This document shows, piece after piece, positions 1-64,000 of a stretch of DNA of 64,000 nt. How positions within the stretch are numbered: position 1 is the stretch's first letter; each line of letters begins with the position of its first letter. The DNA is taken from the NCBI RefSeq assembly GCF_025698545.1, contig NC_068567.1, forward strand, positions 4,092,001 to 4,156,000. Direction: 5' to 3'. Made by a program: the position numbers and the translations under genes. Source of the stretch: Gossypium raimondii (Eukaryota > Streptophyta > Magnoliopsida > Malvales > Malvaceae). Under the pieces are notes generated by a model. That model was not told where the DNA came from and made no database searches. It saw only the letters and a list, made by a program, of their open reading frames with translations.

Positions 1-182
1 TCATGATGATCGTAATGATGATAATCATCATCATTACGGTGTGATGGCGGGCTCTCTGAAGAGAAAGAAGAGCCACCCATCCGACCACCGGTAGCAGCGG
101 AGACTTCATATAGGTGGTGGGATAATAGTAAGGTAACAACAACAGCAAGAATGGAGAGCTTTGGGAAACTCTTGAAAGCCAT
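1..182 (-). CDS. 5' part of a small secreted protein gene (runs off the window)
   Basis: An open frame begins with ATG at 182 and reads leftward off the window edge without a stop, giving 60 residues. The first 28 or so form a clear signal peptide: basic start MAFKSFPK, hydrophobic core LSILAVVVTLLLS, small residues EVSAA before the likely cleavage point. After it comes ATGGRMGGSSFSS, then an Asp/His-rich stretch with runs of DDD and HH. The GGRMGGSSFSS motif recalls small plant proteins of unknown function, some assigned to the DUF1517 group, but this is recollection and not a firm assignment. The protein probably enters the secretory pathway. Downstream exons, full length and function cannot be judged. 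Upstream sequence (183-300) contains TATA-like strings. Confidence 0.6.
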   Translation of the reverse strand, partial: MAFKSFPKLSILAVVVTLLLSHHLYEVSAATGGRMGGSSFSSESPPSHRNDDDYHHYDHH

Positions 183-1815
183 TATTTTGGGGAAGATGAA
201 ATTTCGAGTTTTTCTTTTGTAACAATCAAACTTAATGGAGTGGGTTTTGGAATCTCGATTTTAGGGTTATATTATATGTATATATATTATTATATACAAT
301 TGAAGTACGCGTTTTCACATGCGAATTTCCTTAATTTTCTGGTAAAAACTTTGCTTCGAATACAGGTGTTCATGGTCGGACGGAGGTGAAGATTCCTCGA
401 AAAGGAAGAGATTTTGATAAAAATATAACATTCGGATAAAAATATAGCATTAAAAATAGGTTTATAAATAAAAATGGAAGGTTTTTTAAATCGGTCGAGT
501 TTCGAGTAAGTTTTATTGGTTGAGATTTAATTGGTAGTTTCGAATGAATTGTATTTATTTTAGCGTATTTGATTTATTATATTTTTAAAATTTATTTTTA
601 TATAAAAAAGAATATAAAAGAATTTAATATAGTTTATCTTGGGTTCGATTTTTAATATTTTTATTTAGACTGAATTTAAACAAAATTTTAGAGCTATTTT
701 TTGAATCGAACCCAAACTTAAAAAAACAAGCTTGTAACAATCAGATGAAAAATTGAAAATGGTTCAGATTATAACTCACAGATGCGAAATTCCACGCATT
801 AAGACTAAAAGATGAGCACATAAAACCCGATATCAATATCACCGAGGCTTCATTGGTACTAAACGTTGCTTTTCAAACCTAATAAAATATAATATAATAT
901 AGGATAAACTATACAATTAGTTACTCAATTACAAGTAAAGTTGCGTTTTGATCCCTTAACTAAAAATAGTTATGCTTTGGTCACTAACATATTTGAAATT
1001 TTTTTTTGCCACTTGATTGTTAAGTGGCTAACGATGTCACTTTTTTAGTTGGTATAATAATAATTTTGATTCTCATCTTTTATATTTTCTATCAATTTGA
1101 TCCCGATTCTATATAAAATAAAAATAAAACTTGAATTCTAAAACTTTCCTAAAAGTACATAGAAAATTTAAAATTTAAATAAAAATTCATAAAAATTTCA
1201 AAAGTAGATAAGGTGAGAGAAAATAGGAAAAATTAAAATTTCCTGCAACATATATTTTTAAAATACTATCTAAATTTCAACACATCATCAAAGTCATACA
1301 TATATATAAATTAATACAGAATTATAACATAATTCTGTATTTAAAAATAATATATAATATTTCACTAAAAGTAACATATTATAAATAATGAAATGTATTA
1401 ATAATACATGAAATATATACCATATTAAAATAAATAAACTAGACTAAACTGTTAGTAAAGCGAAATTTAAACACTTAAATATATCAAATAAAGATTATTA
1501 AATGAATACAATTATTTATCATTATGCTATCATCAGTCCTAAGTTGGTGTCAAGTTAATTTGTGATACCATCTCAATCAGCAATATCATTAATATTCTAT
1601 CACATACGCGTGCGTGTGGAAACCTCTATTTAGAACACAGTTGCTTGTTTAAAAATAACATATGATAAATAATGAAATGCATAGTTTGAAACTGATTAAT
1701 AATAAATGAAATATGTATAATATTAAAATAAAAAATTAAATTAAATTACAAGTAAAATGAAATATGCCTAACTGACTCGTGATACCAACTCAGTGAGTGG
1801 CTTAAATAATAGTAA

Positions 1816-1818
<3 letters not shown>
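183..1818. other. AT-rich intergenic DNA; duplicated flank from about 890
   Basis: No gene is visible. From about 890 the sequence is a diverged copy of the DNA at 16650-18760 upstream of callose synthase gene A. Shared landmarks are the string around 903-950 (16665-16710), the 'gtgataccatctcaatcagc' region (about 1560 versus 18400) and the 'gataccaactca' region (about 1780 versus 18735). The paralogous tract resumes after the copia element at 7048. Confidence 0.6.

Positions 1819-1860
<42 letters not shown>
1819..1860. repeat. (TA)n microsatellite
   Basis: An uninterrupted run of about 21 TA dinucleotides ends exactly where the copia LTR begins. It continues as atatatacacacac after the element at 7048, so the retrotransposon inserted into a simple repeat. 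Confidence 0.9.
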
Positions 1861-1864
<4 letters not shown>

Positions 1865-2283
1865 AAGTATGACTCTATTTTCAGTCAAATTTAAGAAATA
1901 ATCTTTTAGTTAAACTATGTTTATTTGTTTCATCAAACACCGATTAGTTTAGATTATTTTACTATTATTTGACATATGAATTTAGCCTATAAATAGGCTC
2001 TTTTATAACCTTAAAAAATACACCCATTAGAGATTAGAACTCATAACACATTTAGAGAATTTTGTGTTTACGTTTTGAGGGTTCTTTATTTTCGGGTTTT
2101 TGGGGTTTAGTTTTATCTCCATCTTTTGTACTCTTCGTTCTTTTGCCATAATAATAAATTATCTTTGCCCGTAGTTTTTTATCCTCTTTGGAGGAGTTTT
2201 TCCACATTAAATTTGTGTGTTCAATTTCTCAATTTATTCCGCTATTTTTGTTACTTGTTGCTTAATCGGGTCGATCCCTAACA
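1861..2283 (+). repeat. 5' LTR of the copia element
   Basis: 423-bp LTR with TG...CA ends. It contains a TATA-like string in 'gcctataaataggctc' near 1987. It aligns along its length with the 3' LTR with scattered substitutions and small indels, implying the insertion is not recent. Confidence 0.92.
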
Positions 2284-2330
2284 AGTGGTATCAGAGCTAG
2301 TTCAATTTTCATAGATCAGCCCATTGAGAT

Positions 2331-3006
2331 ATGGCAACAACAAGGTTTGAAATTGAGAAGTTCGATGGTGAGACAAATTTCAATCTGTGGCAAGTTCGGA
2401 TGATGGCAATTCTAGTTCAATCCGGTTTGAAAAAGGTTGTTACTGGGAAAAAACCTGAGAATCTAAATAAAATAGAATGAGAAGAGCTTGATGAAAAGGC
2501 CTTGTCTGCAATCCAGTTGTGCCTCGCGAATACGGTATTGCAGGAGGTATTGATAGAGAAGACCTCATTCGCCTTGTAGAAAAGGTTAGAAACTCTTTAT
2601 GCGATTAAGTCTCTGGCTAACCGTTTAGTGTTGAAACGTCTATTTACGTTTCGCATGAACGAAGGTGAGCTTCTTAGAGATCACATCAGTCAATTCATTA
2701 CTCTTTTAAATGATTTAAAGAACGTTGAGGTTCATATTGATGATGAAGATCAAGTTATGCTATTATTGTGCTCTTTACCCCCTTCATACAAGTCTTTCAA
2801 GGAGACCCTGATTTATGGCAGAGACAAAATCTCGTTCGAAGATGTGAAGAGTCATTTGTTGAGTAGAGATAAACTCGACAATGAGCTTCATTTGGATAGC
2901 AGGGCAGATAGGCAAGCTTCCGTTTTAGTAGCATCAAAGAAACGAGACAAAATGTATCGCTATTGTAAAAAGTTAGGTCAGGTCAAAGTAGATTGTTATA
3001 AACTGC
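2331..3006 (+). pseudogene. Copia gag, broken
   Basis: Reading from ATG at 2331 gives a copia-type Gag beginning MATTRFEIEKFDGETNFNLW, with the family's later region ETLYAIKSLANRLVLKRLF and a gag core ending in a zinc-knuckle-like stretch (YRYCKKLGQVKVDCYKL). In-frame stops occur near 2478 and near 2577, before the open part that begins around 2628. The zinc knuckle has lost its usual His (Q in its place). At 3006 the frame is cut by a gypsy-type solo LTR; the same frame resumes at 5812. Gag would form the virus-like particle, but this copy cannot be translated intact. Confidence 0.85.
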
Positions 3007-3195
3007 TGTACAAGCCCAAATTTACCCATTACAAACCCATCTTAAACAAACCCAAAATAACCCAATACCCAACCCATTTCCAGCAGACCCAAAACCTAAC
3101 ACCAACCCAATTAAACCCAAACCCAAACCCAAAACCTAGCCCAATACAAAACCCTAGCAGCCCAACTAAACTTTTCAGCAAAAAACAAAAAAAAA

Positions 3196-3218
3196 CCCTA
3201 GGTGCGTCGCACCTAGGG
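3196..3218. repeat. 23-nt perfect palindrome inside the solo LTR
   Basis: CCCTAGGTGCG and its exact reverse complement flank a single T. The 11-bp GC-rich stem would form a tight hairpin in RNA or single-stranded DNA. It sits upstream of the TATA-like box of the LTR. Confidence 0.85.
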
Positions 3219-5044
3219 CATTCTATTTTTTGACCCCTAGCCCGGCGCCGCCTCACTAGTCGCCACCGCCGCACGTCAATCACTGTCACCCCACTTGCGC
3301 CTGTAGCACCTGTAACAAGTAACAGTAAAAAAAATATAAAAAAATAATAAAAATAATAGAAACAAGTTGTAGCAATGGCTATATAAAGCCAATTCAAAGA
3401 TCTGTAATGGGGTTCCCTCCCCCCTTCTTTCACGATTTGAAGAAATAAAAAAACAAAAAAAAACAGATTCAACAACCCCTTTTTCGGTATATCTATTTTC
3501 CTTTTCTATTTTTATTTTATTCTCTTTATTTTTTTTCCTTTCGAACTATTTGTGTTCGATTTTGTTTCTTTTATTTTTTAAAACTATATATATATAACAT
3601 ATAAACGTAAAAAAAAAAGCAAAAAAAAATAACCTTTGAATTTTTCGGCCACCGGACGCGACGGCGTTGACGGCGGCTATCCTCGCCGAATTCTGGGATG
3701 AGGGAGAGGGAGAGAGAGATTTGAGAGGAAAATTTTTAGCTTTTCTGGAGAAGAAGAGAAAAAATGAAAATTTAAAAAAAAATTGGTTTTTATAAAGAGA
3801 ACAAAACGATGCCGTTTTAGGCCTCCCCTTTTTTGACCCGCGCGGTGACCCGACCCAGGGGGAAGGATCCGCGCGTTTTGCTTTCAGGGGATATTTGCGC
3901 CATAGGTCCCCCCTCCTTTGTGGCGTGTTCGATGCAATCCTTTTTATTTTTTCGATTTTGGCCGCGAATTTCGCGTCTGTTTCAATTTGGTCTGTGAACC
4001 CTGTGCATGCATGTTGCCTTTATCAGAACGCACTAATTTAACCAACGCGGAAATTGCCTTTCAAGTCCCTTCCATTGCTATGCGTCGCGATTTAATCCGT
4101 TTTTTATTTTTGATTTCGCCCCTTAAGATTTTGCTTATTTTCAATTTAATCTTTTTTGTTTTAGCTCTTTTACTGTTAAACTAACTATTTTTAATCTTGT
4201 TATTACTATTATATTATACCATTAGCCTTATATTATTATTGTTATATTTTTATTTTTTACTTATTTAAATTCAAATATACTTGTCCTATTATTATTACTA
4301 TTATAACTATTTATATATACATACATACCTTATTATATATCTTTATATCTTATTATGTATATATATCTATATCTCTTTTAAATATTTTCTAGCTTATGTA
4401 TATTCATTCGTTTTGCTATATATATATATATGTCTAGCTCCATTATGCATTTATATATATATACGCCTATAAGCTTTTATTTTATTTTATTTATTTCATA
4501 TATATACATACATACATATATTCTTTTTGCATATACTTTATAATCTTAAAAATAAGTATACTTACATACATTTTGTACATATACCTACCCTTTTTTACAT
4601 GTATTTCATTATTTTCATATTCCATAATTTTTATATACCTACGTATATGTACATATTATATATATATATATATATTTATATATTCTTTATATTTTAAAAT
4701 ATATTATATATATAAACTTTATATATATTTTATAATTCACATATACATACATATTTTAATTTATATCTATGTACATATATATATATTATAATGTTATTCA
4801 CTACTATTGTTTTATTTGGTGTTAATTTATTTATTTATTTATTTACGTGCTCATTATTATTTTTATTTTATTTAAGTGCTTTAATTTTTTATTTGTTTAT
4901 TTACTTTTATTTGTTGATTTCTTTTCATTATATATTTGTCATCTTATTTATTTATCTTTTCTTATTTTGCTTGTGTTATTTACATTATCATCATTATCAT
5001 TATCTTACATTTTACTCGGATTTATCAAAAACGAAAATTTTTTC

Positions 5045-5475
5045 AAATAAGACAATGTTTTGCGTTTGGAAATTCGAGAAAACATGCCCTAAGGTGCTGG
5101 GTGTCGATTTTTCTCGTTCAACCAAATGGCTTAATATCCTTTTAAAAATTTTAAAATAAGGCAATGTTTTGCGTTTGGGAAATTCGAGAAAACATGCCCT
5201 AAGGTGCTGGGTGTCAATTTTTCTCGTTCAACCAAATGACTAAATATCCTTTTAAAAATTTTAAAATAAGGCAATGTTTTGCGTTTGGAAATTCGAGAAA
5301 ACGTGCCCTAATGTGCTGGGTGTCGATTTTTCTCATTCAACCAAATGGCTAAATATCCTTGTAAAAATTTCAAAATAAGGCAATGTTTTGCGTTTGGAAA
5401 TTCGAGGAGCGTGCCCTAATGTGCTGGGTTTCGATTTCTCGATTGACCGAATAGCCAAATATCCTCTTGAATTTC
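5045..5475 (+). repeat. Tandem array of four ~110-bp units
   Basis: Four units start near 5045, 5154, 5264 and 5373, each with AATAAGGCAATGTTTTGCG, an AAATTCGAG string, GTGCTGGGTGTCGATTT, and AAATATCCTT toward the end. Spacing between equivalent bases is 109, 110 and 109. The last unit is the most diverged. The array lies in the 3' third of the solo LTR. Confidence 0.92.
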
Positions 5476-5811
5476 AATCCATGTTATCCGAGTTTTTTTT
5501 AGGATCGTATTTTAAATATTTCTAAAGTTTTCAGTTTTTCGACACTAAGACATTAAGTAATCAACTAGGTACCAATTTTGGGCGTATCGAGGGTGCTAAT
5601 CCTTCCTCGTGCGTAACCGACTCCCGAACCCATTTTTTTGAATTTCGTGGACCAAAATCGTTGTTTTAATAAAATTAAATTGTTTATTAAAAACAACCGC
5701 TTTGCAAGGTGATCCAATAACACCTTATAAAAAAGGATTGGTGGCGACTCCCGTTTTCATTTTCAAAACCCAAGTCGACCTCGTTTTTCAATAAAAAAAT
5801 GGTGTCAACAA

Positions 5812-6563
5812 TTGCGAAATAAAAGAGTTGCTGAGAGTAACGAGAAAGATGGAGCTGGTGCTAATTTGGCCGATGAAAGCGGTGATGATTTCTTGTTAGT
5901 GTCAACGAGCGATAAGTCGATAACTCCAAGCTCACGTCCGAGTGGATCCTAGATTCGAGATGTTCTTTCCACATGTGTCCTAATAGAGAATGGTTCTCCA
6001 CATACAGTTCGGTTGAAGGTGGAGTTGTGCGCATGGGAAATGATTCATCTAGTAAGGTAATTGGTATTGTAACTGTTAAAATCAGGACACACGATGGGAC
6101 AATTAGGACACTCTCAGATGTCAGGTATGTACCTGATTTACGAAAGAATCTCATCTCCTTGAGTATTTTAGACTTGAAAGGATGCAAAATCAACATCGAG
6201 TCGAGCGGTATTAAAGTATCTCGTGGAGCTCTCGTTTTGTTAAAAGGTAAAAGAACTGGCAGTCTTTATATTCTGGAAGGTTCTACAATGACCGGTGAAA
6301 TCGAACGTCCCTCATCCGTTACAGAGTCGAAGTCAACTCGTTTGGAGCGGAGGCAACTTGGTCATAGGAGGGAAAAATGTATGACCGTTTCGTTGAAGAG
6401 AGGTTCTCTTTTGGATGCAGGTTTTGAAAAGTTAGGCCACTGTGTTCGTGAAAATCAAACTCGGGTTAGTTTTGATTTGGCAGTGTACAAGTCGAAGGCT
6501 AGAAGTCTTCCAGTTTCTAAGCACAGATTCGACTCAGTTAATTCCCTGCATAGTTCAAGATAG
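5812..6563 (+). pseudogene. Copia protease/gag-pre-integrase remnant
   Basis: After the nested LTR the polyprotein resumes (RNKRVAESN...). It then shows the retropepsin region WILDSRCSFHMCPNREWF, where the expected DSG active-site triad reads DSR, so the catalytic glycine is lost. A GSLYILEGST stretch and part of the gag-pre-integrase domain follow (GHRREKCMTVSLKRGSLLDAG). It then jumps to a short tail (VSKHRFDSVNSLH) that in relatives lies at the polyprotein C-terminus. The integrase, reverse transcriptase and RNase H parts are deleted between these points. Confidence 0.85.
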
Positions 6564-6620
6564 GCTCGTGGCGAGCTTTGGCAAAGATGACGTTGTGGAA
6601 ATATGAGTCAAGGTGGAGAT

Positions 6621-7047
6621 TAGTTAAGTATGACTCCTATTTTCAGTCAAATTTGAGAAATAATCTTTTAGTTAAACTCTATTTATTTGTTTCAGTCAAA
6701 CACTGATTAGTTTAGATTATTTTATTATTATTTGACATATAAATTTAGCCTATAAATAGGTTCTTTTACAACCTTAGAAAATACACCCATTAGAGATTAG
6801 AACTCATAACACATTTAGAGAATTTTGTATTTACGCTTTGAGGGTTCTTTATTTTCGGGTTTTTAGGGTTTAATTTTATCTCCATCTTTTGTACTCTTCG
6901 TTCTTTTGCCATTATAATAAAATTATCTTTGCCCGTAATTTTTTATCCTCTTTGGAGGAGTTTTTCCACGTTAAATTTGTGTGTTCAATTTCTCAATTTA
7001 TTCCGCTATTTTTGTTACTTGTTGCTTAATCGGGTCGATCCCTAACA
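6621..7047 (+). repeat. 3' LTR of the copia element
   Basis: 427-bp partner of the 5' LTR, preceded by the polypurine tract AAGGTGGAGA (6610-6619) and ending CCTAACA. Differences from the 5' LTR include a small insertion in the first bases and scattered substitutions. Confidence 0.92.
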
Positions 7048-7435
7048 ATATATACACACACAAAAAAAATTGATGGATGTAATAAAATGTGCATATTAAA
7101 ATAAAAGTGTATACAAAATATCAAAATAAAGTTTTAGTTGAGTGGTAAATTTAAGGTTTTACTAATCTAATTGACAACAGTTCAGATATTGATTTATGCA
7201 TATTTTATTGGTTTTAAAATAAAAAATAACTCGAGTAATACAACTTGTTGTAATTACGAGAAGATATTTTATAAAATCTCTAATTAAATTGATGCTTGGT
7301 TGACTTGTGATATTAACTCGGTGAGGCGCTTAAATAATAGTAAATATAGATATAAATATAAATAATTGATGCAAGTAATTTTCTTAACTAAGTTGGTGAC
7401 GTGATTGAAGACGACACAAACTCAATAAAAACTTA
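7048..7435. other. Intergenic DNA, continuation of the duplicated upstream tract
   Basis: This stretch has no gene. It parallels 18780-19100 upstream of callose synthase gene A, sharing 'aattgatggaggtaataaaa'-like strings, a gagtggtaaattta string and a cttaaataatagtaa string. Together with 890-1860 it shows the hairpin pseudogene arose from a segmental duplicate of the gene A region. Confidence 0.6.
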
Positions 7436-7650
7436 AAATAGATAATATATAGTTTAAAAAGTCGAACTCTAGAAACATATCGTACCAAATTCATTAGGAA
7501 GTTACCTTCATTTGGAAATTTAAAGCTAGATGAGTTCTGAATGAATAATTTACAATACAACCACTTGAGCTAAAACAATTAGGACTTTCAAATGTTAAAT
7601 GTAATTAATATGTATTACACAAATTATTAATTTAAGACCACTTGTGATCA
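7436..7650 (+). repeat. ~215-bp direct repeat, left copy
   Basis: This segment is repeated at 10213-10432 with high identity; shared strings include GAACTCTAGAAACATA and TTAGGACTTTCAAATGTTAA. The two copies bracket the Del/Tekay-like LTR. They are far too long for a target-site duplication. The distal part also recurs inverted at 13025-13186 as the outer end of the hairpin. Confidence 0.85.
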
Positions 7651-10212
7651 AACAATTTCAAATCATTTTATTTTCACTTCTCATTTCTCAACAATAGCTA
7701 TTTCAATTAGCTTTTCTTTACTTATATTTTTACATCATCTTATACTACCAAACCATTTCACGAATTATATCATTATCTATTTCTTGAACCCCTGGTTCAT
7801 ACATTTCATTTCCATATCTCAATTTAATATCTTATTTCGATTCATATTAAAGATCAGTCAATAAAATTTATATTATCAAAATTATTCATTTACCCCTATT
7901 AACTTAACTTGGACCTTAGCAGATACACGGATCCAACCAAACACACCAGAATGGCACCCAGTGCCTCATCGGATAGTTCGAAGCAACAAAGTGACACACA
8001 GTGTCTCATCGGCCAAGCCGAAGTAAGTTGGTACCCAGTACCTCATCGAATCTATCCGAAGTAACAGTATGACACCCAGTGTCTCATCGACTCAAGGTCG
8101 AAGTATCCCTGAACACTTCCAATCCTATGGCATGCCAACTATATCCGACTCAGCCCGACTAGTTAATAGGGTATTCAAATCATTTTTCTATTTCAAATTC
8201 ACTTTCAATTCAATCACAATTCAATTCAGATTCACTTCCCACTTTCAAATCAATATACAATTCAATAACAATACATATTTCATATGTTCACATATAATCA
8301 TACTTTGATTCAATTCAAACCACTTTTCAATTAATACACAATTCACATATTCACATATCTTCAAATCTCATATCTCGATTTTCAATTCACATATCAATTC
8401 ACAATTCACATATTCACACAAAACCATAATTTAATTTACTTTTATTCAATTCATATTTTAATTCAACTTTCCAACCAAATTCAAATCACAAATTATTTTT
8501 CATTCAATATACATTTCAATACCACATTAATTCTTTTAATTCAAATCATATCACTAGAAATTTCCATTCAATTCACATACAATTCAATATCGATATTCAC
8601 CTTATTTTTATTTACTAAACATATTATTCAAAATTCAACAATTGCTATTAATAAATTCAATACCAATACGTATTTATCATTTAATTCAATCGTGATACTT
8701 ACCTCAATTTCCTTATCATGTATATTAATTTAAAATTTAACAATTAATAATTAAATTCGAATTATGGTAATACTAACCGAAATTTCTCTCGAGTCACTCC
8801 TTGTTCACCTTCTCCTTTCCTTTCTCGGACAATGACTCTTGCACGACATTAGCTACGTAATTAAACAATTAAAAATCATTAATACACAATTTCATTAAAA
8901 TATTTCTATTTATACCTAAACTTTACATAAATTCTAATTTAATCCCTTATTAATACTAATTTTATTTTCTCAATCTAACTTCATATTCTATCTTAATTCT
9001 TACTATAAACTCATTTTAACTCTTCATTTTCACCATAAATTCCTAATTTCGAAATTCTCTCAATTTAGTCCCTATTAATTCAAAGCCTATAATTTATTTT
9101 ACAAATCAATCTTTTACTTACTTCTAACTTGAAATTCAATCAATTTAACCCCTAATTCTTTCATTTGTTCAACATATTCAATGTCTAGAAATATAATAAC
9201 TTCCCAAATTTCAACATAAATCCGATAATACTTTGCTCTAGGATGCTAAAAACTCAAAAATTATAAGAAAATGACTTAATTTAACTTACCAATTGAACTT
9301 GAAACCTCAAAACCTCAATTTTCCCTTTTCTTTCTTTCTTCTCTTTCTTTCCTTCTTTCCTTCTCTGTTTCGTTTGCCTATTCTGGTTCTATTCCCTTTT
9401 TCTATCTTTTATTTCTTTTATTTAATTAGTTTAATATAATAACAATAAAATAATAATATAATATTACTTACTTAAATAATAAGTAAATATATAATAATTA
9501 CTAATATATATATATATTTTATTTTTCCACATGTCATCATATAAACAATGCATTTGTTAACAATTTTGTTTATTTGAAATATAATAATATAAAATAATTA
9601 ATATAATTTACAATATAATAAAATAATAATATACTTTTAAAAAAATCTCAGATTTTTATCATGCATATGCCCCTCATTTATGGGACTTGGCATATTTATC
9701 TATTTAGTCCTTATAACTTTTCTTTAATCTATAATTAAACTTTTATCTCTATTGCAATTTAATCCTTTTCATAATTAACCTCAATTTAGACAAATTCACT
9801 TAATTAAAACCTAATTAACTACACAACTAACTTCGTAAATATTTATAATAAATATTTATGAATCCGATTATCAAACGGAGTCTCGGAATATTTTTTAATT
9901 TTGTCCTTTTTAATCAATTAACCATCGAAACGTTAAAATTTCTTAACGAAACTTTAATACTACCCTAATAATACTCCGTAAATATTTATAAAAATATTTA
10001 CGGCTCAGTTTATAATATCGAGGTCTCGATGCCTCGCTTTTTGACCCAATTTACCTAATAATTTTTTTTAAATCACAAAATTCACTCGTTCAAAAATATT
10101 TCTAAAATCACGCTTAACTTATAATTATTAATTAATAAAATTTTATAACTTTTTATAGAATTTAGTGATCTCAAATCACTATTTTGAAACTACTGAAAAT
10201 TAGGCTGTTACA
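7651..10212 (-). mobile_element. Del/Tekay-like gypsy LTR, minus orientation
   Basis: Read on the minus strand, the segment starts TGTAACAGCCTAATTTTCAG at 10212, the typical start of Del/Tekay chromovirus LTRs in cotton as I remember them. It contains the recurrent 'cacccagtgcctcatcgg' motif (about 7953-8100) and a pyrimidine-rich tract at 9328-9370. No gag-pol coding is present in the 2.6 kb, so it is a solo LTR or LTR fragment. The left boundary is not sharp; I place it where similarity between the flanking direct repeats ends. Confidence 0.7.
7953..8104. repeat. Four imperfect ~45-bp tandem motifs
   Basis: The motif (g/t)rcacccagtgycTCATCGg...CGAAG occurs four times in succession, beginning near 7953, 7993, 8030 and 8070. 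It lies within the Del/Tekay-like LTR. Confidence 0.75.
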
Positions 10213-10432
10213 AAATAGACAGTATATAATTAAAAGTCAGAACTCTAGAAACATACTGTACCAAATTTAGTAGGAAGTTACCTTCATTTGGAAATTTAAA
10301 GCTAGATGAGTTCTGAATGAATAATTTACAATACAACCACTTGAGCTAAAACAATTAGGACTTTCAAATGTTAAATGTAATTAATACGTATTACACAAAT
10401 TATTAATTTAAGATCACTTGTGATCAAACAGT
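10213..10432 (+). repeat. ~215-bp direct repeat, right copy, start of the inverted-repeat locus
   Basis: Right-hand partner of 7436-7650. It begins immediately after the LTR end (10212). From about 10261 it is also the outer part of the left hairpin arm, being the reverse complement of 13025-13186. Confidence 0.85.
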
Positions 10433-10507
10433 ATATTAAGACGAACACATTGACAATCCTACTCAACTTACTCGTATCATATTTGCATTTCCTGCAGTTT
10501 TGGTGCC

Positions 10508-12074
10508 ATCCCGACCCTGTAACCGGCTTTCACTAGAAGGCGAAGGGTACAACATAATCCCTGTCCACAATCTCGATGCCAGTCATCCCTGCGTTCGGTA
10601 CCCTGAAGTACGCGCTGTCTTATTATCCTTGCGCGCCTTGGGTAACCTCAGGGAGCCACCATACCACACATGGCATCCTTCTTCCATGGACCTCCTCGAT
10701 TGGTTGGGACTATTCTTCGGTTTCCAACACGACAACGTAAAGAACCAAAGGGAACACCTTGTTCTCCACTTGGCTCATGCCCATATGCGCCTCTCTGACA
10801 CCGGTTGACAACAATGGAACCTTCCAAGCCATAGTCCTCCGCGAGTTCCGGCGTAAGCTACTCGAAAACTACACTAACTGGTGTTCTTACCTGGGGAAGG
10901 CATCCAACGTTGACAACTTGGAGTCTGATACTCGTAGAGAGTTGCTTTACGTTGGACTGTATTTATTGATATGGGGAGAATCCGCGAATTTGAGGTTCAT
11001 GCCTGAATGCATCTGCTACATTTTTCATCACATGGCCATGGAACAGAACAAAATCCAAGAAGATTGCATTGATGAAGACACGGGACGACCATGGATACCA
11101 TCGATATCTGGGGAAAACGCGTTTCTAAACGGCGTTGTAAAGCCAATATATGATACGATCAAGGCCGAGGTGGCGAAAAGAAAAAATGGAACCGCCCCGC
11201 ATGATACGTGGAGGAACTATGATGATTTCAACGAGTACTTTTGGAGCAAGAGTTGTTTTCATACTCTCAACTGGCCACTTGATTTCAACAGTAAGTTTAC
11301 AAGCGAAAGGAAAACTGGGTTTGTTGAACGAAGGACGTTTTGGAACGTTTTCTTTTGGGGAATGAGTTGCTACGTGCTCTTGATCTGGCTACGGACTTAT
11401 ATGATGCGCTGGATAACCGGCTCCGGTATAAAATATGCAAGAATGAGTATAGGCGTTGTGCTGTGATTGAAACATATGATTGTGTCAAGTACTTGATGCT
11501 TCATAAACTAATCAAAAGCGATACCGAGGAGCATTCCATTCTCAAAGCCTTGTTTCGGGAAATTGATCATTATATCGAGACCGAGAAGTTGACTAAGACA
11601 CTTAGAATGATTGCACTGCTTCAAATCCATTCCAAGTTGATAAAACTTGTTGAGCTGTTGCTTGAACCAAACAAGAGTGTGAATGAGATTGCCAATGCTA
11701 TGCAGTCACTTTATGCATTTGTTGTTCCTTACCTTTCAAAGCAAATACAATGGACCAGTTGAGGGAATATGGACTGGCTCCGAAGAGTCGATTCGCCATG
11801 GTGAGTTGGCTATTCAAGAACGCAGTTGAGTCGCTGAATCCTAGTAACAAGGACTTCTATATGCAGGTTAAGCGCTTGCATACAATTCTTACCACCAGGG
11901 ACTCGATGCATACCATTCCTGTTAATAACGAGGCAAGGCGTCGACTCGCTTTCTTTAGTAACTCACTCTTTATGAAAATGCCTCGAGCTCCTCAAGTGAA
12001 GAAGATGATAGCTTTCAGTGTCCTTACCCCTTTCAACGATGAAGATGTGTTGTACAGCGAAGAAACACTCAAAA
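10508..12074 (+). pseudogene. Callose synthase pseudogene: left hairpin arm plus loop
   Basis: It starts at the position matching the gene A start codon, but ATGTCCCGA of gene A reads ATCCCGA here, destroying the ATG. Similarity to gene A residues 1-283 follows, with a 2-bp frameshifting loss near 10797 (CTCTCTGACACCGG where gene A has CTCTCTATGCCACCGG). At 11349 the sequence jumps about 1.15 kb ahead in gene coordinates, to the part matching gene A 22183-22908. The second part contains another frameshift near 11745. In that part the residues match gene B and not gene A (ALDLATDLYD, LREYGLAPKSRFAM, APQVKKMIAF). It ends at 12074, where an inverted copy of the 5' part begins. It cannot encode an enzyme. 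Confidence 0.93.
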
Positions 12075-12950
12075 CAGCATCACCCATAGCCTGTCGAAGC
12101 TTCTGAAAACGTTCCAAAACGTCCTTCGTTCAACGAACCCAGTTTTCCTTTCGCTTGTAAACTTACTGTTGAAATCAAGTGGCCAGTTGAGAGTATGAAA
12201 ACAACTCTTACTCCAAAAATACTCGTTGAAATCATCATAGTTCCTCCACGTATCATGCGGGGCGGTTCCATTTTTGCTTTTCGCCACCTCGGCCTTGATC
12301 GTATCATATATTGGCTTTACAACGCCGTTTAGAAACGCGTTTTCCCCAGATATCGATGGTATCCATGGTCGTCCCGTGTCTTCATCAATGTAATCTTCTA
12401 GGATTTTGTTCAGTTCCATGGCCATGTGATGAAAAATGTAGCAGATGCATTCAGGCATGAACCTCAAATTCGCGGATTCTCCCCATATCAATAAATACAG
12501 TCCAACATAAAGCAACTCTCTACGAGTATCAGACTCCAAGTTGTCAACGTTGGATGCCTTCCCCAGGTAAGAACACCAGTTAGTGTAGTTTTTGAGTAGC
12601 TTACGCAGGAACTCGCGGAGGACTATGGCTTGGAAGGTTCCATTGTTGTCAACCGGTGTCAGAGAGGCGCATATAGGCATTAGCCAAGTGGTGAACAAGG
12701 TGTTCCCTTTGGTTCTTTACATTGTCGTGTTGGAAACCGAAGAATAGTCCCAACCAATCGAGGAGGTCCATGGAAGAAGGATGCCATGTGTGGTATGGTG
12801 GCTCCCTGAGGTTACCCAAGGCGCGCAAGGTTAATAAGACAGCGCGTACTTCAGGGTACCGAACGCAGGGATGACTGGCATCGAGATTGTGGACAGGGAA
12901 TATGTTGTACCCTTCGCCTTCTAGTGAAAGCCGGTTACAGGGTCGGGATG
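12075..12950 (-). pseudogene. Callose synthase pseudogene: right hairpin arm
   Basis: On the minus strand this is a second copy of the 5' coding part, ending in RSFDRLWVMLF, slightly beyond the point where the left arm breaks. It carries the same lost start codon (CATCCCGACC at 12941-12950) and the same 2-bp frameshift (near 12660) as the left arm. It also shares substitutions that distinguish both arms from gene A. The inverted duplication therefore copied a gene that was already dead, or the arms have since been homogenised. Confidence 0.92.
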
Positions 12951-13186
12951 GCACCAAAACTGCAGGAAATGCAAATATGATACGAGTAAGTCGAGTAGGA
13001 TTGTCAATGTGTTCGTCTTAATAAATTGTTTGATCACAAGTGATCTTAAATTAATAATTTGTGTAATACGTATTAATTACATTTAACATTTGAAAGTCCT
13101 AATTGTTTTAGCTCAAGTGGTTGTAACTTGTTCATTCAGAACTCTTCTAGCTTTAAATATTCGAATATCAAAGTAACTAAATTTGT

Positions 13187-14600
13187 AGAAATCATGCTTT
13201 AGGTATTGTGGCACCCCAAAATCAGCTGGGATGGACCAACCTAAAACTGGAATGTCACATTAGCCACTTATGTGGCTCTTCACGCAAAACACCAGTCACA
13301 CCATGCAAATACATACATAACAAACAATCATCAAGTAAAAATAGGCATACATATCTTGGAATAAATTTTTTTACACTAGATTATACATTAACATACTCTG
13401 GCATTCAATCCGATTATCTATGCTTACATGCATTTCTAAAGTCCCAATTTAATCTACTCAACATGTCAAATTTCAATATAAGGCAATTTTTATGTGTATA
13501 TTAGGTCCATACCTTACCATTTAGTCATTTTACATTTTTCCGAGCATTCAACAAGTCATTTAAGCATCTATAACCGCAAATCACTAGGACACATGCACGC
13601 TAATCAATATATAACTTAACCATTCATCTAGCATCATTCATGCAACAATCCAAACAATAAAAGCACCCAAAAACTAGTTATAAAAGTCCTTAATCGATCC
13701 ATGGAATATCCATTTACAAACTAAACTAAAACTAAAGTATAATCCCTAAAAATGATTCCACATTGCCATCTTTTATTTTTCAAGAAAACCATCTCACATA
13801 CACAATTAAATTGTTTTGCGTTGAGATCACAAACTTGCTTACTTCATCACTCCACACAAGCTATTTCTCTACCAAAAAAAAAAACACAAGAGAGTGTGAA
13901 ATTAAACAAGCTCAGTGAGTGCTCAAGATACTACAATAAACCACAATATCAAGGGTTAAGAGCAAGACTAGATAGCACATAACACTTATCACCATTAATC
14001 ATTTAATCATGTTGATACATTGGCATCTTGTCATTATGAAATATGTATAACAATACAACACTTCGGATACTTGGATCTCCATTACACCAATTACTCATAG
14101 AGTCTAACATGTTCCAAGTAAGTGTGGCATTAAGCTATCACTCTCTAACATACCAAACAAGTCCAAATGAATGGAGCTTAGCTCTACATTCTTTTATCCC
14201 TCCAACATGTCCAAATATCAAAACGCATATATGAATACTCAAATCCTATGATATGCTAAATAGATCCAATCATTTCAAGAGATCCCAAAGCCAATATATC
14301 CACATTACACATTCATTTTCTGGTTTATGCATGCACACTTATACTTATCACATGTTCATGTAATGCACTTTCAAGTTTAATCACTTTGTTCATTGAGCCA
14401 CATACACTTTCATATCAGATGTGCATTAAACCAACATATCTATAGGCATATTTTGACATATTCACATCCATTTCTTTAACATATCACATGGACATCTTAT
14501 CACAATTCATCATCATTTGCAAAATATTATAGCTCAAGGAAGAATCACTTAACTTTTAATTTTTTTAAATTTACCCAAGATTCTAACTCCATGTAATAAA
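13187..14600 (+). mobile_element. Probable LTR-type repeat fragment
   Basis: At 13207 similarity to the hairpin flank gives way to TGTGGCACCCCAAAATCAGC, resembling the first bases of many plant gypsy LTRs (TGTNNCACCCCAAAATC). About 1.4 kb of A/C-rich non-coding DNA follows, with CAT-rich strings. I could not find the 3' end, a target duplication or coding sequence, so boundaries and class are tentative. Confidence 0.35.
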
Positions 14601-14605
14601 AAATA

Positions 14606-14959
14606 GGGAAAAAATTATACATGAATTTTGGTCGAATGTGCAATTTGATACATGAACTTTAATTTGGTGCGATTATACACATGAAACTTGAATTGTGGTT
14701 CATATGTGTACATAAAGCTTTGATTTTAATTCAATTGTACACATTTAAAGAAATAATACATTTATTTATTTTCATATTGGGTTAATATAATTTTTTATAC
14801 AATATATTAACATAAAATATTGCTAATTTGATAACATTGTTAGTGGTTTATGAAAATTGAATCAAATAATATTTTTTGTATAAAATCGCACAAAATCATA
14901 TTTTATATATGAAATTGCACATTAAATTAAAATTCATGTATAATTTTGATAATTAACCC
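14606..14959. mobile_element. MITE-like element with inverted ends
   Basis: The left end GGGAAAAAATTATACATGAA is mirrored at the right end, whose reverse complement begins GGGTTAATTATCAAAATTAT and continues ACATGAATTTT. The interior is AT-rich with repeated 'acatgaac/tttaatttggtgc' strings and no coding. Target duplication is not clear. This is a small non-autonomous DNA transposon by structure. Confidence 0.55.
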
Positions 14960-15138
14960 ATATCAATCGATAAGTGGGACTTATTTTTAACAAGTTAGAA
15001 GTATAAATGGTATGAGAATGGAAATTTTCTTAAAAGGTAAACAAAAAGTACGTCGAAAAATCCAGTTTCAACCCCATTGAAAGACAGAACTAAACACATT
15101 GAAAACTCCATTAACTACCCAACACCACCTTCGCTGCC

Positions 15139-15560
15139 ATGTCTCAACCCTGTTAGCAGTCATTTCCATCGGAAGACGAAACATACAACATAATCTCTGT
15201 AAACAATCTCCAATCCCCATATGCACGTGTCGTCATGTCGTCCATACGTGCTGTCAGTGACCTCCGAAAGCCGCCATGCCACCGATGCCTTGCTTCCATG
15301 GACCTCCTCGATTGGTTGGGACTGTTCTTTGGTTTCCAATGTGATAACGTAAAGAATAACCAATGGGAACACCTTGTTCTCTACTCGGCCAACGGCCATA
15401 TACGTCTCTCTTTGCCACCAGTCGACAACATTGGAACCTTTCAAGCTGTAGTCCTCCATGAATTCCACCATAAGCTACTCAAAAACTACACTAGCTGGTG
15501 TCTTACGCCGGCAGGGCATCCAACGTTGACAGATTCGATTATGATACTCGTAGAGAGTAT
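15139..15560 (+). pseudogene. Diverged callose synthase 5' fragment
   Basis: From ATGTCTCAACCC the sequence matches the start of gene B (PPPEDEPYNII region, then SSLRAVGDLRKPP and MDLLDWLGLFFGFQ). A stop occurs at codon 6 and frameshifts occur further on; similarity ends around the ESDTRRELL region near 15560. It is clearly more diverged than the hairpin arms, with a small insertion (KNNQWEHL for KNQREHL). It is an older, separate duplicate and has no downstream catalytic part. Confidence 0.88.
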
Positions 15561-16649
15561 GATGCTTGTTAACTTATCAATTTATTACCATCAACATTCA
15601 ATTAAAATAGAATCGTAAAAAAACTCATAAGATTTCAATCTTTAAAAATATGTTGCTCCACAAGATTAATCTTCAAATATAGATCGTATACGTCCATAAT
15701 ATCATTTAAGTCTTGGCTCGACTATTTTGATTTCAAAATATTGCTTACTCCACAAATACAAGTTACGAATTCTAAACAATGCTAAGTGTCGTTGTAATTT
15801 TTCGTGCCATTACTCTCATAACAATTTCATTACAATTAACTCTTTCAAGGTTGAACAAGATTTTCATATTTAGAGCACAAATCTAGTTTCACAAAGCAAC
15901 ATTTAATTCATGAGGATCTAAATCTCATCAAATCAATTACTCTTAATATAAGAACACAAAAGATTAAGACAAACTCATATTTTCTTGGATATATTAGTAT
16001 GCAAGGTAAGAATCTTGTTTGATCCAATCTCATTTCCAATTATAATTATAAGACTGATTGCACAAGATTCTTAAAAGATACAGTAAAAATCAAACTTTTC
16101 AATTTTAAAATTTCAGTCCTAACTCAAACCATAATTGTTAAATCTTGTTGGTTAAATTATGCTGCTAATATTGTATTATGCATAAAGTTGTTAATTTTAT
16201 CCATGTTCTCCAATTGGATTATTCTAGTATTTTAATCTATCAAATTTTAAAATTTCAAGATTGACTTAAACTAACTATTAAATTCATTAGTTAACTTTTT
16301 GTGAGTAACATGCGAAATAATAGTCTCACATGGATTATACATGTGGAAATATGTTTATCGCGTCAAATTTTGAAATTAATATAACTTAATAAATTTAATA
16401 GATACAATTCGATAAGTATTACAATTTTGAAATTCAAAAGTACAAGGATTAAAAATTACGAAATTACAAGTATAAGAACTAAATGGATAATTTAAGCATA
16501 ATAAAAGACTAAGAGTAGAATCTAATTTACTATTTTTATTTTTATAAACTTACCAAAACAAAACAAATGAAGGGCAATTAATTGTCTTACAAGTATAAAT
16601 GTAATGTAAGCACAAGTAATATATAGTTATATGTATATGTTTAGGTAAT
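15561..16649. other. AT-rich intergenic DNA, nothing recognised
   Basis: About 1.1 kb of low-complexity AT-rich sequence with no open frame of interest, no repeat partner in the window that I could find, and no RNA gene. Confidence 0.5.
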
Positions 16650-17552
16650 TAATATAATATAATATAGGGTAAATTATACAATTAGTCACTTAATTATAGG
16701 TAAGTTTTTATTTTGGTTATTTTCTATCAATTTGATATTGATTCGTATAAAATTATAAAAAATGAAGTTCTAAAATATATAGAAATTTAAAAATTAAATA
16801 AAAATAGATAAAGTGAGAGAAAATGAAGGAAAATTGTTTTTCGTGGTAATAAAAGAAAAGATTTGGAATATAATTTGTTAGTTTTGAAAAATTATTTAAA
16901 TGAATTGAAATTTTGAATTGAGTTTGAAAACTTTATGGTATAATTTAAATGAATTTAAACGATGGTATCATAGTCAATTTCACAAGTCTCTGTGATATCC
17001 GTTCTGAGAGAAGCTCTTTAACAATTTGAAACTCGACTTAGAGATATTATTAATTTGGTTCTATTCTATTGAATGATGATTTTCATTCTTATGTGTCAAT
17101 ATTGCACAATCTTGAGCTTTATTGCAATAGAACCTCGACTTCTTTTATATAAACATTAATTTTAATCATATATTTAAGCTTTATCAAATGAATATACTAT
17201 GTTAAGAGATTGAAATTGATCTATTTTTTTATTCATTTTCATGATTTTATACAATGTTGAAGATTTATTGTTGTAATAATCTGAAATTTGTATATAGAAT
17301 TTTTTAATTTTTTAAAATAATTTTATATAGAAATAGAGCTAAATTGAAAAAATAATAAAAGTAGAAAGTTAAAATTCTTATAATACGAACTAAAATAGAA
17401 TTTTTAATTTTTAACTTAATTTTAAAAACATTATTGATGAAATTATTACTTTTCTGTAATTAAATGATGGAAATTTACTTGTAATTAAATATAAAATATA
17501 AAGTATTATATAAATATTTTAAAATAATTTATGCAATTTGATACATAGTTGT

Positions 17553-18076
17553 TAGATATGTTTATGGGTTGGTTACTCATCTAGGTCCGAAGGCTTGTTC
17601 GAAATTTGGGAGGGTCTAGGCAAAAATATTAAGTTCGAAAAATGGGTTTGGGAAAAAAATTAGGCCCGTTTAAAATTTGGCGGGCACAGCTGGTTTGAAA
17701 ATTTAAGGCCTGAACTCGGCCTGACTCATTTTTAAGTTTATAATACTTTATATTATGTTACTTTTATATATTATGTGATTTAGAACATATTAAAAAATAA
17801 ACTTATACTAAATATATAATATCACTCTAATGTAAACATTAAAATAATTTTAAAATAATTATATAAAAATTTCAATAAATAAAATATTATAAAATTATAA
17901 AATAAAATAAAATATATTTTTTAAATTAAAAAATCTTTTGTAAATATGGACAAGTTTAGACAAAATTTTTGGTTCATATTTCAGGTTAGGTCAGTTTAGA
18001 CAAACATAAAATATGCAAATATCATGCTTAAACTTAATCGATTAATCCGTCACGACCCTACCTATAAACACCTCTA
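17553..18076. mobile_element. Degenerate hAT-type MITE
   Basis: It begins TAGATATGTTTATGGGTT and ends ACCTATAAACACCTCTA, resembling the TAGAGGTGTTCATGGGC ends of the better preserved copy at 39354. The left part carries decayed 'ggcccgttt' and 'cctgaactcggcc' strings seen in that copy. An 8-bp target duplication is no longer recognisable. Confidence 0.55.
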
Positions 18077-19229
18077 TAATATATTACACATTTATCTAAA
18101 AAAATGATATATAATTGTAATAGGATGAAATAAATAAATTAGACTACCAACTACATATCAAATTCCTCCCGTTGACTTCCCATATCAAGTTTAGTAATAT
18201 CAAGTCTTTGTTTTTTCTTTCTAAGAAAGTTCCTGACAATATTATTTTCTTTTTAATAATAGCTAAATTTCAGCATGCGGTCAAAGTCATATATAAATTA
18301 CAATGGTAATTAAAACGAAATTTAAATATATTAATATTACTAAATGAATACAATTATTTATTATGATGTTGTTATTAATCTTAAGTTGATGTCGAGTTAA
18401 TTTGTGACACCATTTCGATCGACAATATATATATATATTTGGTGAATTACAAACAACAACTAGAATTTAGGTCACTCTTGGGGCGGTGAACACCTTTGAC
18501 CATTAGGCCAATACATGGAGTTCTCAATCGACAACATTATTAGTATTCTATCACATGTGTATGGGTATGGAAACTACTATTTAAAACACAGATGCATGTT
18601 TAAAAATGACATATAATAAGTAATGAAATGTATGGTCGGAAACTAATTAATAATAAATGAAATATGTACAATATTAAAATAAAGAAATTAGGTCACATTG
18701 TAAGTAAAAGGAAATATGTTCGGTTGACTCGTGATACCAACTCAATTAGGGGCTTAAATAATAGCAAGGATATATATTTCTACACAAACAATTGATGGAG
18801 GTAATAAAATATGCATATTAAAATAAAATGTATAAAAATATCAAAATAGAGTTTTGGTTTGAGTGATAAATTTAAGCTTTTACTAACCTAATTGGCAAGG
18901 GTTCAAATTTTGATTTATGAATATTTTTATTGGTTTTTAAATAAAAAATTAAGATGCCCTCGAATAATATAATTTATTTTAATGACGAAATAACATTTCT
19001 GTAAGTTCTCTAACTGAATTGGTGCTCAGTTGACTTGTGACACCAACTCAATCAGGTGCTTAAATAATAGTAAGTATAGATATAGATATATACAATTGAT
19101 GGAGGTAATAAAGTGTGATAATAAAATTAAAATGTATAAAAATATTAATAATTTCTTTTTTAGCTGAGTGGTAAATTAAAATTAGTTTTACTAATGCAAT
19201 TACTTTGGATTTAAATCTCACAATATGCG

Positions 19230-19350
19230 TAGTTGTTTTAGCTCGACTGGTATGAGTATTGTTGCAAATGCAGGAGGATGTGAGTTCCAGTGCGTTGAAG
19301 CGCATTATCCTCCAATTTATGAATTGGGGAGAGATTATGGGTAGTTATAT
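19230..19350 (+). mobile_element. tRNA-derived SINE copy
   Basis: The segment shows an A-box-like TTAGCTCGACTGG and a B-box-like GAGTTCCAGTGC about 45 bp apart, followed by GTTGAAGCGCATTATCCTCC and an ATTGGGGAG tail. The same arrangement occurs reversed at 63112-63241, and partly at 41105-41185. RNA polymerase III box spacing plus dispersed copies point to a SINE family. Confidence 0.6.
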
Positions 19351-20187
19351 ATATTGTGTCAAAAAGAACACATATGATCAAAATTTATAATGACATTTTT
19401 GTATAAAGGTTAAAATGTGTTATTAGTCCCTATAGTTGTACAAAATTATGGAAGGACATTTTTGTAATTCTCTAATTAAATTGGTGATCCGATTGAAGGT
19501 GACACGAACTTAGTAAAACACTTAAATAGATAGAATATATACTAATGGTTAAATAATAGTAATATAATATTTATATAAATGTTAAAATGTGTTGCTAGTC
19601 CCTGTAGTTGTACAAAATTTGAGATTAAGCCTTTGTATTTTGAAAGTTAAAATTCAATAATCTACTTTTTAAATTTAAAAATCTTAACTTAATTATTATC
19701 TTCGTCCGTAGTTTTGTCAAAATCCGTCAACCTAACATGTTTATTTTACGCCAATCGTATGTCATGTGATATAAAGATAACTTAATTAAAATTTCAAGTT
19801 AACAAAAATTGACAAAAAATATTTATAGTTTTCATGACAGAACCGAGATTTTAGACCAATAAAATAGAAAGACTTAAAATTTAACTTACCTAACAAAATA
19901 TTTTTATTTTATATAAACTTATTTCTTAGTCTTTTTTATATTATACAATTAAAAATTGCTATTCACACTTGTCCTAACAACATACCCTTTTGTATTCACT
20001 CATAAGACCACTTGTGTTAGAACAATAGTAATTAATATATAATTTAAGACTTGTGATAAAATAATTTATAATTTAGGGGTTAATTTTATAAGCAAAAAAA
20101 GAAGAAGACAAAACTGACAACCGAACACATTGACAATCCTACTCAAGTTCCTGGTATCCTGTTTGCATTTCCTACAGTTTTGGTGCC

Positions 20188-23100
20188 ATGTCCCGACCCT
20201 GTAACCGGCTTTCACTAGAAGGCGAAGGGTACAACATAATCCCTGTTCACAATCTCGATGCCAGTCATCCGTGCGTTCGGTACCCTGAAGTACGCGCTGT
20301 CTTATTATCCTTGCGCGCCTTGGGTAACCTCAGGGAGCCACCATACCACACATGGCATCCTTCTTCCATGGACCTCCTCGATTGGTTGGGACTATTCTTT
20401 GGTTTCCAACACGATAACGTAAAGAACCAAAGGGAACACCTTGTTCTCCACTTGGCTAATGCCCATATGCGCCTCTCTATGCCACCGGTTGACAACAATG
20501 GAACCTTCCAAGCCATAGTCCTCCGCGAATTCCGGCGTAAGCTACTCGAAAACTACACTAACTGGTGTTCTTACCTGGGGAAGGCATCCAACGTTGACAA
20601 CTTGGAGTCTGATACTCGTAGAGAGTTGCTTTACGTTGGACTGTATTTATTGATATGGGGAGAATCCGCAAATTTGAGGTTCATGCCCGAATGCCTCTGC
20701 TACATTTTTCATCACATGGCCATGGAACTGAACAAAATCCTAGAAGATTACATTGATGAAGACACGGGACGGTCATGGATACCATCGATATCTGGGGAAA
20801 ACGCGTTTCTAAACCGCGTTGTAAAGCCAATATATGATACGATCGAGGCCGAGGTGGCGAAAAGCAAAAATGGAACCGCCCCGCATGATACGTGGAGGAA
20901 CTATGATGATTTCAACGAGTACTTTTGGAGCAAAAGTTGTTTTCATACTCTCAACTGGCCACTTGATTTCAACAATAAGTTTACAAGCGAAAGGAAAACT
21001 GGGTTTGTTGAACGAAGGACGTTTTGGAACGTTTACAGAAGCTTCAACAGGCTATGGGTGATGCTGTTTCTTTTCCTTCACGTAATGGTAATCTTGGCCT
21101 GGGAGGAGAAGAAGTATCCATGGCTGGCTTTGGATAACAAGGATGTTAAGGTTCGAGTTTTATCATTGTTCATCACTTGGAGTGGGATGAGGCTTTTCCA
21201 TGCTTTACTTGAACCAGCTATGGAGTTTAGCCGTGTTTCGAGACACACGTCGCGACTGGTCCTTAGGATGGTGCTACGGATTTTGGTTGCTGCAGCCTGG
21301 ACTGGCGCATTTGTGTTTTGTTACACAAGGATTTGGGTGCAAAGGAACCACGATAAGCATTGGTCTAATGAGGCTAACCAAAGGGTAACTTTTTTTCTAG
21401 GGCTTGCATTTCTTTATGGGTTACCTGAACTGGCGGAATTGGTGTTGTTTTTCCTTCCTTGTATTTGCCTGAATTCGAAAGTATTTGACCTGCTATCATG
21501 GTGGTTCTATGGTGACTGTTACATCGGTCAAGGATTGAGGGAAGGTCTGGTTGATAGAATCAAGTATGTCCTATTCTGGGTTTTGGTGTTAGGTACAAAA
21601 TTTACCGTCAGTTACTTCTTCCAGATCAAGCCCATGATTAGCACAACAAAACAATTGTTGGATTCAACAATTGCAGACTATGAGTGGGACTGGCAAGCCC
21701 TATTTAGTGTCAGCAACAAGTTCACTATTGGGTTGTTGTGGTTGCCTGTGGTGTTGATTTACTTGGCTGATACTCAGGTTTGGTACTCATTCTATTCTCC
21801 CTTTGTGGGGGCTGCCATGGGGTTGCTGCAACTGTTGGGTGAAATTCGAAACATCGAGCAGCTGAGATGGAGGTTTCGGTTCTTTGCTACTGCCATTCAA
21901 TTCAATTTGCTGCCACAAGAGGAAATAATGATCACTGGAGGTTCTTTAAGGGAAAAACTGTGTGAAGCCATTCATCAGGTGAAGGTGAGATGTGGGCTGC
22001 AGCGGCCTTTCAAAATGGTCGAACTCGAATCGAACCTGGTTAAGGCTAACGAGTTTGCTTTAATATGGAATGAAATAGTTACCACTTTTAGGGAAGAAGA
22101 TATCATTTCTGATGAAGAGGTTGGGCTACTACAGTTGCCTCCGAATTCATGGGAGATCAGGGTCATTCGTTGGCCATGTTTTCTTTTGGGGAATGAGTTG
22201 CTACGCTCTCTTAATCTGGCAATGGACTTCTACGATGAGCCGGATAACTGGCTCTGGTATAAAATATGCAAGAATGAGTATAGGCGTTGTGCTGTGATTG
22301 AAACATATGATTGTGTCAAGTACTTGATGCTTCATAAACTAATCAAAAGCAGTACCGAGGAGCATTCCATTCTCAAAGCCTTGTTTCAGGAAATCGATCA
22401 TTCTATCGAGATTGAAAAGTTCACTAAGACATTTAGAATGATTGCACTGCTTCAAATCCATTCCAGGTTGATAAAACTTGTTGAGCTGCTACTTGAACCA
22501 AACAAGAATGTGAATGAGATTGCTAATGCTATGCAGTCACTTTATGAAATTGTTGTTCCTTACCTTTTCAAAGAAAAGAGGACAATGGACCAATTGAGGG
22601 AAGATGGATTGGCTCCCAAGAGTCGAACCACCATGGCAGGATTGCTATTCGAGAACGCAGTTGAGTCGCAGGATCCTAGTAATAAGGACTTCTATATGCA
22701 GGTTAAGCGCTTGCATACAATTCTTACCACCAGGGACTCCATGCATTCCATTCCTGTTAATAACGAGGCAAGGCGTCGACTTGCTTTCTTTAGTAACTCA
22801 CTCTTTATGAAAATGCCTCGAGCTCCTCGAGTGGAGGAGATGATAGCTTTCAGTGTCCTTACCCCTTTCAACGATGAAGCTGTGTTGTACAGCAAAAAAA
22901 CACTCAAAACTAAGAACGAGGATGGGATTTCTATCCTGTATTATTTGCAGACCATTTATGATGATGAGTGGAAGAACTTCATCGAAAGAATGCGTAGAGA
23001 GGGAATGGTGACAGCAGATGAAATATGGACAACCAAGTTAAGAGATTTAAGGCTTTGGGCATCTTATAGAGGCCAGACATTTGCACGCACGGTCAGAGGC

Positions 23101-25335
23101 ATGATGTACTATTATCGAGCTCTACAGCTGCTAGCTTTTCTCGATTCTTCATCTGAGACGGATATTACCGTAACAAAAGAGGAAGAAGGTATTGCTCTGA
23201 TGAAGTATACCTATGTTGTTTCATGTCAGAAGTATTGGGAACATAAGGCCATAGGAGACCCTCGTGCTGAGGAAATCATTGATCTTTTGAAACATAATGA
23301 ATCCCTTCGGATGGCCTATGTTGATCAGGTTTCAACAGAGAGCGACGAGAAGGAATATTACTCGGTTCTCGTTAAGTACGACCGGCAATTACAACGGGAG
23401 GTGGAGATATATCGAATCAAGTTGCCTGGTCCAATGAACATTGGAGAAGGCAAACCAGAGAATCAAAACCATGGCATTGTCTTCACTCGTGGTGATGCAG
23501 TTCAAACTATTGATATGAACCAAGACAACTATTTCGAGGAAGCACTAAAAATCCGTAACCTGTTGGAAGAATTCAAGCACCATCATGGAATCCATAGACC
23601 AACTATCTTGGGAGTTAGAGAACATATTTTCAGTGGCTCTGTTTCATCAGTTGCTTGGTTTATGTCAGCACAGGAAACGAGTTTTGTTACCTTATTTCAA
23701 CGTCTCTTTGCTAATCCGCTGAAAATCCGAATGCATTACGGCCATCCCGATATGTTCGATAGGCTTTGGTTCATGACTCGTGGTGGCCTTAGTAAAGCCT
23801 CCAAAGTGATTAATATCAGTGAGGACATTTTTGCCGGCTTCAACTGTACTTTGAGAGGGGGCAGTGTCACACACCATGAATACATTCAAGTGGGCAAAGG
23901 TCGAGACCTTGGGTTGAATCAAATATCAACCTTTGAAGCCAAGATAGCTTGTGGGAGTGGGGAACAATTCCTCAGCAGAGATGTTTACAGGTTGGGTCAA
24001 AGACTTGATTTTTTCAGGATGTTATCATTCTTTCACACGACAATTGGATATTTTTTCAATACAACAGTGATCGTCCTTTCTGTCTATGGATTCCTATGGG
24101 GTCAACTTTATCTGGCTCTCAGTGGTGTCGAGAATTCCGTTCTAGGGAACGATACCAACAGCAAGAAAGCACTGAGCGCTGTTATCAATCAAGAACTCAT
24201 CATCCAGTTTGGTCTCTTTATGACACTTCCAGCAATACTCGAGAGCTCAGTCGAGAGTGGTTTCCTTGAAGCAATTTGGGAATTCTTGGTAATGCAGCTC
24301 CAGCTTTCAACTGTTTTCTACACGTTCTCAATGGGAACGCGTGTACATTTCTTTGGTCGGACTGTCCTTCACGGAGGTGCAAAGTATCGACAAACCGGGC
24401 GTAATTTCGTCGTGCAACACACAAGTTTCGCAGAGAATTACAGATTGTACGCACGCAGCCATTTCATAAAGGCCATTGAGTTCGGATTGATTCTCATGGT
24501 TTATGCAACATACACCCCATCAGCCAAGGTCACATTTTTTTACATAGACATGTCACTCACATGTTGGCTGCTAGTTGTCTCATGGATATTTGCTCCCTTC
24601 CTATTCAATCCTTCGGGTTTTGATTGGCTAAAGACTGTAGACGACTTCGATGATTTCATGAACTGGATTTGGTACCGCGGCAGCATATTTGCAAAGGCTA
24701 CAGAAAGCTGGGAAAGTTGGTGGTACGAGGAGCAGCACCATTTACTCACAACCAGCCTATGGGGAAAGCTACTGGAAATCATTTTGAACCTACGTTTCTT
24801 CTTTTTCCAATATGGAATTGTATACCATCTGGGAATTTCAGGCCAAAGTGGGAGTGTTTTCGTTTACTTGTGGTCTTGGATCTTCATATTCGCAGCATTC
24901 GGAATCTATCTAACGATGTCGTATGTTCGGGACAACTACGGGGCAAAAAAGCATATATATGTTCGGCTGGCTAAATTCCTTTTGATGATACTTGGAATAC
25001 TTCTTGGTATTGCTCTGAGACAGTTCACAGCCTTCAAATATGTTGATGTTTTCACCAGCCTGTTGGCTCTTGTTCCTACTGGTTGGGGACTTATATCCAT
25101 AGCTCAAGTATTTCAACCCCTTCTTCGCCATACCAGACTGTGGGACTCTGTGGTTTCCTTGGCTCGATTCTATGAGATGATGTTTGGAGTCATAGTGATG
25201 GGTCCAGTGGCAGTTCTATCATGGATGCCTGGATTCCAATCAATGCAAACAAGGATTCTATTTAATGATGCATTTAGCAAAGGCCTGCAAATGTTCAAGA
25301 TTATTACAGAGAAAGTACATCAAAAGGATGTCTAA
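20188..25335 (+). CDS. CALS11-like: Callose synthase (1,3-beta-glucan synthase), gene A
   Basis: A single open frame of 1715 residues encodes a callose synthase, the plasma-membrane enzyme that polymerises UDP-glucose into 1,3-beta-glucan at cell plates, pollen walls, plasmodesmata and wound sites. The N-terminal FKS1-type domain includes RRELLYVGLYLLIWGESANLRFMPEC (about 144-169). A first membrane cluster (about 288-560) precedes a long cytosolic catalytic loop containing LRDLRLWASYRGQTFARTVRGMMYY. A second membrane cluster fills about 1285-1695. The RXTG motif linked to UDP-glucose binding is RQTG at 1401-1404. Residues resemble Arabidopsis CalS11/GSL1 more than CalS12/GSL5, from memory. 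There are no introns, and the Ser-rich loop usually found near residue 990 is missing, explaining the length below the usual ~1770. The start fits the conserved N-terminus and the loss of the same ATG in the hairpin copies. Confidence 0.95.
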   Translation: MSRPCNRLSLEGEGYNIIPVHNLDASHPCVRYPEVRAVLLSLRALGNLREPPYHTWHPSSMDLLDWLGLFFGFQHDNVKNQREHLVLHLANAHMRLSMPPVDNNGTFQAIVLREFRRKLLENYTNWCSYLGKASNVDNLESDTRRELLYVGLYLLIWGESANLRFMPECLCYIFHHMAMELNKILEDYIDEDTGRSWIPSISGENAFLNRVVKPIYDTIEAEVAKSKNGTAPHDTWRNYDDFNEYFWSKSCFHTLNWPLDFNNKFTSERKTGFVERRTFWNVYRSFNRLWVMLFLFLHVMVILAWEEKKYPWLALDNKDVKVRVLSLFITWSGMRLFHALLEPAMEFSRVSRHTSRLVLRMVLRILVAAAWTGAFVFCYTRIWVQRNHDKHWSNEANQRVTFFLGLAFLYGLPELAELVLFFLPCICLNSKVFDLLSWWFYGDCYIGQGLREGLVDRIKYVLFWVLVLGTKFTVSYFFQIKPMISTTKQLLDSTIADYEWDWQALFSVSNKFTIGLLWLPVVLIYLADTQVWYSFYSPFVGAAMGLLQLLGEIRNIEQLRWRFRFFATAIQFNLLPQEEIMITGGSLREKLCEAIHQVKVRCGLQRPFKMVELESNLVKANEFALIWNEIVTTFREEDIISDEEVGLLQLPPNSWEIRVIRWPCFLLGNELLRSLNLAMDFYDEPDNWLWYKICKNEYRRCAVIETYDCVKYLMLHKLIKSSTEEHSILKALFQEIDHSIEIEKFTKTFRMIALLQIHSRLIKLVELLLEPNKNVNEIANAMQSLYEIVVPYLFKEKRTMDQLREDGLAPKSRTTMAGLLFENAVESQDPSNKDFYMQVKRLHTILTTRDSMHSIPVNNEARRRLAFFSNSLFMKMPRAPRVEEMIAFSVLTPFNDEAVLYSKKTLKTKNEDGISILYYLQTIYDDEWKNFIERMRREGMVTADEIWTTKLRDLRLWASYRGQTFARTVRGMMYYYRALQLLAFLDSSSETDITVTKEEEGIALMKYTYVVSCQKYWEHKAIGDPRAEEIIDLLKHNESLRMAYVDQVSTESDEKEYYSVLVKYDRQLQREVEIYRIKLPGPMNIGEGKPENQNHGIVFTRGDAVQTIDMNQDNYFEEALKIRNLLEEFKHHHGIHRPTILGVREHIFSGSVSSVAWFMSAQETSFVTLFQRLFANPLKIRMHYGHPDMFDRLWFMTRGGLSKASKVINISEDIFAGFNCTLRGGSVTHHEYIQVGKGRDLGLNQISTFEAKIACGSGEQFLSRDVYRLGQRLDFFRMLSFFHTTIGYFFNTTVIVLSVYGFLWGQLYLALSGVENSVLGNDTNSKKALSAVINQELIIQFGLFMTLPAILESSVESGFLEAIWEFLVMQLQLSTVFYTFSMGTRVHFFGRTVLHGGAKYRQTGRNFVVQHTSFAENYRLYARSHFIKAIEFGLILMVYATYTPSAKVTFFYIDMSLTCWLLVVSWIFAPFLFNPSGFDWLKTVDDFDDFMNWIWYRGSIFAKATESWESWWYEEQHHLLTTSLWGKLLEIILNLRFFFFQYGIVYHLGISGQSGSVFVYLWSWIFIFAAFGIYLTMSYVRDNYGAKKHIYVRLAKFLLMILGILLGIALRQFTAFKYVDVFTSLLALVPTGWGLISIAQVFQPLLRHTRLWDSVVSLARFYEMMFGVIVMGPVAVLSWMPGFQSMQTRILFNDAFSKGLQMFKIITEKVHQKDV

Positions 25336-26036
25336 GCTCCACTTACTATTGTACCTCATTTTTAATCATCATTTAATGGCATTACTTGTAATTGTTATCA
25401 TAATAATTTCAATTAAAGGCATGTTTATTATAAATATTTATAAATATTTATTTTTATTTTAGGTACATTTCAAAAATCAAATTAAAAATGGTTTCAATTT
25501 TCGAGTTTAATATGATAAAAATTATTTAAGGACTCAATTTAAAAAATTACCAAATAAAGGGAGTAAATCTTTCTTTAATTTTTAAATTTATTTTTGAAAT
25601 CAATATGCCACCATAGTGAGCCATTGATTTATTATTTTTGATTTTTTTATGTCCGTTTTATGGTTCATATTTAGAGTTCGTGGCTGCACCTCTAATAATG
25701 TTATCTCCAAAGTTTTAACCTGTGTCTCTCTCTAAGAAAATAGCGTGCTTTACTGTTGCACCCAACATTTTTTTAATAATTAATAATTTTATTGTTTAAT
25801 AAAAATAAAAAATAGTTACTGTTAATATTATATGTAAATTTTAAATTAATTTTAAAACATTTTAATTAATTTTTTGAACCATTAATATTATACGAACCAG
25901 ATTCTATCATTGTTCTAACATTATTTTATGTATTAAATGTTAACTCAAATATGAAATAAAGACATTTAAAATTATCTTCTTTCTTAACCAACCTTTTTTG
26001 ATATATTTTTTAAACTACTCATAAAATATTCACTTG

Positions 26037-26095
26037 TTTATCATTTGGAGTGGGACGAGTCTTTTCAATACTTTACTTGAAGCAGCCACGAACAT
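26037..26095 (+). pseudogene. Short callose synthase remnant
   Basis: About 59 bp read TCATTTGGAGTGGGACGAGT...CTTTACTTGAAGCAGCC, matching gene A 21170-21228 (ITWSGMRLFHALLEPA) with several substitutions. A poly-A run follows almost at once. It is too short to date or to assign a mechanism. Confidence 0.7.
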
Positions 26096-26724
26096 CCACA
26101 AAAAAAAAAAAAAAAGAAGCGAGATTGATAGATCTTTTTTCGATAACCAAATTGGGCTTCATAATCTATTTGACAATTGTTGAGTATTTTTCACTGTCCC
26201 TCTAAGATGGTGGTGTTTATATATTTATATGATATGAGTACTGTTCATTAATATGATATATTAGGTAGGTTTCATGCATACAAACACGTATCTTATTCTA
26301 GACCTGACACGTATTTATCTAGCCCTATGCATATGTATCTTCGCAGGAGAGCAAGCTCTATCCACGAGCTCAATAGAATTCGGCCCAAACCCATTTAAAT
26401 TTTTGGGCCAATAATAATAATTATCCTAACAAGACTGTTTTATTAATCAAATGGTCTAGACTCTATTTATAAAACAAACAAGTATGGTGAGCGTGAATCG
26501 CCCTATCTACTACCCTTTAAATGATAGGTAAGAATTATTTAGAAAAGTCTATTAGCTCATCAATGTGCTTCTTTAAGATGGTCTCATGCTTAGAATTACT
26601 TGAATGAATCATTGTTATCTTCAGCTCTCAAAAGGAAAAATGTTGTTGTTGTTTCACTGTCTCATTCCGTAATAGATAATCTTTCAATGTTTTTAATGGG
26701 GTGCTCATATTGTATGGATGCTCA

Positions 26725-26881
26725 TTTCTACTGACACCGCAGCACTAGCTATACTTGATACTAGAGAGTACGAGAGAGTTGTAACGAAAGATCAACCTGT
26801 GCCCGAGGTTCTTGAAGGATTTATTCGGATTGCTGCTGCCTGCTTGCCTGCCTCTACCGGCTCCAATGTGGAAATCAAGTG
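26725..26881 (+). pseudogene. Orphan coding-like fragment of unknown family
   Basis: One frame reads TDTAALAILDTREYERVVTK, then DQPVPEVLEGFIRIAAACLP and ASTGSNVEIK, followed by a stop. The composition is protein-like and the third-position pattern differs from the surrounding AT-rich DNA. There is no start codon and no other exon nearby that I can connect. It may be the last exon of a lost gene. I do not recognise the family. Confidence 0.4.
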
Positions 26882-27651
26882 ACATAAACCTGATTGCTTT
26901 GTGATATAAGCCCATGAGAGATGTTATAGGAGGTTGTGGTAATTTTATATCACGTGGATCAAATTCGTAATTTGGATAAATTTACGATCCTGTTTCCGCA
27001 CTCATCTCTATCATTTAGTATCATAAAATAAACAAAAATAGCTTATTTTTGTAGCACATAGATGGGGACAAGTCGAAAAGGATGAGCAATGCTCTTGATC
27101 TCAAACAAAGCTGAGAATTAGCAAGTGACTGATATTAATGGATAAAACACAAACTCAATTACTAATCTAGATTATTCTCATTGTAATGAAAGTGGGAGGA
27201 ATATTTCTTATTTTTTTAATATTAATATAATTATTTTTTAATATTAATATATTTTTTATTTAATTAGATTTTAATGAGAGGTGACATGACTATTTTTTTT
27301 AACTGAGTAAAACAGCAGGGCGAAACCCGGCCCTAAAATGGAACAATTTCTATTTAGATCTTTTGAAAATTTTAAAATTTTAAAGATAAAATTATACTTT
27401 AACTTCTAAAAATAATAAAAATTTGATTTAATCATTTAAAATTATAAAGATAGAAATTATTAATATAGTAAAATTATATTTTTACTATCGTAAAATTATA
27501 ATTTAATTTCGAACATTTAAAATTTTTTAACTTCGCCAGTGTATAACAGTAAGGGTAACATCATTAACTAATTTGACCAAAAAATTTAGACATCTATCTT
27601 AAATTACAAACTCTTGCTATGCTTTATAGGAAGCAAACTCTAGAGAGAAAA

Positions 27652-27951
27652 GGCATAATAAATCTTTTGGCCCTTCAACTTTATAGAAAAAGTTATTTTA
27701 GCTATTTATTTAATTAATTTTTAAAATTTTAAAATATTAAAAATATTTTTTATATTTTAAAAATAATTAAATACTAATGTGTCATCTACGTTATAATCTA
27801 TGTGTATGCCAAGTCAATAAAATTAAAATTATTAAATTTTTATCTATTTGTAGGTGATTTGATTAAAAAAAATACAAAATTAAAGAATAAAAGAGTGGAG
27901 GACTAAAATATTTTTTTTTGTAAGGTTAGAAGGTAAATGAGTCATTATGCC
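27652..27951. mobile_element. Mutator-like MITE
   Basis: Terminal inverted repeats GGCATAATAAATCTTTTGGC (left) and GGCATAATGACTCATTTACC (reverse complement of the right end) bound 300 bp of AT-rich non-coding DNA. The flanks GAGAGAAAA and AAAGAAAAA are compatible with a decayed 9-bp target duplication. It lies in the promoter-proximal region of the PHD-finger gene. Confidence 0.6.
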
Positions 27952-28339
27952 AAAGAAAAAAAAAGGGAGGAAAAGGGTTTTGTCAAACGGTAAAAACAAC
28001 AACAGACCACCTGGGTCAAACAGTTCAACAGTAACGTGTAATGAGAATCGTTACGTAAGCAAACGGAAATCGTGGGCCCTATCTGACGTTTTCATCAAAC
28101 GATGTCGTATCGTCATGCCCGACTTCTTGTCACAGCGAGATTTGGACGGAGATAAAATGCTGACGAGGTTAATTAAATTAATCAACAACCCGAAAAAAAG
28201 GAAAAAGGAAAACGTAAAATATAAAAAAAATAAAAAAAAAGGCAAATGCCAAATAGTAGTAATATATTATATTAATTAATTAAATCCAAAGCAGCTTTGG
28301 ATTTGTTTTTATTAAAAATTTTATATAATCCAAAGGCGA

Positions 28340-28400
28340 AGTATATATATATATTTCTCTCTGTCTCCCTGTCCCCGTTGTTCTTTTTCTCTAATTTTCT
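28340..28400 (+). promoter_or_regulatory. Probable core promoter of the PHD-finger gene
   Basis: A TATATATATATATA run at 28342-28355 is followed directly by CT-rich TTTCTCTCTGTCTCCCTG, a common plant TATA plus pyrimidine-patch initiator arrangement. It lies about 375 bp upstream of the start codon, with leader-like sequence in between. Confidence 0.45.
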
Positions 28401-28728
28401 CCTCTCGTTTTCTTCGCCGGAAAATTGCGTCAGTTATCACCGGCGAATTCCGATAAAAGGAAACTGTGTTTTAGTCTACAGCGAGGTATCATCACTTTTC
28501 GCCTGAGAAATTATCTTGTTTGGAAACTTAAACTATTTTTTTAAAAGAATTTTTTTTTTCAGTCTGGTTTTCACTTTCTTTTTTCTTGGAAATTTTCACC
28601 GCAGATCTGGTGGATGAGAGAGATTTAGGTTTTATTCTTGTGTTTTTAACGGATTTTGTTTTGAATTTGTGATGAATTTGAGGAAAAGGATAGGAATTTA
28701 GGGTCCTTTTTTGTTTGGTTGGTTTTTG

Positions 28729-31700
28729 ATGGAAGAGCGATTGAGATCTGGTGAGCATTCGGGGGTTGTGGTGAAGAATAGGAGCCAATCGGGTTGTTTG
28801 ATTGTCAGGAAGAAAGGGGATGGTTCGGGTGGAGCCGGGTCCACAGGGGCCCGTAAGATTTTCGAGCCTAAAACAGATAAGAAGAGGTCTAGGATGATTA
28901 TGAGTGACTCGGGTTCTAGCGATGAGCTAGTAATGCCACCTCGGAGGAGGGTTGGGCCGGAAACAATTCAAGTTTGTAATGGTTTAGCTATTTATGAAGA
29001 GAGTGAAATTGGTAGGAAGAGGAATAGGGAGGAGAGGATAAGGCCAAGTGAGGAAGGTTTCATTGGTTGGAATGAGGAGGATTTGAGTGAGAGTAAGAGG
29101 AATAAGTTAGATGTGTTTGACTTTAATGAGTATGATGGACTCGATGAGGACGTGATTATGAGAAGGAACAGATTTGATTATGGTGGAGAAGAGGTTGGTG
29201 GGAGGAGACTGTTGGGATCAATGCCTGCAGTTGCTCGGATGAGAATTAAGAGAGAGTATGAGAGTGGTCCAAGCAGGCATGCTTTTCTTGAGAAAAAGAA
29301 GAAAAAATTGTACTTTGATCAAAGTGATGGGATAAGTCGGGATCATGATGATAGAAACAGGTTTAGGAAGGATAGGGATGGCAGTCGGATCCATTATCCC
29401 TTGTTGAGGGAGAGGTACATGGCTGATTCAGATGGACCCATCAGGGTTCAGGGCAAAAATGGTGTTTTGAAGGTAATGATGAACAAGAAAAAGAAGGTTG
29501 GTGAACCTTTGAAAAAATTTGATCACTTGGAAGTTGAGGAAGGCCGGAGTGGTTCAAGGATTGATGATATAGTTAGGAGGAACTTGCATGTTCTTCCGTC
29601 ATTGTACTCTGAGACAGAAGTTCTGGAGAAACCGGTTTCTTTTGGTAGGAAAGAGAAAAAGAAAGCAAATTTGCTAAGGACACCAACAACTAAGAAGAAT
29701 AAGGTCTCTGACTGTGATTCAGAAGACAGTGATACATCTCTGAAGCTACGACCAAAGGATACAGAAGCTTCTAACCCAACGAAGAGGGTAGGTAGCAAAG
29801 GGCAGAAAACTCAAGTTGAGCAGCTTCAGCCTACCAGAATCAAAGAAGGAAACGTTAGGCGTGGATGTGGCACAGAAAAACAGAAATTACGGGAACGAAT
29901 AAGGGGGATGCTTCAGGAAGCAGGCTGGACCATAGATTATAGACCAAGGAGGAACAGGGACTACTTGGATGCAGTGTACATCAACCCTGCTGGAACTGCG
30001 TACTGGTCCATCATCAAGGCATATGATGCACTTCTAAAGCAGCTGGATGAGGAGGATGAGGGCAAACCCTATGGGGATGGTCCTGCATTTACCCCATTAT
30101 CAGATGAAGTACTCAGCCAATTAACAAGGAAAACAGGAAAGAAGATGAAAAAGGAGATGAAAAAGAAGCGACAAGATGAAAGTGACAGTGAGAATGCTCA
30201 AGAAGCTGTTGCTAGGAAATCTTCAAGTACCAGGCATGAGGATGAGAGTATGGATAGCTTGAGTCATGAAGAGAAACTAAGTTCCTTCATGAAGGGTAAG
30301 TTATCCAAATATCGAATGAATGACAACAATGGAAATGCAAAAGGTCAAAGTTCTCTCCATGTGCATGATAGCTATGAAAAACCATCCTCTATATCCAGTT
30401 CTCGTATTCTTCATGGAAGAAAAAGTAGAAAACTTGGGAGATGTACCTTGTTGGTTCGTGGTTCTAATGTGGGTCTGAGTTCAGAGGGTGATGACTTTGT
30501 TCCATATTCTGGGAGAAGAACACTGCTTGCCTGGCTGATTGATTCTGGTGCTGTGCAGTTGAGCGAAAAGGTGCAGTATATGAATCGTAGGAGAACAAAA
30601 GTGATGCTAGAGGGCTGGATCACAAGGGATGGAATCCACTGTGGTTGTTGTAGTAAAATCCTCACTGTTTCAAAATTTGAGATACATGCTGGAAGCAAAT
30701 TACGCCAACCATTTCAGAATATATGTTTGGATTCTGGTGTTTCTCTCCTTCAGTGCCAAATTGATGCATGGAACAGACAAGTGGAGTCTGAGCAGATTGG
30801 TTTTCATTCTGTAGACGTAAATGGTGATGACCCCAATGATGATACTTGTGGCATTTGTGGAGATGGTGGGGATCTGATATGTTGTGACAGTTGTCCCTCA
30901 ACATTTCATCAGAGCTGCCTCAATATAGAGGTACTTCTGCATAATTTTTGCACCAGCTATCTAGTGTTTTATATTTATAATGGTGTTGAGTCTCTTGTTT
31001 GCTTTCTTTTTCTATAAGTGTTCCTTGTAGACTTCTGGATCAGTTATAGAGATTAATGCAGGTTTGTAGTTGAAGAGATTGCTCTTAGTGGTAGAGAATT
31101 TAGGGGATACTTGAAGCGTGACTGCTCCAATTCATGGATCTTGGGTTCTTTAGTTTACATAGATCATTTATTTATTTCTCTCCCCCTCCCCCTCCCTGGC
31201 CCGATTCCAACAATCTTCTTGCTTCCTCTTGAGAAATAGCGGTTGTGTTAATTTAATGGAGCTAATGACCAATTTGATCTACAAATGTTGTTTAGTAATA
31301 CAATTTCTTTCTTTAAGTTGATAGTTATGTTCTTTTGAAGGTCTTAACTATTGAGCTTATGGTTAGGGATCCCTAAATATGTTTAGAGCCAAACAGAATT
31401 TAAGGGAATTCTGAATAGTCCTTGGATTAGCAGTTGGACATGTAATTTACGCGGCATATATCTCTTTTCTTTCTATGACTTCTGGAAGACGTACCTTTTC
31501 CTGAATGTTTTCTCCGAGCTGACTGTTCTTAGTACCTGCTCCCTCAGTTGTTATGAGCAATGTTTTTTATTTTAATGTAAGAAATATTTTTCAGTCGCTT
31601 AATGATGCTTCCATAGAAAAATTTTCAACTATGACCAATAAATATATTAATTGCTTTCTGTCTTACATTTTGATGACCTGAAAACTATTGGCTTTTAATT

Positions 31701-34700
31701 GCCTTCCAAAAGATGAAGTGAAAAAAGTTTATCCTTCTTACAGTATCTGCTGTTTTAAAAAATGAAAAATTATTTTGAATTTGTTCTCCTGGTTGAAAAT
31801 TTGCTTTTTTTGATCTTTGGTGCTTGTTGACTTATACTGATTAGTAGTTCTCATAACTTGGCTCTTGCTCGTTAACAATGCCGCTTAGCTTCGCTTAGCT
31901 TTTATTTATGCACTTTCACAGTTCCTACCAGCGGGTGATTGGCACTGTCCAAATTGTATATGCAAATTTTGTAGTATTGGCAGTGGCATTGCTCAAGAGG
32001 ATGAGATAACTGATTGCGCCCTTCTCACTTGCAGCCTGTGCGAGAAAAGATGTACTGATTCTCTTCCTTTTAGTGTTCTCAATTCTTTGAAGTTTGAAGT
32101 TGCCGTGTAGTTTCCTTGATTTCTTTTTCAATAATATTCTGATCCTTTCCACTTTTGCAGACCACAAATCATGCATCGAAGTGAAAGATGAGATTCATAT
32201 TGATTCGAACAGTTTAGTCCTTCCTTTTTGTGGGCAGACATGTAGAGAGGTAATTTGTTTTTCTTCTGTTGGAATGCTGAATATTTTGATTAGATGTAAA
32301 CCAAGAAAATGGGGAAAAAACTATCCTAGAAGCAATCATACCCTCTATATGTCATCTTTAATTGATGTTAAACCAATCTTACATCACATTGCCAAGAAGA
32401 GAGTAATGTATGTCATAAAGTAACTCAGGTTTATTCATGACATGAAGGTATTGGCATTTGTTACTATAGTTATGGGTAACTAAAATTGCTATTTGACCTT
32501 GATCCTCTGTTAAATATGAACAGTTCATCAAGGTTTGTATATGTGTTTTCTGCTAGATTGTATATCATGCCATTTGTCTTGGGATTTTGTTTCTCTATTA
32601 TTCAATTTATGCATATCAAAGTTCCGTTTTTTATATCTTTAATTGGGAATCGTAATTTTTCTTTAAAATTTTATAAGTGAGCAACACAACTTTTTGCTGT
32701 TGCTGTGGGTGAAACTGTTATCATGAAGTGTAGCAATAAAGTTCGTATTTGCTGCAGTGTTTGCTTTTTTATTTTTTTTATAAATGTTTAAACAGAAAGG
32801 TTGGTCTGTAGGTGTGTGACATATTGTTTTCTGGAAGTTTTAGTTGTATCTTATCTCATCATTTGATTTAGGAATTTGTTCTTTTAGGTTCTTCCCTAAT
32901 TGAGTTGATGCATAATGAAAGTATAGATTCTCACTTTCTTTATTTTCCCCGAATAAAAGTTGGCATATTTTTTCCTTTTTTCTAGCGCCTTGATCTGGTT
33001 CCTGGCTTAACTGCTTTTATATCATACTATGAAGGCGCTATGTTTAAAAATATGAAGTCACATATTAAGAAATATTTTTGTTGTTTCTACAGCTCTTTGA
33101 GCATTTACAGAAGTATCTAGGGGTCAAACATGAACTCGAAGCAGGATTTTCATGGTCTCTTATTCGAAGAACAGGTGCAGATTTGGATATAATTGCCAAA
33201 GGGCTTACGCAAAGGGTGGAATGCAATTCTAAACTAGCTGTTGCACTGACTGTGATGGATGAATGCTTTTTGCCCATCGTTGACAGGAGAAGTGGGATCA
33301 ACATAGTCAATAATGTCCTTTACAATTGTGGGTAAGCATTGTGGTTGCTGAATTTTATTAGGATGTTGGTCATATTAGTTTCTCCATGATAGTGCTTGTC
33401 TAGCATATCACACTTATTTTTTGTTTCTTGATGTTAATTATTAGTCTCATTCTAACTTGTGAAGTGGGTTTTTGTTTATTTTATCCTGTGGTAGTTGAAT
33501 TTTCCTGCTATGTTTATTAGATTATGTTTGATATATTAGCATGAACAGTTACTTCCAGGTTTGGATGAGCACAATGTATCAGTATGCACATTATGATTTC
33601 TTATTGCATTTCTTGTCATTTATAGATTTACTTTCAGAGAACTGTCCAATAATGATTGTATGTAGTATTATAGGTATTATAACAGTTTTCCAAATAATCC
33701 GAGGGATAAATTTCATATTTATGTGCTGTCTGATATATTTTATTCAACAGCTTTAAATTAACATTCAACAGCTTATGTTATGATTTTGGCTAATGTTATT
33801 TATCCATTTGCTGTTTTCTGGTTGGCAGTCTATTGTACTTGTTATAGTTACTGTTGTCGTAATGTTCTTTTTTGAACATCAAATATCTAACTGTTTTCAA
33901 TTTGCTTTTGCTGCTTTTATCTTTCAAGATCGAATTTCAACCGGCTGAATTATAGTGGCTTCTACACTGCTATTCTGGAGAGAGGCGATGAAATAATTTC
34001 TGCAGCATCAATCAGGTAAATAACATTTTAGCATCTGTAGCGCTGCACTTTCCCCCCTTGGACCCATAAAAATGTCAAACAAACATAGTGAAGACTGGAA
34101 TCACTTATCAAAACACACTCACCTGACTTCTTGTTGGATGGGTGCATTACATGCATCTGGACTATTAATCAAATGAATGCTTACCGATTTGGTATCTTAT
34201 TGCTGTATGTAGGTTCCATGGAACTGAGCTAGCAGAGATGCCGTTCATTGGCACACGTCACATCTACAGGCATCAGGGAATGTTCCGACGGCTTTTCTGT
34301 GCTATTGAGTCGGTAAGCCGTGAGGATGGAGACGTTGAAGTGTCTTTGTATATATATATGTCATGTTAGCCTTATGCTTAACTTTGTTGTTCCTTGCATC
34401 ATTGATTTTATTTGTTCTTTTGTTTTCGAAGGCTCTCTGTTCTCTGAAGGTTCACAAACTAGTCATCCCTGCAATTGCTGAACTTACACATACATGGACT
34501 GCTGTTTTCGGTTTCACCGCACTAGAAGAATCAGTTAAGCAAGAAATGAGGTCCGTGAATATGTTGGTCTTTCCTGGTATAGATATGCTGCAGAAGGTTC
34601 TATTGAAGCTGGAAAACATGGAGGCGACTGCTGTGACAGGTAATGCAAATATTCCAATTGTTTCCCATTTATGTTTTATTTACTGTTCTTAACTTTCTCA

Positions 34701-35574
34701 ATGATTTGCCCCTCTAGGTGCTAAGTGTACTGAACCGACACCTGAGGTGGCTAACGGATCTAAACCTGGTTTATCATCTGGGAATGATACTCAAGAATGT
34801 GATGATGGTGGTTTGAATCATTCTAGTCGGATAAATGGTGAAACTGAAGGTGCTGATTCAGATTCCCGATGTCCAAATGTTTCTACGAATGATACTTGTG
34901 GAACCAGTAGTTCCTCAGATGCATCCCCAGATGGTAAATACAATGCTAACCCTAGCTCAAGCCATGATGCACTTGAGCTACAGAATAAGGCAGGACTTGA
35001 TGATCCCGCCGAAGATAATCAGTCCGATGATGAGACTGATTCACAGTCTGGGAACAAGGAAACCGAATCTGCTTCGGACAGTGAAAATTTTGCTTCCTCT
35101 ATGGACTATAATGCGGTAGACAAGGGAAATAAAATGGTGGTATCGGATTCTGCTATCGAGAAAAATACTGAATCCCGTGAAGATGGTGATATAGATATGG
35201 ATGCTGTAGATGCAGTCGACAATGTTGAAGAAACTCTATCAGGGGACAAGCTAGCTGAATCATCTGTCGGAGAATCTGATGAACATAACAGTCAGAGTGA
35301 TACGACGAGTAAGGGTGTTAATCAAGTTGATAACGTAGCTGTTTCCGATGAACTTGGAGTTCGAGTCTCAGTTAAGGAAAACACACTTGCCGGTTCCGAG
35401 TCTGGGGAGAAGTTAGCAATGTCGGCTTCCCCCGAGAAGGCTTTAATCTCTGGTACGCGTACAAATTGTGATGCAGTAGAGATGGAAACTAAATCAACGT
35501 TGGATCTTCGCAAAGATCGTTCTGGTTATTGTGAGGAGCATCATGTGTGTGATCAAGTGTCGAATTTACAGTGA
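28729..35574 (+). CDS. PHD-finger / GNAT acetyltransferase-type regulator, IDM1/ROS4 family
   Basis: I join eight exons: 28729-30930, 31922-32051, 32161-32249, 33093-33331, 33929-34015, 34213-34312, 34432-34639, 34718-35574. All introns are GT-AG and phases agree, giving 1303 residues. The long first exon encodes a basic region, a conserved module [20 protein letters not shown] (about 385-404), a second module [20 protein letters not shown] (about 596), and a PHD finger beginning [16 protein letters not shown] (about 706). Exons 2-3 add a second Cys/His-rich finger ([15 protein letters not shown]). Exons 4-7 form a GNAT-like fold with RHQGMFRRL as the acetyl-CoA loop. The last exon is a Ser/Asp/Glu-rich tail. 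Arabidopsis IDM1 is a nuclear histone acetyltransferase promoting active DNA demethylation; whether this member does the same is inference. The start is the first in-frame ATG. Confidence 0.9.
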
Positions 35575-36954
35575 AATGCTTACTTTTTGGGTTGTATTAT
35601 GTAATTACCACAAGTTTTAGAAAAGAAAAAGATGTAATTTTTTTCTCTCCCACTGAAATTTTAAATTAGTATCTCAATTTTTTATTTCGAGTTTTGTTCA
35701 AATTACATAATTAGTTTGCTTTTTTCTTTCTTATTTTTAAAAAAATTGCATATTAAAAAATTTATGGTATAAAGAATGGGTTGAAACAGTAAATTGTTTC
35801 CTGTCAATTTATAAGAATAAATTATGATTAGTGCTATTACTTTCAAATCTAATATATATATTTTTAAATAAGTGGTTGAATTGGTTAACTTGTGAATTGG
35901 TTAACTTGTGAATCGGTTTTTTAAATAATTTATTAAATTGAATCGATTAAATAGATTGGATCAATCAAACTGACTGGATTAGGTACTAGTGGTTTAGTCG
36001 GTTCAATCACCGATTTAATCTTGAAAATTTTAATTTAAACCCTTATAGAATTGTTGTCAACATGGCATTAATTTGGTTGAAGAAACAAATAAAACACTAT
36101 TTTATAAGTAAAATAAGTTATATTATTACGTAAGTATCTTTGTTTTTTTATATTTTAATAATAAAATCAATTAAAACTCATAATCAAATTTAAATTCATT
36201 ACGAAACCATAATTTTATCGATTCAATCAAGTTTTACTTTAATTTGTTATAAATTTTAATTTTAATTATGTTTTCACTTTTATCAATATATATATTTAAT
36301 TAACTTTAATTTCTTAATTAAATGGTGTTATAAATTAATCAGATATAACCCGGTTGGAGAAATAATTAAAATATAATTTAATTGAGAAAATAAGTTATAA
36401 AGTGTTTCATTATTTATTGAATGTCATTTTCATATCGCATTCTTATTTGTGGTCTCAACACATATACACATGAAAAAAATTACAAATATTTTTTAAGTTT
36501 TTATTGTTTTACATTCACAAATACATGTTTGAACAACGAATCAACTCAGCCCATGATTTGGTTACGACTCGATTGATGTCAGCATTTAACACCGTTAGTG
36601 TCAGGTATCAAATTGATAGACGAAATAAAAAATTTAGGTACCAAAATTAATAAATTAAAAGTACAGGGACTGTGAAAGTAAGGGGTCAAACTTACTATTA
36701 TCCCTATATGATATATGTAGACAAAGAATAGAAAGAATTAACTCAGACAAAAGTATGCGCACCGACGGCGTAAGGTAGAGATAAGCATTACACGTGGCCT
36801 GTTCTGAAAGATCCACGCTAGCATCTGCTTAAGCTTTTTGACTTCCTTTGTTACTCCGTTGCTAGGGTTTCTAATTTCTAATTTCTTCTGTCCTTTGGTT
36901 TCAGCGAACTGAGTCAGTCACCCGGACGAGTTAACGAACGAAAGAAAGTTCACC
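35575..36954. other. Intergenic DNA between the PHD-finger and FRIGIDA-like genes
   Basis: AT-rich sequence with a 17-bp direct duplication (GAATTGGTTAACTTGT, about 35878-35910). No gene is seen. The leader of the next gene probably starts near 36840. Confidence 0.5.
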
Positions 36955-39900
36955 ATGGGGTCGGTCCCCAATCCGGGTGAGTTAACCGAGTTAACTCAGC
37001 CTAGTTTCGATGAGTTCCAGCATCAAACATCTCTTATGACGGGCTGCACTCTTATGTGGAAAGAACTCTCCGATCACATAAGTTCACTTGAGGCAAATCT
37101 GATGAGACAATCGGAGGCCTTGAAACGCAAAATCGAAGCACTAGACTCGGAGACCAAGACCTCACTCGACTCACTCAAGAAGAGAGAACTCAGCATCGAC
37201 GACAGCGTCAAGATTGCAGTCAACCGAGTCGAGCTTCTAAAAAAAGATGCTTTGAAAACCTTAAACGACGACAATCCCGACGGAGAAGTTGACAACGGAG
37301 ACGGCCTTTTGCAAATCCTGAAATCAACGTGTTTGAGAATGGAAGCTAAAGAGTTCTGGAACTTTGTCTCCGGCCGGAAGAAAGATATCGAATTATTAAG
37401 AGAGAAAATTCCAGAAGCTTTATCGGAATGCATCGATCCAGCGAAGTTCGTTATGGAGGCCATATCGGAGGTATTTCCGGTGGATAAAAGAGGGAATGAG
37501 AGAGGAAATGATTTAGGATGGGCTTGTGTTTTGGTTCTAGAAAGCTTGATTCCGGCGGTGGTTGATCCAGTGATCGGAAAATCGAGGATGCTGATTACGC
37601 GGAGTGTGAAAGAGAAGGCGAAAGAAATCGCGGAGACATGGAAAAGAAGCCTCGAAGAGAGAGGAGGGATTGACAATGTGAAGACTCCTGATGTTCATAC
37701 TTTTTTTCAACACTTGATTACGTTTGGGATTGTTAACGAAGAGGAGTTGGACCTTTATAGGAAGCTTGTTATTGGCTCTGCTTGGAGGAAACAAATGCCT
37801 AAGCTTGCAGTTTCGCTTGGCCTCGGTGATAAAATGCCTGGTATGGGGATTTTCTTCTCGTGATTGAATTACAGTATTTTCAAAACTTCTTATGAATTAT
37901 GATTTAGTTTCTGTTAGTGAGAATATGATTAAGAGTTTCAAAAATGGTGCAGCTTATTAGAGGAGCTTGTGTTCTAGAAATTGGGTTTTTAACTTAAGCA
38001 CTGGGAATGGGGATATTAATCTTCACTGTGATAGTGTAGCAAAAGTGCAGAATTAACTTAATTGTTGTAAAGATAAGTTTCTAGGGCATTTCATGAGCAG
38101 TATTGCTTGCATTTAGGAGTCTTAGATACAATGAGTATGATATATATTTTCTTTTTATCCTTGGATGGTTGGCTGGAATCAAAATTCATTGGGCATGTTG
38201 GTTGAATTTTGGCTGGCCATGGGTACTTCTTCAAAATGAAGAATCCCTAGCCGTAGTTGAGAGACGTAATTAAGTGACTCGTAATGAAAGATGTTACTTA
38301 GCTACTACTAATCTAACATGTTGGTAAAGCATTTGTCTTTTCTTTTGTAAGATTACATACTTTGGAGATGATTCATGCTTGTGTATAAGCTCGCACGTGA
38401 TTTGACTGGTCCTTATATATAAAAATGTGTGTGTGTATGAAGGTATTTGTACACATGGTCTTCTCATTATGTTGGTTGATGTTTTTGGAAGATAGTTTCT
38501 CTTCAGAGGACCATTTACTTTTATCATTTTGGGACTTCGGTGCTGTGTCTTGTGAAGAGTTTACTAGCTAGTTGTTGTGGTTCAAATAGAATTAAGAACA
38601 TAGAACTTCATGTTGAGATAGGTAAAGCTAGATATTCATGGGGTTGGATTACTAAGAAAAATCTGACTTCAAAGGTGTTAGTAGTGGAGCCTAATGGATG
38701 TAACATGCATGACTCAAATAAGATTGAATGTCTAATTTTTATATCGATCTACGTTTAGGATAATTAATTTGTATGTTATTTTAACACTGTTAAATCCTTA
38801 ACATGGTCAATATTTCATTGAAAACATAGCTTTTGTTGATCCTTTCTATGACTATTTACCATAGTTAATTGGAACCTGACTCATTAAATTACAATTACAA
38901 GATTGAGTTTGTAATGCCTTTTAAGTTCTTTTCTGCAGACATGATTGAAGAATTGATCAGTAAAGGACAACAGCTTGATGCAGTTCATTTCACTTATGAA
39001 GTCGGGCTCGTTAACAGGTTCCCCCCTGTGCCCCTGCTAAAAGCTTTCTTGAAGGATGCAAAGAAGGCAGCTTCATCTATTTTGGAAGATCCCAATAATG
39101 CCGGCCGGGCTGCGGTATGCCATTCTTTAGTTGTACTGATAATTGGTTTTATTCTTTACTATTAGTGATATTCAATTATCCTTTTCTTTGCGTAAGCAGA
39201 GTGTTCTGTTCTCTTGTTTGATTGCTGTCATATATTCTTTGTGGCGGTTAATGGTATTGAGGCTCACTTTTTATTGTGAGGATTAGGGATGTGGGATTTT
39301 CTCTAGATTTTATCTAAGAAATATTCATAAAAGCTCTTTGCATACCTTTTTATTAGAGGTGTTCATGGGCCGGGCGGCCCGTCCGAAATATGGGAGGGTT
39401 TGGGTAAAAATATAGGCCCGAAATATGGGCTTGGGCAAAAAAATGAGGCCCGTTTAGAAAATGGGCCGGACCTCGGGCACCACTTTTTTGGCCCAGGCCC
39501 GGCCCGGCCCGAATATAATAAATATATTTTTTATTTTTAAAAATATTTTAAAATACTTTTTTTTTAAATACTTTTTTAATTTTCTAAAATTTTTTTGGTG
39601 TTTATTTAAAAAATGGGCCGGGCCCGGGCTTAGGAATTTTCTCCCGGGCCTGGGCCTAGGACTCGGGCTGAAATTTTTTATGGGCCCGGCCCGGCCCATG
39701 AACACCTCTACTTTTTATCTCCTAATTAATGCCAAAAACCATGAAACCGGTGGTATTGACTATTGACAAATAGGTGGGAGAGATTGATTGGTCATGGTCG
39801 TCTATACCTTAAAGTATTCTTCATTTCTAGCAGTTATGTTTCTACTAATAAGTAGTAGTTCTTGATTTATACAGCAACTTGCTGCACGCAAAGAGCAATC

Positions 39901-40363
39901 AGCACTTCGGGCAGTCATGAAGTGCATCGAAGAGTACAAACTCGAGGCAGAGTTTCCCCCAGAAAACCTCAAGAAACGCCTTGAGCAGCTAGAGAAGACC
40001 AAGACTGAGAAGAGAAAGCCAGCTGCAGTTCCTGCTAACAAGCGAACACGGGCCAGTAATGGCGGTCCAATGCCTCCAGCTAAAGCTGGCCGTTCAACGA
40101 ATGCATACGTCTCATCTTTTGCAGCACCACCGTCAATTGTCAGGTCTCCCTCACACCCTCAGTACCCTGCTGCAGTCCCAGCATACCCATCCCCCCCACC
40201 TGCCATGTACGGAACCCAAACCCCACCCACCTGTCCGTATATGTACTCACCAGAAGCAGCCCCTCAGCTAGCTGGTTCTTACCCTGGAGCTCCCATGAAC
40301 TATCCTGCATATGGAGGGTATGGTAATGGTATAGCACCAGCATATCAGCAGGCTTACTACTGA
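36955..40363 (+). CDS. FRL4-like: FRIGIDA-like protein (FRL4 type)
   Basis: Three exons (36955-37840, 38939-39114, 39875-40363) join in frame to 516 residues. The N-terminus has a coiled-coil (MWKELSDHISSLEANLMRQS to about residue 110). The Frigida domain follows: LRMEAKEFWNFVSGRKKDIE, then LVLESLIPAVVDPVIGKSRM and the YEVGLVNRFPPVPLLKAFLK segment. The end is Pro/Tyr/Ala-rich (YPSPPPAMYG, GAPMNYPAYGGYGNG, QQAYY). FRIGIDA and its relatives are nuclear scaffold proteins; FRIGIDA itself raises FLC transcription, while FRL4 members are less well defined. The exon 1 junction (MP then DMIEEL) splits an aspartate codon, supporting the splice choice. Intron 2 contains a 357-bp hAT-type MITE. Length is normal for the subfamily. 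Confidence 0.93.
39354..39710. mobile_element. hAT-type MITE in intron 2 of the FRIGIDA-like gene
   Basis: The element starts TAGAGGTGTTCATGGGCC and ends GGCCCATGAACACCTCTA, near-perfect inverted repeats that continue as GC-rich sequence inward. Exact 8-bp duplications CTTTTTAT flank it (39346-39353 and 39711-39718), as expected for hAT transposons. The centre is T/A-rich. The GC-rich arms would form a strong hairpin in the pre-mRNA. Confidence 0.93.
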
Positions 40364-41339
40364 TAGACGATGACTACTCTGGAGATTGTAACTACTGAGA
40401 TGACGACTACCAACCGAGCTAAGTTTCTAAATGGTTTTTTTGCTTGTAATGACTAACCATTTTAATGGTAGCAATGCCTGTGTGTTAATTATTATAATTG
40501 TTGTGTGCTTCTTGCATTTGACATGGTGAGAAGCTGTATTTCTAATGTTGACTGGAACTTATAGTAGTTGTAGGTGATTGTGAAGTAATGAACCATGTCT
40601 TGGAACTCAAAAGACAAAACCATCTAGGGTTAGTTGTAGAAATATGTCCTGTTTATCTGAGACTTTACATCCTCTTCTTTTGGTTGCTTTCAAAATTTCA
40701 ACAGAACAAAATGCCATTTGGAAAGGCTTTTTGGCAGTTTGATATTAAAAAAAAAAAAATAGTTCAATGATTTCCAGATGGTGTTTGATGAGAATTTTAT
40801 TTAAAATTTGTTATTTTTTTTCTCCAAAATATTGTTGTTTTGGGATTACTTTCTTTCCTTTTAAGCATTATGTTTACATTTTTTTATCAATTTGATTATT
40901 ATTATTTAGTTAAATTTGATTATTAAACTTAAAAATAGATAAATTAGTCCCTTGTTAAAAATTGATCTCTGTTTGTCAGTTTTAATAGAAATTTTAAACA
41001 AAAGATCAATTTATTTTTTGTTTAATATACAAGGATTAATTTACTCATTTTTTAAGTAAATGAGATTAAATACAATCTGAATTTTAATATACGAGTCTCC
41101 ATGATACTTTAGGGCACTTCGAACTCACGTCCTTCTGCATTAACAACAATGTCGATGTCAATTGAACTAAGACTCAATCGACAAAATTTGTTAATTATTT
41201 AGTGCTTAATTTGAATTTTAAAGTTGATATAATTAAAATTAATAATTTTAATAATGAATTTTAATTAAATCAAAATTTACCTTCGATTATTAAAATATAA
41301 AACTTTTATCAAATAATCGAAAAACTTAAGGCTAGCTTA
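40364..41339. other. 3' region of the FRIGIDA-like gene and intergenic DNA
   Basis: The first ~150 bp are likely 3' UTR. The rest is AT-rich with no gene; a partial SINE copy lies at 41105-41185. Confidence 0.5.
41105..41185 (-). mobile_element. Partial SINE copy
   Basis: On the minus strand it reads 'ttagttcaattgacatcgac', then 'attgttgttaatgcagaagg' and 'acgtgagttcgaagtgcc', the tRNA-like head also present at 19230 and 63241. The 3' body is missing. Confidence 0.5.
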
Positions 41340-41711
41340 GGTTAAAATATGTGGTTAATCTTTGTACTTTGATAAAATTTGATATTTAGCTGATACACTT
41401 AAAAGTTAAAATTTAAGTCTCATATTTTTCTAATTTAAAATTTTTAGCTAAATAATTAACTTTGTTAAATTTTTGTCAAATTTCATCAACTTGGCATATG
41501 AATTAAGCTATCCTCACATGAAGTTGTATATAAATAATAAAAAATAAATATGTTAAAGTTGACAAACCTTGATAGAAACTACAAAAGAGGGTAATGATTA
41601 GGCTATAATTTTGAAATTGAAAATGTAAGAGGATTGGATTTTTAAATTTTAAAGTACAGGACTAAATCTCAAACTATATAGAAATACAGGGATTAATAGC
41701 ATCTTTTAACC
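41340..41711. mobile_element. Mutator-like MITE with 9-bp target duplication
   Basis: The left end GGTTAAAATATGTGGTTAAT matches the reverse complement of the right end, GGTTAAAAGATGCTATTAAT. Flanks GCTAGCTTA (41331-41339) and GCTGGCTTT (41712-41720) are 9-bp duplicates with two differences. Related end sequence (GTTAAAATGTGTTATTAGTC) occurs near 19405 and 19585. Confidence 0.75.
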
Positions 41712-42044
41712 GCTGGCTTTTGCATCCTATTTATAACCACGGCCCCAAAAATACAGTTCATTTCTCAGTCTTTTCTTGGCTTCATGGCTTTTCTTGTTTT
41801 CTCCAGTTGTGTGCACTCATAGACTCCATAATTTTAGGAGCTTAAGAGATTGTTTCCAGATCTAAAACTACGCTATACTCATTGGAAAAAAGCACCTCCA
41901 ACCTTAAAATTCATAACCTGATGGTCTTAGAAGAAGCAAATCTTTGTAGGCCTACCAACTGTTCGATGATTTGCCACTGAAAGCTTCTTCATTCTTGCCA
42001 AATTCGGTCCTTTTCTGCCAACAGCGACAAACCCCATATTCTAA

Positions 42045-43070
42045 ATGGCGTTGCATTTGCTTAGAAAGACCGTTGCATACCCATCGATTAGGAATTCTGG
42101 GTTCCTTACAAGGCTGCGTAGTTTCAGCTCAGTGTTCCCTCCAGTTATCAATAAGGAAGATACCAAGCCGACCAACTACTCTAGTAAGATTTATCTTTCT
42201 CCTTTGTTCAATGATTGCTCTTTTAAATTGGGTTCTAACGGTATTGAGCTCGTGGATGATGAAACCTGGAGAGTCTCGTCGGGTTTAGCTCATGCTTACA
42301 AAGGGTTTGATGGGGAAATGGAAACACTACCCTCTATGGAAGCAGTTGATCAAAGGGTAGATAATGGTTCTCCTATAAGTGAAGATGATCAAGACTTTGA
42401 TGACATAGATAATATGAGAATCCGGGGTAATCTTTTTTATAAAATCGATCGTGGTTCCAAAGAGTTCGAGGAGTATGCTTATGACTTCCATAGGAAGAAA
42501 GGTCCCAAGAACAAGGATGATCGCAAAGAAAGTAAAAATAAGGAGTCTTTGCATAAGAAAGATGATCCAAAAGAAAGCAAAAGGCTCGAGAAGTCAAATG
42601 TTAAACTACTTAAAGATGTTAAAAATGGAAGTGTTAGAAATATTCCTGACAAAGTGGAGGTTTGTTCGGCTGAGAAGAAGGTGAGAACTCCCACTTTTAA
42701 TCAACTAACTGGTCCTTATCATGAACCATTTTGCCTCGACATTTACATATCGAAAGCATCGGTTCGCGCCTGCATCATTCATCGGGCCACTAGCAAGGTT
42801 GTTGCTGTAGCTCATTCCATTTCTAAGGATATGAAATTTGATTTAGGTTCCACTAGAAATGCTTCTGCTTGTGCTGCTGTGGGTTTGATTTTGGCTCAGA
42901 GAGCATTGGATGATGATATACATGATGTTATTTACACACCAAGGAAAGGGGACAGGTTAGAGGGGAAGCTTCAGATAGTTCTTCAATCTATTATCGATAA
43001 TGGAGTAAATGTGAAGGTTAAGCTTAAACAAAGAAGACCCAAGAAAGCAGTGCAGGTATCTACCACTTAA
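42045..43070 (+). CDS. Ribosomal protein uL18 (L18p/L5e family), probably organellar
   Basis: A single open frame encodes 341 residues. The first ~40 are rich in Arg, Ser and hydrophobic residues with few acids (MALHLLRKTVAYPSIRNSGF, LTRLRSFSSVF), resembling a mitochondrial presequence. A variable, highly charged middle (about 100-220) contains KKDDPKESKRLEKSN. The L18 domain spans about 228-335: PFCLDIYISKASVRACIIHR, then ASACAAVGLILAQRALDDDI and VIYTPRKGDRLEGKLQIVLQ. This family binds 5S rRNA in the large ribosomal subunit; plant nuclear members with long N-terminal extensions act in or are targeted to organelles. The cag/gtatct string near 43054 could be an alternative donor changing only the last residues. 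A TATA-like CTATTTATAA lies near 41728. Confidence 0.85.
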   Translation: MALHLLRKTVAYPSIRNSGFLTRLRSFSSVFPPVINKEDTKPTNYSSKIYLSPLFNDCSFKLGSNGIELVDDETWRVSSGLAHAYKGFDGEMETLPSMEAVDQRVDNGSPISEDDQDFDDIDNMRIRGNLFYKIDRGSKEFEEYAYDFHRKKGPKNKDDRKESKNKESLHKKDDPKESKRLEKSNVKLLKDVKNGSVRNIPDKVEVCSAEKKVRTPTFNQLTGPYHEPFCLDIYISKASVRACIIHRATSKVVAVAHSISKDMKFDLGSTRNASACAAVGLILAQRALDDDIHDVIYTPRKGDRLEGKLQIVLQSIIDNGVNVKVKLKQRRPKKAVQVSTT

Positions 43071-44079
43071 GTGCATTTATCTGGCTGTCCTGATGATATA
43101 TTGGCTACGTTTTCGGTTTGCATTCTAAAGTTCTCGAATTTGTTAAATGAAATCACTGTCCTAACGATGCAATATTAGTTGATAGCAAGTAGATGCTTGT
43201 TCTTTCTGTTTCATGGTAGAAAGTATCAGTAGTTCTATAGATTTTCTGCCGTAGTAAATGTACATATGCTCGCTTAGTAAATGTTTGGTTATTTGCGGGT
43301 TAATTGATGAAGCAGCTTCTTCTTTTTTTGTTTCTTAAAGTATTTATGTCTGTATTTGACATATATTTAGATGTGGAAATGGATGATAACATTGATTCCT
43401 TGAAATATTAAAAAGAAGACTAATATAAGGCCTCTAGGAAGTGAATGCTAGAAACCAAGCATAACGAAATAGAATGTATTTATATTTAGGCTTCCTATGG
43501 TTTGGCTTTGCATGCTAGTGAGGTGCAGTTGGGGGCAAAATATGGTACCAACCTCACTGGTTAGCCCTTTGGTTCAGCATGTTAGTCCAGTGAGAAGCCA
43601 TCTTCACCACGCTGATCAGCCCCAAGTCACTGGAGATTTCAGCACCAATTGAAATTAACTGAGCTGTTAGTATTTTTAATAGACAAAAATACCATTACTT
43701 TTATTTATTATTTTACCATTTTATTCTTGAAAGTTAAACTAATTTCTTTCCCATTCTTATTTTTCTTCAGATTTGGCAGCCAAATTCTGCTGAAAACTTC
43801 ATCCGCTCTTCAACTCCTGCTTTCCCACTCTCCTCTTTTCCCACTTCTCCCGGAAAAAGCACACCACCAACAACAAGCAGACTCAAAGAAACTCTGTTTT
43901 TCGACTCATCCTATCAATCTTGTTCTCAACTTTGATCACTTGGTAAGTCAAAACCCTTCTTTTTCCACTCTATATATGTGTTTGAATTGTATCAAAGTAG
44001 TTTCTGTTTTTCCTTCTTATCTTGTTCTTAGCTAAGAAAATAATAACTATCTGGGTTCATTTGTTTGTGCGTGAGGGTA
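43071..44079. other. 3' region of uL18 gene and intergenic DNA
   Basis: 3' UTR-like sequence, then AT-rich DNA. A C/T-rich stretch at 43770-43942 is preceded by an acceptor-like TTTTTCTTCAG and followed by a good donor (CACTTG|GTAAGT), so it may be an untranslated exon of an unidentified plus-strand transcript. No coding partner was found. Confidence 0.35.
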
Positions 44080-44898
44080 CTAGAAACTGTATGTAAACTC
44101 TTTGTGGCCACATATACTAAGACCAATCTCGAATAACTCCTTCGCTACTCCAAAATCACTTGCCTTGTAGAAAGCTTCTATTAACATCCTAAAGGTAGAA
44201 ATATTAGGATTTATACCCATTTGCAGCATGTCGTCCAAGATAGAAGTAGTGTCCTGAATTTTCCCATTTTTGCAAAGACTGAATAATGTTATTGTGTATG
44301 CAAACATTAGGAGTAATCCCTCTTTCTCTCATCTCATCGAAAAGTCCATAAATTTCAAATATTTGATTTTAGTTCCTAAGCCAAGTATCGTTGAATTATA
44401 AGTCCATGACGCTCTTATTACATCCTTTTTTCTCCATGTCCTTGAGAACTCGAAATGCAGATGAAATCTTTACTTCTTTACAGAAAATATGGATGAAAGT
44501 ATCAAAAATAACCGCATCGGGTTGCAAATTTTTACCTATCATCTCTCTGAATTTCTTTTTAGCTTCATCTATCTTTCCTGCTTTGCATAGAGCACTAATT
44601 ATGATAAAATATGTAACTATCAGGAATACATTTCATGCTACGGCTAACATCATCAACTAGGCCAATAAATGAGTTCCCAAGGTTACCTAGAGCAGCACTT
44701 CCATGTGTCCACATCTCATGTGCAATTTCCATAGCTTTGTCCAATTTCCCACTTTTACACAAACCATTAATTACAATATTGCATGTCACAGTATCCACAC
44801 CATAGCCTTTTTCATTCATCTTTTGCAATAACTCTTCTGCCTCCAATATTTTACCCTCTTGCTATAGGCTATGCAGCAAAATATTACAAGTATAAGGC
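44080..44898 (-). pseudogene. Pentatricopeptide repeat (PPR) gene remnant
   Basis: Minus-strand frames contain PPR motifs: CNIVINGLCKSGKLDKAMEI, ISALCKAGKIDEAKKKFREM, VIFDTFIHIFCKEVKISSAF and TLFSLCKNGKIQDTTSILDD. They fall in different frames with stops between (one in HSL*QEGKILEAEELL). About six repeats remain. PPR proteins bind organellar RNA. Its upstream (right-hand) end stops exactly where the Harbinger end sequence begins at about 44899, so the transposon interrupts or replaces the 5' part. Confidence 0.85.
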
Positions 44899-45469
44899 TT
44901 AGTTTGGATGGGTGGTGTGTTTACCTTCAGTGAGGTTAAAAACAGCAGTGGTGGTGAGATTAGTTACTGTAGCGGTGAGATTAGATATTGTAGCAGTAAG
45001 ATTAGAAACATGATGGAGTGTGTTTGGATTCAAACGCAGTTGTAGCGGTGAGGTGAGAATAAAAAATGACTATTAAGGACATCAGATTAGAATTGATATA
45101 TAATAGAAGTTTTTTAAATTATTTTACTTTTTAAAAATTATTAAAATATGTGAATTTATAAATTCATTTAATAAAATATTAAAATGTATCTTCTAATATT
45201 TTAATGAATTATATAATTAATTTAAATTATTTATTAGATAAAATGACAATTATTTTTAATTTTTTATAGTTAAATATTTTTATAACAATGATAAATATTA
45301 TTTTCACAAATAGTAACATTATACTTGGATCAAATTTTGAAATATCTAAACGGATAATTTTTAATTAAAAAAATATAGTAACATAAGACGTAACAAGTTT
45401 CATTATTACTAGAAATTAGGTTATGATACAAAATGTTTTTACAAATATGGATTCGTTAAACTAGTTGAA

Positions 45470-46738
45470 ATGGTTTCCCTTAATATCGTGATTTTAAGGT
45501 CACTTTCTCTGTTAGAAGAACTCGATTCACCTCTATCAAACTGGCTTGAAGAGACTGGCATGTCGGGTATATTCTCAAATTCTCAAATATCCTCATCATT
45601 TGACCAAGCATGTCTTCGAATGTAATTATGCAAAACCATTGTTGCAATAACTATTAGAACTTGCTTGTTGAATGAATAACTTGGAATATCTCTTAATATT
45701 GGCCATTTTTTTCCACACTCCAAATGTTCGTTCAATCACAGAGCATAACAAAGAATGGGCATGATTAAAGATTTTTTTTCCAGATACTTGATGATTACCT
45801 CGACGAAAATCAGGTAAATGATATCGTTCCCTTATATAGACCTAGAAAACCTGTCATTTGTGGATATCTTGAATCCACAAGATAATATTTTCCTACAAAA
45901 AAGTAAAACATAATATCAAGTTTAAAAATAAATTAAAATTTTTAATATTTTTTATGTAAAAAGTAATTAAAAAAATAAAGTTCAACCTGGTGGAGGGTGT
46001 GGAAACTTTAACTCTTGTTTTCTAAGTGCTTGCAAAAAAAAATTCTACTATCATGTGCTATTCCTTCCTAACCAGGAAATGTAAAAATAAAGCACACTTT
46101 GAAGTCACAATTTGCCATAATATTTTGAGTTGGTTCACATTTCCATCCGATATAAGGTATTTGACAAGAAGACGAAATGCATGCTTTTATATGTGTTTCA
46201 TCTATGGTCTTAATACAATCCTTTAAAATAAATACAAGTAATGAGATCAAAGTTAGAAATAATTTATATTTTAAAAATATAAAGATTTTGTAAATTTTAC
46301 CTTAAAGTGAGACCAATATCTTGTATCATGTCGAATATGGTTTGGTACTCCCTCGAATTGACATTCAGTGGGTTTAATCGTGTCTATTCCCATTCGAGCA
46401 AATATATGCAACATATCAGTAAAAATTCGACTAACAGTTTTCCCAGATCGTTGAAATCGCTCTGTTGCATTTAAATTTGATTCTCTATTTCCAAGAATGT
46501 ACAATGATAATGTTAACTTCTCCATCGTCGATACTTTCCTATTCTTTAAGCCATAATTTGTTTGCAAATCATGCAACAAGCTGTGAAATATATTTTTTGG
46601 CATCCTAAAACTATTCATGCAACGATCATTGTGCCCATTTAATATTTTGTCCACCCATATTTGACCTGTATAATTTGAATCCATACGCAGTTGCATAGTG
46701 AAATAAGTTTCATGGTATACTAATACACTGCTTAACAC
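45470..46738 (-). pseudogene. Harbinger transposase (HARBI1/DDE_4 type), left arm
   Basis: The minus-strand 5' part is open over 46271-46738: NDRCMNSFRMPKNIFHSLLH, then STMEKLTLSLYILGNRESNL and ATERFQRSGKTVSRIFTDML, typical of the plant HARBI1-like N-terminal helix-turn-helix region. Further on, CIKTIDETHIKACIS holds the first catalytic Asp (usually DGTH, here DETH), and HDSRIFLQALR precedes the second. Later parts have stops and frameshifts. It is not functional. Confidence 0.85.
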
Positions 46739-47039
46739 ATATTCTTTCTATTTATGATAATTGTTGTGCTCAATTTGGGTATCAATTGTGACTATTCTTC
46801 GTTGAGCTTCTTCACTTAATTCAGGGGTATCATAATTCATATCAAAACTGTTATACATATTGTTAAATTCATCCATAACCTGAAAAAGTAATCAAATGAA
46901 AATAAATTAATATTTCATGACATTCTATACAACACAGAAACTTGATTAAAAGCATAGCATAAAAATACCAAACATAAAAAGTATCATACATTAGTTTTAC
47001 ATATAAAAAAGTAGTATAGTTATATTACAATAATAATTT

Positions 47040-47718
47040 TAAGAGCTTATGGTGGAGGTAGTTGATGCTATAGTTGGAAGGGAAATGAGGATGTTGCTAC
47101 CAAGGATGAAAATGATGCAATTAGATTTTGTTCAGCATACTCACGTCGAAGCCACCAAATGCTATCATCTGGATCTAAGTTCAAAAACACTTCTCGTTTT
47201 ACTGGTATTTGGAACATTTTGGTGACAAAATAGTACAGTTCATCTTTTTTTAGAATTTCATCTCCCAAAGTACGCAAAGCATACATTGCATTTGAAATAG
47301 TATATTGAGAGTGAGGAAAAATAATTTCATTCACTGACTTCCTTGGACTAGCCATATTCTCACACAATTTTTCAATCTGAGTAGTTAATGTATTTCTTGA
47401 TGATTTTCTACTTGAACTTGATTTTTTCCTTTCTGGTATCATTTAAGTGTTTGCTTTCTTTGATTAGGAATTTTATGAGAAGGGTTTGATGGTACCTCAT
47501 CAGGAGGAATACCTTCATTCTCGTTACTATGTTCATCTGAATCACCAAATCCCTCATTAGGTGCATCATTTCCCATAGGAACCCCACTTGGAAGAACACT
47601 GAGCGAAGGTGCCATCGTTCTCTCCGGTGGCTACAATGCCACCAAACATTTGCCACATTAAGTCATTCAATCGTGGTTCAATTCTTTTCTTCTTAAATCC
47701 TTCAAAATCAGGATTTTC
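47040..47718 (-). pseudogene. Harbinger Myb/SANT-like accessory gene, left arm
   Basis: Two overlapping frames carry the tail of a Myb/SANT-like DNA-binding protein: SSSSRKSSRNTLTTQIEKLC, ELYYFVTKMFQIPVKREVFL and SIWWLRREYAEQN. A frameshift lies near 47440. The N-terminal Myb helix is not present in this copy. Upstream coding (FEGFKKKRIEPRLNDLMWQM) runs to the palindrome centre. Confidence 0.75.
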
Positions 47719-47778
47719 TTACATGGTTATGAATTTGTGTTGCTATATGGAATCATTACAATTATAAAAATCTTAGTA
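47719..47778. other. 60-bp spacer at the centre of the Harbinger palindrome
   Basis: Unpaired sequence between CAGGATTTTC and GAAAATCCTG. It contains no recognisable terminal repeat, so neither element's 5' terminus survives at the centre. Confidence 0.8.
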
Positions 47779-48460
47779 GGAAAATCCTGATTTTGAAGGA
47801 TTTAAGAAGAAAGGAATTGAACCACGATTGAATGACTTAATGTGGCAAATGTTTGATGGCATTGTAGCCACTGGAGAGAACGCATGGGCACCTTCGTCTG
47901 GTGTTCTTCCAAGTGAGGTTCCTATGGGAGATGATGCACCTAATGAGGGATTTGGTGATTCAGATGAACATAGTAACAAGAATGAAGGTATTCCTCCTGA
48001 TGAGGTACCATTAAACCCTTCTCATGAAATTCCTAATCGAAGAAAGCAAACACTTGAGGTTGTACACAGTAAAGGAAAAAAATCAAGTTCAAGTAGAAAA
48101 TCATCAAGAAATACATTAATTACTCAGATTGAGAAATTGTGTGAGTATGGCTAGTCCAAGGAAGTCAGTGAATGAAATTATTTTTCTTCACTATCAATAT
48201 ACTATTTAAAATGCAATGGATGCTTTGCGTGCTTTGGGAGATGAAATTCTAAAAAAAAGATGAACTGTACTATTTTGTCACCAAAATGTTCCAAATACCA
48301 GTGAAACGAGAAGTGTTTTTGAACTTAGATCCAGATGATAGGGTTTGGTGGCTTCGACGTGAGTATGCTGAACAAAATCCAATTGCATCATTTTCATCCT
48401 TGGTAGCAACATCCTCATTTTTCTTCCAACCATACCATCAACCACTTTCACTATAAGCTC
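47779..48460 (+). pseudogene. Harbinger Myb/SANT-like accessory gene, right arm
   Basis: It reads FEGFKKKGIEPRLNDLMWQM, then VATGENAWAPSSGVLPSEVP and RKSSRNTLITQIEKLCEYG before a stop caused by a small change near 48150. The left arm continues here as ENMASPRKSV. Homology resumes downstream (YYFVTKMFQIPVKREVF, RVWWLRREYAEQN). Confidence 0.75.
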
Positions 48461-48599
48461 ATTAGAATTATTATTGTAATATAACTATACTACTTTTTTA
48501 TATGTAAAACTAATGTATGATACTTTTATGCTTGGGATTTTATACTATGCTTTTAATCAAGTTTCGTGTTGTATAGAACGTCATTTAAATATTAATTTA

Positions 48600-50060
48600 T
48601 TTTCATTTGATTACTTTTTCAAAGTTATAGATGAATTTAACAATATGTATAATAGTTTTGATATGAATTATGATACCCTTGAATTAAGTGAAGAAGCTCA
48701 ACGAAAAATAGTCACAATTCTTACCCAAGTTGAGCACAACAATTATCATGAAGAGGAAGAATATGTGTTAAGCAGTGTAGTGGTACACCATGAAACTTAT
48801 TTTACTATGCAACCTAGATATGGATTCAAATTATACAGGTCAAATGTGGGTGGACGAAGTATTAAATGGGCACGATGATCGTTGCATGAATAGTTTTAGG
48901 ATGCCAAAAATACATTTCACAGCTTGTTGCATGATTTGCAAATAAATTATGGCTTAAAGAATAGGAAAGTATCGGCGATGGAGAAGTTAGCATTATTATT
49001 GTACATTCTTGGAAATAGAGAATCAAATGCAAATGTTTATTTCAACGATCTGGGAAATCATAGTCGAATTTTTACTGATATGTTGCATATATTTGCTCGA
49101 ATGAGAATAAACACGATTAAACTCACTGAAGGTCAATTCGAGAAAGTACCGAACCATATTCGACATGATACAAGATATTGGCATCACTTTAAGGTAAAAT
49201 TTACATAATCTTTATATTTTTAAAATATAAATTATTTCTAACTTTTATCTCATTACTTGTATTTATTTTAAAGAATTGTATTGGAGCCATAGATGGAACA
49301 CACATAAAAGCATGCATTTCGCCTTCTTGTCAAATAACTTATATCGGACGGAAAGGTGAACCAACTTAAAATATTATGACAGATTGTGACTTCAACATGT
49401 GCTTTATCTTTGCATTTCCTGGTTGGGAAGGAACAGCACATGATAGTAGAATTTTTTTGCAAGCACTTAGAAAACAAAAGTTAAAGTTTCCACACCCTCC
49501 ACCCGGTTGAACTTTAATTTTTTAATTTCTTTTTACATAAAAAATATTAAAATTTTTAATTTATTTTTAAATTTGATATTATGTTTTACTTTTTTGTAGG
49601 AAAGTATTATCTTGTGGATTCAGGATATCCACAAATGGCAGGTTTTTTAGGTCCATATAGGGGGAACGATATCATTTACTTGATTTTCGTTGAGGTAATC
49701 ATCAAGTATCTGGAAAAAAGAAATCTTTAATCATTCTCATTTTTCGTTACACTCTGTGATTGAACGAACATTTGGAGTGTGGAAAAAAAATGGCCAATAT
49801 TAAGATATATTCTAAGTTATTCATTCAACAAGCAAGTTTGAATAGTTATTGCAACAATGGTTTTGCATAATTACATTTGAAGACATGCTTAGTCAAATGA
49901 TGAGGATTTTCTAGAATTTGAGAATATACCCGACATGCCAGTCTCTTCAAGCCAGTTCAACAGAGGTGAATCGAGTTCTTCTAACAGAGAAAGTGACCTT
50001 GAAATCACGATGTTTAGGGAAACAATTGTAACTAGTTTAATGAATCCATATTTGTAAAAA
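48600..50060 (+). pseudogene. Harbinger transposase, right arm
   Basis: It mirrors the left-arm transposase. INYGLKNRKVSAMEKLALLL and HIFARMRINTIKLTEGQFEK are readable. Then NCIGAIDGTHIKACIS retains the DGTH form of the first catalytic Asp, better preserved than in the left arm. Frameshifts and stops occur elsewhere (for example GRSIKWAR followed by a stop near 48875), so it is inactive. Confidence 0.85.
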
Positions 50061-50507
50061 TATTTTGTATCATAACCTAATTTCTAGTAATAATGAAACT
50101 TGTTATGTCTTACGTTACTATATTTTTTTATTAAAAATCATCCGTTTAAATACTTCAGAATTTGATCCTAGTATAATGTTGCTATTTGTGAAAATAATAT
50201 TTATCATTGTTATAAAAATATTTAACTATAAAAATTAAAATAATTATCATTTTATCTAATAAATAATTTAAATTAATTATATAATTCATTAAAATATTAG
50301 AAGATACATTTTAATATTTTATTAAATGAATTTATAAATTCACATATTTTAATAATTTAAAAAAAAATAATTAAAAACTTCTATTATATATCAATTTAAT
50401 CGATGTCTTAATAGTCATTTTCTATTTTCATCATCATAATCATTGTTGATTCAAAACACACTCCACCATTGTTTTAATCGACCGCCATAAAGAATTAGTC
50501 TTACCGC

Positions 50508-50760
50508 GATATGTTTGGATGGGCGGTGTGTTTAGCTCTAGTGAGGTTAAAAACAGCGGTGGCGGTGAGATTAGTTATTGTAGCGGTGAGATTGTATACT
50601 GTAGCGGTGAGATTAGAAACAATGGTGGAGTGTGTGTTTGGATTCAAACGCAGCTGTAGCGGTGAGGTGATAATAAAAAATGACTTTAAGGACATTACAT
50701 TAAAAATGATATATAATAGAAGTTTTTTAAAATTATTTAACAATTACAAAATTAATAAAT
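50508..50760 (+). mobile_element. Harbinger terminal fragment or MITE in direct orientation
   Basis: It starts ATGTTTGGATGGGCGGTGTG and repeats the left outer end of the palindrome (44900-45120) in the same direction, with TGTAGCGGTGAGATT repeats and TTTGGATTCAAACGCAGCTG. It directly abuts the eroded right arm. A separate related insertion or a rearranged terminus are both possible. Confidence 0.65.
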
Positions 50761-52037
50761 GATTAAAAATTATTACAATTATATTTATTTTTAATAATAA
50801 ATAATTAAAAATGAATTAAAACTAGAGAAAAATTCAAAAAATATTTTATTTAATATTTCAAAATTAATCATATATTTAATTATAGGGGCTCAATTCATTA
50901 TTGAAAGATTATTGAAATTTTTGAGCCTTTAGAAAAATAAAACATTATTGAAAGATAAAATAATAAAGCAACTCTAGAATAAGGGTCTTAATGCATGTTA
51001 TTTCAAATGTTTGTCATCAGTAACTTAATGCAAGACATTGCTAGCACCAAATAACTTTAAAACTAAAACCAACCGTTGGCTAGTAACTGAAATATCCTAT
51101 GGCCACCATGTAGAACGTGCAATGTCGAGCCTTGAGCTGGTCATCAATGCTAAAGGGAAGAGTTAAGAATCACATATGTTGGGGTTTTGACAGCAGAGGA
51201 AGAAAACAGAAGCAAGTAACCCAGATGATGTAAAGGTTAACTTCATTACTTGAATAAGCAATATGCCATATACATAAGTAGTCCGGATTACATGTGTTGG
51301 TTTTTTTAACAGAAAACTAAGGAGAAAAAGAAAAACGAATGCAAAGAAGTTTGAACAAGAAGAAAACTGAATTTGATTTCCAAAAATCAGATCTTTTTCA
51401 TTGACTTGAGAAGCATTTATGTTACAATGAAATATGGTAGTTAACTAATGTATAACTGCTCCCACTAATACATGACTAAAGCCTAGATAGAATTACAAAC
51501 AAAATGTAGCTGACATACCAGCTATAACATCAAACATAAATCAACAACTACTCCTACTAACTTTAAGTATAAATTACATTGCAACTAAATCAAGTTACAA
51601 ATGAACAAAATAAACAAAATGTTGTCGCTTATCGGTTCACTTGGATCTTTGGTCCGCATGTTTGGTTTCTGTTGCATTGCAGGCCAAAGTTCAAAACATC
51701 CTGTACTTTGCTTACTGACAAAGTAGTGCATATTGCAGGCCAAAGTCAACACAACTACAATGAAAAATATAACACCATTTTCAGAGTAAATTTATGCCAA
51801 ATGCTAATTGTTTATTGAAAATATTGAACCTCGATGAACACAAAAGCAGACTTGAATTTAGTAAGACGGCACTAGCATCGAAATTAATGCACCAATGGTT
51901 CTAGCAAAGCAACAAAACCGAGAAAATGTTGCCAAAATCACCAAAACAAAGATCATAGTCATTTGATCGGTGCACCAATTACATTCCAAGAAGAGAGTAA
52001 ATTACACCAAAACAAAAAGAAGATTTTATCAACTAAC
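50761..52037. other. Intergenic DNA, nothing recognised
   Basis: AT-rich sequence with a short duplicated string TTTGGCCTGCAAT (minus strand, near 51685 and 51735). No gene, RNA or defined repeat could be supported. Confidence 0.45.
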
Positions 52038-53450
52038 CACTCTTCAAGAAAAACGAATATCAACTCAAATGCATCCTTTGGGAGGATCACCCCTAGTTCT
52101 TCTTGAAGCTCCCTCCTGAACAAATAAGATATTTAGCGAGCATTGTGTTTTAACACTAGATCAACCAAAAAGGGATAAATTTCTAACAACAATATGTTCA
52201 CCAAGTAATAGACGATGGAAAAAATGGGCGAACAAGGTAAAAAGAAAATCAATGGATGCTGATCTCCAAAGAATTTCTTGTGTTGAAAGTTACTACAAAG
52301 GAAAGGACAATAAGATATTTAAATAAAGAAAAAAAAAAGAAGACTCAGATGTTTTCACTCCTTCCGAACAAAAAAGGTTTCTTGGCCATCTAGAAACCAC
52401 TAGGTTTACCATCAGTTAGGAAACTATCAATTAGATATTTAAAAGAAATGTATTAACCAAATCTAGCAAGTATATAAAACAATGAAAGTAGCAATGATAA
52501 ACAAGAACATGGGAGAATATCTGCACGGCACACATAGAAAGATTAAAGACCAACAGCTTTTTCAAATGCCCTATGAAAGAAGCAAGATCAAGACTTGTGA
52601 AATTGGATTCACTTATCGTGTTTGTTATTAGCGATGAGTCACTGCAGATATATGGCCAAGACTGGAGATATCCCACAACCCCGCCACGAGTCCTGCAGTC
52701 TGACGCTTTTGGAGAAGTAATTCTTGTGTACTCGAGCAAAAATCCGACATGGACTCGCTTTATGGTAATCCCCATCTCGATGGACATCTCCCCTGCAAAG
52801 AGATCACAATGAGTTACATATCAAGAAACTATCATTATAGAGAAACGCCGGTACAGAAATCGTAAGCAACCTCTAACACACAATAATACTCAAAATGAAA
52901 TATTTTATATCAAATGTATGCCTCCCTAGCTCTAGCTTGCAAGTTTTCCATTCCCAGTTCCAATTTCAAGGACCATAAGCAGCCTCCCCCCTTCCAACTC
53001 ACGTACACACTTGAAAACTTTTAGTTCTATAATCCAAATTGAGTACCAAAAAAATTAGGGGTTCATTGAAAGAAATTACAAACCAAATCAACTAATGAAG
53101 CTATTACTACCATTTTCAAGGAACCAACTTAACTAATCTCAAAGGTTCTATCAAACCCAATTTACAGAAGTTGCAAATAACAAGTATAGCTTAAATTAAA
53201 TTGTCCTATAATTTTCCAATTTGATAACTGCAAAAACATGTTTTCTGCTAAGAGTAAGCAACATACAGTATAGAAAATAAATAAAAGAGCCGGTTGTAAA
53301 GTAATCCTTTATGTTGAAAGATCAAAAACAGATAATCCAGAAATGGACAAGAATGAAGGGACATGCCTGGGCTTGGAAATACCGGTTTTTTTTACCGGTT
53401 TTAGTGAGAACGTTGAGATACTCTACTTGCTCAATGTAAGGCTCTGCCAT
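52038..53450 (-). pseudogene. Nudix hydrolase (NUDT3-like) pseudogene
   Basis: Three exon remnants on the minus strand match the N-terminal Nudix half of plant NUDT3-type proteins. Exon 1 starts at ATG 53450 (MAEPYIEQVEYLNVLTKTG) and is then thrown out of frame by an A8 run (53386-53393) before TGISKPR. Exon 2 (from 52792) begins GDVHRDGDYHKA and then shows indels, with DSW and DISSLGHISA in different frames. Exon 3 (52038-52115) holds the Nudix box core RRELQEELGVILPKDAFELI. The downstream peptidase-like half known for this family is absent. Nudix enzymes hydrolyse nucleoside diphosphate derivatives; this copy cannot. A TATA box (TATAAATAAA, minus strand, 53511-53520) remains upstream. Confidence 0.82.
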
Positions 53451-53510
53451 TGTTTCTTTCGATGAATCGGACTTTGTCTTCGTTGACGAATTTGGTAAAT
53501 TGCGTGCTTC

Positions 53511-53520
53511 TTTATTTATA
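53511..53520 (-). promoter_or_regulatory. TATA box of the Nudix pseudogene
   Basis: TATAAATAAA on the minus strand lies about 60 bp upstream of the relict ATG. Its survival means the dead gene could still be transcribed. Confidence 0.4.
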
Positions 53521-54062
53521 GCTGAAGACAGAATATGCTGAGAATAGAAGATGAAGAACGGAAGAATAAAAAGGAATGAAGAATGGAAGAAGGAGAAGGA
53601 GCCTTACCTGGATGAAGGAGGAACCGGAAGAGGTCATTGACCAAACTGATTTGCAACCCAAGGGGAAGGGGAAAGGGGAGAAGAAGGGTAACCAAACATT
53701 AGAAAAGCCTGAAGAATGCAACTGAAGAATATATGGGTAAAAGAGGAAAAGAAAAAGCAATTGAAGTTGCTAAATTTTTACTGGAACAAGGCTCCAGTCT
53801 GGAGTGAAGCCTCCGGTGAGGTGAAATGCATTTTCAACGCACTGAATAATGCTTTCCAAACAGCCTTGTGTTTACTAACATTTCAATTGTAATTTTTTTT
53901 AGTCTAAAAAAGCCAACGTACTGAGATCCAGTTGCATCCAAAAGAAGCCTTAATGTAGTGCACCAGAACCGTTTATATACATATATCTATTCCCCGTGGG
54001 GGTAGGTTAAAGGCAGACACTGATTAGTGTAAGAAACTGATGATTGAAAGTTACCTATAATA
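53521..54062. other. Intergenic DNA with a short repeat-like stretch
   Basis: The section at 53785-53880 (TCCAGTCTGGAGTGAAGCC..., ending TTTCCAAACAGCC) is more GC-rich than its surroundings and looks like a small transposon remnant; I could not find its other end. No gene is seen. Confidence 0.4.
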
Positions 54063-54374
54063 CTAAGTGGAGCTTAGACATCTTTTTGGTGTACTTTCTC
54101 TGTAATAATTTTGAACATTTGCAGGCCTTTGCTAAATGCATCATTAAATAGAATCCTGGTTTGCATTGGCTGGAATCTAGGGATCCATGATAAAGCTACC
54201 ACTGGATCACAATAACTCCAAATAGTATTTCATAGAATCGAGCCACGGAATCCACAGAGTGCCAGAGTCTGGTATGCCGAAGAAGGGGTCGAAATACCTG
54301 AGCAATCGATATAAGTCCCCAACCAGTGGGAATAAAAGCCAATAGGCTGGTGAAAATATCAACATATTTCTAAA
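54063..54374 (-). pseudogene. Callose synthase 3'-end fragment
   Basis: On the minus strand this matches the last ~100 codons and first bases of 3' flank of the callose synthase genes: the VDVFTSLLALVPTGWG, SIAQVFQPLLRHTR and SFSKGLQMFKII regions, with frameshifts and substitutions. The final codons and flank (CAGAGAAAGTACACC...GTCTAAGCTCCACTTAG) are closer to gene A than to neighbouring gene B. It lies about 640 bp downstream of gene B's stop codon. Confidence 0.88.
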
Positions 54375-55015
54375 AAAAAAAGATAAAACTTGGTGCACCT
54401 CTTTTTCTAAAACAAAGAAAAAGTTTATATTTCCATTGACAAGAAATAAACTTAACTAATTTATATGTCAAAAAATGAGAAAACAAAGGTCAAATATTCA
54501 TGAATTCAAAACATGCAATGCAATTTGGGAATTTTTATGTTATATTTTAGAGATTTTCTATTTTAAGGATTTAAATGTAATGTTTTGAGATTTTTAAAAT
54601 TGTATTTCTTTATTGAACTCGAGGTATCTTCAAATTCAAACTCGTATTATTGTTTCAATCAATAACTTGATGATATTTTAATTAATTTTGTTCCTTATTT
54701 TATTAAACAATAAAGTCGTTAATTATTAAAATTTCATAAAAATTTAGTCTGAGTCTTTAAACATTTTTTATTCATATTATTCTCCAAAATTGACAACATT
54801 TTCTAATTTAATTTTGAATTTAAATTTTATTAAAATTTAACGATAAGTTACTATGAAATAATCGTTATCACTTAAAATTGTAAAAACAAAATATTTATAA
54901 AATAATTACAATAAACACGCCTTTAATTGAAATGATTATGATAAATAATTACAAGTAATGCCAATAAATAGATTTATTAAAAATGAGCTACAATAGTAAG
55001 TGAAGCTTAGACATC

Positions 55016-58000
55016 CTATTGATGTACTTTGTGTGTGATAATCTTGAACATTTGCAGGCCTTTGCTAAATGCATCATTAAATAGGATCCTTGTTTGCATT
55101 GATTGGAATCCAGGCATCCATGATAAAACTGCCACTGGACCCATCACTATGACTCCAAACATTATCTCATAGTATCGAGCCAAGGAAACCACAGAGTCCC
55201 ACAGTCTGGTATGCCGAAGAAGGGGTTGAAATACTTGAGCTATGGATATAAGTCCCCAACCAGTAGGAACAAGAGCCAACAGGCTGGTGAAAACATCAAC
55301 ATATTTGAAGGCTGTGAACTGTCTCAGAGCAATAACAAGAAGTATTCCAAGTATCATCAAAAGGAATTTAGCCAGCCAAACATATATATGCTTTTTTGCC
55401 CCGTAGTTGTCCCGAACATACGACATCGTTAGATAGATTCCGAATGCTGCGAATATGAAGATCCAAGACCACAAGTAAACGAAAACACTCCCACTTTGGC
55501 CTGAAATTCCCAGATGGTATACAATTCCATATTGGAAAAAGAAGAAACGTAGGTTCAAAATGATTTCCAGTAGCCTTCCCCATAGGCTGGTTGTGACTAA
55601 ATGGTGCTGCTCCTTGTACCACCAACTTTCCCAGCTTTCTGTAGCCTCTGCAAATATGCTGCCGCGTTGCCAAATCCAGTTCATGAAATTATCAAAGTCG
55701 TCTACGGTCTTTAGCCAATCGAAACCCGAAGGATTGAATAGGAAGGGAGCAAATATCCATGAGAGAACTAGCAGCCAACATGTGACTGACATGTCTATGT
55801 AAAAAAATGTGACCTTGGCTGATGGGGTGTATGTTGCATAAACCATGAGAATCAATCCGAACTCAATGGCCTTTATGAAATGGCTGCGTGCATACAATCT
55901 GTAATTCTCTGTGAAACTTGTGTGTTGTACGACGAAATTACGCCCGGTTTGTCGATACTTTGCACCTCCATGAAGGATGGTCCGACCAAAGAAATGTACA
56001 CGCGTTCCCATTGAGAATGTGTAGAAAACAATTGAAAGCTGGAGCTGCATAACCAAGAATTCCCAAATGGCTTCAAGGAAACCGTTCTCGACGTAGCTCT
56101 CGAGTATTGCTGGAAGTGTGGTAAAGAGACCAAACTGGATGATGAGGTCTTGATTGATAACAGAGCTCAGTGCCTTCTTGCTGTTGTTATTGTACCCTAG
56201 AATGGAATTCTCGACACCACTGAGAGCTAGATAAAGTTGACCCCACAGTGATCCATAGACAGAAAGGATGATCACTGTTGTATTGAAGAAATATCCAATT
56301 GTTGTGTGAAAGAATGATAACATCCTGAAAAAATCAAGTCTTTGACCCAACCTGTAAACATCTCTGCTGAGGAATTGTTCACCACTCCCACAAGCTATCT
56401 TCGCTTCAAAGGTTGATATTTGATTCAACCCGAGGTCTCGTCCTTTGCCAACTTGAATGTATTCATGGTGTGTGACACTGCCCCCTCGCAAAGTACAGTT
56501 GAAGCCGGCAAAAATGTCCTCACTGATATTAATCACTTTGGAGGCTTTACTAAGGCCGCCACGAGTCATGAACCAAAGCCTATCGAACACATCGGGATGG
56601 CCGTAATGCATTCGGATTTTCAGCGGATTTGCAAAGAGACGTTGAAATAAGGTAACAAAACTCGTTTCCTGTGCTGACATAAACCAAGCAACTGACGAAA
56701 CAGAGCCACTGAAAATATGTTCTCTAACTCCCAAGATAGTTGGTCTATGGATTCCATGATGGTGCTTGAATTCTTCCAACAGGTTACGGATTTTTAGTGC
56801 TTCCTCAAAATAGTTGTCTTGGTTCATATCAATAGTTTGAACTGCATCACCACGAGTGAAGACAATGCCATGGTTTTGATTCTCGGGTTTGCCTTCTCCA
56901 ATGGTCATTGGACCAGGCAACTTGATTCGATATATCTCCACCTCCCGTTGTAATTGCTGCTCATACTTAATGAGAACCGAGTAATATTCCTTCTCATCCC
57001 TCCCTGTTGAAACTTGATCAACATAGGCCATCCGAAGGGCTTCATTGTGTTTCAAAAGATCAATGATTTCCTCAGCACGAGGGTCCCCTATGGCCTTATG
57101 TTCCCAATACTTCTGACATGAAACAACATATGTATACTTCATCAAAGCAATACCTTCTTCCTCTTTTGTTATGGTAATATCCGTCTCCGTTGAAGAATCA
57201 AGAAAAGCTAGCAGCAGTAGAGCTCGATAATAGTACATCATGCCTCTGACCGTGCGTGCAAATGTCTGGCCTCTATAAGATGCCCAAAGCCTTAAATCTC
57301 TTAACTTGGTTGTCCATATTTCATCTGCTGTCACCATTCCCTCTCTACGCATTCTTTCGATGAAGTTCTTCCACTCATCATCATAAATGGTCTGCAAATA
57401 ATACAGGATGGAAATCCCATCTTCGTTCTTAGTTTCGAGTGTTTCTTTGCTGTACAACACATCTTCATCATTGAAAGGGGTAAGGACACTGAAAGCTATC
57501 ATCTTCTTCACTTGAGGAGCTCGGGGCATTTTCATAAAGAGTGAGTTACTAAAGAAAGCGAGTCGACGCCTTGCCTCGTTATTAACAGGAATGGTATGCA
57601 TCGAGTCCCTGGTGGTAAGAATTGTATGCAAGCGCTTAACCTGCAAATAGAAGTCCTTGTTACTAGGATCCAGCCACTTAACTGCGTTCTTGAATAGCCA
57701 CCTCGCCATGGCGAATCGACTCTTGGGAGCCAGTCCATATTCCCTCAACTGGTCCATTGTCTTTGCTTTGAAAAGGTAAGGAACAACAATTGCATAAAGT
57801 GACTGCATAGCATTAGCAATCTCATTCACACTCGTGTTTGGTTCAAGCAACAGCTCAACAAGTTTTATCAACTTGGAATGGATTTGAAGCAGTGCAATCA
57901 TTCTAAATGTCTTAGTCAACTTCTCGGTCTTGATAGAATGATCAATTTCCCGAAACAAGGCTTTGAGAATGGAATGCTCCTCGGTATTGCTTTTGATTAG

Positions 58001-60166
58001 TTTATGAAGCATCAAGTACTTGACACAATCATATGTTTCAATCACAGCACAACGCCTATACTCATTCTTGCATATTTTATACCAGAGCCGGTTATCCGGC
58101 ACATCATATAAGTCCGTAGCCAGATCAAGAGCACGTAGCAACTCATTCCCCAAAAGAAAACAAGGCCAACGAATGACCCTGATTTCCCATGAATTCAGAG
58201 GCAACTGTAGTAGCTCAACCTCTTGATCAGATATGATATCTTCTTCCCTAAATGTGGTAACTATTTCATTCCATATTAAAGCAAACTTGTTAGCCTTAAC
58301 CTGGTTTGATTCGAGCTCGACCATTTTTAAAGGCCGCTGCAGCCCACATCTCACCTTCACCTGATGAATGGCTTCACACAGTTTTTCCCTTAAAGAACCT
58401 CCAGTGATCATTATTTCCTCTTGTGGCAGCAAATTGAATTGAATGGCAGTAGCAAAGAACCGAAACCTCCATCTCAGCTGCTCGATGTTTCGAATTTCAC
58501 CCAACAGTTGCAGCAACCCCATGGCAGCCCCCACAAAGGGAGAATAGAATGAGTACCAAACCTGAGTATCAGCCAAGTAAATCAACACCACAGGCAACCA
58601 CAACAACCCAATAGTGAACTTGTTGCTGACACTAAATAGGGCTTGCCAGTCCCACTCATAGTCTGCAATTGTTGAATCCAACAATTGTTTTGTTGTGCTA
58701 ATCATGGGCTTGATCTGGAAGAAGTAACTGACGGTAAATTTTGTACCTAACACCAAAACCCAGAATAGGACATACTTGATTCTATCAACCAGACCTTCCC
58801 TCAATCCTTGACCGATGTAACAGTCACCATAGAACCACCATGATAGCAGGTCAAATACTTTCGAATTCAGGCAAATACAAGGAAGGAAAAACAACACCAA
58901 TTCCGCCAGTTCAGGTAACCCATAAAGAAATGCAAGCCCTAGAAAAAAAGTTACCCTTTGGTTAGCCTCATTAGACCAATGCTTGTCGTGGTACCTTTGC
59001 ACCCAAATCCTTGTGTAACAAATCACAAAAGTGCCAGTCCATGCTGCAGCAACCAAAATCCTTAGCACCATCCTATGGACCAGTCCCCACGTATGTCTCG
59101 AAACACGACTAAACTCCATAGCTGGTTCAAGTAAAGCATGGAAAAGCCTCATTCCACTCCAAGTGATGAACAATGATAAAACTCGAACAGTAACATCCTT
59201 GTTATCCAAAGCCAGCCATGGAAACTTCTTCTCCTCCCAGGCCAAGATTACCATTATGTGAAGGAAGAGAAACAACATCACCCATAGCCTGTCGAAGCTT
59301 CTGTAGACGTTCCAAAACGTCCTTCGTTCAACAAACCCGGTTTTCCTTTCACTTGTAAACTTACTGTACAAATCAAGTGGCCAGTTGAGAGTATGAAAAC
59401 AACTCTTGCTCCAAAAGTACTCGTTGAAATCATCATAGTTCCTCCACGTATCATGGGGAGCGGCTCCATTTTTGCTTTTCGCTACCTCGGCCTTGATCGT
59501 ATCATATATTGGCTTTACAACGCGATTTAGAAACGCATTTTCCACTGATAGCGATGGTATCCATGGCCGTCCCGTGTCTTCATCAATGTAATCTTTTAGG
59601 ATTTTGTTCAATTCCATGGCCATGTGATGAAAAATGTAGCAGATGCATTCAGGCATGAACCTCAAATTCGCGGATTCTCCCCATATCAATAAATACAGTC
59701 CAACGTAAAGCAACTCTCTACGAGTATCAGAATCAAAACTGTCAACGTTGGATGCCTTCCCCAGGTAAGAACACCAGTTACTGTAGTTTTCGAGTAGCTT
59801 ACAGCGGAATTCGCGGACGACTATGACTTGGAAGGTTCCATTGTTGTCGGCCGGTGGCAGAGAGAGGCGCATATGGGCATTAGCCAAGTGGAGAACTAGG
59901 TGTTCCCTTTGGTTCTTTACGTTATCGTGTTGGAAACCAAAGAATAGTCCCAACCAATCGAGGAGGTCCATGGAAGGAACCCACGGGGAGAATGGTGGCT
60001 TTCGTAGGTCACCTACGGCGCGCAAGGATGATAGGACGACGTGTACTTGAGGGTACCGGAGGCCGGGATGATCTATGCGGAGATTATGCATGGGGATTAT
60101 ATTGTACGGTTCATCTTCTGGCGGTGGTAAGAACCGTGTGCGAGGCTGGTGACGTAGCAGAGACAT
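55016..60166 (-). CDS. CALS11-like: Callose synthase (1,3-beta-glucan synthase), gene B
   Basis: A single open frame of 1716 residues on the minus strand, paralogous to gene A along its length and likewise intronless. It should make 1,3-beta-glucan from UDP-glucose at the plasma membrane. The N-terminus (MSLLRHQPRTRFLPPPEDEP) differs from gene A but from MDLLDWLGLFFGFQ onward the two align almost gap-free. The two membrane clusters, the LRDLRLWASYRGQTF region and the RQTG motif are all intact. The Ser-rich loop near residue 990 is also missing. The last codons read VHQ-stop: a base change turns the Lys codon of gene A's KDV tail into TAG, removing three residues. A tract of about 650 bp is identical to gene A. 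The end of the LEA D-34 gene lies 452 bp upstream on the same strand. Confidence 0.95.
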   Translation of the reverse strand: MSLLRHQPRTRFLPPPEDEPYNIIPMHNLRIDHPGLRYPQVHVVLSSLRAVGDLRKPPFSPWVPSMDLLDWLGLFFGFQHDNVKNQREHLVLHLANAHMRLSLPPADNNGTFQVIVVREFRCKLLENYSNWCSYLGKASNVDSFDSDTRRELLYVGLYLLIWGESANLRFMPECICYIFHHMAMELNKILKDYIDEDTGRPWIPSLSVENAFLNRVVKPIYDTIKAEVAKSKNGAAPHDTWRNYDDFNEYFWSKSCFHTLNWPLDLYSKFTSERKTGFVERRTFWNVYRSFDRLWVMLFLFLHIMVILAWEEKKFPWLALDNKDVTVRVLSLFITWSGMRLFHALLEPAMEFSRVSRHTWGLVHRMVLRILVAAAWTGTFVICYTRIWVQRYHDKHWSNEANQRVTFFLGLAFLYGLPELAELVLFFLPCICLNSKVFDLLSWWFYGDCYIGQGLREGLVDRIKYVLFWVLVLGTKFTVSYFFQIKPMISTTKQLLDSTIADYEWDWQALFSVSNKFTIGLLWLPVVLIYLADTQVWYSFYSPFVGAAMGLLQLLGEIRNIEQLRWRFRFFATAIQFNLLPQEEIMITGGSLREKLCEAIHQVKVRCGLQRPLKMVELESNQVKANKFALIWNEIVTTFREEDIISDQEVELLQLPLNSWEIRVIRWPCFLLGNELLRALDLATDLYDVPDNRLWYKICKNEYRRCAVIETYDCVKYLMLHKLIKSNTEEHSILKALFREIDHSIKTEKLTKTFRMIALLQIHSKLIKLVELLLEPNTSVNEIANAMQSLYAIVVPYLFKAKTMDQLREYGLAPKSRFAMARWLFKNAVKWLDPSNKDFYLQVKRLHTILTTRDSMHTIPVNNEARRRLAFFSNSLFMKMPRAPQVKKMIAFSVLTPFNDEDVLYSKETLETKNEDGISILYYLQTIYDDEWKNFIERMRREGMVTADEIWTTKLRDLRLWASYRGQTFARTVRGMMYYYRALLLLAFLDSSTETDITITKEEEGIALMKYTYVVSCQKYWEHKAIGDPRAEEIIDLLKHNEALRMAYVDQVSTGRDEKEYYSVLIKYEQQLQREVEIYRIKLPGPMTIGEGKPENQNHGIVFTRGDAVQTIDMNQDNYFEEALKIRNLLEEFKHHHGIHRPTILGVREHIFSGSVSSVAWFMSAQETSFVTLFQRLFANPLKIRMHYGHPDVFDRLWFMTRGGLSKASKVINISEDIFAGFNCTLRGGSVTHHEYIQVGKGRDLGLNQISTFEAKIACGSGEQFLSRDVYRLGQRLDFFRMLSFFHTTIGYFFNTTVIILSVYGSLWGQLYLALSGVENSILGYNNNSKKALSSVINQDLIIQFGLFTTLPAILESYVENGFLEAIWEFLVMQLQLSIVFYTFSMGTRVHFFGRTILHGGAKYRQTGRNFVVQHTSFTENYRLYARSHFIKAIEFGLILMVYATYTPSAKVTFFYIDMSVTCWLLVLSWIFAPFLFNPSGFDWLKTVDDFDNFMNWIWQRGSIFAEATESWESWWYKEQHHLVTTSLWGRLLEIILNLRFFFFQYGIVYHLGISGQSGSVFVYLWSWIFIFAAFGIYLTMSYVRDNYGAKKHIYVWLAKFLLMILGILLVIALRQFTAFKYVDVFTSLLALVPTGWGLISIAQVFQPLLRHTRLWDSVVSLARYYEIMFGVIVMGPVAVLSWMPGFQSMQTRILFNDAFSKGLQMFKIITHKVHQ

Positions 60167-60339
60167 GGCTTAGGCAACAAAACTGGAGTCTCCGGTTGTC
60201 TTAGAAGGCGTTGAAACTGGAATTTTCAGCGTAATTTCTTTTTTCGTATTGTGTTTGAGTGACATACTAATTATTATCAATAAAAAAGAGAGAAAATTCT
60301 CTAAAACAAAGAAAAGGTTCTATACGAAAATGAATGTGG

Positions 60340-60450
60340 AAAGTTGACTTTGTTGACGATGTCTGGGAGGATGATAACGACAAGTAAATATCATCTATGT
60401 TCTTCAATTAGTACTTAGCTGTAATGGCAACCACACACTCCATTGACTTA
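60340..60450. promoter_or_regulatory. Cluster of W-box cores upstream of callose synthase gene B
   Basis: TTGAC cores occur at 60344-60348 (TTGACT), 60353-60357 (TTGACG) and 60443-60447 (TTGACT), all in the short interval between gene B and LEA D-34. W-boxes (TTGACC/T) bind WRKY factors and are frequent in wound- or pathogen-induced genes. Three cores in 450 bp are suggestive but could be chance. Confidence 0.35.
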
Positions 60451-60618
60451 AAACAAAACAGAAACCCCATCTTTTGCTTATTTTACAAAGCAGGACACCA
60501 TTTTTATATATAGCTGCTACACACTGCATACTCTCTTAAACACACAAGATTTCACTTCCCCAGCATTATATATAACTTAAAAAAACTACATATAGATGAT
60601 GAAGCTATGTATATATTA

Positions 60619-61591
60619 TTATGCGTTGACGTTCTCATTAAGCCTAGCAGCTGCCGCCATAGATGCTGCCACTCCTCCTGGATGTGTGGCTACATTTGGA
60701 TTGTTTCTCAGCTCTGCACTCACCACTCCTTCAGCATCTTGCCTTGTCACTGCTTTATCCGCCGGTAACTTCGCCGTTGCACCCTACAAAGTATAAATAT
60801 AATTCTCAAGTCTTTAACTCTCAATGTTCTGTAATGTATATTGAGATACACCCTAGGTCTTAAGTGATTGTTTTGTACCGTTAAAACTTGATTCAGCTTG
60901 ATCTTTTCCTCATCGCGATCCAGGGTCGCGTTATGAGCCGCGGCGGATTGAGCAGTAGCGGCGAGTCCGCCGGGGATTATGACATTCGAACCAGTCGCTC
61001 GAACTTCCGCGGCTTGAACGGCAGCGGCATCGCTTTGATCGACGGGCTTATCGCCCGCTGTTTTAGCGGTTGCTTCGAGGGCTTCACCTATGGTTATTGC
61101 GTTTTGCTGCACAGCGCCCACTTGGCTTGTCATAACCGGTGTTGCTTGAACATATTGTCCCACAACCTAACAATGAAACGAACGAAAGCATAAATTTTAA
61201 CGTGTTCATTGGAGAGGTAAAAATTAAAAGAAATAAATGATCAAAACACCTGGCCGGCGACTGCCTCAGTGATTATACGCCGACCAGCAACATCAGTTTC
61301 AGCGACGCTAACGCCTTGTTCACCAGCAATGTCAGTTATATCATTATGACCCACAACGCCAACTTGTTCGTTCCTCGTGGCGGCAGCTTGCATCACAGCA
61401 GCGGTTCCACCTTTCTGGGTCTGACCCAACACTTGGGTCTCAGCTGTTTGCATCATGGCTGCATCTTGGGGTGCGATAGGCTTGTTGGCTAACTCACCGC
61501 TCACGTTGAAAACATCTCCATATTTGATAGGCTCTTGGTTCTCACCTTGACCTGCTGCTTGTTGAGGCCTCCTAGGTTGTCCCTGGCTCAT
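60619..61591 (-). CDS. Late embryogenesis abundant protein D-34 (seed maturation protein)
   Basis: Three minus-strand exons (61591-61250, 61166-60879, 60783-60619) join at codon boundaries to 264 residues, the length I recall for cotton LEA D-34. The sequence starts MSQGQPRRPQQAAGQGENQE and contains three seed-maturation (SMP) units: YGDVFNVSGELANKPIAPQD, TIGEALEATAKTAGDKPVDQ and LTGATAKLPADKAVTRQDAE. It is very rich in Ala, Gln, Thr and Gly and lacks Cys and Trp, typical of hydrophilic LEA proteins that accumulate in desiccating embryos. Introns are short (83 and 95 bp) and GT-AG. The promoter has ACGT elements fitting abscisic-acid control. It lies directly upstream of callose synthase gene B in the same orientation; no functional link is implied. 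Confidence 0.96.
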
Positions 61592-61681
61592 CTTGGGTCA
61601 ATAAAAATATAATGCGGTACCGTACAGATACTTTGTTGAGCTCGTTGGTGTTTGTATATGGGGCACAGCTTATGTACACAG

Positions 61682-61752
61682 AGTATATAGAGGGGATTGA
61701 CCGGTGGATCGGAATGTTGGAGCCTTAACACGTAACCCAACATTGACACGTG
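61682..61752 (-). promoter_or_regulatory. LEA D-34 core promoter with G-box/ABRE
   Basis: On the minus strand a TATA box (CTATATAC, 61682-61689) lies about 92 bp upstream of the ATG. A palindromic G-box CACGTG is at 61747-61752 (within TCACGTGTC), and a further ACGT core at 61730-61733. Paired ACGT elements close to TATA are the usual abscisic acid response arrangement of seed LEA genes. Confidence 0.7.
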
Positions 61753-61849
61753 AGCGTACACCTGGCTGTTTTGTGAAGAAGGAAGGTGTCCGAAAGGTGA
61801 GGGACACTTGGCATAAAAGTTATACATATGGCAATTTCATAGCTTAGCA

Positions 61850-62785
61850 GCCGAGTGTAAGCTTACCTCAAGGACTAATTAATTAAAAATTTCACCTAAA
61901 GACTAAATTTAATTTTTTTTATTGGGACTAAATTTATTTTAATTATTTTTTTATTATAAAACAAAGTAAAAAACTATTTGACTCATAATATTTTTTTCTG
62001 ATTCAATCTTAACTTACTAATAATTGTTGTATATAATATATAACATATAAATAATTTATATTATATATTATAAAGTATTTTCAAATAAAATATATAGTAT
62101 TAAAGTTTTATATTATTTATAATATATATAACTATTCATAAATTTTTCTAAGGAAAATGTTGGGTCTTTTCAAGGAAGCACGTAGGTACCTCTTAGTATT
62201 CTATATATAAACACTAAAATGAGAATTAATATAGAACTGAGTTCTAAGACAATGATACTTTTATAATTATATTATTTTTTCTTGTGTGTTTCTAAATTTC
62301 ATTCTAGTTTAAAATAATTGGTACTGCAATACGAATTGTTCCGTTCGAGTAAATATATTGTATCTTGAAAATAGTATTTGTTGATTGTTCTGCACATGGA
62401 GAGGAAACAATTATTCTTAAAATAGTTTTATGGAAATGCTTACCTTTACAAAATATTGATTGTTGGATCCAATCAAAATATTTTTATACAACAGTTTCCG
62501 TTTTCGTCTCGTGGAAAGTTATTTTCACTCTGCTTAGCCTTATCTCCTTCTAGGGGTATTTTAGTGATCCGAACCGATTAGATCAAGAAGCGGTTGAGGT
62601 ATTGTCCAAAACAAGAGGTTAAGCAGGTTGATCCATGAATTGGTACTTGTCGAACTAAAAAACTCGATTAGAGCGATTTTTCTATTCTTATTTTATGAAT
62701 TTTTAATAATTTTTAATCAAACTAGTCGGATCAATAACATTACTAATTCAACTATCGATCTGGTTCTGAAAATCTTGATTGGCAC
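61850..62785. other. AT-rich intergenic DNA, nothing recognised
   Basis: Upstream of the LEA gene the sequence becomes very AT-rich. I see no gene, RNA or defined mobile element until the hAT-type remnant at 62786. Confidence 0.45.
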
Positions 62786-63017
62786 TAGATGTGTTCATAA
62801 TCTAAGTAGCTCATTTGACCAACTTTGGGCCGAGCTTAGGCTTAGATTTTCAAAACAATCCAACCCACTTTTCTATTTATATATTTTTATAATTAAATTT
62901 AAATAAAACTATTTCTATTATTGTTGTAATAGTGAAATGGGTCATTTGGACTGACCGAATTTGGAATTTTTTTTTTTTTGAGCTTGGCCTAAACCTGTTC
63001 GTCCATGAACACCTCTA
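62786..63017. mobile_element. Degenerate hAT-type MITE
   Basis: It starts TAGATGTGTTCATAATC and ends GTCCATGAACACCTCTA, matching the ends of the FRIGIDA-intron MITE, and retains 'ttgggccgagc' and 'gagcttggcc' pieces of its interior. Flanks ATTGGCAC and GTTGATAC agree at five of eight positions, compatible with an old 8-bp duplication. Confidence 0.6.
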
Positions 63018-63111
63018 GTTGATACTATTACTATTGCAATAACCAAAATGATGTGGATTTGAAAGTTCATTTAACATACTGTTAAATAGAACAAGTAAAT
63101 ATTAAACTTAC

Positions 63112-63241
63112 ATAAGCTCAAAGTCCCTCCCCAACTCATAAATAAGAGGATAATGCGCTTCAACGCACTCGAACCTACATCTTTTTACATTGACAACAAT
63201 GCCTGTGTCAATCGAGCATTATTACTAAACTAAAACAATGG
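63112..63241 (-). mobile_element. tRNA-derived SINE copy
   Basis: On the minus strand: TTGTTTTAGTTTAGTAATAA, then a tRNA-like head with B-box GGTTCGAGTGC, then GTTGAAGCGCATTATCCTC and a TTGGGGAGGGAC tail. It is the same arrangement as 19230-19350. Confidence 0.6.
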
Positions 63242-63577
63242 AAACTTTCAAGTTTCTCAATCAATTTTATGGACTTGCAATTCTAACTTCACCTAGTTAA
63301 TCAATTATCCCTCGTTCAACTGTTCAATATATGTAATTACTAACCCATAATTCAAAGATGTTAACTAGACCCTTGTAATATCTAGCTAAGTTAATTCTCC
63401 TTCCCCACTAGCTTTATTCTTATGCTAGGCAGGTTAAGTAATTAAAGACAAACCTATTGGATTGATTATGACATAAAGTATATTCCAATCCTAGCTGCAA
63501 ATTAACTCATATGTTAGCGCTATTAAAGTTAATCCTAATCTATCCAGTCTAAATTTCAACCCTTTTTCTTATGTTTA
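63242..63577. other. Intergenic DNA, nothing recognised
   Basis: About 340 bp of AT-rich sequence between the SINE copy and the LINE-like frame, with no supportable feature. Confidence 0.4.
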
Positions 63578-64000
63578 ATGGATTCTCTCAAGTCCTCTGT
63601 TGATGGAGGTAGCGACAAAATGGGGAAGCTGCCCATGACGGGTGGAACTAGTCGGGTTGCTAACAAGAATAGGATGGGGGAGTGTTAATATCTACAGTAA
63701 GCTAAGTAGAACTATATTATGTGTTGAAATGAATTCTGTGTTATTACCTCTTTAGTTTAATAAAAATGGTATTTATAGAACATATGAGCTAGCTGCTGCT
63801 AGTAACTGCTGCTAACAGTAAGTAGTTTTGAATAACAAACTAACAACCTTCAATAACAAATTCATTATCTCTATACTCTTAACAGGGAGGGTGATGTAGA
63901 GTTTGATACTTGATCGATGGATTGTACGCAGGGTGTTTCTCAGTCATATTTCAAGGATACGCTTTTAAACGGTAGTCAGGGCTTTGGGGATAAATCCCCT
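63578..64000 (+). pseudogene. LINE ORF1-like (DUF4283-type) 5' end, interrupted; runs off the window
   Basis: From ATG 63578 the frame reads MDSLKSSVDGGSDKMGKLPM, then TGGTSRVANKNRMGE up to a solo LTR. Skipping the LTR and one target duplicate it continues GDVEFDT, a stop, then SMDCTQGVSQSYFKDTLLNG. The SYFKDTLLNG string resembles the SWKDKLLG motif near the start of plant L1-type LINE ORF1 proteins. Identification is tentative because only the weakly conserved N-terminal region is in the window. Confidence 0.45.
63683..63884 (+). mobile_element. 202-bp solo LTR (copia-like) with 5-bp target duplication
   Basis: The segment starts TGTTAATATCTACAG and ends CTCTTAACA, and is flanked by exact GGGAG duplicates (63678-63682 and 63885-63889). 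It has a TATA-like GTATTTATAGAAC near 63771. Its removal restores an open reading frame across the site, confirming a clean insertion. Confidence 0.88.

Follow-up and report, generated by a model that had tools for sequence, protein, structure and literature searches.

Can a rearranged piece of a callose synthase gene serve as a natural source of siRNAs in cotton? The question is raised by a locus in a 64,000-nucleotide stretch of the Gossypium raimondii genome (C3:4092001-4156000, hereafter the window), where a sequence-only reading had proposed that two inverted arms and the loop between them would, when read through, give long duplex RNA homologous to two intact genes nearby, A and B. Our analysis establishes that this is a real, structurally competent hairpin of a kind already known, whose transcription, dicing and silencing activity are putative.

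The arrangement of inverted arms around a loop was borne out (Table 1). Over 1079 alignment columns the arms are 97.0% identical, differing at 25 of 1072 sites and in 7 gap columns, and they enclose a loop of about 0.75 kb that carries stop codons in all three forward frames. The locus had been rightly placed, but the ends first given for it (10261 and 13186) lie 15 and 8 bp outside the arms; similarly, the proposed arm identity of about 98% holds for the core and not for the arms as a whole. In this core, made up of the 5'UTR-like and coding parts, 17 of 907 aligned sites differ (17 of 911 with slightly wider borders). A repeat finder returned an ungapped block at 98% (10332-11352/12105-13125) together with an ungapped outer pair of 46 bp at 87%. 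With differences at 8 of 161 sites and in 7 gap columns, the outer ends have drifted more rapidly than the core (8/161 against 17/911; Fisher P 0.04). The inner ends are unequal, with the left arm's match to gene A ending at A 21034 and the right arm continuing beyond this point.

Table 1 Features of the hairpin locus and its surroundings (window coordinates).
Feature	Position	Strand	Remarks
Copy U, the outer end present a third time, with a repeat in place of the gene sequence after it	7435..7658	+	94.6% to 10212-10430; low-copy
High-copy repeat abutting the left side, perhaps a solo LTR	7652..10213	+	dispersed copies of both ends
Left outer non-coding end, possibly the pseudogene's upstream region	10212..10441	+	low-copy
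Left arm, from a CalS12/GSL5-like pseudogene: outer end followed by 5'UTR-like and 5' coding sequence	10276..11352	+	sense
Left-arm/loop joint, a few bases of microhomology	11347..11352	.	overlapping alignment ends
Loop: callose synthase mid-gene segment, oriented as the left arm	11353..12071	+	
Loop/right-arm joint, a few bases of microhomology	12072..12075	.	overlapping alignment ends
Inner extension of the right arm by 33-35 bp of gene, which the left arm lacks	12072..12104	-	matches gene A 21035-21069
Right arm: the left arm's inverted copy, sharing both 2-bp deletions	12105..13178	-	
High-copy repeat, right side	13206..13900	+	40 of 162 candidates scored
Fragment C, truncated callose synthase piece of the same array	15157..15618	+	80-83% to arms, A and B
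Gene A, intact callose synthase 12-like, 1715 aa	20188..25335	+	PF14288 and PF02364; no internal stop
Gene B, intact callose synthase 12-like, 1716 aa	55016..60166	-	PF14288 and PF02364; no internal stop

A genome-wide search (750.8-Mb genome; 18 of 18 candidates scored) revealed no second copy of the hairpin unit, the longer matches elsewhere lying on C3, C4 and C13 at 70-73%. A reading as a known microRNA or structured RNA was dropped, as the region 10200-13260 gave no Rfam match (0 at E <= 0.1, 4227 families).

The callose synthase origin of the hairpin was confirmed by comparison with the two neighbouring genes, the arms being 96-97% identical to gene A and the loop 97% to gene B. Each arm spans the equivalent of the first ~0.9 kb of gene A and a short stretch upstream of its start codon: the left arm is 97.1% identical to gene A (20122-21034) and 91.3% to gene B, and the right arm, measured on 12072-13015, is 96.3% and 90.6% identical, respectively. 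The loop (11347-12075) matches gene B 57432-58161 at 97.0% and gene A 22178-22910 at 92.5%. Both genes, which had been described as intact homologues, are indeed open over their 1715 and 1716 codons and carry the FKS1_dom1 (PF14288) and Glucan_synthase (PF02364) domains. Among the best 120 of 2942 matches, the gene A protein finds a Gossypium hirsutum D02 protein cluster at 100% identity; its nearest named relatives are callose synthase 12-like proteins of cotton and other Malvaceae. Both domains and the nearest relatives fit membership of A and B in the callose synthase 12/GSL5 clade. With a dN/dS of 0.32 between them, A and B appear to be under purifying selection, as expected for genes in use; since they are also open, there are genes here to silence.

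The two genes diverge unevenly. Along four stretches, whose borders we chose at the hairpin's own borders, A-B dS is 0.25, 0.06, 0.13 and 0.09, and it is highest in the two parts that the hairpin covers (alignment codons 1-285 and 660-912, dS 0.25 and 0.13). In a protein tree drawn without support values, the protein joined with A comes from G. barbadense A02 and the one joined with B from G. arboreum, which suggests that A and B separated before the A and D genomes did. Because the arms are A-like, the loop is B-like and A-B divergence is uneven, the data point to past gene conversion within this array.

How did the inverted pseudogene arise? Relative to A, both arms carry a 2-bp deletion at ~10509/10510 (left-arm position), which removes the start codon, and a second one at ~10795; both are without a start codon and frame-shifted. 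Since the two deletions are the same in both arms, either the sequence was already a pseudogene when it was copied, or the arms have been equalised by conversion since. The unequal inner ends and the microhomology joints fit two tail-to-tail pseudogene copies that were later trimmed, or template switching. As far as its sequence tells, the locus is thus an inverted-duplicated CalS12/GSL5-type pseudogene, produced by a microhomology-joint rearrangement in a local gene array of D-genome cotton. Substitution rates in cotton are about 2.6-7e-9 per site per year, so that 17 differences in 907 core sites would date the duplication to ~1.4-3.7 million years; with conversion between the arms, this age would be a lower bound.

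The proposed capacity for a long, nearly perfect duplex stood up to folding. The stretch 10276-13178 folds at -2213.5 kcal/mol, against -595.5 to -738.4 kcal/mol for five stretches of equal length from the window, and in the predicted fold 1051 of the 1077 left-arm bases are paired with the right arm, the longest unbroken helix measuring 123 bp. The duplex is also homologous to A and B, as had been claimed, with many exact matches of siRNA length: 686 of 1057 left-arm 21-mers are perfectly paired, and of these 353 occur exactly in A, 185 in B and 273 in neither. Consequently, the locus displays the features of hpRNA loci of the GmIRCHS type, namely a near-perfect inverted repeat of a gene fragment, arms of hundreds of base pairs or more, a short spacer, and intact homologues that share exact stretches of siRNA length with the duplex.

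The soybean I locus had been cited as a precedent, and the anatomy of the cotton hairpin is close to what is reported of GmIRCHS, the candidate I allele, an inverted repeat of pseudoCHS3 with reported seed-coat CHS dsRNA (PMC13051633). Both are tail-to-tail inverted repeats of a pseudogene in a clustered multigene family, with arms of nearly equal length (1,087 bp in GmIRCHS, 1,077 bp in cotton) and intact homologues as possible targets. In contrast, GmIRCHS has a spacer of only 78 bp and an attached DnaJ-gene promoter (PMC13051633), whereas the cotton loop measures ~0.75 kb and no foreign promoter was recognised at the hairpin. The soybean i^i cluster (CHS1-3-4/CHS4-3-1) is likewise an inverted array of family members, and its siRNAs are reported to reach CHS7 and CHS8, which are 81% similar to CHS4 (PMC6710647; PMC3804491). 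However, its identical arms of 10.91 kb, separated by a 5.71-kb interval, hold several genes (PMC6710647), unlike the single broken gene end in cotton.

Further systems share parts of this design. In maize, Tpd1 and other pollen hpRNA loci (DCL2, 22-nt) combine a long natural hairpin precursor with a protein-coding target (PMC11390486). Two rice inverted pseudogene pairs resemble the cotton hairpin in being neighbouring inverted copies whose transcript would fold, but their duplexes measure 185 and 155 bp, compared with ~1,050 bp in cotton (PMC2708354). In cotton itself, natural siRNAs from gene-matching dsRNA regulate GhMML3_A12, although that dsRNA consists of sense and antisense transcripts of one locus and involves no inverted repeat (PMC7227086). 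For Tpd1, which belongs to a pollen drive, 22-nt siRNAs have been sequenced and cuts mapped (PMC11390486), and dsRNA is reported for GmIRCHS (PMC13051633), whereas for the cotton hairpin such RNAs are predictions from DNA sequence. Among the open-licence papers listed, judged by titles and abstract openings, none describes an endogenous callose synthase hairpin.

Processing of long hairpins by Dicer-like enzymes is established plant RNAi. Our model suggests that transcription would begin at either outer end, or read out of a flanking repeat, and then cross the loop, which would generate a near-perfect hairpin of ~1.05 kb. Dicer-like cutting of this hairpin would yield 21/22-nt siRNAs through DCL4/DCL2 and 24-nt siRNAs through DCL3. 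These siRNAs could possibly load against the 5' ~0.9 kb of A, which holds more exact matches, and of B, which holds fewer, and possibly mark the hairpin locus itself through RNA-directed methylation. One would expect 24-nt siRNAs acting in cis first, and trans effects on A and B only with strong transcription of the hairpin.

We hypothesize, tentatively and at just below an even chance, that such a read-through hairpin RNA is diced into siRNAs that possibly act on A or B. The points that we count for this mechanism are the 97.0% arms, the fold, the exact 21-mers, the open genes A and B, and the GmIRCHS-like anatomy, together with the small RNAs reported for rice and Arabidopsis pseudogenes and the cotton siRNAs at GhMML3. 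Judging from these sequence features, siRNAs above background in some tissue may be expected about as readily as their absence, and measurable regulation of A or B by the hairpin would be unlikely and is speculative. One criterion needed correction: strand-symmetric reads had been named as support, but siRNAs from hairpin transcripts are expected to be strand-biased on the genome, as in the 28 maize hairpin loci reported (PMC11390486). Strand-symmetric reads would rather suggest dsRNA that is RDR-made or convergent.

The mechanism is weakened by the low base rate in rice, the lack of a clear promoter, the flanking repeats and the missing sign of selection for pairing. In its favour, ~39% of annotated Arabidopsis pseudogenes are reported to match at least one small RNA, mostly of 24 nt (PMC1820830), and the rice survey reports 38 pseudogenes with siRNAs that could act on parent transcripts and the two hairpin-forming inverted pairs with small RNAs (PMC2708354). 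Against it, in the rice library studied, only 145 of 11,956 pseudogenes had antisense small RNAs, and none were seen for the parent of the hairpin pair described (PMC2708354).

The outer ends, where transcription might begin, are peculiar to this array. In each arm, the outer ~165 bp are low-copy: only the two arms and copy U, three of the 40 scored matches (165 candidates; query 7400-7720), cover this part; the other 37 lie in the repeat adjoining U, one of them extending ~30 bp into U. With the hairpin as query, the outer end was matched in this array only (18 of 18 candidates scored). The stretch 10212-10275 lies outside the inverted repeat, yet it is present in copy U. When compared with the region upstream of gene A, the scores of the left end, the right end and copy U were reached by 30, 8 and 15 of 500 shuffles, respectively; in the controls, the corresponding counts were 38/500 for the region upstream of fragment C, 476/500 for that of B and 418/500 for the reversed strand. 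The likeness to the gene A upstream region is weak and no more than suggestive, that to the region upstream of fragment C being about as good; the outer end may be the upstream region of the parent gene. No clear or foreign promoter was recognised at the outer ends in this comparison with the upstream regions of A, B and C.

Repeats abut the hairpin on both sides and stop outside its arms. The two ends of the left repeat recur 2.3-2.6 kb apart, in the same order, at 9 other places (40 of 165 and 40 of 5551 candidates scored, with queries that covered the ends and left out the middle, 7721-9299), a pattern in line with a solo LTR or a short element. For the right repeat, most matches begin at ~13370-13390 (40 of 162 candidates scored), and a start at ~13206 is based on 4 short matches of 72-79%. 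This setting favours silence and counts against the mechanism.

It is quite possible, if somewhat short of probable, that the locus is a silent relic: dead heterochromatic DNA between repeats, which drifts neutrally, gives no loop-crossing transcript and has only background 24-nt repeat siRNAs. Besides the flanking repeats and the absence of a convincing promoter, the missing start codon and shifted frame of both arms, the faster drift of the outer ends and the rarity of antisense small RNAs among rice pseudogenes speak for such a relic. So does the missing sign that pairing was conserved in the arms. Placed with gene A and outgroups, the core differences comprise 5 on the left arm and 12 on the right (binomial P 0.14), 6 on the common stem of the arms, 12 on gene A and 3 unplaced. 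Between the arms there are 9 transitions and 8 transversions, and 3 or 6 of the 17 differences are wobble-compatible, depending on which arm is transcribed first; in these small counts the arms show no sign of selection for pairing. Methylation-type C-to-T changes are 0 of 5 for the left arm and 6 of 12 for the right, against 7 of 12 for gene A; with the arms not ahead of gene A, these small counts give no methylation mutation signature, a point against the dicing mechanism. What speaks against a relic is that the arm cores are still 98% alike, that inverted duplications in plants can give rise to abundant small RNAs, and that small RNAs match many pseudogenes of Arabidopsis (PMC1820830).

A stronger form of the dicing mechanism, whose probability is part of that mechanism's, holds that the hairpin is a selected, working and lineage-specific silencer, whose siRNAs would dose PMR4/GSL5-type callose synthase genes, A more than B, either in a particular tissue or when a pathogen attacks. 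Action on A would be the stronger because the hairpin covers the regions where A and B differ most, and the perfectly paired 21-mers with exact matches, nearly twice as many in A as in B, agree with this; GmIRCHS (PMC13051633) and maize Tpd1 (PMC11390486) provide precedents. However, A and B have both kept purifying selection, and the arms are without a selection signature. We regard such a silencer as improbable.

Three further explanations fare much worse. Capture of gene fragments by a transposon with long terminal inverted repeats, of Pack-MULE or fold-back type, would account for arms that end in non-coding sequence and for the repeats at both borders. Yet among the scored matches the outer arm ends were found only in this array, the flanking repeats stop short of the arms and no second copy of the unit was found, so that capture is very unlikely; the terminal inverted repeats of a dispersed family were not found in these searches, and the Pack-MULE or fold-back reading is disfavoured. 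An assembly or read-chimera artefact is just as improbable. Inverted chimeras are a known class of error, but a chimera would copy one arm almost perfectly, whereas here the arms differ at many sites, end asymmetrically, are joined through microhomology and flank a loop that comes from another part of the gene and has its own nearest relative.

Least probable of all is a truncated coding gene, in which the left-arm ORF (10741-11463, 241 aa, FKS1_dom1) would be expressed as a short protein; despite its PF14288 match, the natural start codon is lost, the upstream frame is broken and none of 72 matches to the ORF (132-412 aa) exceeds 75% identity, and this reading was dropped. For the N-terminal 547 residues of A, the nearest protein among the best 120 of 284 matches is G. 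klotzschianum P0193 at 82%, which follows the course of A and not the hairpin joint. As clustering at 90% and gene-calling rules limit both protein searches, the absence from them of an annotated model in other cottons is weak evidence.

How unusual is a hairpin of this size locally? Among 18 hand-spaced 10-kb pieces of C3 (180 kb), none holds an inverted repeat of at least 200 bp and at least 85% identity at any within-piece spacing. One such repeat occurs in one of the two 10-kb pieces next to the window, and the window contains a further one (45000-50479), formed by two facing copies of a high-copy repeat. Given these two cases, long inverted repeats as such do occur in this neighbourhood, and, within this small background sample, the callose synthase hairpin is distinct in being made of a host gene.

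Even if the hairpin is silent, the locus shows how long hairpins can arise from a local gene array by way of microhomology joints, and such hairpins are thought to be the raw material for silencing loci and young miRNA genes. If siRNAs are made, callose synthases would be the target of a natural RNAi locus, and the hairpin would be a further GmIRCHS-like case in a different gene family. Loss of Arabidopsis GSL5/PMR4, one member of the callose synthase family, alters disease resistance. Should the hairpin prove to be a working silencer, it would represent a natural RNAi switch for the callose of defence or of pollen walls.

Copy U (7435-7658), a third copy of the outer non-coding end of the predicted hairpin of the inverted callose-synthase pseudogene, differs from left-arm positions 10276-10430 at 2 of 155 sites, and in its more distal part at 7 of 62 sites. 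Between the left and right arms, 8 of 161 outer-end sites are different. The window carries further callose-synthase pieces: a truncated fragment with a frameshift near 15501 and, just downstream of gene B, an incomplete duplicate of that gene's 3' end.

Features in and beside the window (C3, the contig carrying the window; L031, a 10-kb piece of C3 beside it)
Feature	Coordinates	Description
Long inverted repeat	L031:1-4457 (C3:4082001-4086457)	arms of 1554 and 1605 bp that are 91% alike, separated by 1299 bp
Near-palindrome, ~5.5 kb	45000-50479	two facing ~2.7-kb copies, 91-92% alike
Repeat pair	1862-2284 / 6623-7048	95.5% identical
Truncated callose-synthase fragment, separate from the others	15157-15618	80-83% to hairpin arms and genes A and B
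Partial second copy of gene B 3' end	54035-54369 and 54976-55306	86%

The innermost arms of the near-palindrome lie about 53 bp apart, and many near-full-length copies of its repeat occur elsewhere at 91-94% identity (40 of 760 candidates scored). It is thus a pair of transposons. It contains an open reading frame (46271-46747) that appears PIF/Harbinger-like; a Pfam search with this frame returned no match. The long inverted repeat, which extends to the edge of the sequence piece examined, contains one open frame of more than 120 codons and had no match in the window. The repeat pair is likely to represent retroelement LTRs. The stretch enclosing it shows about 82% similarity to parts of the upstream sequence of gene A (18308-19109), and part of it also matches one of the pieces sampled from other regions of C3.

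Finally, dS between the intact callose synthase 12-like genes A (20188-25335) and B (55016-60166) is uneven along the gene (0.25, 0.06, 0.13 and 0.09), and the hairpin covers the two most diverged stretches, the segment borders having been set at its own. Such patchiness resembles what gene conversion would leave behind. A cotton callose-synthase survey reports having detected no paralogous gene pair in G. raimondii (PMC8641485). If the source is indeed G. raimondii, this close pair was left uncounted there.
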